The notes beneath the pieces were generated by a model. The model was not told the origin of the DNA, did no database searches, and saw nothing but the letters and a program-made list of their open reading frames with translations. A program made the translations under genes and the position numbers. Shown here in pieces: positions 1 to 35,506 of a DNA stretch of 35,506 bases. This DNA comes from an uncultured Bacilli bacterium (GTDB taxonomy: Bacteria > Bacillota_I > Bacilli_A > RF39 > UBA660), in NCBI GenBank assembly GCA_944331865.1, contig CALVIZ010000010.1:1-35506 (forward strand), in the 5' to 3' direction. Positions within the stretch are counted from its first letter, which is position 1. Every line of letters begins with the position of its first letter.

Positions 1-30
1 TCTGTAAGTAATTTCTTTAATTCAACGACT

Positions 31-72
31 AACTGCACATCATAAAGAAAACGTGCAGTTAAAATTTTATTT
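31..72 (+). terminator. Hairpin, possible terminator of the upstream gene
   Basis: AACTGCAC at 31-38 pairs perfectly with GTGCAGTT at 53-60, leaving a 14-base loop. An AT-rich, only partly T-rich stretch follows. This could end the gene upstream of the window (rpoC commonly precedes rpsL in Firmicutes, by general knowledge). The T-tract is poor, so the call is tentative. Confidence 0.4.
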
Positions 73-91
73 AATGATTGTTAGTTTTTTC

Positions 92-121
92 TTGACAAAC
101 ATATTATATTAATGGTATATT
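92..121 (+). promoter_or_regulatory. Promoter of the str operon
   Basis: TTGACA at 92-97 and TATATT at 116-121 are separated by 18 bases. This is a strong sigma-A type promoter placed about 95 bases before rpsL, so the transcript has a leader of roughly 85-90 bases. Confidence 0.7.
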
Positions 122-140
122 ATTTATGCATTTTAAAAAC

Positions 141-163
141 GGGTTCTGCTTAGGTGGAACCTA
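141..163 (+). promoter_or_regulatory. Leader hairpins upstream of rpsL
   Basis: GGTTC at 142-146 can pair with GAACC at 157-161. The overlapping TAGG at 151-154 can instead pair with CCTA at 160-163. The two helices exclude each other, as expected of a regulatory ribosomal-protein leader, but they are short and no known ligand motif was recognised. Confidence 0.3.
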
Positions 164-215
164 GTTTAAAGTAAATTTTGATACACCAGGATGTGTGTTA
201 ATGAAAGGAGGATTT

Positions 216-629
216 ATGCCTACAATTAATCAACTTGTAAAAAAGAATAGGAAAAGTAAAACTAAAAAAAGTAAAAGTCCGGTTTTAAATGTTGGATATA
301 ATACTTTAGAAAAGAAGCAAACTGATGCAAAGAGTCCACAAAAAAGAGGAGTTTGTGTTAAAGTTGCTACTAGAACACCTAAAAAACCGAATTCAGCTTT
401 AAGAAAATATGCACGTGTTAGATTATCAAATGGTAAAGAAATAGATGCATATATTCCAGGTGAAGGACATAATTTACAAGAACATAGTGTTGTATTAGTT
501 CGTGGAGGTCGTGTTAAAGACTTAATCGGGGTTCGTTATCATGTAGTTCGTGGTACACTTGATACACATGGCGTACAAGACAGAAAACAAGGCCGTAGTA
601 AATACGGAACAAAAAAAGAAAAGAAATAA
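216..629 (+). CDS. rpsL: 30S ribosomal protein S12
   Basis: Protein of 137 residues with the S12 signature region ([39 protein letters not shown]). S12 sits at the decoding centre of the 30S subunit and is the classic streptomycin target; the loop lysines are the common wild-type-like residues. The ATG at 216 is chosen over the upstream in-frame TTG at 195, because AAAGGAGG lies at 204-211 just before it and the family begins MPTINQL. It is the first gene of an rpsL-rpsG-fusA operon, with rpsG 19 bases downstream. The lysine-rich C-terminal tail is usual for low-GC Firmicutes. Confidence 0.97.
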
Positions 630-648
630 TAGATTAGGAGGATTATAA

Positions 649-1116
649 ATGCGTAAAAGAAGAGCAATAAAAAGAGATGTACTTCCAGATCCAATATATA
701 ATTCTAAGGTTGTTACTAAATTAGTTAATCAAATTATGACTAATGGTAAAAAAGGAACTGCTCAAAAAATATTATATGAAGCTTTTGAAATTGTCGAAAA
801 GCAAACAGGAAAGCCTGCGATGGAAGTATATAATGCTGCTTTAGAAAACATTAAACCAGCATTAGAAGTTAAATCGCGTCGTGTTGGTGGGTCTAATTAT
901 CAAGTTCCAGTAGAAGTAAAAGATGATAGAGCTCAAACTTTAGCACTGCGCTGGTTAGTTAATTATGCAAGATTAAGAAATGGAAAGGGAATGGCCATTA
1001 ATTTGGCAAATGAAATTATAGATGCAGCAAATGGTACTGGTGGTGCTGTTAAAAAGCGTGAAGATACACATAGAATGGCCGAAGCAAACAAAGCCTTTGC
1101 TCATTATAGGTGGTAG
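649..1116 (+). CDS. rpsG: 30S ribosomal protein S7
   Basis: Protein of 155 residues, full length for S7, starting [15 protein letters not shown]. It binds the 3' major domain of 16S rRNA and nucleates assembly of the 30S head. Conserved stretches [19 protein letters not shown] and [11 protein letters not shown] are all present. AGGAGG at 636-641 precedes the ATG by 7 bases. Its 3' end supplies the ribosome-binding site (AGGTGG at 1108-1113) of fusA, whose start lies 5 bases after the rpsG stop, so translation of the two is probably coupled. Confidence 0.97.
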
Positions 1117-1121
1117 GCTTT

Positions 1122-3203
1122 ATGGCAAGAGATGTATCATTAGATAAAATTAGAAATATAGGTATAATGGCTCATATTGATGCTGGAAAGACAACAACAA
1201 CTGAAAGAATTTTATTTCATACGGGTAAAATTCATAAAATTGGTGAAACTCATGATGGAGAATCACAAATGGACTGGATGGAACAAGAAAAAGAAAGAGG
1301 TATTACAATTACTAGTGCGGCTACTACTGCCCACTGGAAAGGATATCGTCTTAATATAATAGATACTCCAGGCCATGTTGATTTTACTGTTGAAGTTTCA
1401 AGAAGTTTAAGAGTTCTTGATGGTGCTGTTGCTTTGCTTGATGCTCAAGCTGGTGTTGAACCACAAACTGAAACTGTATGGCGTCAAGCTGACACATTTA
1501 AAGTTCCAAGAATGATTATGTGTAATAAAATGGCAAAATTAGGAGCTAACTTTGAATATAGTTTAGAAACTATTAAAAAGAGATTGGGGGTTAATGCTAA
1601 ACCTATTGAATGGCCTATTGGAGCTGAATCTGAATTTAAAGGTATTATAGATTTAGTTAATTTAAAAGCTTATGAATATGATGGTAAAGAAGCAGAAGAT
1701 GCTAAAGAAATACCTATTCCTGAAGATTTAGTAGAATTAGCAAATACAAAAAGAGCTGAATTAGTTGAATCTGTTGTTGAATTTGATGACAATTTAATGG
1801 AAAAATATTTAAATGGTGAAGAATTATCTGTTGATGAAATTAAATCTTTAATTAGAAAAGGTACTTTGGATGTTAAGTTTTTCCCAGTATTATGTGGAGA
1901 TGCTTTATCAAATAAAGGTATAAAATTATTATTAGATGCAATAGTTGATTATATGCCTGCACCAACTGATGTTGCAGCAATAGAATGTATGGATAAAGAT
2001 GGAAAAGACATTTTAAGACATCCAAGTGATTCTGAACCTTTTACAGCTTTAGCATTTAAAATTGCAACAGATCCATATGTTGGTAGACTTGCATTTTTTA
2101 GAGTTTACTCTGGTCATTTACAAAGTGGTTCTTATGTACTTTGTACAAATGCTGCAGGTAAAAAAGAAAAAGAAAGAATTGGAAGAATTCTACAAATGCA
2201 TGCTAATCATCGTCAAGAAATTACCGATGTATATTGTGGTGAAATCGCTGCTGCTGTTGGATTAAAATCAACTACAACTGCTGACACATTATGTGATGAA
2301 AAAAATCCATGTATTATGAAAGGAATGGAATTCCCACTTCCTGTTATTGATGAAGCTATTGAACCAAAATCAAAAGCTGATCAAGAAAAAATGGCTATAG
2401 CTTTACAAAAATTAGCTGAAGAAGATCCTACTTTTAAATATAAAACTGACCCTGAAACTGGTCAAACTGTTATAAGTGGTATGGGTGAACTTCACTTAGA
2501 TATTCAAGTTGATAGAATGCGTCGTGAATTTAATGTTGAAGCTAATATTGGTCGTCCACAAGTTGCTTATCGTGAAACAATAACTCAAGCAGCTGAATGT
2601 GAAGGAAAATATATTAAACAATCTGGTGGTCGTGGACAATATGGTCATGTTTGGGTTAAATTTGAACCAAATCCTGAAAAAGGATATGAATTTGTTGATG
2701 CAATAGTTGGTGGTGTAGTTCCAAGAGAATATATACCAGTAACTGATAAAGGATTACAAGAAGCAATGGCTGGTGGTATTCTTGCAGGATATCCAATGGT
2801 TGATGTTAAAGCAACATTGTTTGATGGTTCTTATCATGATGTTGACTCATCAGAAATGGCCTTTAAAATTGCAGCTTCTATGGCTTTAAAAGAAGCTAAG
2901 AATAAATGTAAACCTGTATTACTTGAACCAATTATGAAGGTTGAAGTAGTAATACCTGATGAATATATGGGTAATGTTATGGGAGATTTAACTTCTCGTC
3001 GTGGTAAACCAATGGGTAATGAATCACGTGGTAATGCATTATCAATTAATGCAATGGTACCACTTGCAGAAATGTTTGGTTATGCTACAAGCCTTCGTTC
3101 AAATACTCAAGGTCGTGGAAACTTCACTATGACATTAGATCATTATGAAGAAGTTCCTAAAGGAATTGCTGAAGAAATTATTAAGAAAAATAGCATAAAT
3201 TAA
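1122..3203 (+). CDS. fusA: Elongation factor G
   Basis: GTPase of 693 residues that drives ribosomal translocation and, with ribosome recycling factor, subunit splitting. Visible motifs are G1 AHIDAGKT (residues 17-24), switch region [10 protein letters not shown]3 DTPGHVDF, and the domain IV/V regions [10 protein letters not shown] and [17 protein letters not shown]. The ATG at 1122 is preferred to 1110 because it matches the family start ([16 protein letters not shown]) and follows AGGTGG. One oddity: the G4 motif, normally NKxD, reads NKMA (residues 135-138, codon GCA at 1533-1535), so the aspartate that normally recognises guanine is absent. The rest of the gene is intact and the position in the str operon argues that this is the housekeeping copy. 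Confidence 0.96.
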
Positions 3204-3211
3204 GAATAATA

Positions 3212-3246
3212 CTTGAAAAATTTTCAAGCATTAGATAAAATATAAT
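3212..3246 (+). promoter_or_regulatory. Promoter and palindrome upstream of tuf
   Basis: TTGAAA at 3213-3218 and TAAAAT at 3236-3241 are spaced by 17 bases, giving tuf its own promoter in addition to readthrough from fusA. The -35 lies within the 17-base palindrome CTTGAAAA-A-TTTTCAAG (3212-3228). This could be an operator or a weak hairpin ending fusA transcription. AAGGAGG at 3259-3265 is the tuf ribosome-binding site. Confidence 0.5.
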
Positions 3247-3274
3247 AGTAATAGAAAAAAGGAGGAATATTATT

Positions 3275-4441
3275 ATGGCAAGAGAAAAATTTGATCGTTC
3301 AAAAGAACATGTTAATATTGGTACAATTGGTCACGTTGACCATGGTAAAACAACATTAACTGCTGCGATCACTAAATATTTTGGAACATTTGTTGATTAT
3401 GCTGATATCGATAAAGCTCCAGAAGAAAGAGAAAGAGGTATAACAATCAACACTGCACACGTTGAATATGAAACTGATAAACGTCACTATGCACATGTTG
3501 ACTGTCCAGGACATGCCGATTATGTTAAAAACATGATTACAGGTGCAGCTCAAATGGATGGAGCAATTCTTGTTGTATCTGCTGCTGATGGTCCAATGCC
3601 ACAAACTAGAGAACATATTTTATTATCTCGTCAAGTTGGTGTGCCTAAGATCGTGGTTTACATGAATAAATGTGACCAAGTTGATGATCCAGAATTACTA
3701 GATTTAGTAGAAATGGAAATTAGAGAATTATTAGGAGAATATCAATTTGATTCAGATTGTCCTATAATTCGTGGTAGTGCTTTAAAAGCTCTAGAAGGTG
3801 ATGAAGCAGCTGCTCAAAGTATTCGTGATTTAATGGCTGCAGTTGATTCTTATATCGATGCTCCAGTTCGTGATACTGACAAACCATTCTTAATGAGTAT
3901 TGAAGATGTATTCACAATTTCTGGACGTGGTACAGTTGTTACTGGTCGTGTTGAAAGAGGAAAAGTTAGCCTTAATGAAGAAGTTGAAATTGTTGGTTTA
4001 AAACCTACAAAGAAAACAGTTGTTACTGGTATTGAAATGTTTAGAAAATCACTTGACTTTGCTCAAGCTGGTGACAATGCTGGAGTTTTACTTCGTGGTA
4101 TTGCTCGTGATGAAGTAGAACGTGGACAAGTTTTAGCTAAACCAGGAAGTGTTACACCTCATACAAAATTTAAAGCTGGTGTTTATGTACTTTCTAAAGA
4201 AGAAGGTGGAAGACATACTCCATTCTTCTCAAACTACAGACCACAATTCTATTTCAGAACAACTGATGTTACTGGTGTAATTGAATTACCAGAAGGTGTA
4301 GAAATGGTTATGCCTGGAGATAATGTAGACATGACTGTTGAATTAATTGCTCCAGTTGCTCTTGAAAATGGTACTAAATTCTCTATCCGTGAAGGTGGAA
4401 GAACTGTTGGTGCTGGTGTAGTATCTGAAATTATAAAATAA
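3275..4441 (+). CDS. tuf: Elongation factor Tu
   Basis: GTPase of 388 residues that delivers aminoacyl-tRNA to the ribosomal A site. G1 GHVDHGKT, switch I region [15 protein letters not shown]3 DCPGHADY and G4 NKCD are all present, followed by the two beta-barrel domains ending [17 protein letters not shown]. Compared from memory with Bacillus EF-Tu (396 residues), the segment between the P-loop and switch I ([20 protein letters not shown]) is about six residues shorter. It resembles the compact form typical of alphaproteobacteria (ITKYFGEF...). It also uses more C- and G-ending codons than its neighbours, as expected of very high expression. It stands alone, bounded by its own promoter and a strong terminator. 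Confidence 0.97.
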
Positions 4442-4459
4442 TTTAAAGATATAAAATAA

Positions 4460-4488
4460 ACTATTGGTTTTGACCAATAGTTTTTTTG
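4460..4488 (+). terminator. Terminator of tuf
   Basis: ACTATTGGT (4460-4468) and ACCAATAGT (4473-4481) form a perfect 9-bp stem with loop TTTG, followed by a run of T. It also separates tuf from the convergent repressor gene. Confidence 0.9.
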
Positions 4489-4491
4489 TGC

Positions 4492-4728
4492 TTATTTTTT
4501 TTCTAATATTGATTTAGGATAGGACTTATAAACATCAGTTTTTCCAACTAAATAGTCAATAGATGTATTATAAAATATTGCTAATTCATATAAATAGTTA
4601 ATGGGAATTAGCCTTTTTCCTATTTCGTATTCACTATATTGTTGTTGTTTTATACCTAATGCTTTAGCAACATCACTTTGTTTTAAATCTTTATCTTCTC
4701 TAATTTCTTTTAATCTTTGTATATTCAT
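4492..4728 (-). CDS. Xre-family HTH transcriptional repressor
   Basis: Small 78-residue protein that is almost entirely one HTH_3 (Cro/C1) domain (residues about 5-62: LKEIREDKDLKQSDVAKAL, QQQYSEYEIGKR, LAIFYNTSIDYLVGKT). Such proteins bind palindromic DNA as dimers. TAGGAGAAG (complement of 4732-4740) precedes the ATG. It faces a surface protein gene across a 113-base gap that holds three copies of a TACAAAA-N4-TTTTGTA palindrome, the obvious operators. It therefore probably represses its own gene and the divergent one. The effector or signal is unknown. Confidence 0.85.
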   Translation of the reverse strand: MNIQRLKEIREDKDLKQSDVAKALGIKQQQYSEYEIGKRLIPINYLYELAIFYNTSIDYLVGKTDVYKSYPKSILEKK

Positions 4729-4754
4729 TTTCTTCTCCTAAATATATTTTGCCA

Positions 4755-4828
4755 AACAAAACATATATTGTATTGACATTACAAAACATCTTTTGTAAAA
4801 TTATATTGTATACAAAATATGTTTTGTA
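4755..4828. promoter_or_regulatory. Triple operator and divergent promoter region
   Basis: Two perfect palindromes TACAAAA-N4-TTTTGTA lie at 4780-4797 and 4811-4828, and a third copy with one mismatch per arm at 4755-4772. A rightward promoter, TTGACA (4773-4778), 17 bases, TAAAAT (4796-4801), is interleaved with them. A bound dimer at 4780 would cover the spacer and part of the -10, and one at 4811 would cover the transcription start. Identical arms and spacing imply one regulator, most likely the adjacent Xre protein (inference). Confidence 0.75.
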
Positions 4829-4841
4829 TAGGGTGTAGTAA

Positions 4842-6485
4842 ATGAAAAAGAAGTATGTAGTAATATTTAGCGTTCTATTAATAGTATCGGTATTAATTTA
4901 TATTTGTATACCTAAAGAAAAAGAAGAAGTAGAAGATACTGAAACAAATGTAAATAAAAATGGTTTTTTAACTTTAATGTTAGAACAAGATGATGGGTCT
5001 TATCAAAAGTCTTCATCAAATACATGGCCAGGGGATGGTTATGCTTTTAATAATGAACTATCTGGTTGTGAAAGAGGTGGATAATTAGTATATGATAGAG
5101 AGACAAATATAGTCAAATTAATAAGTAGTGGATCAGATAAATGTTATGTCTATTTTGATAAATATAATGTAGCAAAGATAACTAATGTAACAAGCACAAA
5201 AACAACAAATAGTGTAACTTTAACAGTAACAACAGAAGCTGGAGAAAACCCATTAGAAAAATATTATTTCAGCAAAGATGATGGACAATCATATCAAGAA
5301 AGTAGTACTAACACATATACATTTAGTAATTTAAATTATGGAACAACTTATACATTTAAGGTATATGCAAAAGATACATTAGGATATGAAACAAATGAAG
5401 AAAGTATAGAAGTAACAACAAATGCATATGTAAATCCAACAGTAAATAGTATAACAGTAACAAGTAAAACGACAAGTTCAATAAGTATAAGTGTAAGTGC
5501 CAGTGGAGGAACAAATAGTGTAGCAACATATTATTATTCAATAAATAATGGTGCATATACAAGTAGCAGTAGTAATACCAAAACATTTACAGGATTAAGT
5601 AAAGGAACAACATATACAATAAAAGTATATGTAAAAGATACAAATGGAGTATCATCAAGTGAAAAGACAACAAGTGCTCAAACAAAAAGTGAAATACTCA
5701 TAGCAGATGTTTGTAGTAATGGAACAAATTTAGCAACATGTATAAAAAATTATTATAATGAAGCAGGATCAGATATGTCTAGTATGTACTATCATACAAG
5801 TAGTTTAGCAAATAGTGCAGGAGATAACTCATATAGATATGCTGGAGCCAATCCAAATAATTATGTATGCTTTGGAACAGATGCAAGTACATGCCCAGGA
5901 GATAACTTATATAGAATAATTGGAGTATTTGGAAGTGAAGTAAAACTAATTAAATCAACTAGTTATGGTAATTATGCTTGGAGTACATCTGGCAATACTT
6001 GGGCAAGATCTAGTCTAAAAAGAACTTTAAATTCAACATTTTTAAACAGTTTTTCTACAGTTTGGCAAAATAAAATTATATCATATACATGGTATGTTGA
6101 AGGATATGATCAAAAAGAAGTACCTCCTAAAAGTTTTTATGATGCAGAAAGTAGTGGAACAACTTGGAATGGTAAGATTGGGTTAATGTATATAAGTGAT
6201 TATGGATATGCAGCAAGTAATAATTATTGGACAACAACATTATGGGATTATGACTTGGCAACAAACTCAAATTGGCTATATTTAGGAACTGAAGAATGGC
6301 CAATTACAAGAGATAAATTTTTTCAATATGATACTTTTTATATTCGAGATAATGGTGACATTAATTGGCAAGGTGGCTTTAATCAAGGTTATACTTATGC
6401 GGTTCGGCCTTGTTTTTACTTAACATCTTCCACAACTTATGTCTCCGGATCTGGAACAAGTTCTGACCCAATTAGGATAAATTAA
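4842..6485 (+). pseudogene. Cell-surface protein with FN3-like repeats, interrupted by one in-frame stop
   Basis: One reading frame runs from the ATG at 4842 to TAA at 6483-6485, broken only by TAA at 5082-5084. Before the stop are an N-terminal membrane anchor (MKKKYVVIFSVLLIVSVLIY) and a short extracellular stretch ending LSGCERGG. After it come LVYDRETNIVKL...DKCYVYFD, two beta-rich fibronectin-III-like repeats (about 5190-5430 and 5440-5690), and a C-terminal domain rich in W and Y ending AVRPCFYLTSS...GTSSDPIRIN. That domain resembles the C-type-lectin-like or DUF6273-like tails of gut Firmicutes surface proteins (recognition from memory). The uninterrupted frame on both sides implies a recent nonsense change, a sequencing error, or readthrough. 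As written, only an 80-residue anchored peptide is made. Codon use is strongly biased to ACA and AGT, unlike neighbouring genes. Confidence 0.75.
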
Positions 6486-6533
6486 CAATATAAATGTTAA
6501 AATAAAAAAGGTAAAATTTTGTATTAGTAAAAT

Positions 6534-6565
6534 AAAAACTAGAATTTTTTGCTATTCTAGTTTTT
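6534..6565. terminator. Bidirectional terminator
   Basis: AAAAACTAGAAT (6534-6545) pairs with ATTCTAGTTTTT (6554-6565). The T-run on one strand and the A-run on the other let it end both the surface protein gene and the convergent FemAB gene, whose stop codon lies inside the stem. Confidence 0.85.
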
Positions 6566-7780
6566 ATTAAATTCTTTTGCTAGTAGTCCACTTTTTAATA
6601 GATGATTATATTTAGATTCATCAATTATTAAATCAAATTCACCTATATATTCATATATATCAGGATTAAAGCCATTTTTAAAACGATTTAAACCATGATA
6701 AGGGTTATCTATACTATCAATGGTTACGCCGTTTAAATCAGCATATTTATAGTGTTCTTTATAAAATTCCAATATAGCATAATATAGAAAATAATTAGAT
6801 GGATACCTTTTTAAATCTTTATCATAGCCACTTATATGTATAGTTATTCTATTATTATATTTTATAATCATAGCACCTGCTACATAAATAGTATTTTCTG
6901 TATTAATATACTTTGATGCTTCTGTAATATCATTTTTATAAGATAATAGGTTTTTATCAGAATTCATTTTAGCATTTATTATATTTGCACTATTACTTTT
7001 TACTATTTTTTGAGCAAATTCACTATTTTTCTTTAATTCATAATTATAGTAATTTTGGGAATTTATTAAATAATATTTGTAATCTACTTTTACTAGAAAA
7101 AAATCTATATCATTTTGTTTACTAAATACATTATATAAATCATTATAATGATAAGCATTTTTTTCTATTTTATCTTTAATAAAATTATAAAAAATATTAA
7201 TTTTAGATACATCAGCTTTTTCTAAAACTAATCCTTTTCTAATTCCTTTTTTAACTTTATTTCTAGTATTTTTATTTAATTTATTGATGTCAAATTCTTC
7301 TAAATTGACTATAGCATTTATTCTTGGTAATAATGCTTCAAAATTGGAATTGCTTTTTAATTTTTTGTATCCGCAATTAATTAATATATTAATAATATTA
7401 TAATTTGTGTTGTATTCAAAATTATTATTTTTCTTATTTAGTTTTCCAATTGCTATTTCAGGATTAATTTTTATAAAAACAAAATTTTTCTTTTTATAAT
7501 ATTCTTTTATTTCTCTAGTAAATGCTTCTAAAACAAATTTATTAGAGTAATCTACTAAAAAACCTCTAGGAGAATAACCATAGTAATAATTACCTATCTT
7601 TTTATATAATACTAAAGCTGCAGCAATAATTTTATTATCACTTATTAGTCCTACAAATTCATAATCATAACCTTCTTCAGCTTTAAGTATAGCATAACTT
7701 GATGTTTGATATGAATTGCCAATTATGCTTTCTCTTACAAATGTATTAAAATCTTCTAAAGATAGTTCTTTTAAATACAT
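6557..7780 (-). CDS. FemAB/MurM-family peptidoglycan bridge aminoacyltransferase
   Basis: Protein of 407 residues with the FemAB architecture: two GNAT-like halves, with an N-terminal SYQTSSYAILKAEEGYDYEF, the YYGYSPRGFLVDY segment that is typical of the family, and a C-terminal YALDLNGV-like motif (YADLNGVTID) followed by GLNRFKNGF. Such enzymes add amino acids from aminoacyl-tRNA to the lysine of lipid-linked peptidoglycan precursors at the cytoplasmic membrane face. A coiled-coil insertion seen in FemA is partly present (NTRNKVKKGIRKGL). The ATG at 7780 follows AAAGGAGAA and is preferred to an upstream in-frame codon at 7807. It is monocistronic. Its presence implies a walled cell. The amino acid transferred cannot be told from sequence. 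Confidence 0.88.
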   Translation of the reverse strand: MYLKELSLEDFNTFVRESIIGNSYQTSSYAILKAEEGYDYEFVGLISDNKIIAAALVLYKKIGNYYYGYSPRGFLVDYSNKFVLEAFTREIKEYYKKKNFVFIKINPEIAIGKLNKKNNNFEYNTNYNIINILINCGYKKLKSNSNFEALLPRINAIVNLEEFDINKLNKNTRNKVKKGIRKGLVLEKADVSKINIFYNFIKDKIEKNAYHYNDLYNVFSKQNDIDFFLVKVDYKYYLINSQNYYNYELKKNSEFAQKIVKSNSANIINAKMNSDKNLLSYKNDITEASKYINTENTIYVAGAMIIKYNNRITIHISGYDKDLKRYPSNYFLYYAILEFYKEHYKYADLNGVTIDSIDNPYHGLNRFKNGFNPDIYEYIGEFDLIIDESKYNHLLKSGLLAKEFNKN

Positions 7781-7828
7781 AAAATTCTCCTTTCGTATAA
7801 GAAACAATTATATCATAAATAAAATTTA

Positions 7829-7856
7829 TTGACAACTTTTAAATAAATGTTAAAAT
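7829..7856 (+). promoter_or_regulatory. Promoter of the DUF308 gene
   Basis: TTGACA at 7829-7834 and TAAAAT at 7851-7856 are spaced by 16 bases. AGGTGAT at 7863-7869 is the ribosome-binding site for the ATG at 7873. Confidence 0.6.
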
Positions 7857-7872
7857 TATATTAGGTGATGTT

Positions 7873-8451
7873 ATGGCTGCTCAATTTAAAAAAAGTATAG
7901 AAAATATTTATAATAAAATGATTGTATTTTCAATAATTACATCAATTATTACAATTATAGTAGGTACAATATTATTGTTTTTGCCCGATTTAACAAATAA
8001 AGTTGTTGGAATTATTACTGGGGTTATATTTGTATTATTTGGTTTAACTTCTGTTTATAAATATTTAAAAAGAGATGGAGCAAAGATTTATACTCTTAAT
8101 CTTGTATTTTCAATATTATATTTAGTTTTAGGTGTGGTAATTATTATCTTCCCATTTAGCGTAATTGAATTTGTAACAGTTTGTTTAGGTTTATTTTTAA
8201 TTATAAATGGAGCTACTAAAATAAATTATGGATTATGGCTTAAAAGAGGTAGTTGTAGTGCGTGGTTAATTACTTTAATTGCTGGCTCTTTTTTAGGAGT
8301 TTTAGGAATAATGATGATATTTAATCCTTTTACTTCTTATGCATTAACTCAAATCGTCGGAGCATTTCTAATTATGTCTGGAGTAATTAATTTAAGTGAT
8401 GCTATTACTTTTAAAGCTGCCGCTAAAGAAATAATGGAAATATTTTGGTAA
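7873..8451 (+). CDS. DUF308/HdeD-family membrane protein
   Basis: Protein of 192 residues with about six hydrophobic helices arranged as three repeats of a helix pair (roughly residues 17-40, 44-62, 72-92, 95-112, 128-147, 151-172). Glycine-rich turns such as VGTILLFLPDL and LGVVIIIFPFSV are characteristic of the DUF308/HdeD family. HdeD is linked to acid stress in Escherichia coli, but the biochemical role of the family is not established and none should be assumed here. The gene has its own promoter and a terminator just downstream, so it is probably a single-gene unit. Confidence 0.8.
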   Translation: MAAQFKKSIENIYNKMIVFSIITSIITIIVGTILLFLPDLTNKVVGIITGVIFVLFGLTSVYKYLKRDGAKIYTLNLVFSILYLVLGVVIIIFPFSVIEFVTVCLGLFLIINGATKINYGLWLKRGSCSAWLITLIAGSFLGVLGIMMIFNPFTSYALTQIVGAFLIMSGVINLSDAITFKAAAKEIMEIFW

Positions 8452-8453
8452 TT

Positions 8454-8477
8454 AAACTGCTTAAGTGCAGTTTTTTT
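8454..8477 (+). terminator. Terminator of the DUF308 gene
   Basis: AAACTGC (8454-8460) pairs with GCAGTTT (8467-8473), loop TTAAGT, followed by more T. Confidence 0.85.
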
Positions 8478-8509
8478 ATTTTTGTGATATACTTATATTG
8501 GTGATTAAA

Positions 8510-9745
8510 ATGTTAATAAAAGATATTAAAGCAAGAGAAATTTTGGATAGTAGGGGTAATCCTACAGTTGAAGTTGAAATGACTTTGGATAATAATGTTA
8601 AAAAAACTGCTAGTGTACCTAGTGGTGCATCAACTGGAAGTAGAGAGGCATTAGAACTTAGAGATAATGATAAATCTAGATATAATGGTAAAGGTGTTTT
8701 AAAAGCTGTAGAAAATGTTAATAAAATTATTGCTCCAGCATTGCTTGGTAAAAAAGCTAATCAAGCTAGTATTGATAAAATATTAATAGAACTTGATGGT
8801 ACAGAAAATAAAAGTAAACTAGGTGCAAATGCTACTTTAGGTGTATCATTAGCATGTCTTAAATGCTTAGCAGAGTCTGAAAATAAAGAATTGTTTGAAT
8901 ATGTATCTAGTAAAAATGTTTCTATGCCAATACCAATGATTAATATTATCAATGGTGGAAAACATGCTGAAAATAATATTGATATTCAAGAATTTATGAT
9001 AGTTCCTGTTGTTAAAACAATGAAAGAAAGAATAAGAGCTGGAGCAGAAATATTTCATGAATTAAAAAAATTGCTTGTTAAAAACAATTTTAGTGTAGGT
9101 GTTGGTGATGAAGGTGGTTTTGCACCAAATTTAGATAATAATGCTATGGCTTTAGAATTTATTGTAGAAGCTATAAAAAAAGCCGGTTATAAGGCTAAGG
9201 AAGATGTTTATATAGCATTAGATGTTGCTGCTAGTGAAATGTATGATAAGGATGCCCAAAAATATAATATTGATGGTAAAAAATTATCTAGCGATGAATT
9301 AATTGAATATTATAAAAGTTTAATAAAAAAATATCCAATATTAAGTATTGAAGATCCTTTTTTTGAAGATGATTTTGATGCTTTACAAAAGTTTACTGCA
9401 GAAGTAGGTGATAAAATAATGATTGTTGGTGATGATTATTTTGTTACTAACGAAAAATATTTACAAAAAGGTATTGATATGAAAGCAGGTAATGCAATTT
9501 TATTAAAGGCTAATCAAATTGGTACTATTACGGAAATGACAAAAACTATTTTACTTGCTAAGAAGAATAACTATAAAACAATAATTTCTCATCGTAGTGG
9601 AGAAACTGAAGATACATTTATTGCTGATTTAGCAGTTGGTTTGGAAATTCCTTTTATAAAAACAGGGTCTATGTGTCGTGGTGAAAGAATTGCTAAGTAT
9701 AATAGATTAATGCGAATCGAAGAAAAATTAAGTAAGAATAAATAG
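8510..9745 (+). CDS. eno: Enolase (phosphopyruvate hydratase)
   Basis: Protein of 411 residues that interconverts 2-phosphoglycerate and phosphoenolpyruvate in glycolysis. It carries the expected landmarks: ARQILDSRGNPTVE-like start (AREILDSRGNPTVEVE), SGASTGSREALELRD, GDEGGFAPN, the Mg-binding acids in LDVAASE, SIEDPFFEDD and VGDDYFVTN, the catalytic lysine in ILLKANQIGT, and SHRSGETEDTFIADLAVG. The ATG at 8510 follows GGTGA and matches the family start; the longer frame from 8465 would add an implausible hydrophobic extension inside the preceding terminator. The protein is about 20 residues shorter than usual bacterial enolases, mainly at the C-terminus. It is bounded by terminators on both sides. 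Confidence 0.96.
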   Translation: MLIKDIKAREILDSRGNPTVEVEMTLDNNVKKTASVPSGASTGSREALELRDNDKSRYNGKGVLKAVENVNKIIAPALLGKKANQASIDKILIELDGTENKSKLGANATLGVSLACLKCLAESENKELFEYVSSKNVSMPIPMINIINGGKHAENNIDIQEFMIVPVVKTMKERIRAGAEIFHELKKLLVKNNFSVGVGDEGGFAPNLDNNAMALEFIVEAIKKAGYKAKEDVYIALDVAASEMYDKDAQKYNIDGKKLSSDELIEYYKSLIKKYPILSIEDPFFEDDFDALQKFTAEVGDKIMIVGDDYFVTNEKYLQKGIDMKAGNAILLKANQIGTITEMTKTILLAKKNNYKTIISHRSGETEDTFIADLAVGLEIPFIKTGSMCRGERIAKYNRLMRIEEKLSKNK

Positions 9746-9769
9746 CTAGTGATAGACTAGCTTTTTTTG
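9744..9769 (+). terminator. Terminator of eno
   Basis: AGCTAGT (9744-9750) pairs with ACTAGCT (9756-9762), loop GATAG, followed by seven T. Confidence 0.9.
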
Positions 9770-9798
9770 TTGGAAAATATATAAATTTAAGATATAAT
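9770..9798 (+). promoter_or_regulatory. Promoter of nifJ
   Basis: TTGGAA at 9770-9775 and TATAAT at 9793-9798 are spaced by 17 bases, with GGAGATG at 9809-9815 as ribosome-binding site. Confidence 0.6.
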
Positions 9799-9820
9799 TA
9801 TTATAGCTGGAGATGATTGA

Positions 9821-12800
9821 ATGAAAAAAATAGTTGATGGAAATACTGCTTGTAGTAAAATAGCTTATTATTTTAGTGAAGTGTGTAGTATATATCCTAT
9901 AACACCTTCTAGTCCTATGGCAGCAAATATTGATACCTTAACTGGAACTGATTTATTAAATATATTTAATGCTAAACCAAAAGTATTAGAAATGCAATCA
10001 GAAGCTGGAGCAGCTGGAGCAATGCATGGTGCTTTACTTTCAGGAAGTTTAGCATCTACTTTTACGGCATCTCAAGGATTACTTTTGATGATTCCTAATA
10101 TGTATAAAATGGCTGGTGAAATGCTTCCGGGAGTAATACATGTTGCTTCACGTAGTTTAGCAACACATGCTTTATCAATTTTTGGAGATCATCAAGATAT
10201 ATATGCAACTCGTGCTACAGGTTTTTGTATGCTAGCTTCATCTAGTGTTCAAGATGCTCAAAATCTTGCAGCAGTTGCTCATTTGTCAGCGATTAAAGGA
10301 AGTCTTCCTTTCTTACATTTCTTCGACGGTTTTAGAACTAGTCATGAACTTAATACTATTGAAGAAATACCTGAAGATAAATTATTAGCATTGGCTGATT
10401 ATGATAAAATAAATGAATTTAAAAAAAGAACTTTAAATGTTGGTAATAAATATCAATATGGAATGAGTCAAACCGAAGACATTTATTTTCAATGTATGGA
10501 AGCAAGAAATAAATATTATAATCAAATATCTGATATAGTTAATGATTATATGACTAAAATAAATGAAATAATGCAAACAAATTATAAACCTTTTAATTAT
10601 TATGGAAGTGATGTTGCTGAAAATGTTATTGTAGCTATGGGTAGTGTTACTTCAACTATAAAAGAAGTTGTAAAAAAACTAGGTAATGTTGGTTTAATAG
10701 AAGTGCATTTATATCGTCCTTTTAGTACTAAATATTTGTTAGATGTTTTACCTAAAACTGTTAAAAAAATTGCTGTTTTAGATCGTACTAAAGAAAGTGG
10801 CTCAGTTGGGGAACCATTATATTTAGATATTTGTAGTGCATTAAAAGATATGGATATCAAAATTTATGGTGGTAGATATGGTTTGTCAAGCAAAAATACT
10901 ACTCCAAGTGATATTTATGGTGTTTATAAAATGCTTGAAGAAAATCCAGTTCATAATTTTACAATAGGAATTAATGATGATGTTACTAATTTGAGTATTA
11001 AACCATGTCCAATAAACATTGATAGTTCGCATAAAGAAATTCAAATATATGGTTTTGGATCAGATGGAATGGTAAGTGCTAGTAAAGATATTTTAAAAAT
11101 AGTTCATGAATCATTAAATAAATATGTTCAAGGATATTTTCAATACGATTCTAAAAAAAGTGGTGGAGTAACTATTTCTAATTTAAGATATTCTGATAGC
11201 GTAATTGATGAACCATACTATGTTACTAAACCTGAAATAACAATTGTTACTAAAGATATTTACTTTAAAATGTTTGATATGATAAGTAATTTAAAAGATA
11301 ATGGTATTTTATTAATTAATACTATAAAAAATGCTGATGAGTTAAATAAATTAATTCCTAATAAAGTAAAAAATATTATTAAAAATAGAAATATAAAAGT
11401 ATATTACATAGATGCTGAAGATATTGCATTAAAAAATCATATACCAGGTAAAATTAGTAAAATAATTGAATTATTAGCATTAAAGTTATTAAATGTTGAA
11501 AATGCTTTTCAATATATTGAAAATAGTATTAAAAAAAGTTTTGCTACTAAAGGTGAAGATGTTATAAATAATAATATTAATGCTATGAAAGAAGCTGAAG
11601 ATAAACTTCAAAGCATAGAGTTTAATGATGATTATTCAAGTATTATAGATACTTTTGATGAAAATGTTGTAGATTTAATTAATAAAAGAATGGGTAATGA
11701 AATAAGTGTTAGTAAATTAATGAATTATGCATATGGAAGATTTGAAGGTGCTACTACAGAAAATGAAAAAAGAAATATTTCTAATATAGTTCCTAAATGG
11801 AATAAAGAAAATTGTATAGAATGTGGCATGTGCGCTTTATCATGTCCTCATGCTGTTATTAGAAGTGTTACTAGTGAAGATGAATCTAAAGGTATACCTT
11901 TTATTGGTTATGATAATTTAAGATATGTTATTGAAATAAGTGAAGAAGATTGTACAGGTTGTGGAGTCTGTGCTAATGTGTGTCCTGGAAAAATGGGCAA
12001 TAAAGCACTAACTATGGAAGAAGTAAATAATAAAACTAAAATAGATTTTAATTATAATATAAAAAATCCATTAAATAAGTTCACAATTAAAGGATCACAA
12101 TTAGAAAAGCCATTATTTGAATTTAGTGGTGCTTGTGCAGGATGTGGAGAAACTCCTTATATTAAATTGTTAACGCAATTATTTGGTGAAAAACTTATTA
12201 TAGCAAATGCAACAGGTTGTTCAAGTATTTATGGTGGTAGTGTTCCATCAACACCTTATAGTATTCCTTGGGCAAATTCTTTATTTGAAGATAATGCTGA
12301 ATTTGCTTTAGGTATGCATATTTCTTATAAACAAAAAAGAGAAAGAATAGAACATATTATGAAAGAAGCAATAGATTCAGTAGATAATGAAGTTAAGGAT
12401 TTATTTAATGAATGGTTAAATAATAAAGATGATTTTAGTAAAACTATGGAAATTAAAAATAAATTAGTTGGTAAAACTATTCCAAAAGAATTAATTGATT
12501 TACTTGATTATATTCCTGTTAGAACTGTTTGGGCAATTGGTGGTGATGGATGGGCATATGATATTGGCTATGGTGGTTTAGATCATGTTTTGCATTCAAA
12601 TGAAAATATAAAAGTATTAGTCCTTGATACAGAAGTTTATTCAAATACAGGGGGACAAGCAAGTAAAGCAACTAAACTTGGTGCTGTTGCAGAATTTGCA
12701 AATTTTGGTAAAAGAACAAATAAAAAAGATTTATTTAAAATTGCAACTTGTGTTCCTAATTGTTATGTTGCAAGTATTGCTCTTGGTGCTAATATGCAAC

Positions 12801-13147
12801 AAGCAATTAATGCTTTTAAGGAAGCTGAAGAACATACTGGACCAGCGATAATTATTGCCTATGCGCCTTGTATTGAACATGGCATAAAAACAGGTATGGG
12901 TACAAGTATTAATGAAGAAAAATTAAGTGTAGAATGTGGCTATAATATTTTAATGCGTTATAATGGGGATTTAAAAATTGATTCTAATGAACCAAATTTT
13001 GAAAAATATGAAGAATTCTTGAATAGAGAGGTGAGATTTAATGCTTTAAAACTTAAAAATCCAGATTTTGCAAAAGAAATATTGGAAGAACAAAAAAAAT
13101 ATGCTAAAAAAAGATATGACAATTATTTAAAAATATGTAAAAAGTGA
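9821..13147 (+). CDS. nifJ: Pyruvate:ferredoxin (flavodoxin) oxidoreductase
   Basis: Single-chain enzyme of 1108 residues that converts pyruvate and CoA to acetyl-CoA, CO2 and reduced ferredoxin. Domain order matches the family. The N-terminal pyrimidine-binding domain carries YPITPSSPMA and the FGDHQDIYATRATG segment. A two-cluster ferredoxin domain has CIECGMCALSCP (from residue 665) and CTGCGVCANVCPG. The TPP domain has the proximal-cluster motif GACAGCGETPY, GGDGWAYDIGYGG (about residue 907) and DTEVYSNTGGQASKA, with a late cysteine in AYAPCIEHG. It is some 60-70 residues shorter than typical NifJ. It ends in TGA, evidence for the standard genetic code. The lipoprotein gene begins 6 bases later, so they form one transcript. 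It marks fermentative, anaerobic energy metabolism. Confidence 0.95.
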   Translation: MKKIVDGNTACSKIAYYFSEVCSIYPITPSSPMAANIDTLTGTDLLNIFNAKPKVLEMQSEAGAAGAMHGALLSGSLASTFTASQGLLLMIPNMYKMAGEMLPGVIHVASRSLATHALSIFGDHQDIYATRATGFCMLASSSVQDAQNLAAVAHLSAIKGSLPFLHFFDGFRTSHELNTIEEIPEDKLLALADYDKINEFKKRTLNVGNKYQYGMSQTEDIYFQCMEARNKYYNQISDIVNDYMTKINEIMQTNYKPFNYYGSDVAENVIVAMGSVTSTIKEVVKKLGNVGLIEVHLYRPFSTKYLLDVLPKTVKKIAVLDRTKESGSVGEPLYLDICSALKDMDIKIYGGRYGLSSKNTTPSDIYGVYKMLEENPVHNFTIGINDDVTNLSIKPCPINIDSSHKEIQIYGFGSDGMVSASKDILKIVHESLNKYVQGYFQYDSKKSGGVTISNLRYSDSVIDEPYYVTKPEITIVTKDIYFKMFDMISNLKDNGILLINTIKNADELNKLIPNKVKNIIKNRNIKVYYIDAEDIALKNHIPGKISKIIELLALKLLNVENAFQYIENSIKKSFATKGEDVINNNINAMKEAEDKLQSIEFNDDYSSIIDTFDENVVDLINKRMGNEISVSKLMNYAYGRFEGATTENEKRNISNIVPKWNKENCIECGMCALSCPHAVIRSVTSEDESKGIPFIGYDNLRYVIEISEEDCTGCGVCANVCPGKMGNKALTMEEVNNKTKIDFNYNIKNPLNKFTIKGSQLEKPLFEFSGACAGCGETPYIKLLTQLFGEKLIIANATGCSSIYGGSVPSTPYSIPWANSLFEDNAEFALGMHISYKQKRERIEHIMKEAIDSVDNEVKDLFNEWLNNKDDFSKTMEIKNKLVGKTIPKELIDLLDYIPVRTVWAIGGDGWAYDIGYGGLDHVLHSNENIKVLVLDTEVYSNTGGQASKATKLGAVAEFANFGKRTNKKDLFKIATCVPNCYVASIALGANMQQAINAFKEAEEHTGPAIIIAYAPCIEHGIKTGMGTSINEEKLSVECGYNILMRYNGDLKIDSNEPNFEKYEEFLNREVRFNALKLKNPDFAKEILEEQKKYAKKRYDNYLKICKK

Positions 13148-13153
13148 GGTTTT

Positions 13154-14143
13154 ATGAAAAAGTTAATATGTTTAATTTTAATGTTGTTTTTGGTTACTGG
13201 TTGTACTTTTAAGGGGGAATATAGGGTTGATATAAAAAAAAGTAAGGAAGTAAATTTTGGAATAACTATTGCTTTTGATGATCAGTTGTTGGATTATTTT
13301 ATTGCACTTAATGGTGATTCTACTCAAAACTATACTGATGAACAAAGATGGGAAATGATTGAAAAACTTATAATTGAAGAAAATGGTCAAAGTCCAGTAG
13401 ATTGTGGTTTTGTTTCATCAAGATATGAAAATGAAGAATATAAAGGCTTGACCTTTACTAAAACTTTTTCTAGTATAGATGATTTGGTAAGTAGTGATGC
13501 AAATTTAAATTTTAATAAATTAACTAATACGGAAGATATAAAAATGTTTACTAATGATAATGGAGTTTATTCTTTAAAATTATTTTATGAAAGATCTGAA
13601 GATGAACAGGAAATTTCATCTTATATGGATTTTAAATTTATTGTAACATTACCTAATAAACCTATTAATCATAATGCAACTAGTATTTCTGAAGATGAAA
13701 AAACATTAACTTGGGATATTACTAAAATGAGTGACAAAAATTTTGCTTTAGATTTTAAATTTGATACTATACCATGGAATTATATTTATATTGGTGGTGG
13801 AGTTTTATTATTAGTTGTCTTTTTACTATTTGCTTCTTCTTATATGAAAAAAAAAGGAAAAATTGATGTAAGTAAAATGCCAAAAGAAGTTAATAATTCT
13901 AATAATGTTGAGATAAAATCTAGTAATAATGCAAGTAATGAAAATAATTCTAAAAAAGAATCTATTGATATATTAAATATTGATGATAAAATATTAGATT
14001 CTTTAAATGAGCCAGTAGGAAATACTGAAGATGTAATAAATTTGGCTATGGTTGATAATTATCAATCAACAGAAACACCAATAAAAAAAGATGAGCCAAA
14101 TACAGAATTATTTAATTTTGATAATCAAGATAGTAATAAATAA
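13154..14143 (+). CDS. Lipoprotein with C-terminal membrane helix (LppM-like)
   Basis: Protein of 329 residues with a lipoprotein signal (MKKLICLILMLFLVTGC, lipobox VTGC with the modified Cys at 17). An extracellular domain of about 200 residues follows, containing a GEYRVDIKKSKEVNF start and a DITKMSDKNFALDFKFD end. Then comes a transmembrane helix (about 215-235, IYIGGGVLLLVVFLLF) and a polar, Asn-rich cytoplasmic tail. The outer domain resembles the LppM/DUF3153 class of lipoproteins with a C-terminal helix; that match is from memory and is tentative. It follows nifJ by 6 bases, but no functional link to pyruvate oxidation is evident. Confidence 0.75.
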   Translation: MKKLICLILMLFLVTGCTFKGEYRVDIKKSKEVNFGITIAFDDQLLDYFIALNGDSTQNYTDEQRWEMIEKLIIEENGQSPVDCGFVSSRYENEEYKGLTFTKTFSSIDDLVSSDANLNFNKLTNTEDIKMFTNDNGVYSLKLFYERSEDEQEISSYMDFKFIVTLPNKPINHNATSISEDEKTLTWDITKMSDKNFALDFKFDTIPWNYIYIGGGVLLLVVFLLFASSYMKKKGKIDVSKMPKEVNNSNNVEIKSSNNASNENNSKKESIDILNIDDKILDSLNEPVGNTEDVINLAMVDNYQSTETPIKKDEPNTELFNFDNQDSNK

Positions 14144-14150
14144 TATAATA

Positions 14151-14220
14151 AAAATAGATAATATAAAAATCTCGTTCCTATTTTTCTAAGAAACGAGAAT
14201 AAGTATCTATTTTTTTATTT
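14151..14220. terminator. Nested bidirectional terminator between the lipoprotein gene and the leftward small RNA
   Basis: An outer stem AAAATAGATA (14151-14160)/TATCTATTTT (14204-14213) is followed by T on the plus strand. An inner stem TCTCGTT (14170-14176)/AACGAGA (14192-14198) is followed by TTTTTATATT on the minus strand. It can stop transcription from both sides. Confidence 0.75.
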
Positions 14221-14320
14221 TTTAAAATAATACGAAGTTCTCTTGCGAGAACTTCTTAAAGAATAAAAAGGGGTTGACTAGTGTGATACTAGCACCAATT
14301 CGCCTTTAAGTGAATTGGTG
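14160..14320 (-). ncRNA. Candidate small RNA A, leftward, upstream of recG
   Basis: No reading frame fits here, yet the minus strand has a promoter, TTGACA (complement of 14350-14355), 17 bases, TAGGAT (complement of 14327-14332), placing the start near 14320. The transcript then has hairpin 1 CACCAATTC/GAATTGGTG (14293-14320), hairpin 2 CTAGT/ACTAG (14278-14292), a single-stranded TCAACCCC, and a 9-bp hairpin GAAGTTCTC-GCAA-GAGAACTTC (14234-14255) closed by a GNRA loop. The GNRA loop exists only in this strand, which supports the orientation. The end is either at 14225 or at the next terminator near 14165. I do not recognise an Rfam family. Confidence 0.5.
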
Positions 14321-14326
14321 ATTACT

Positions 14327-14355
14327 ATCCTAACCGATTTTGATTACTTTGTCAA
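14327..14355 (-). promoter_or_regulatory. Promoter of small RNA A
   Basis: Reading leftward: TTGACA (14350-14355), 17-base spacer, TAGGAT (14327-14332). The -35 is perfect, the -10 weaker. Confidence 0.5.
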
Positions 14356-14372
14356 CACTTTTTTTTAATTTT

Positions 14373-14381
14373 TGTTATAAT
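14373..14381 (+). promoter_or_regulatory. Extended -10 promoter of recG
   Basis: TGTTATAAT (TG at 14373-14374, TATAAT at 14376-14381) without a good -35. It sits 18 bases before the recG ATG with TAGGAG between them, so the leader is very short. Confidence 0.5.
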
Positions 14382-14398
14382 ATTTTTAGGAGCAAAAT

Positions 14399-16393
14399 AT
14401 GAATTTAAATTTAATTAAAAATATAGGTCCTAAAACTGAAAAAATATTAAATAAAATTAATATATTTTCTGTTGAAGATTTAGTAACTTATTATCCATAT
14501 CGTTATAATGTTATTAAATTTATTAATATAAATGATGCTAATGAGAGTGATATATGTTATGTATTAGCTACTGTTTTAAGTGTTGTTAAAATAAGTTTTA
14601 TTAAGAAAAATTTTAATAGATTAGATTTTATTGCTGCAAATAATAATATTAGTTTTAAAGTAACTATTTTTAATAGAGCTTTTTTAAAAAATAATTTGTA
14701 TGTTAATAGAAAAATAGTTTTAATTGGTAAGTATAATAAAATAAAAAATATATTTATTGCTAATGATATAAAATTTAATGTTGAAGATGGAACAATTGAA
14801 CCAATATATCATTTAACGGAAGGATTAAAAAATAGCAATTTAAGAAAATTAATTAATGAAAGTCTTAAATTAAAATATAAGGTATATGATTATGTACCTG
14901 ATATATTTAATGATAAATATAATTTTATTAATAAAGATAAAGCAATAGAGTTAATACATAATCCTAATAGTATTAGTGATATAAAATCAAGCAAATTAAA
15001 GTTAATATATGAAGAATTATTTTTGTATATGTTTAAAATTAATTATTTAAAATTATTAAATAAAAAATCAAATGGTATTAAAAAAATTTTTGATGAAAAT
15101 ATTTTAAATGAATTTTTAAATAGTTTAAGTTTTAAATTAACTCTTGATCAAGAATTAGTAATAAAAGAAATATTAAATGATATGAAAAGTTCTAATCGTA
15201 TGAATAGATTAGTTTTAGGAGATGTAGGCAGTGGTAAAACTATTGTGGCAATTGTTGCTATTTTTACTAATTATTTAAGTTCATATCAAGCAACTTTTAT
15301 GGCTCCGACAGAAATTCTTGCTAAACAACATTATGAAACTATTAAAAATTATTTTGAACCTTATAATATAAAGATTGCTTTATTAACTGGTAGCACAACT
15401 AAAAAAAATAAAGAAAAAATTTATGAAGAATTAGAAAGCGGTCAAATTGATTTATTAATTGGAACACATTCTTTATTAAATGAACATGTAATATTTAAAA
15501 ATTTAGGGTTAGTTATAACTGATGAGCAACATCGATTTGGAGTTAATCAACGAAATTTATTACAAAATAAAGATAATAAAAAAGAATCTGATGTTTTATA
15601 TTTATCTGCAACTCCAATACCTAGAACTTATGCTTTAACTATTTATGGTGATTTGGATTTATCTCAAATAAAAACTAAACCTAATATTAGAAAGGAAGTA
15701 ATTACTAAAGTAGTTCTTGAAAAAAATATAAAAGAAGTATTGTTAAAAATATATGAAGAACTTAAACTTGGCCATCAAATTTTTGTAGTATCACCATTAA
15801 TTGAACAAAATGATGAAATAAATTTAAATAGTGTATATGAGTTGAAAGAAAAATTAAGTAATGCCTTTAATAATGATTTAATAAATATAGAAATATTACA
15901 TGGAAAATTAAATGCAAAAGAAAAAGATAAATTAATGTTAGATTTTAAAAAAGGAGTAATTAAAATACTAATTTCAACTACAGTTATAGAAGTAGGAATA
16001 GATATTCCAAAAGCAAGTATGATAGTAATTTTTAATGCTGAACGATTTGGTTTAGCTACGCTTCATCAATTAAGAGGTAGAGTAGGAAGAAGTGATATTC
16101 AAAGCTATTGTTATTTGGTTACTAATAATGAAGATAATGCTAGATTAAAAGTTATGGAAGAAAGCAATGATGGTTTTTACATCAGTGAAAAAGATTTTGA
16201 ACAAAGAGGTCAAGGTGATTTGTTTGGGGTAAAACAAAGTGGTGATATGACTTTTAAAATTGCTGATTTAAAAAAAGATTATAAAATTTTATTGCAGGCA
16301 AAAACAGATTCAGAAATTTATATTAAAAAGTCTCTATTTAAAGGAAATTGTTTGTATGAAGAAGAAATAGAAAAAATAAATTTTTTAGATTAA
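14399..16393 (+). CDS. recG: ATP-dependent DNA helicase RecG
   Basis: Superfamily 2 helicase of 664 residues that remodels stalled forks and branched DNA. A wedge (OB-fold) domain fills the first 200 residues. The helicase motifs follow: Walker A GDVGSGKT (about residue 274), MAPTEILAKQHYE, DEQHRFG (375-381), LSATPIPRTYAL, TTVIEVGIDIPKA, RFGLATLHQLRGRVGRS, and the C-terminal TRG region ERGQGDLFG. Slightly shorter than the 680-700 residues usual in Bacilli, but all motifs are present. TAGGAGC precedes the ATG. Candidate small RNA genes lie on both sides, and the mobile element starts just downstream, so recG is the last chromosomal protein gene before the island. Confidence 0.96.
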   Translation: MNLNLIKNIGPKTEKILNKINIFSVEDLVTYYPYRYNVIKFININDANESDICYVLATVLSVVKISFIKKNFNRLDFIAANNNISFKVTIFNRAFLKNNLYVNRKIVLIGKYNKIKNIFIANDIKFNVEDGTIEPIYHLTEGLKNSNLRKLINESLKLKYKVYDYVPDIFNDKYNFINKDKAIELIHNPNSISDIKSSKLKLIYEELFLYMFKINYLKLLNKKSNGIKKIFDENILNEFLNSLSFKLTLDQELVIKEILNDMKSSNRMNRLVLGDVGSGKTIVAIVAIFTNYLSSYQATFMAPTEILAKQHYETIKNYFEPYNIKIALLTGSTTKKNKEKIYEELESGQIDLLIGTHSLLNEHVIFKNLGLVITDEQHRFGVNQRNLLQNKDNKKESDVLYLSATPIPRTYALTIYGDLDLSQIKTKPNIRKEVITKVVLEKNIKEVLLKIYEELKLGHQIFVVSPLIEQNDEINLNSVYELKEKLSNAFNNDLINIEILHGKLNAKEKDKLMLDFKKGVIKILISTTVIEVGIDIPKASMIVIFNAERFGLATLHQLRGRVGRSDIQSYCYLVTNNEDNARLKVMEESNDGFYISEKDFEQRGQGDLFGVKQSGDMTFKIADLKKDYKILLQAKTDSEIYIKKSLFKGNCLYEEEIEKINFLD

Positions 16394-16407
16394 TTTAAAA
16401 AATATGA

Positions 16408-16436
16408 TTGACAAAATAGAAAAAAAATATTAATAT
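16408..16436 (+). promoter_or_regulatory. Promoter of small RNA B
   Basis: TTGACA at 16408-16413, 17-base spacer, TAATAT at 16431-16436. The start would fall near 16442, at the first base of hairpin 1. Confidence 0.5.
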
Positions 16437-16441
16437 TATAC

Positions 16442-16546
16442 TAGCATGATACTTCGTCATGCTAACAACCTGATCTCTCTTACGAATCTCAATGTGAAGA
16501 GATCAACCAAAACCCCCTGAAGGCTACCGAAAGGTAGCCATTTTTG
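16442..16546 (+). ncRNA. Candidate small RNA B; its 3' end is the attachment site of the mobile element
   Basis: About 105 bases without a reading frame. Hairpin 1 is TAGCATGA/TCATGCTA (16442-16449/16457-16464). Hairpin 2 is TGATCTCT/AGAGATCA (16471-16478/16498-16505), extended by TTAC/GTGA around one bulge. A C-rich single-stranded segment ACCAAAACCCCCTGAA follows. A terminator GGCTACC-GAAA-GGTAGCC (16522-16539) with a GNRA loop and a T-run ends it. The C-rich stretch could pair with Shine-Dalgarno sequences, as known for RsaE/RoxS and FsrA, but that role is inferred. The layout parallels small RNA A. It is not a tRNA, tmRNA, SRP RNA or 6S RNA that I recognise. Confidence 0.55.
16513..16522 (+). 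repeat. Left attachment-site repeat (attL core)
   Basis: CCCCCTGAAG, identical to 34867-34876. Both copies end on the first base of a terminator hairpin, but the hairpin arms differ (GGCTACC here, GAGAGCA there). Crossover therefore probably falls just 5' of the small RNA terminator, and the incoming element supplies a replacement terminator. Confidence 0.5.
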
Positions 16547-16579
16547 TTTATATTAAAGGGTTTTAGACCTATTTAGTAA

Positions 16580-16603
16580 TTTTAGGTACACTTTTAGGTA
16601 CAC
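16580..16603 (+). repeat. Tandem 12-base repeats, putative integrase arm-binding sites (left)
   Basis: TTTTAGGTACAC occurs twice without a gap (16580-16591 and 16592-16603), 58 bases inside the left attachment repeat. Short direct repeats at this place are typical arm-type sites for the N-terminal domain of tyrosine integrases. A similar pair lies at 34952-34974. Confidence 0.5.
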
Positions 16604-16639
16604 AAATTTAAAAAAGAACTAAAAAACTATGTTTTGAGT

Positions 16640-16723
16640 GGTAATAATATATTTATATATTATTACCATAATAAAACCAAAAACAGAGAAATTTAGAGTA
16701 TTAAAAAACATATCTAAATTTCT
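16640..16723. repeat. Two perfect inverted repeats at the left end of the element
   Basis: GGTAATAATATA/TATATTATTACC (16640-16651/16656-16667) and AGAAATTTAGA/TCTAAATTTCT (16687-16697/16713-16723). They may shield the AbiE promoter from readthrough or be recognised during recombination. No T-run makes either a clear terminator. Confidence 0.5.
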
Positions 16724-16732
16724 TTAATTATA

Positions 16733-16767
16733 TTGACAAAATTACTGATAAACATTATAATATCAGT
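16733..16767 (+). promoter_or_regulatory. Promoter and operator of the abiE operon
   Basis: Perfect TTGACA (16733-16738), 17 bases, TATAAT (16756-16761). The inverted repeat ACTGATA (16744-16750)/TATCAGT (16761-16767) brackets the -10. AbiEi antitoxins are known to repress their own operon by binding inverted repeats, so this is the likely operator. Confidence 0.7.
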
Positions 16768-16791
16768 AGATTTGTCAAAAGGAGGAAAATT

Positions 16792-17418
16792 ATGGAAAGG
16801 ATGACAATAAAAGAATTTAAAGAAGAAAGTAACTTTGAAGTTATTGAATCAATTATGAAAATGAACAACGGATATGTTACTTCAAAAGAACTAGATAATT
16901 TTGGAATACATAGAATGTATCTAAATTCTATGTGGAAAAAAGGAATTGTTGAAAAAGTTGCACCTGGTATTTATATAGATATTAATAAAATTGAAGATAA
17001 TTATTATGTTTTTAGTCTAAGTATGCCAAATACAATTTACTCTCACATGACTGCACTTTATTTTCATGGACTTTCTATTAAAGCACCAAATGATAAATAC
17101 GATATTACAGTAAAAAAGACTTATAATAGTAAACATTTAACAAAACATGAAGTGTTTTATGTGTCAGACGATATTTATGAACTAGGACTTACTGAAGTAA
17201 AAACACCAATGGGAAATAGTGTAAGAGTCTATGATGTAGAAAGATGTATATGTGATATCATTAGATCTAAAAATAGAATGGATTCAGAACACGTTAAATA
17301 TTCAATTAGAGCATATCTTAAAAGAAAAGATAAAAATCTAGTTAAACTATCTAATTATGCTAAAGAAATGGGGATTAAAGAAGAAGTAATGAATTATATA
17401 GAGGTATTTTATGAATAG
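16792..17418 (+). CDS. abiEi: AbiEi-family antitoxin of a type IV toxin-antitoxin system
   Basis: Protein of 208 residues with an N-terminal winged helix (about residues 15-70, NNGYVTSKELDNFGIHRMYLN, ending in PGIYID) and the C-terminal AbiEi domain (VYDVERCICDIIRSKNRMD). In studied pairs AbiEi does not bind the toxin; it counteracts it indirectly and represses the operon through the winged helix. AAAGGAGGA directly precedes the ATG. The gene overlaps abiEii by 8 bases, typical for the pair. The promoter upstream is a perfect consensus containing a palindrome. It is the first cargo gene inside the left end of the element, where it could also stabilise the element. Confidence 0.88.
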   Translation: MERMTIKEFKEESNFEVIESIMKMNNGYVTSKELDNFGIHRMYLNSMWKKGIVEKVAPGIYIDINKIEDNYYVFSLSMPNTIYSHMTALYFHGLSIKAPNDKYDITVKKTYNSKHLTKHEVFYVSDDIYELGLTEVKTPMGNSVRVYDVERCICDIIRSKNRMDSEHVKYSIRAYLKRKDKNLVKLSNYAKEMGIKEEVMNYIEVFYE

Positions 17419-18247
17419 TATGAAATTAAAAGATAAATTAAAAAACATTTCAAAAGAAAAAAATGTAGATTTTAATACATTACTTAGACTTTATATGTAT
17501 GATAGGTTTATAGAAAGACTATCAGTTAGTAAATATAAAGATAATTTTATCTTAAAAGGTGGATTTTATTTAAGTACATTATTTGGAGTAGAAAATAGAA
17601 CTACTATGGATATTGATACTGCTTTTAGGAATGCAAATTTTAATGAAGAAACAATAGTTAAAATGATTAAAGAAATAGTATCAATAGAGATAGACGATAA
17701 TGCAAAACTTAGTTATTTAGGAATATCACCAATAAGAGATGAAGATGAGTATGGCGGTTTTAGAGCTGATATTCAAATTGAAATAGATAATATTAAAGAA
17801 AAATTTCATATTGATATAGCTACAGGTGATCCAATTACTCCAAAAGAAATTAATTATAAATATAAACCAATTCTAGGTGATAGATATGTAAAATTATGGG
17901 CATACAATATTGAAACAGTACTAGCAGAAAAGATAGAAACAATTTTAAGTAGAGTAGAATTAAACGGGAGAATGAGAGATTTCTATGATATCTATTTAAT
18001 TTATACAAAAGATTGGGATAACGTTAATTTAGAAGATTTTGTTAAAGCAATAGAAAAAACATTTTATAAAAGAGAATATGTTGGTGAGCCGTTACTTGCC
18101 TTAGATTTAATTATGGATAGTGATATATTGAAAGAAAGATGGATAAGTTATCAAAAAAGATACGAGTATGCAAGTAATATAGATTTTGATGAAATATTAA
18201 TTTGTTTAGAAAAGATTATTAATGTAATAGTTCTTGAAACAGTTTAG
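17411..18247 (+). CDS. abiEii: AbiEii-family nucleotidyltransferase toxin
   Basis: Protein of 278 residues with the nucleotidyltransferase signature: FILKGGFYLSTLFG (GG at 50-51) followed by RTTMDIDTAF (aspartates 67 and 69), then the downstream AEKIETIL lysine region and the RMRDFYDIYLI motif of the AbiEii/DUF1814 family. Family members transfer nucleotides to RNA (tRNA in MenT/AbiEii studies) and block growth, giving abortive phage defence. GAGGTA at 17401-17406 serves the start at 17411; a second ATG at 17420 is possible. It is translated coupled to abiEi. All catalytic residues visible appear intact. Confidence 0.88.
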   Translation: MNSMKLKDKLKNISKEKNVDFNTLLRLYMYDRFIERLSVSKYKDNFILKGGFYLSTLFGVENRTTMDIDTAFRNANFNEETIVKMIKEIVSIEIDDNAKLSYLGISPIRDEDEYGGFRADIQIEIDNIKEKFHIDIATGDPITPKEINYKYKPILGDRYVKLWAYNIETVLAEKIETILSRVELNGRMRDFYDIYLIYTKDWDNVNLEDFVKAIEKTFYKREYVGEPLLALDLIMDSDILKERWISYQKRYEYASNIDFDEILICLEKIINVIVLETV

Positions 18248-18260
18248 TAGGTGATTGATA

Positions 18261-18689
18261 TTGATAAGAACAATAGAACAAATAAGAACTAATAAAATTA
18301 AATGTAAAAAATGTGAAGATATAATTGAATCTATTGATGTTCACGATTTTAAATGGTGTTCTTGTGGGGCAGTCGCCATAGACGGTGGACGTGAATATTT
18401 AAGAAGAATAGGAAATAAAGAAGACTTTGAAGAATTATCTCATTTTATAAAATTAGCAGAAATAACTACTGACGGTTTTGAAATAGTAAAAGATGCATTA
18501 AGTAAAAAGGATATATCGTTTAGAAATACTCATTGTCATGTTTGTGGCTCTGATTATGTAAGTTTCCAAAAAGGTGATGGAGAATTAATAAATGGCGATG
18601 ATACAATAGCTCTTGTATGTCATGATTGTAAAAAGGTGTACTGTTTTAGTGATATTAACTATAAAGATGAAAAACATAGAGAAATTTAA
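18261..18689 (+). CDS. Zinc-ribbon protein of unknown function (DUF7695-like)
   Basis: About 142 residues with two cysteine-rich modules. The N-terminal one is KCKKCEDIIESIDVHDFKWC followed by SCGAVAIDGG. A C-terminal CHVCGSDY...CHDCKKVYC resembles a second zinc ribbon. The HDFKWCSCGAVAIDGG stretch is a recognised small-protein family often found near defence or mobile genes (from memory). Start choice: there is no ATG; TTG at 18261 lies 6 bases after AGGTGA (18249-18254), while the in-frame TTG at 18255 is too close to that site. It follows abiEii by 13 bases and precedes the ATPase by 29, so it is probably cotranscribed with both. Confidence 0.6.
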   Translation: MIRTIEQIRTNKIKCKKCEDIIESIDVHDFKWCSCGAVAIDGGREYLRRIGNKEDFEELSHFIKLAEITTDGFEIVKDALSKKDISFRNTHCHVCGSDYVSFQKGDGELINGDDTIALVCHDCKKVYCFSDINYKDEKHREI

Positions 18690-18718
18690 GTGAATTGTAG
18701 GAAAGAATGTGATTAAAA

Positions 18719-20677
18719 ATGAATATTAAAATTAATAACTATAAAAATTTACAAAATTTGAATTTGGATATATGTGAAAATAAAATAAATTATATTTTTG
18801 GCATAAGTGGAAGTGGAAAATCAAGTATTGGAGATGCATTGAAAAAAGAAAACATTGAACAAAACGTATCAATTGGGTTTACATTAGATGAAGTAGAAAT
18901 ATTGGTAAATAACAGTAAAATAGAAGAGCCGTTAGTTGTTTTTAACACTAGTTCCGTAGAAAAACTTCTTATAAATAATACAAATAATAACATGGTGTAT
19001 AATATCGTTTTCGATAATAATAACAAAATGATTGAGCTTCGTCAGGAATTTGATAAACAACTAAGTGAATTAATAAAATATAAAGAAGACATTTATGATT
19101 ATATTTCTAAAATAGAGAAAATGAACAAAATTTTTGGTGGTAAAGTAACTCAAACAAATGATTTGCCTAAAAGTGCTAAAATAATAAAAATTAAAAATGC
19201 TGTTTCAGAAACAGAAAATAAGGATACTATTAAAATTATTAAAGAAAAAGGAAATTGGTTTATACCATGGGTAAAGAAAGGATATGATTCTGAAGAATAT
19301 AAAAAAGGAATATGCCCGTTTTGTGGACAATCATTAAATGATAATCTCAAAGAAGAAATAAATAAAATACTAGATTTTAACGAGAAAGACTTTGATATTA
19401 TGTTTCAGGACGGAACAATATTAACGGATTTAAATATAAAAATTCCTGATTATTCAAACACTGACGAAATAAATGCAGTAAAAGATGAAATAATAAAAAA
19501 AGTATTGTTAAAAGAGGAATTACTTGGATTAATAAATATAATGAATTATTATAATAATCCTTCCTTTAATCCTTCTATGCTAATTCCAATAAAATTATCT
19601 AATTTGTTAATTGAAACCTTTCCAAATTTAAAAGAAATAGTAATTAATATCAACAATTCTTTAGGAGAAATTAAAACAACTTTAGGAAATTTAAAACGAG
19701 AAACTGATAAAGTTATTACTCATAACATAAGAAAAATTAATTCTTATCTAGATAAATTTGGAATTAATTATAATTTTGATATAGATGGTTATTCAAATGA
19801 AAATAATACTTTAAGTTATTCACTTTTTCATAAGTTAGATGAAAATAAAGAAAATAGAATACATGGTTTATCCTTTGGCGAAAAAAATTTAATTAGTTTA
19901 TTATTGTTTTTATTGAGTTCTAAAGAAGAAGTTATAATTATAGATGATCCTGCTTCGTCTTTCGACGATTATAGAAGAAAAGAGATATTATCATTAATAT
20001 ATGATATATGTCCAAATAAAACATTGTTAGTATTATCTCATGATCATATATTTATTAAATACGCACTATTTAATTATAATAATTCAAAAAAACAAATAGA
20101 AGAAGGTAAAGATGTATCTGAATTAATAACAAAATATTATCATAATACTGGAAAAATAATTGCTTTAGAAAATTATACAAGTGGTAATATAAATTTGAAA
20201 GATATTCGTTATGAGGATTTTGATATATTATCCAATCATATTTTACAATTTTTAAATAATAATATGGTATATTTTAGAAAAGTAATTAATTTAAGATTGT
20301 TTTATGAATGTAATAAATCAGAAAGTTCAAAAGATATCTATGAATACTTATCCTCTATATACCATAAAACACCTCAAAATGAAATAATAGCCAAATTAAC
20401 TGAAAAAGGTTTAGCAGAAGAAAGCATAATAGATAAAATTTATCAGGATACAAATATAAAGTTGCCAGTTGTTCCAGCAGATGAATATTTTAAGATAGAT
20501 ATTAATTCATTAACTTTATTTGAAAAAATATTATATTGTAGAGAAGAACAAGAAACAGAAGCAAGGGAATCATTTAATAATGTAGTACACATGAATGAAT
20601 CATTGCACATCTGTTTAAACCCATACTATTTCAATTATTTTTCTCCATATGTTTATAATTTATTAAAAGATAAATAA
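18719..20677 (+). CDS. RloC/PrrC-like AAA ATPase, candidate anticodon nuclease or OLD-type defence protein
   Basis: Protein of 652 residues with an ABC/SMC-type ATPase split by a helical insertion. Walker A is GISGSGKS (28-35), a CPFC zinc-hook-like motif lies at 199-202, the signature is LSFGEKN (about 384), Walker B is IIDDPASSFDD (about 407-417), and the switch histidine is in LSHDH (about 441). RloC combines this ATPase and zinc hook with a C-terminal anticodon nuclease; here the C-terminal 200 residues contain RLFYE (R526-x3-E530) and later histidines such as VVHMNES. That is reminiscent of the R-x3-E...H nuclease triad but not proven. It is shorter than typical RloC. It closes the left cargo block and converges on the integrase gene. 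Confidence 0.7.
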   Translation: MNIKINNYKNLQNLNLDICENKINYIFGISGSGKSSIGDALKKENIEQNVSIGFTLDEVEILVNNSKIEEPLVVFNTSSVEKLLINNTNNNMVYNIVFDNNNKMIELRQEFDKQLSELIKYKEDIYDYISKIEKMNKIFGGKVTQTNDLPKSAKIIKIKNAVSETENKDTIKIIKEKGNWFIPWVKKGYDSEEYKKGICPFCGQSLNDNLKEEINKILDFNEKDFDIMFQDGTILTDLNIKIPDYSNTDEINAVKDEIIKKVLLKEELLGLINIMNYYNNPSFNPSMLIPIKLSNLLIETFPNLKEIVININNSLGEIKTTLGNLKRETDKVITHNIRKINSYLDKFGINYNFDIDGYSNENNTLSYSLFHKLDENKENRIHGLSFGEKNLISLLLFLLSSKEEVIIIDDPASSFDDYRRKEILSLIYDICPNKTLLVLSHDHIFIKYALFNYNNSKKQIEEGKDVSELITKYYHNTGKIIALENYTSGNINLKDIRYEDFDILSNHILQFLNNNMVYFRKVINLRLFYECNKSESSKDIYEYLSSIYHKTPQNEIIAKLTEKGLAEESIIDKIYQDTNIKLPVVPADEYFKIDINSLTLFEKILYCREEQETEARESFNNVVHMNESLHICLNPYYFNYFSPYVYNLLKDK

Positions 20678-20679
20678 AA

Positions 20680-20716
20680 AAAGAGACCTAGTCCGTTAAA
20701 GGACTAGGTCATCTTT
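20680..20716. terminator. Bidirectional terminator between the ATPase and integrase genes
   Basis: GACCTAGTCC (20685-20694) pairs with GGACTAGGTC (20701-20710), loop GTTAAA, flanked by AAAGA and TCTTT that extend the stem. The integrase stop codon lies in the loop. Confidence 0.9.
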
Positions 20717-21982
20717 ATTTTTAGGTTTAACTATTTCATATTCTTCATAATCATATGATTCTTCTTCTGATTCAGGTAATGTTTCTTTATGTTCTAATAA
20801 GATGGTTGGTTTAGTTTCAATAATATTATTATTTAATCTACTGTTTTGTAATTCAATAATATTAACAATAGTATCAAGTCTATTTTGATACATATGAGAA
20901 TAAGTATTTAATGTTTCATCTATTTTAGTGTGTCCAAGATATTTAGCGACTAAAGTTATATTAGCACTGCTATCTATTAATAAAGAGGCACAACTATGTC
21001 TAAAGTCATGAATTCTAATATCCTTAACTCTAGCCATAAAAGCATTCTTTGTTTTTCTATCTAATAGAGTAGTAGCAGATAATGGATCAATATTACCAAA
21101 AACATACCAAGACTCCCTAAAACCATAATAGTTAGCATCGTCATTATATAAATCAGATAAATCTTTTAATAAGAAATTTGGAATAGGGATAGTTCTATAA
21201 CTTGAACTTGTTTTAGGACTAGTGACAGTATATGGTTTGCCTGTTTTAGTATCAGGCACTTTAACAATATTTTTGTTAACAGTCAAAGTACTTCTATTAA
21301 AGTCTATATCATTCCAAGTTAAACCTCTTAATTCACCATTTCTAAGTCCGCAATAAAATAGAGTTTGAAATGCACATCTAAATTTTAAATTAGTTTCTAC
21401 TGATAAGAATCTTTGAAACTCATCTAATGTATAAAATAGCATTTCTTTTTTTCTTTCATTTGGATTAGTAAAGTTAGTCATTTTATTATAAACTTTAACA
21501 AAGTTAATATCATACCATTTAGTACCAAAATTCATTAGTGCTTTTAAGTATTTATAAACTCCATTTTTATATCTAGTAGAAATAGGTTTGTTATTCATAA
21601 ATTGTCTCCATATTTCAAAGTGTCTAATATTAAAAGACTCTAATTTAATATTTTCTAATGGTTCTAAATAAACCATCATATTTCTATAATTGGATAGAGT
21701 AGTTACTTTGACTTTATCTTGTTGGTATTGATAATGTTCTTGTATTAAATCTTTAAAAGTTAAATCTGTAAACTCAGTTTGATTTTTAATTTTAACTTTA
21801 AACTCAGCTTCATGATCTTTTGCTTCTCTACGAGTAGCAAATTTTTTAGAATGGTATCTGCATCTTTTTCCTAATAAATATCTATATGTTAAATCAACAT
21901 ACCAGCTTCTACCATCTTTTGTACATTCATTATTTTTAGCTTGTCTTATTGATATAAATATCACATCCTTTCTATAATTCAA
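20696..21982 (-). CDS. Tyrosine recombinase (integrase) of the element
   Basis: Protein of up to 428 residues of the phage-type integrase family. An N-terminal arm-binding AP2-like domain (WYVDLTYRYLLGKRCRYHSKKF) and SAM-like core-binding domain lead into the catalytic domain: CGLRNGELRGL (arginine), HDFRHS (about 325-330), YLGH, and TYSHMY with the nucleophilic tyrosine near residue 359. A long acidic tail (ESEEESYDYEEYE) follows. It should catalyse integration and excision at the CCCCCTGAAG repeats. The frame can open at TTG 21982, but GAAAGGA lies inside it (complement of about 21966-21972), so the true start may be slightly downstream. It overlaps the relaxase 3' end by 11 bases and is last in the leftward mobility operon. 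Confidence 0.9.
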   Translation of the reverse strand: MNYRKDVIFISIRQAKNNECTKDGRSWYVDLTYRYLLGKRCRYHSKKFATRREAKDHEAEFKVKIKNQTEFTDLTFKDLIQEHYQYQQDKVKVTTLSNYRNMMVYLEPLENIKLESFNIRHFEIWRQFMNNKPISTRYKNGVYKYLKALMNFGTKWYDINFVKVYNKMTNFTNPNERKKEMLFYTLDEFQRFLSVETNLKFRCAFQTLFYCGLRNGELRGLTWNDIDFNRSTLTVNKNIVKVPDTKTGKPYTVTSPKTSSSYRTIPIPNFLLKDLSDLYNDDANYYGFRESWYVFGNIDPLSATTLLDRKTKNAFMARVKDIRIHDFRHSCASLLIDSSANITLVAKYLGHTKIDETLNTYSHMYQNRLDTIVNIIELQNSRLNNNIIETKPTILLEHKETLPESEEESYDYEEYEIVKPKNKDDLVL

Positions 21983-23295
21983 ATAACTTATGAAATTTAT
22001 CAGCAGCTTCTTCTGCTTCTTTATTTAATTTATTAGCAGCTTTAATTGAATCAGCTAAACTAATATAATCGCTTACATATTTCATAGGTTTTCTATTTAA
22101 CTTAATATCTAAAGCGTCAGATACCTTTTTAAAAGCATTTTTCCAATAATCAATTTCATCGTCTTTGTTTTTTAATTCTATATTTTGTTTATAAATATAT
22201 TTTTTAGTATCAATTAGTTCTTTATTATTCTTATAAATATTATTTTCTATTGATAATCTGTTAATAGTATTTTCATTAGAATCTAATTTGTTTTTATTTA
22301 TGTTATTTAATCTTTCTAAATCGTTAGAGTAGTCAATTAATTTTTCAACATCTTTAGAACTGTATCCAATAATATTTTTCTTAATATTTAAATTATTATT
22401 TTTAACATTATTTTCTAAAACTTCTTTAGATTTGTTTATTTCAATATTATACTTTTCAATATCTTTATATAAATTATTCATTTCAGATTTTAATTCATTT
22501 ATCTTATATTCTAATTTAGTTTGATGAACTTTATTAGAACCAATATTACCTCTATCTAACTTATAACCACAATCAGTTATATATTTATTAAATATATTTT
22601 GGAGATTAGCAAAAGAGTTTCTACCACCTAAATCTTTCCAAAACTGATCATTATTTAAAAAGTTACCTTTAACAGATTCATAAATAATTTTATTATCTTT
22701 ATCTCTAAGTAGTATAGTTTTACCATTTTCTTTAATTAAGTTTCCTTCTGAATCCCGTTTGTAACATTTCCTTTTAATTTCATTAACAATAGGTAAGAAG
22801 TAAGCTTGTAGATGAGGAGTATCTTCGTCATAATGAACTTGTGCCATTACTATATTTTCTTTACCAACTAAATTTTCTAAAAACTTCATACAACAATCAA
22901 AATACTTAGTTACTTCATATGGTATGTCATCTTTAGTTTTAATATCAGGTACTAATATATTGACCTTTCTTATCACCTGATTGATAAGTTCTATCAGTTT
23001 CTTTAAATGGTAAACCCAGAGTCATAAAAAACTCTGAGCCACTTGTAAATGTTACACCATTTAATATATTTGTTTTAGTTTTATGAGAATATTCTATATT
23101 TCTATCTTCTAAAATGGATTTAACTTCTTGATATAAATTACTCTTATTAATATCTTTATAATGTACATTAAATTTAGTTCTTTCCGAATCATAATTACCT
23201 GTACCAATTCTTTTATTCATTTCATTACCTATAAGATATAAATCTTTAGTTTTATAATTATTAACAAATCTTAATACTTGTTTTCCATCATACAT
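21972..23295 (-). pseudogene. MobV-like relaxase, split by a frameshift
   Basis: Two overlapping leftward frames make one relaxase. The 5' part (22945-23295, 116 residues) has the MobV N-terminal pattern including ERTKFNVHYKDINK. The 3' part (21972-22976) has the metal-binding motif VHYDEDTPHLQAYFLPI and a long coiled-coil tail (residues about 155-300). The first frame ends ...GDKKGQYIST; the second picks up in the +1 frame around 22945-22976 as ...KVNILVPDIK. The 3' frame has only a GTG at 22976 without a ribosome-binding site, so an indel is more likely than two genes. Relaxases nick oriT and pilot the strand. The His of the MobV HNxR motif appears replaced (NEMNKR, Met in its place), which would further question activity. 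Confidence 0.75.
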
Positions 23296-23312
23296 ATATC
23301 AACTTCCTTAAA

Positions 23313-23337
23313 TAAAAAAACAACCTTAATGGTTGTT
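23313..23337 (-). terminator. Hairpin between the HEPN gene and the relaxase
   Basis: On the minus strand AACAACC/GGTTGTT (23319-23337) with a 5-base loop is followed by TTTTTTTATT. It would end or attenuate transcription after the HEPN gene and reduce relaxase expression. Confidence 0.75.
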
Positions 23338-23797
23338 AGAATTTTGAATATTTAGATATTCTTGCAATATCGTGAATTAAGGTTTCGAAGGATTCTTTAG
23401 TCCATCCCCTTGGGTGAGTATAACCATGATTAACACTGTTTCTGTTATTGCCACTATCAAGAGGAGATGATTTTTTAAAGTATTTTTTATATTCTTCTAA
23501 TAATTTTAAGTATTCAACATCGTTGTTTTCTTTTATTGCTAAATTAATTAGTTTCATTCCGATTGGTTTATTTGTATTTTCTGAGATCCTTATACCATAA
23601 TCAGAAGTTGTTGTTCTAATTAATTCCTCTAAATATGTATATGCAAATGGTGTTAAAACAGAATAAGAATCAGGGAACACATTATAAATGCCTTTAACGA
23701 TGTTCCAATCAGGAAGCCAGTTCCAAAAATGTGAATAGTTTAATATTTCTTGAAAATCTTCATTTATTGCTTTGTTTTCTACTACGATTGAATGCAT
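23336..23797 (-). CDS. Small protein with an RNxxxH (HEPN ribonuclease) motif
   Basis: Protein of 153 residues, with no family that I can name. Predicted mostly helical, and near its C-terminus it carries RNSVNH (R119-x4-H124, complement of 23426-23443), matching the R-N-x-x-x-H catalytic signature of HEPN RNases. A conserved-looking HPRGWTKESFETLIHDIARISKY follows. HEPN proteins act as RNA-cutting toxins or defence effectors. It sits inside the leftward mobility operon, between repA and the relaxase, with a strong AAGGAGG before its ATG. No antitoxin gene is adjacent; the only nucleotidyltransferase in the element (AbiEii) is 6 kb away. A six-residue motif can occur by chance, so this is a hypothesis. 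Confidence 0.5.
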   Translation of the reverse strand: MHSIVVENKAINEDFQEILNYSHFWNWLPDWNIVKGIYNVFPDSYSVLTPFAYTYLEELIRTTTSDYGIRISENTNKPIGMKLINLAIKENNDVEYLKLLEEYKKYFKKSSPLDSGNNRNSVNHGYTHPRGWTKESFETLIHDIARISKYSKF

Positions 23798-23824
23798 TAT
23801 TGTTTCCTCCTTGTTTTTGCTTTC

Positions 23825-23857
23825 AATATAATTATATGCCTATAAAAATATAATTAT
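23825..23857. repeat. Two 11-base direct repeats upstream of the HEPN gene
   Basis: AATATAATTAT at 23825-23835 and 23847-23857, period 22 bases (two helical turns), between the HEPN start and the hairpin at 23884. They overlap candidate leftward -10 elements, so a regulator could bind here on one DNA face. The sequence is low in complexity, which lowers confidence. Confidence 0.35.
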
Positions 23858-23883
23858 TACATTTTTTGACATATTTTTCAAAA

Positions 23884-23947
23884 AAGTCATATTTTATGAC
23901 TTATCTCACTAGGGCATAGCCCAAAATGTGAGTTAGGATAAATCCTA
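23884..23947. other. Cluster of inverted repeats; candidate oriT and repA terminator
   Basis: Three adjacent structures. AAGTCATA/TATGACTT (23884-23902) is a terminator for leftward transcription. CTCAC (23905-23909) pairs with GTGAG (23928-23932) around an inner GGGC-ATA-GCCC (23912-23922). TAGGAT-AA-ATCCTA spans 23934-23947. A nested hairpin of this kind just upstream of the mobility genes fits a transfer origin for the MobV-like relaxase; no nick site was identified with certainty. Confidence 0.35.
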
Positions 23948-23952
23948 AAACC

Positions 23953-24720
23953 TTATTCTTCTAAATTCAGTGGTTCTATAAACTTAGCTTTATAATTTCT
24001 AGATGTAGCAGTTCTATTTAACTCAACATATATACCTTCTTGTTCTAATCTTTTAATATTACTATTTAATAATCTACCAAAGCGAGAAGGGGTAATTAAT
24101 AAATTTAATTCAGCTACTATTTCAGCTGGAGTAAATATAACTTCTTTTTTCTTAATTACATATCTCATAAATGCAGATAAATTAAAATCTAATTCTGTAT
24201 TATCTTCATTCATTATTTCAAATATTAATTTATCATTTTTTATCAAGTTAAGATTTTGTTCTTCAAAATCTCTGTTTATTATTTTTAATGTGTAGGTATT
24301 ATCTTTGTTATTAATTAAAGTTAATATACCGTTCATATTTCCATCTATACCAGTACTGCCTAAAGTTTTACCTTCTTTATTTAAATGGTGTACTAATAGA
24401 AATGTTAGATTATATTTCTTAGATAGTTCTCTATATTTATCAAACATCTTTTTCATAACATCACTATAGTTATTTATATCTAATTCATAACCATAATCAA
24501 TACCACACATAATATCAACTATTACAAATTTACCGTTATAGGTTTCTGAGAATTCTTTTAGTTCTAATTGTAAGTCATCAGTTAAACATAATCTATGATT
24601 AGAATCTTTCTCAAGGAAGAAGAACGAGTTAGGAGAAAACTCATAACTCGTTATATTAGATAATTTCTGGTATGAATTAATGTCAAAATAACAAATTTTG
24701 TCGAATAATATGTTATAATT
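23953..24720 (-). pseudogene. RepA-like replicative helicase, 5' truncated
   Basis: The frame is open from 24720 down to 23953. The ATG at 24510 is an internal methionine directly after the Walker B strand VIVDI. The 68 in-frame codons upstream encode ...YFDINSYQKLSNITSYEF...FVIVDI but contain no ATG, GTG or TTG, and a stop lies at 24721-24723. Present are Walker B, the LLVHHLNKEG sensor region, GSTGIDGNMNGILTL, and a C-terminal winged helix. Missing are the N-terminal region and Walker A of the RepA/AAA_25 family used by plasmids and integrative elements. The break coincides with the start of the PIN/restriction block, so that block probably inserted here or replaced the 5' half. Not functional as an ATPase if so. 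Confidence 0.65.
24711..24719 (+). promoter_or_regulatory. Extended -10 promoter of the PIN/type I restriction operon
   Basis: TGTTATAAT (TATAAT at 24714-24719) lies about 40 bases before the PIN start, at the edge of the truncated repA. ACAAA-T-TTTGT (24691-24701), a palindrome at about the -35 position, could bind a regulator. No good -35 is seen. Confidence 0.45.
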
Positions 24721-24757
24721 TTATATGAGAGATAACAATGCTTTGAGGGTGATGAGG

Positions 24758-25825
24758 ATGAATAAACTGTTCATAGATACAAACATTTTTGAATCCAAAG
24801 GATTTAATTTTGATCAAAGAAATATTTTGATAAAATTATTGATTGAAAATGCGAAAAACAAAAATTACGAATATTATAATCTATCAGTTATTGATAAAGA
24901 AATTATTTCACATATAACTGATCGTTGCAGTTCAAGAAAAAAGGAACTTTTTAGAAAATTTAAATGGATAAAAAATTATGTTAAAGAAAAAGATATAGAT
25001 GCGAATTGCTATAAAGAATTAATTGATTATGAAAACTTTAAAAAAAATATATTTGCTGTAGATTGTAGCCTTGAAAAAGTAAATCCTGAGAATGTCTTTA
25101 AAAAGTATTTCGAAGTAGAATTGCCTTTTGAATTAAAAGAAGAAAAGAAAAGTGAATTTCCTGACGCTTTTATATCTGAATATTTAAATGATTTATCCAG
25201 GAAAGATGATGACAAAATTTATTTTATAAGCAATGATGAAGGATTAGTAAAGTCATTAGACAGGTCCATTATAACATTTAAAAATATAACTAGCTTTTTT
25301 AGTGAAATTAATGGTGATGATTCGAAAAAAATTAAACAATTTGCTCGTGAAGTTATCACTGCAAAATTAAATGAAATAAGTTCTTATGTTTTAGGATTAG
25401 GAGAATTTAATACTGTTGGTTTAGAAGATGAAGAAATAAATCCAGAAAGCATTCAATTGAGTGATGATTTTTATTTAGAAATATTAGAATCAAATAATAA
25501 TGAATTATATGTGAATTGTACATTTAGTAAGGCAGAACTAATAGGAAGTTTTAGCTGCTTAGATTATGAAAATTCTTATTGGCCAAATAATGAAGATTAT
25601 TATACTTATACAGAATATTTTAAAACCAATAAAATTGAATATGAAGATTATGAAGTCAATTTGAAAATATATAATGAAAATGATAATTATAAAATTGAAT
25701 ATGACAATTTGTATAGTTTTAGTATAAATTACGAAAATATGAAAGAATATGCTACAGAGCATTTTAGTCCATTTGAAGATTATGATGGTGAAGATGATTG
25801 GGCTCAAGATGGCTATATGAGATAA
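24758..25825 (+). CDS. PIN-domain (DUF4935-like) nuclease linked to the type I restriction operon
   Basis: Protein of 355 residues. The first 165 form a PIN nuclease fold with a full set of acidic residues: LFIDTNIF (D7), SVIDKEI (E48), FPDAFISEYL (D136) and FISNDEGL (D160). The C-terminal 190 residues are acidic and aromatic-rich with no family I recognise. PIN proteins cut RNA, as toxins or as defence effectors. The ATG at 24758 is chosen because GAGGG sits 8 bases upstream; the frame also opens at 24725 and 24752. hsdM begins 12 bases after its stop on the same strand, so PIN and HsdMSR are cotranscribed. It may be a second-line effector, but this is inferred from position only. Confidence 0.7.
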   Translation: MNKLFIDTNIFESKGFNFDQRNILIKLLIENAKNKNYEYYNLSVIDKEIISHITDRCSSRKKELFRKFKWIKNYVKEKDIDANCYKELIDYENFKKNIFAVDCSLEKVNPENVFKKYFEVELPFELKEEKKSEFPDAFISEYLNDLSRKDDDKIYFISNDEGLVKSLDRSIITFKNITSFFSEINGDDSKKIKQFAREVITAKLNEISSYVLGLGEFNTVGLEDEEINPESIQLSDDFYLEILESNNNELYVNCTFSKAELIGSFSCLDYENSYWPNNEDYYTYTEYFKTNKIEYEDYEVNLKIYNENDNYKIEYDNLYSFSINYENMKEYATEHFSPFEDYDGEDDWAQDGYMR

Positions 25826-25837
25826 GGAGTAAATAAT

Positions 25838-27406
25838 ATGAATAATAAAAAAGAAAAAGAAAGAGAAGAATTACATAAAACAATTTGGAAAATTGCTAAT
25901 GAATTAAGAGGATCAGTTGATGGTTGGGATTTTAAACAATATGTTTTAGGTTTGCTATTTTATAGATTTATATCTGAAAATATAGAAAACTATGTTAACG
26001 ATAATCAAAGAAAAGCAGGAATTAAAGATTTTAAATATAGAGATATTACTGATGAAAAAGCTTTATTAGGTAAAACACAAATACTTGAAGAAAAAGGATT
26101 CTTTATATTACCGAGTGAATTATTCTGCAATATTAAAAAAGGTGCAGATAAAAATGAAAATTTAAATGTAGTAATATCTAATGTGTTTAATAATATAGAA
26201 GCATCAGCTAGAGGAACCGCTTCTGAAAATGATGTAAAAGGGTTATTTGATGATTTTACTATTGACAATAAATTGGGTAATACAGTAGACGAAAGAAATG
26301 AAAAACTTGTTAAATTATTAAATGCTATTGGAGATTTAAACTTTGGAGATTATGAAGAAAATAATATAGATTTATTTGGAGATGCATATGAATTTTTGAT
26401 GACAATGTATGCATCATCAGCGGGAAAATCAGGAGGAGAATTCTTTACTCCTCAAGAAGTTGGAGAATTACTTGCAAGAATTGTAATTATGGATAAAACT
26501 TCTGTTAATAAAGTATATGATCCTGCGTGTGGTTCTGGAGGATTACTATTAAAATTTGCGAAAATTTTAGGAAAAGAGAATATTAGAGAAGGTTTTTTTG
26601 GACAAGAGATTAACTTAACAACATACAATCTAGCAAGAATTAATATGTTTTTGCACAATATTAATTACAATAATTTTAGTATCGAAAGAGGAGATACATT
26701 AATTCATCCTTCTCATTGGAATGATGAACCATTTGATGCGATTGTATCTAATCCCCCATATTCTCTAAAATGGGTAAGTAGTGACAACCCAATTTTAATA
26801 AATGATGAAAGATTTGCTCCAGCTGGAGTTTTGGCACCAAAGAAGGCAGCAGATTTGGCATTTACTATGCATATGTTATCATGGCTATCACCCAAAGGAA
26901 CAGCTGCGATTGTCGAATTTCCAGGAATATTGTATAGACCTGGTGCTGAACAAAAAATTAGACAATATATGATTGATAATAATTTTGTAGATGCCGTTAT
27001 TCAATTACCACCTGATTTGTTTTTTGGTACTGGTATAGCAACTTGCATTTTAGTTTTAAGGAAAAATAAATCTGATAATAATATATTGTTTATTGATGCA
27101 TCTGAAGATTTTGTTAGAATTGGAAATAAAAATAAATTAACAGAGGATAATATTAATGATATTGTTAAATTATATAAAGATAGAGTTAATGTTGACAAAA
27201 AATCTTATGTTGCAACTTATGAAGAAATAAAGGATAACAACTACAATATAGCCGTTAATTCATATCTAAAGGTTGAAACAATCATTGAAGAAATTGATAT
27301 AGATGTTGTAAACAATCATATTGATGAAATAGTTGAAGAAGCAAATGCTATTCGTTCTGAATTAAAAATACTTATCGAGGAAATGGAGCTAGAAAAAGAT
27401 GAATAG
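25838..27406 (+). CDS. hsdM: Type I restriction-modification DNA methyltransferase subunit HsdM
   Basis: Protein of 522 residues. An N-terminal HsdM helical domain (LHKTIWKIANELRGSVDGWDFKQYVLG) leads into the N6-adenine methyltransferase domain with SGGEFFTPQEV, the SAM-binding DPACGSGGL (228-236) and the catalytic NPPY (305-308). With HsdS it methylates adenine in the bipartite target; with HsdR it forms the restricting complex. AAGGAG precedes the ATG. It overlaps hsdS by 8 bases. Length and motif order match the large HsdM class and no lesion is visible. Confidence 0.95.
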   Translation: MNNKKEKEREELHKTIWKIANELRGSVDGWDFKQYVLGLLFYRFISENIENYVNDNQRKAGIKDFKYRDITDEKALLGKTQILEEKGFFILPSELFCNIKKGADKNENLNVVISNVFNNIEASARGTASENDVKGLFDDFTIDNKLGNTVDERNEKLVKLLNAIGDLNFGDYEENNIDLFGDAYEFLMTMYASSAGKSGGEFFTPQEVGELLARIVIMDKTSVNKVYDPACGSGGLLLKFAKILGKENIREGFFGQEINLTTYNLARINMFLHNINYNNFSIERGDTLIHPSHWNDEPFDAIVSNPPYSLKWVSSDNPILINDERFAPAGVLAPKKAADLAFTMHMLSWLSPKGTAAIVEFPGILYRPGAEQKIRQYMIDNNFVDAVIQLPPDLFFGTGIATCILVLRKNKSDNNILFIDASEDFVRIGNKNKLTEDNINDIVKLYKDRVNVDKKSYVATYEEIKDNNYNIAVNSYLKVETIIEEIDIDVVNNHIDEIVEEANAIRSELKILIEEMELEKDE

Positions 27407-28565
27407 TTTTGCAAGTCTTAAGAAAAAAATAAAAAAGGAAAAGATTAATTATTATAAAATAGGTGAATTGGCAAACTATAGAAGGGGTTCTTTTCCTCAA
27501 CCTTATACAAATCCATCATTTTATGGTGGTGAAGGGAGTATGCCTTTTGTACAAGTTGCTGATGTAACAGAAAATTATAGATTGGTAGAAAAAACTAAAA
27601 ATACAATATCTACTATTGCTCAACCACTTAGTGTTTTTGTTCCTAAGGGTACTGTAATAGTAACATTACAAGGAACTATAGGAAGAGTCGCAATTACACA
27701 GTATGATTCTTATGTTGATAGGACTATTGCTATTTTTGAAAATCTTTCTGATAAACTAGATAGAAAATATTTTGCTTATCAATTAAAAAACAAATTTAAT
27801 TACGAAAAACAATTTGCAAGAGGAAGTACCATTAAAACAATTACTAAAGAAGAAATGACTGATTTTTTAATACCTGTTCCTTCTTTGGAAATACAAAAAG
27901 AAATTGTGGATATATTAGATAAATTTGAAAAAATAATAGAAAAACTAAATGAAGAATATATAGAAAGAACAAAACAATTCAATTACTATTTAGACAAATT
28001 ATTAAATAATGTTGATGGCGAAGCAATGTTATTAGGAGACTTATTGGATTATGTACAACCAACAAAATATATTGTAAAAAGCACTGATTATTCTGATAAC
28101 TATAGTATTCCTGTATTAACGGCAGGGCAAACTTTTATTTTAGGTTATACAAACGAAACTGATGGAATATATCATGCATCAAATGATAATCCCGTTATAA
28201 TTTTTGATGATTTTACTACTTCTAATCATTGGATTGATTTTAATTTCAAGGTAAAATCTTCTGCAATGAAAATGCTTATTCCAAAAACTAATAATAATTT
28301 TAAATATATTTATTATTGTTTAAAAAATATAAAATACGAACCTAAAGAACATTCACGACAATGGATTCAAAAATATAGTAATTTTGAAGTTGTTATTCCA
28401 AGTATTTCTAAACAAAATGAAATTGTAAATTTTTTAGATAAAATTGATAAATTAATAAATAAATCTTCAGGGAAAATTATGTTAGAAATAAAAGAAAGAA
28501 ACAAGCAATATAATTATTATCTAAAAGAATTATTAAGTTTTGAGGAGGTAATAGTTGATGAGTAG
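27399..28565 (+). CDS. hsdS: Type I restriction-modification specificity subunit HsdS
   Basis: Protein of 388 residues with two target-recognition domains (about 10-165 and 205-355). Each is followed by a conserved helical spacer: PVPSLEIQKEIVDILDKFEKI...RTKQFNYYLDKLL and IPSISKQNEIVNFLDKIDKL...RNKQYNYYLKELL. The first domain has the usual GTVIVTLQGTIGRVAI pattern. Each domain reads one half of a split DNA sequence; the sequence recognised cannot be predicted by eye. It overlaps hsdM and hsdR, so the three are coupled. No second hsdS copy or inverted repeats suggesting phase-variable shuffling are visible in the window. Confidence 0.93.
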   Translation: MNSFASLKKKIKKEKINYYKIGELANYRRGSFPQPYTNPSFYGGEGSMPFVQVADVTENYRLVEKTKNTISTIAQPLSVFVPKGTVIVTLQGTIGRVAITQYDSYVDRTIAIFENLSDKLDRKYFAYQLKNKFNYEKQFARGSTIKTITKEEMTDFLIPVPSLEIQKEIVDILDKFEKIIEKLNEEYIERTKQFNYYLDKLLNNVDGEAMLLGDLLDYVQPTKYIVKSTDYSDNYSIPVLTAGQTFILGYTNETDGIYHASNDNPVIIFDDFTTSNHWIDFNFKVKSSAMKMLIPKTNNNFKYIYYCLKNIKYEPKEHSRQWIQKYSNFEVVIPSISKQNEIVNFLDKIDKLINKSSGKIMLEIKERNKQYNYYLKELLSFEEVIVDE

Positions 28566-31500
28566 TATAGGTTTAATAAGTGAAAATGATAACTCTACTG
28601 TATTAGCTGAATATACAGGATTAAATAGAGTAGCAACATCTTTTCAAAGTGAAGATGCTTTAGAAAAAGAATTAATTAAAACTTTAGTTGAACAGGGTTA
28701 TGAAAGACTAAATATAAACTCTGAAGATGAATTAATTCTTAATTTAAGAAGACAATTAGAAAAACTTAATAATTATCAATTTACTGATGGAGAATGGGAT
28801 TCTTTCTTTACTAAAGTAATTGCAAATAAAAATGATTATATAATTGAAAAAACAAGATTAATTCAAGAAGATTATAAACAAGAAATAACTCTTGATTCAG
28901 GTGAAAAGAAAAATATCTATTTAATAGATAAAAATAATATTCACAATAATACTCTTCAAGTTTTAAATCAATATGTTAATAATGAGGGTAATTTTGATAA
29001 TAGATATGATGTAACAATTTTAGTTAATGGTCTACCTTTAGTTCACGTTGAATTAAAGAAAAGGGGAATTGATTTAAGAGAAGCTTTTAATCAAATAGAA
29101 AGATATCAAAGAGATTCTTTCTGGGCTGGATCAGGATTATATAATTTTGTTCAAATCTTTGTTATATCAAATGGAACATTAACTAAGTATTATTCAAATA
29201 CTACAAGAGAGTTTCATATTAATAATCAAAAGAAAAAGAAATCTAACTCATTTGAATTTACTTCTTATTGGGCTGATCAAAAGAATAATGGTATTACAGA
29301 TCTAATTGATTTTGCTAAAACCTTCTTTACTAAGCATACGTTATTAAATGTATTAACTAAGTATTGTGTATTTACAAGTGAAGAAGATTTATTAGTAATG
29401 CGTCCATACCAAATAGTTGCAACTGAAAAGATATTAAATAGAATTACTATTGCATATAACAATAAGTTCTATGGAACATTAAAATCAGGCGGATACATTT
29501 GGCATACAACAGGATCAGGGAAAACATTAACATCATTTAAGACTTCTCAATTAGCAAGTAAATTAGATTTTATAGATAAAGTATTATTTGTTGTAGATAG
29601 AAAAGACTTAGACTATCAAACAATGAAAGAATACGATAAATTTAAAGAGGGAGCAGCTAACTCTAATACATCAACAAAAGTATTAGAAGAACAATTAAAT
29701 GATCCTAATGCTAAGATAATAATAACTACAATTCAAAAGTTATCACAATTCATCAAGAAGAATGAAAATAGTGATGTATTTAATAAGCATGTAGTATTTA
29801 TATTTGATGAATGTCATAGATCTCAATTTGGAGATATGCACAAAGCTATTATTAAGAAATTTAATAAATATTATTTATTTGGTTTTACAGGAACTCCAAT
29901 ATTCCCAGAGAATGCAAGAACAATAAAAGGTATTGCAGAAACAACAGAACAAACATTTGGAGAAAGATTACATACTTATACAATTGTAAATGCTATAGCA
30001 GATAAGAATGTATTACCATTTAGATATGAATATGTTGGTAGAGTAGATCTTCGTGATGATGTTAAAGATGAAAAAGTTTATAACATAGATGAAGAAAAAC
30101 TGTTTGATAATCAAATCAGAGTTAGTATGATTACTGATTATATAATAGATCATTTTAGTACAAAAACTAAAACATCTGAAAGCTATGTATATTCAACTCT
30201 AGATAACGTTACAGCAGTAGCTAAAAAGCAAGATGCTGAAGAAATAAAGTCTAAGAAAAGTATTAATGGTTTTAATTCAATATTCGCCGTATCGAGCATT
30301 AAAATGGCTAAAGAATACTATGCTGAATTTAAGAAACAATTAGCACTTAAAAATAGTAGTCTTAAAGTAGCATTAATATATTCATATGGTGTTAATGGAG
30401 AAGATGGAGTAATAGATGAAAACTCTGAATCAACTGAAGCCTTAAGCACAGATGATAGAACATTCTTAGAAAATGCAATTAAAGATTACAATAATGTGTT
30501 TGGAACAAGTTATGATACTTCATCAGAAAGATTTCAAAACTATTATAAAGATGTATCTCTAAGAATGAAGAATAGAGAAATAGATATATTAATAGTTGCT
30601 AATATGTTCTTAACAGGATTTGATGCTAAAACACTAAATACATTATGGGTTGATAAAAATTTAAAATGGCATGGATTAATTCAAGCTTTCTCTAGAACTA
30701 ATAGAATTTTAAATAGTGTTAAAACATATGGTAATATAGTTTCGTTTAGAAATTTAGAAGATAGATTAAATGAAGCACTTGCTAAATTTGGTGATGAAGA
30801 AGCTCATGGAATAGTATTATTAAAACCATATAAAGATTACTACTATGGATATGAAGATGATAATGGGAAAACATTTGATGGATACAAATCATTAGTTGAA
30901 AAATTAACTTCTAAATTTGCTCCAGGAATATTAATGCAAAGTGAAGCAGAACAAAAAGAATTTATTAAACTATATGGTGCAATATTAAAAGTAACAAATA
31001 TCTTATCATCATTCGATGAGTTCAAAGATGATGAATTAATCAATGAAAGAGATAAACAAGATTATCATAGTATTTATATTGAACTTTATAATGAATTTAG
31101 AAATAAAGCTAAACAAGAAAAAACTGATGTTACAGAAGATGTAGTATTTGAAATGGAGTTAATTAAATCAATTGAAGTTAATATAGACTATATCTTAACA
31201 TTAGTTAAAAAATATCACGATTCTAATATGGAAGATAAAGAAATATTAGTAAGTATTCAAAAAGCTATTATGGCAAGTCCAGATTTAAGAAATAAAAAAG
31301 ATTTAATTATGGCATTCATTGATTCTTTAGATCAAGATTCAAACGTATATGCTGATTTTGAATCATTCATGAATAGTAAGAAAAAAGAAGAATTAGATAA
31401 GATAATTGCTGATGAAGGACTAAATAAAGATGAAACATATAATTTTATTCAAAGGTCATTTGATAAAGGTAGAGTGGAAACGAACGGAGTAGAGGTATCT

Positions 31501-31620
31501 AATATATTACCTCCAATGAATATGTTCACTCCTAATAACGAACGTCAAGAAAAGAAAAATAAAGTAATTGATAAACTATTAGAATTCTTTGATAAATTCT
31601 TTAGTATTACAAGTAAGTAA
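28558..31620 (+). CDS. hsdR: Type I restriction endonuclease subunit HsdR
   Basis: Protein of 1020 residues. The N-terminal nuclease domain has DVTILVNGLPLVHVELKKRG (the D...ExK catalytic core). The SF2 translocase follows: Walker A TTGSGKT (about 316-322), the DECHRSQFG box (about 417), GFTGTPIF, and the motif VI region GLIQAFSRTNR. A C-terminal helical domain contacts HsdM. It pumps DNA and cuts at a distance from unmethylated sites. The ATG at 28558 is preferred (AGGAGG at 28543-28548); a TTG at 28555 is possible. It overlaps hsdS and is followed by the GmrSD-like gene after 16 bases. Confidence 0.95.
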   Translation: MSSIGLISENDNSTVLAEYTGLNRVATSFQSEDALEKELIKTLVEQGYERLNINSEDELILNLRRQLEKLNNYQFTDGEWDSFFTKVIANKNDYIIEKTRLIQEDYKQEITLDSGEKKNIYLIDKNNIHNNTLQVLNQYVNNEGNFDNRYDVTILVNGLPLVHVELKKRGIDLREAFNQIERYQRDSFWAGSGLYNFVQIFVISNGTLTKYYSNTTREFHINNQKKKKSNSFEFTSYWADQKNNGITDLIDFAKTFFTKHTLLNVLTKYCVFTSEEDLLVMRPYQIVATEKILNRITIAYNNKFYGTLKSGGYIWHTTGSGKTLTSFKTSQLASKLDFIDKVLFVVDRKDLDYQTMKEYDKFKEGAANSNTSTKVLEEQLNDPNAKIIITTIQKLSQFIKKNENSDVFNKHVVFIFDECHRSQFGDMHKAIIKKFNKYYLFGFTGTPIFPENARTIKGIAETTEQTFGERLHTYTIVNAIADKNVLPFRYEYVGRVDLRDDVKDEKVYNIDEEKLFDNQIRVSMITDYIIDHFSTKTKTSESYVYSTLDNVTAVAKKQDAEEIKSKKSINGFNSIFAVSSIKMAKEYYAEFKKQLALKNSSLKVALIYSYGVNGEDGVIDENSESTEALSTDDRTFLENAIKDYNNVFGTSYDTSSERFQNYYKDVSLRMKNREIDILIVANMFLTGFDAKTLNTLWVDKNLKWHGLIQAFSRTNRILNSVKTYGNIVSFRNLEDRLNEALAKFGDEEAHGIVLLKPYKDYYYGYEDDNGKTFDGYKSLVEKLTSKFAPGILMQSEAEQKEFIKLYGAILKVTNILSSFDEFKDDELINERDKQDYHSIYIELYNEFRNKAKQEKTDVTEDVVFEMELIKSIEVNIDYILTLVKKYHDSNMEDKEILVSIQKAIMASPDLRNKKDLIMAFIDSLDQDSNVYADFESFMNSKKKEELDKIIADEGLNKDETYNFIQRSFDKGRVETNGVEVSNILPPMNMFTPNNERQEKKNKVIDKLLEFFDKFFSITSK

Positions 31621-31636
31621 AAGTTGAGGTGAAATA

Positions 31637-33727
31637 ATGGCAGTAGATACATTTAAACCAATTAATCAAACAATAAGTGAAATATTTTCTTGCGATGGTA
31701 TTTATAAGATACCTAATTATCAAAGACAATACAGTTGGACTAATGATCAATTAGAGGCATTATGGGATGATTTATATGAAGCATATCAAAACAAAACTGT
31801 TGATAATGATTGTTATTTCTTAGGATCAATAGTTGTAGTTAATGATGGTAAAGGATATTTTGAATTAATAGATGGACAGCAAAGAATTACAACATTAATG
31901 ATACTAATGAATGTATTAGTAAAAGACTTTCCAGATATTAATAAAAATAGTGATGAAATATTTGTTGCTGATAAAGATAAAATTCAGAATTGTATTTTAT
32001 TCCAAGGAAGAAAAAATAGATTACAATTACAAACAGATCCTAAATATGATTCTATATTTAATGATTTAATAATAAATTGTGAATCATTCGCAGATGTAGA
32101 TGAACCATCAAAAAGAGAATTAAAATTGGACGATCCACAATATAAATATATTAATTCAGCAGTATTCTTTTATAAGAAATTATCTGAATTAAATAAAACA
32201 GAATTAGATGAGTTTGTAAATTATATATTCTATTCTACAAACATCATTAAAATAGAATGTACTAATCAATCATTTGCTATAAAACTATTCCAAGTATTAA
32301 ACGATAGAGGATTAGAATTATCACCATCTGATATTGTAAAATCATATATAATAGGTAAATATGAACAAGATGATGAAACAGGAAAACAAATCTTTAACAA
32401 TAATTGGAAGAACATTGAAGACTTATCAAAACAATATGGATTTAAAATTGATGACTTTGTAGTATTCTATGAATACTATAAATTGAAATCAAATCCTAAA
32501 AGACAAGTTGTAGATGAATTAAGAGATATTATTCAAAGAAGTGATGTATATGAATTAGTAGCAGAACTTCATAGTTTCTCAGAATCATTAAAGAAAGTTT
32601 ATGAGTCAAATAATCCAGTAATATTAAGTTTAAGATATATACCATGGAAGTTTTATGTTATGACTGCGTTAACAAGTGCATACCAAGTAAATTATCCAGA
32701 AAAGGATAAATTATTTAAAGAAATTAGAAGATTTTTCTATATTTCATTAACTGCAGGATGTACATTAAACAAAATAAAACAAACTTCATTTAAATTAATT
32801 GAATCAATCGTTAATGGAAACAGTATTGATGAAATAAAAGAAGACTTAAATAGAACAATAATATCAAGAAGAATGTATGCAAAAGTATATGATGCATTAG
32901 ACAATGATGTTTATAACGAAAAATTCTTAAAGCCATTAATGTTATCTTTGGAATATGAAATTAGAGAAAAAACAGATAAAAGTTTTTATTCATTAGATAA
33001 TACATTACATATGGATCACATCTTACCGAGAGCTTATAAGCAAAATGATGAATGGAATTATATTAAGGATGAAGAAGTATTACCTGAAATAAATGGATTA
33101 GGTAATATGGCCTTACTCCAAGATATTAAGAATGAAGAAGCTCTTAACTGTGGATTTGATAGAAAAATCAGAATATATAAAGGTCAAGATGAAGAAGGAA
33201 ATAATAAGTCAGGAATTACATCATTTGAATTTACAAGAAAGATTATTGAATATTATGGTTCAGGAAATACAACATGGAACATTGATCAAATATTAGAAAG
33301 AAAAAAATATTTGATATCTAAAATAGAAGAAATGTTAGAAATTAGTAGAGAAGATATTAATTTAAAATTATCAGAAGAATCTACAGGTGGAAAGACTGGA
33401 AAGTCTAAATGGTTATATAAAAATGTTTACTATGATAATGCGAAATTAGTAAGAGCACTAATTCAAGATTATATAGTTGATAATAATATAAAAAAATATG
33501 ATGATATTACTGAAAATATTAGAAACTTCAAAATGTATTCTCATGAATTAATAATTGACGAAAAAAATGAATTACTTGATAATTATTCATATACAAAAGT
33601 TGAAGTCAATGGTATGAATATTTACGTTAGAAGTATTTGTCAAAAGAATGATACAAATGAATTTATTAGTGTATTAAAGAACTATTATGATTTTGATTTA
33701 GAAACTGTTGAGAACTCAGAAGAGTAG
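31637..33727 (+). CDS. DUF262/DUF1524 (GmrSD-like) type IV restriction protein
   Basis: Protein of 696 residues. The N-terminal DUF262 (GmrS-like) domain has PNYQRQYSW and the nucleotide-handling IDGQQR motif (D79-R83). A helical middle follows. The DUF1524 (GmrD-like) HNH nuclease region has HMDHILP (H458, D460, H461) and NGLGNMALLQ. About 140 residues beyond the usual end (after 555) form an extra domain I do not recognise. Single-chain GmrSD proteins restrict DNA with modified bases (glucosylated hydroxymethylcytosine in the founding case), complementing a type I system that attacks unmodified DNA. AGGTGA precedes the ATG. It lies 16 bases after hsdR and before the hydrolase gene, so it belongs to the same operon. 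Confidence 0.85.
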   Translation: MAVDTFKPINQTISEIFSCDGIYKIPNYQRQYSWTNDQLEALWDDLYEAYQNKTVDNDCYFLGSIVVVNDGKGYFELIDGQQRITTLMILMNVLVKDFPDINKNSDEIFVADKDKIQNCILFQGRKNRLQLQTDPKYDSIFNDLIINCESFADVDEPSKRELKLDDPQYKYINSAVFFYKKLSELNKTELDEFVNYIFYSTNIIKIECTNQSFAIKLFQVLNDRGLELSPSDIVKSYIIGKYEQDDETGKQIFNNNWKNIEDLSKQYGFKIDDFVVFYEYYKLKSNPKRQVVDELRDIIQRSDVYELVAELHSFSESLKKVYESNNPVILSLRYIPWKFYVMTALTSAYQVNYPEKDKLFKEIRRFFYISLTAGCTLNKIKQTSFKLIESIVNGNSIDEIKEDLNRTIISRRMYAKVYDALDNDVYNEKFLKPLMLSLEYEIREKTDKSFYSLDNTLHMDHILPRAYKQNDEWNYIKDEEVLPEINGLGNMALLQDIKNEEALNCGFDRKIRIYKGQDEEGNNKSGITSFEFTRKIIEYYGSGNTTWNIDQILERKKYLISKIEEMLEISREDINLKLSEESTGGKTGKSKWLYKNVYYDNAKLVRALIQDYIVDNNIKKYDDITENIRNFKMYSHELIIDEKNELLDNYSYTKVEVNGMNIYVRSICQKNDTNEFISVLKNYYDFDLETVENSEE

Positions 33728-33728
33728 C

Positions 33729-34349
33729 ATGCAAGAATTAAAGTTTGATAAAGAAATACATAGTAAATTTGAAGATATTGCAATTATTGATTATGGAATT
33801 GTAGAAGGTAATAATATAATCGTATTTATTAAGGCAGGCCAAAATGGATCTTTATATGGTTATCAAAATAAGTATATAAAGATGGCAAAAAGATTAAACA
33901 AAAAATATGAATGTTCTGTCATATGTTCTTCAAATCCATTTGATGGTAATAATCCATTAGATAATGCAATGAAGATTATAGAAGACTATGCTAAAAAATT
34001 TGATGATTACAAAATATACTATTTAGGATATTCCAATGGAGCATTAATAGGAGCTTGGTTTGGAATAAAGTATCCTAAAATAAAAAGAATGGTCCTTGTT
34101 AATGGACCGCTAATGTATAACTTATATAAGACAAAAGAAGGAGCTTTATCATTTAAAGGAGAAAGCATAAACTTTATATATGGAGAATATGATCAATCTA
34201 TAGAATACGTAGAATTATTAAAAAGCATAGAAAATGATAAAATAAAGGTATTTATAGAAGAAGGTCAAGATCATCATTTTAGTAAAAGTGAAGAAGACTT
34301 TCAAAAAATACCGGAAAAATATTTATTTGAAATGAATCCAGAAAAATAG
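33729..34349 (+). CDS. Small alpha/beta hydrolase
   Basis: Protein of 206 residues with a compact alpha/beta-hydrolase fold. The nucleophile elbow is GYSNGA (serine 102), a candidate acid is in YGEYDQS (about 155) and the histidine in GQDHHF (about 180). No signal peptide, so it is cytoplasmic. The ATG at 33729 directly follows the TAG of the GmrSD-like gene (33725-33727), so it is translated by coupling. The substrate is unknown. A hydrolase ending a restriction operon is unusual; it may be a passenger or an accessory enzyme (inference). Confidence 0.75.
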   Translation: MQELKFDKEIHSKFEDIAIIDYGIVEGNNIIVFIKAGQNGSLYGYQNKYIKMAKRLNKKYECSVICSSNPFDGNNPLDNAMKIIEDYAKKFDDYKIYYLGYSNGALIGAWFGIKYPKIKRMVLVNGPLMYNLYKTKEGALSFKGESINFIYGEYDQSIEYVELLKSIENDKIKVFIEEGQDHHFSKSEEDFQKIPEKYLFEMNPEK

Positions 34350-34362
34350 TTCTGGATTTTAT
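34335..34362. terminator. Terminator ending the restriction operon
   Basis: AATCCAGAA (34335-34343) pairs with TTCTGGATT (34350-34358), loop AAATAG, followed by TTATT. It lies over the stop codons of both convergent genes. Confidence 0.85.
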
Positions 34363-34616
34363 TGTGCATGATCATCTTTATCTAAGAAAACAAGTGATTT
34401 TAAAAACTCTATATCTAAATCAAAATATTTAATAACTTCTTTTGTAGGAATACAGTATGCTGGCATATATTTATTTGGTTCTTTTTTTCTGAATTCTTTT
34501 TCAATTTCTTGTTTGATTTTACTAGCAGTAGTAGCTGATACATTAGCTATCTTCATAATATTTTGATTAGAACACCACGGCTTAGATATTATTTCTAATA
34601 TTTCTTTAGCAATCAC
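34359..34616 (-). CDS. Small HTH DNA-binding protein (excisionase or replication regulator candidate)
   Basis: About 85 residues. A helix-turn-helix-like segment NIMKIANVSATTASKIKQEI is followed by a basic linker and a second short domain (CIPTKEVIKYFDLDIEFLKSL). The start is taken as GTG at 34616: AAAGGAGG (complement of about 34625-34632) lies before it, and the ATG at 34634 is too far upstream and would encode the ribosome-binding site itself. Proteins of this kind are common beside RepA and integrase genes in Firmicutes elements. It is the outermost gene of the leftward mobility module, separated from repA by the inserted restriction block. Confidence 0.6.
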   Translation of the reverse strand: MIAKEILEIISKPWCSNQNIMKIANVSATTASKIKQEIEKEFRKKEPNKYMPAYCIPTKEVIKYFDLDIEFLKSLVFLDKDDHAQ

Positions 34617-34866
34617 ACTAATGCCTCCTTTCAAAAGGTATAGTATTAATCACTTATTTATTGCTAAAAGTCAAGTATTTAGGACTTAAAATATGGTTCC
34701 TAGAATGTTATTTATAACAAATTACAATAAAGTGGTAATAAATTATCTTGGACTCATTTAAGGTCTGATTATTCCAATATTTCTTAACTTATCAATACAT
34801 TTATAAGACAAAAAATACTTTGTTAAAAATGTGACAAAATGCTAAATATCTTATAATTATAAATCG
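34617..34866. other. Non-coding right end of the element
   Basis: No reading frame with a ribosome-binding site. It holds AAAGGAGG of the HTH gene, a short palindrome GTTAT-TT-ATAAC (34707-34718), and a possible rightward promoter with GTGACA (34831-34836) and TATAAT (34852-34857), spacing only 15. That promoter would transcribe the terminator hairpin at 34876. Nothing else is recognised. Confidence 0.5.
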
Positions 34867-34876
34867 CCCCCTGAAG
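34867..34876 (+). repeat. Right attachment-site repeat
   Basis: CCCCCTGAAG, same as 16513-16522. It is followed by a terminator GAGAGCA/TGCTCTC (34876-34882/34891-34897) and T-run, AAGGGTTT (34918-34925), and paired AGGTACA repeats, reproducing the arrangement at the left end. Confidence 0.5.
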
Positions 34877-34951
34877 AGAGCATTTAACCGTGCTCTCATT
34901 TTTTATGACCATTTTATAAGGGTTTGCGAGGTATCAGTATTGCTAAAATAA

Positions 34952-34974
34952 TTTTAGGTACAATTTAGGTACAA
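34952..34974 (+). repeat. Paired AGGTACA repeats, putative integrase arm sites (right copy)
   Basis: TTTTAGGTACA (34952-34962) and ATTTAGGTACAA (34963-34974), period 11, compared with the perfect 12-base tandem at 16580-16603. The shared AATTTTAGGTACA context supports homology of the two ends. Confidence 0.45.
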
Positions 34975-35051
34975 AAAAATCGAGTTTAAAAATAGTTCAT
35001 TGAAGAAAAGTGACGAAAGTGGCAAAAATCTTCAATGGATTTTTTAACGGT

Positions 35052-35082
35052 GATACGGATAAAATATTAATGATCCGTATGA
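35052..35082. repeat. Inverted repeat ATACGGAT/ATCCGTAT
   Basis: An 8-base perfect inverted repeat with a spacer of about 12 bases, just upstream of the strong promoter at 35123. Could be an operator; no regulator gene is visible nearby. Confidence 0.45.
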
Positions 35083-35122
35083 ATGAAAAAATAACATTAT
35101 TCCGCAAATGGCATAAAATATA

Positions 35123-35151
35123 TTGACATATTATTCCAGAAACGGTATAAT
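35123..35151 (+). promoter_or_regulatory. Perfect consensus promoter with no gene downstream in the window
   Basis: TTGACA (35123-35128), 17 bases, TATAAT (35146-35151). The start would be near 35158. No rightward reading frame with a start and ribosome-binding site follows in the next 290 bases, so the product is probably an RNA. Confidence 0.75.
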
Positions 35152-35157
35152 CTATAT

Positions 35158-35280
35158 ATAGAGACCAACTATAATGTGTCAATAGAAAATTGAACATTTT
35201 TGAAATATATTATGAAATAGTAAAAGTTGGCACGACGAAAAGACCGAACGTCGATAAATTTTTAAAAAATTCGGTCAGAT
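35158..35280 (+). ncRNA. Candidate structured RNA with an H-type pseudoknot
   Basis: CCAACT (35165-35170) pairs with AGTTGG (35225-35230), enclosing a smaller AATGT/ACATT plus CAAT/ATTG hairpin. Next, CGACG (35233-35237) pairs with CGTCG (35249-35253), while GACCGAA (35242-35248) pairs with TTCGGTC (35270-35276). The two stems interleave in the order A-B-A'-B' with no base between B and A', so they can stack coaxially. Loops are AAAA and a 16-base A/T-rich strand. This is canonical H-type pseudoknot geometry. Pseudoknots occur in type III antitoxin RNAs, riboswitches and other RNAs; no partner gene is in the window to decide. Confidence 0.5.
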
Positions 35281-35307
35281 TATGAAAATTAAATTTATTC
35301 CAATTTC

Positions 35308-35430
35308 CTTTTGACAAGCAGAAATATTTTTAAAGATTATAGTCGTTTAAGTGATTATTATTTTCAAAAAAATGAAAATAATAATCATTAAACTCCATTA
35401 AGGTAAAAAATATTTCTTTACTTGTAAAAA
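35308..35430. repeat. Large nested inverted repeat (MITE-like or structured RNA)
   Basis: An outer repeat, ACAAG (35314-35318) plus AGAAATATTTTT (35320-35331), pairs with AAAAATATTTCT (35406-35417) plus CTTGT (35421-35425), about 17 bp. Nested in it is a 20-bp hairpin: TTTAA, bulged G, then TGATTATTATTTTCA (35352-35366), six A, TGAAAATAATAATCA (35373-35387), TTAAA. There is no coding sequence. It could be a MITE, a cruciform, a terminator for both strands, or an ncRNA with a long stem such as a retron msd; none can be chosen from the window. Confidence 0.55.
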
Positions 35431-35447
35431 GTTTTCTCGGCATAAAA

Positions 35448-35506
35448 TTAATTTTCTAATTGTTCTTTGAATTCAACATTTTCTTTAAGCATATGAAATA
35501 TTACTC
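35448..35506 (-). CDS. Possible 3' end of a leftward gene cut by the window edge
   Basis: Reading leftward from the window edge, one frame is open for 18 codons ending VEFKEQLEN then TAA (complement of 35448-35450). Its composition is protein-like, but the piece is too short to identify or to be sure it is coding. Confidence 0.3.
   Translation of the reverse strand, partial: VIFHMLKENVEFKEQLEN

Follow-up and report, generated by a model that had tools for sequence, protein, structure and literature searches.

What joins two identical 10-base sequences that lie in the same orientation on one contig, each followed by a different transcription terminator, when the first of them lies at a small RNA's 3' end? 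The stretch of DNA analysed here (35,506 nucleotides, referred to as the window) is the entire contig C10 of a 1.19-Mb MAG. It contains two exact copies of CCCCCTGAAG, both on the + strand, at 16513–16522 and 34867–34876, with a spacing of 18,354 b; none of 100 shuffled sequences contained two copies. The left copy forms the 3' end of the unpaired segment AACCAAAACCCCCTGAAG (16505–16522, +) of a small RNA, sRNA B, and its last G is also the first base of a terminator stem, GGCTACC/GGTAGCC (16522–16539). The last G of the right copy likewise opens a stem, GAGAGCA/TGCTCTC (34876–34897). The first-pass annotation had placed the end of the repeat on the first stem base, within the last unpaired segment of the RNA, and had described unlike hairpins starting from the same position at the two copies; both descriptions hold.

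sRNA B (16442–16546, +) is a standalone RNA gene of about 100 nt located just 3' of recG; it is served by a promoter of its own and contains two hairpins and an unpaired AACCAAAACCCCCUGA. In the window, recG (14399–16393) is followed by a sigma-70-type promoter (TTGACA-N17-TAATAT, 16408–16436, +), hairpin 1 (16444–16462, +), hairpin 2 (16472–16504, +), the unpaired AACCAAAACCCCCTGAAG, the terminator hairpin and a T run. A promoter-like pair is present at the corresponding place in 78 of 81 sRNA B loci of relatives, compared with 536 of 5000 random positions. The sequence as far as CCCCCTGA occurs in most species of the genus, and an IUPAC pattern for the RNA matched 43 contigs (MAGs of uncultured Bacilli, Mycoplasmatota and Tenericutes). 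The gene is conserved over many genera of uncultured Bacilli, within the genus and family of the window, and lies directly 3' of recG in nearly all relatives for which both genes were read. Hairpin 2 is retained among 59 distinct sRNA B bodies, with most of its pairs changing identity, and folding energies are well under those of shuffled sequences (mean z −2.9). Hairpin 2 was folded sequence by sequence instead of from a MAFFT alignment, on which RNAalifold paired it poorly (4 pairs). Rfam returned nothing for sRNA B at the gathering score and chance matches only at a relaxed E-value, and a viral collection gave no match to it and distant integrases only. On these comparative grounds sRNA B is a real RNA, and it is presumably transcribed.

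The succession of aptamer-like hairpins, an unpaired segment and a terminator would also suit a riboswitch or attenuator for the downstream gene, in which case the repeat would be a shared regulatory motif and not an attachment core. The gene 3' of sRNA B, however, is unrelated between most genomes and differs in almost every one, and thus sRNA B is not the leader of one gene; a conserved regulated downstream gene was not found among the relatives. The terminator stems hold no sequence common to the upstream part of the RNA, and therefore offer no conserved antiterminator. Given also that an empty and an occupied site, described below, place an insertion exactly at the core, an attenuator has next to no chance of being the right reading, and we consider the repeat to be an attachment core.

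The empty and occupied sites were found in another genus of the same family as the window, in two congeneric genomes, G133 (L235) and G105 (L138); all comparison data are MAG contigs. In G133, sRNA B is followed by CCCCCTGAAGGAGCC, one native terminator and the chromosome, the RNA running into CCCCCTGAAGGAGCCTTATGGCTCC and then into chromosomal sequence. This is the empty site that had been predicted for relatives, namely sRNA B, the core and one terminator. In G105, sRNA B continues into CCCCCTGAAGGAGCCGAAAGGCTCC and a 15.85-kb element that encodes a tyrosine integrase, past which lie CCCCCTGAAGGAGCCTTATGGCTCC and the same chromosome, i.e., the native terminator has been displaced to the right end of the element. 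The sequence right of the core in G133 is 99.93% identical over 1500 b to that right of attR in G105, the left flanks are 96.1% identical, and the two genomes cease to match exactly at the core. A 15-b block, CCCCCTGAAGGAGCC, is shared by attB, attL and attR, and strand exchange must therefore lie inside it. Since the right flank is more similar than the left, it may have been moved or exchanged more recently, which leaves the junction unaffected. For the elements in G003, G060 and G096, an empty site was sought through the flanking genes, and none was clean.

According to the first-pass annotation, the element swaps the terminator of the small RNA. The displaced native terminator of G105 agrees with this, as does the presence of a terminator (hairpin and T run) immediately 3' of 63 of 64 distinct sRNA B loci, compared with 128 of 3000 random positions. 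The hairpins differ between loci. In 11 pairs of loci, right flanks at least 85% identical are attached to sRNA bodies less than 75% identical; for L086 and L113, the right flank (the terminator and the following 100 b) is 96% identical and the sRNA 65%. Such near-identical terminators and flanks on clearly different sRNA bodies indicate that the terminators travel. Both terminators of the window have copies elsewhere. The element-supplied terminator of sRNA B (GGCTACC GAAA GGTAGCC and T run, 16522–16546, +) also stands 3' of sRNA B in G131 (L238) and, in G026:C51 (L028), 3' of a junction that has no sRNA. The element's left end in the window is similar to that of L065, which sits on a different sRNA B. 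The right-hand terminator (GAGAGCA..TGCTCTC and T run, 34876–34904, +) is found with its flank directly on sRNA B in G026 (L011/L030). Two empty-looking sites, L035 (G018) and L044 (G027), have a common downstream gene and unlike terminators. The G018 terminator is nearly identical to that of an element with ACTACCA arms and is perhaps the scar of a lost island.

The window encodes a tyrosine integrase of 428 aa (20696–21982, −) with Arm-DNA-bind_4 and Phage_integrase (PF00589) domains, assigned by Pfam, PHROGs and its residues. The catalytic R, K, HxxR, H and Y are all present in this protein and in its full-length homologues. Homologous integrases, 32–84% identical to each other, occur in same-site elements at nine loci in several genera (G003, G009, G026, G060, G081, G093, G098 and G105). 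By repeat search, the left end of the element was found to carry a pair of arm-type repeats, TTTTAGGTACAC TTTTAGGTACAC (16580–16603, +), and the second element, which begins at the right-hand core, to carry TTTTAGGTACAA/TTTAGGTACAA (34952–34974, +). Paired 8-mer direct repeats are present at 33 of 81 sRNA B loci, compared with 57 of 5000 controls, and lie at fixed offsets of +67–74 or +87–94 b from the core. The G105 and G060 elements carry matching arm pairs inside both ends (CTACCCAT and TTAGGTAGCA, respectively), the pair recurring 125–140 b before attR, and the G003 element has the repeat GGGAACAA near both ends. The arm sequences vary between elements and the core is constant. Such an arrangement corresponds to the layout of P and P' arms in lambda-type attP sites.

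Left ends L137, L140 and L144 have no integrase within the stretch fetched, and the common block may measure no more than 8–10 b, as might be expected if homologous recombination or tandem duplication acted at a hot spot and the integrase were a bystander acting elsewhere. A block of 8–15 b is nevertheless too short for RecA recombination, and complete elements have matched arms inside both ends, at positions fixed relative to the core, with the integrase often no more than 200 b from attL. We regard a recombination hot spot as very unlikely, and favor integration by the integrase itself, which would cut within the core.

Across 58 genomes of the family, the core occurs 80 times. In a classification made automatically and completed by hand, 34 of these occurrences are on sRNA B, about 24 are at non-sRNA junctions, nearly all of them then followed by a terminator, and 5 are matches by chance; the remaining 17, which were separated out, are the opposite-strand reading of terminator loops in a second RNA (sRNA A). 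Several contigs of the family carry two core junctions in one orientation. ARAGORN and Rfam detected no tRNA, tmRNA or Rfam family at the attachment site, and a plasmid collection gave no match to it. Contigs L006/L092, L083, L099, L101 and L242 stop a few bases from the core, 3' of sRNA B. Such ends are to be expected where an assembly could be extended in more than one way, whether through mixed occupied and empty sites or through several copies.

As a whole, the evidence is best explained, in our view with high confidence, by the 3' end of sRNA B being the attB of a large family of tyrosine-integrase elements that replace its terminator. The strands would be exchanged inside CCCCCTGA(AG), part of the final unpaired stretch ahead of the terminator. 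In the attP of an element, the same core would run into a terminator belonging to the element, the two being flanked on either side by arm-type integrase sites, and integration would yield, in order, the sRNA B body, the core, the element terminator, the element, the core and the old terminator. For the excised circle of the G105 element, the predicted joint runs from the right end, ..TACTAAATTG, through CCCCCTGAAGGAGCC into GAAAGGCTCC, the element terminator. The regenerated core would be open to further elements, and their entry would give rise to tandem arrays. Because the island supplies a new transcription terminator, the RNA would stay whole: promoter, body and unpaired core would all be retained, and a functional terminator would still follow. 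Insertion is on this account probably near-neutral, much like insertion at the 3' ends of tRNA genes.

A mobile element had also been proposed to occupy the interval between the two repeat copies. The left boundary stands: an island with an integrase starts at 16513, and repeat search together with the comparison of empty and occupied sites assigns 16513–16522 (+) as the attL core. The right boundary does not stand as drawn. Past 34867, 130 b of sequence match left ends of G026 and G077 at 92–94% identity; a second island's left end thus starts there, and the window holds a tandem array. The repeat, the arms and this left-end similarity define 34867–34876 (+) as a second attachment core, where the first island meets the left end of the second element. 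Two same-orientation cores with an integrase and a relaxase between them would fit one complete element extending from 16513 to 34867, but the arms at the left end (GGTACAC) have no counterpart preceding 34867, unlike those of the complete elements in G105, G060 and G003, and the 18.35 kb may therefore combine sequence from two or more elements. Given the second left end as well, a single complete element is possible though somewhat doubtful. Position 34867 is best described, from these alignments, as a junction inside an array, with the outer boundary of one element unproven.

The 18.35-kb island carries, in addition to the integrase, an AbiEi/AbiEii abortive-infection type IV toxin–antitoxin pair (16792–18247, +), an AAA ATPase similar to the PADLOC candidate defence protein PDC-S06 (18719–20677, +), a MobV/Pre-type relaxase (21972–23295, −), the M, S and R genes of a type I restriction-modification (RM) system (25838–31620, +) and a GmrSD-type restriction endonuclease (31637–33727, +). 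The cargo of the G105 element comprises a CHAT protein, Mob_Pre, AAA_25, a type III RM system, GmrSD_N and ThsB-TIR. The relaxase frame of the window is split into two overlapping ORFs (22945–23295 and 21972–22976), for which mutation, assembly error and frameshift are candidate causes. The conserved relaxase motif HxDExxPH is in the second of these ORFs; the relaxase region of G105 also consists of two overlapping ORFs, split at a different point. Elsewhere in the window, the frame of a repeat-rich surface-type protein (4842–6485) contains an in-frame stop at 5082–5084, after which it appears open up to 6485.

Among the ORFs scanned, there were no conjugation or T4SS genes, and Mob_Pre/MobV was present, frame-split in the window. 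A PHROGs search with seven island proteins gave matches to the integrase and to proteins of unknown function only, and none of the larger ORFs matched a capsid, terminase or tail family in Pfam. A prophage was rejected as the identity of the island, as neither search found structural or packaging genes. Integrative mobilisable elements with a MobV/Pre relaxase are a known class. The window island and the G105 element are like them in that a MobV-type relaxase and an AAA_25 ATPase lie close to the integrase, and differ from them in attachment site and in a heavy defence load (AbiE, type I and III RM, GmrSD and Thoeris ThsB). Judged by gene content, both look like mobilisable defence islands, and the element family appears to consist mostly of integrative, mobilisable defence islands.

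A second small RNA, sRNA A (14234–14355, −), lies upstream of recG and is divergent from it. It comprises a promoter (14327–14355), two hairpins (14293–14320 and 14278–14292), an unpaired CAACCCCTTTTTATTCTTT (14258–14276) and a terminator (14234–14255), all on the − strand. An exact 19-mer of sRNA A is present in 47 of 58 family genomes, GCTAGTATCACACTAGCCAACCCCTTTTTATTCTTT is nearly invariant, and no Rfam family corresponds to it. Often its terminator loop contains UCAGGGGG, a complement of the core of sRNA B. Of 62 distinct sRNA A copies, 33 have TCAGGGGG, the exact complement of CCCCCTGA, in this loop, where it is enclosed by 32 different stem sequences; it appeared in 7 of 31,000 shuffles. 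In the genus of the window, the sRNA A loop is without the core complement, and the sRNA B bases after CCCCCTGA are free to vary. At one further locus (L166; G033:C1, ~75223), a copy of the 3' half of sRNA A (GCTAGTATCACACTAGCCAACCCC...) is present in another context, where both the usual first hairpin and the terminator are missing.

The persistence of the core complement in a loop whose stems vary suggests that sRNA A and sRNA B may pair in many genera. Such pairing may explain why the core has varied so little that elements can use it for docking, and the core is probably conserved as the working segment of the RNA. A bolder extension, which we consider unlikely, is that the core is the seed of a chromosomal RNA–RNA circuit: the sRNA A loop UCAGGGGG would pair with CCCCCUGA of sRNA B, elements would dock at the 8-mer, and terminator replacement would alter the stability or pairing of sRNA B, making integration a retuning of the circuit and not neutral.

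Islands in tRNA and tmRNA genes are integrated by tyrosine integrases at the 3' end of the gene, which is restored while the original fragment is displaced (Islander, PMC4383910). The elements described here share these traits. A tyrosine integrase with complete catalytic residues lies inside the element, a direct repeat is present at both ends (15 b in G105, with a single copy in the empty site of G133; 10 b in the window), and the RNA gene is restored with displacement of its original 3' fragment, the element terminator being at attL and the native one at attR. Several islands per site are likewise described for the tRNA and tmRNA islands (Islander, PMC4383910). By target, membership in that class was rejected, with no tRNA or tmRNA at the site: the target here is an sRNA absent from Rfam. 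The replaced part is a terminator hairpin, whose sequence need not match that of the host, and this allows the shared core to be as short as 8–10 b.

The first-pass annotation had called a site that is neither tRNA nor tmRNA unusual, which is a fair description, with the qualification that a precedent exists. PAGI-97B and related islands occupy the PrrF1/PrrF2 sRNA locus of Pseudomonas aeruginosa (PMC8373256), and this was the only precedent found in the literature on attachment sites. There, islands with an XerC/D-type tyrosine recombinase lie directly 3' of the sRNA gene and PrrF1 is intact (PMC8373256). That site differs in consisting of tandem, near-identical sRNAs, of which PrrF2 is lost in strain 97, and the portion of the report cited here describes no element-supplied replacement terminator, unlike the sRNA B islands (PMC8373256). 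What is new at sRNA B is the terminator-only repair, the breadth of elements on one sRNA and the possible RNA–RNA role of the core.

These findings mean that tRNA-style docking and rebuilding at an RNA 3' end works on a small regulatory-type RNA too, where any sequence is allowed because the rebuilt part is only a terminator. They also provide a search rule for similar sites: conserved sRNAs whose terminators diverge from the sRNA phylogeny. For the poorly studied gut Bacilli examined here, the sRNA B site is a hot spot for defence islands, and sRNA A and sRNA B come to light as conserved, uncharacterised RNAs that may base-pair with one another.
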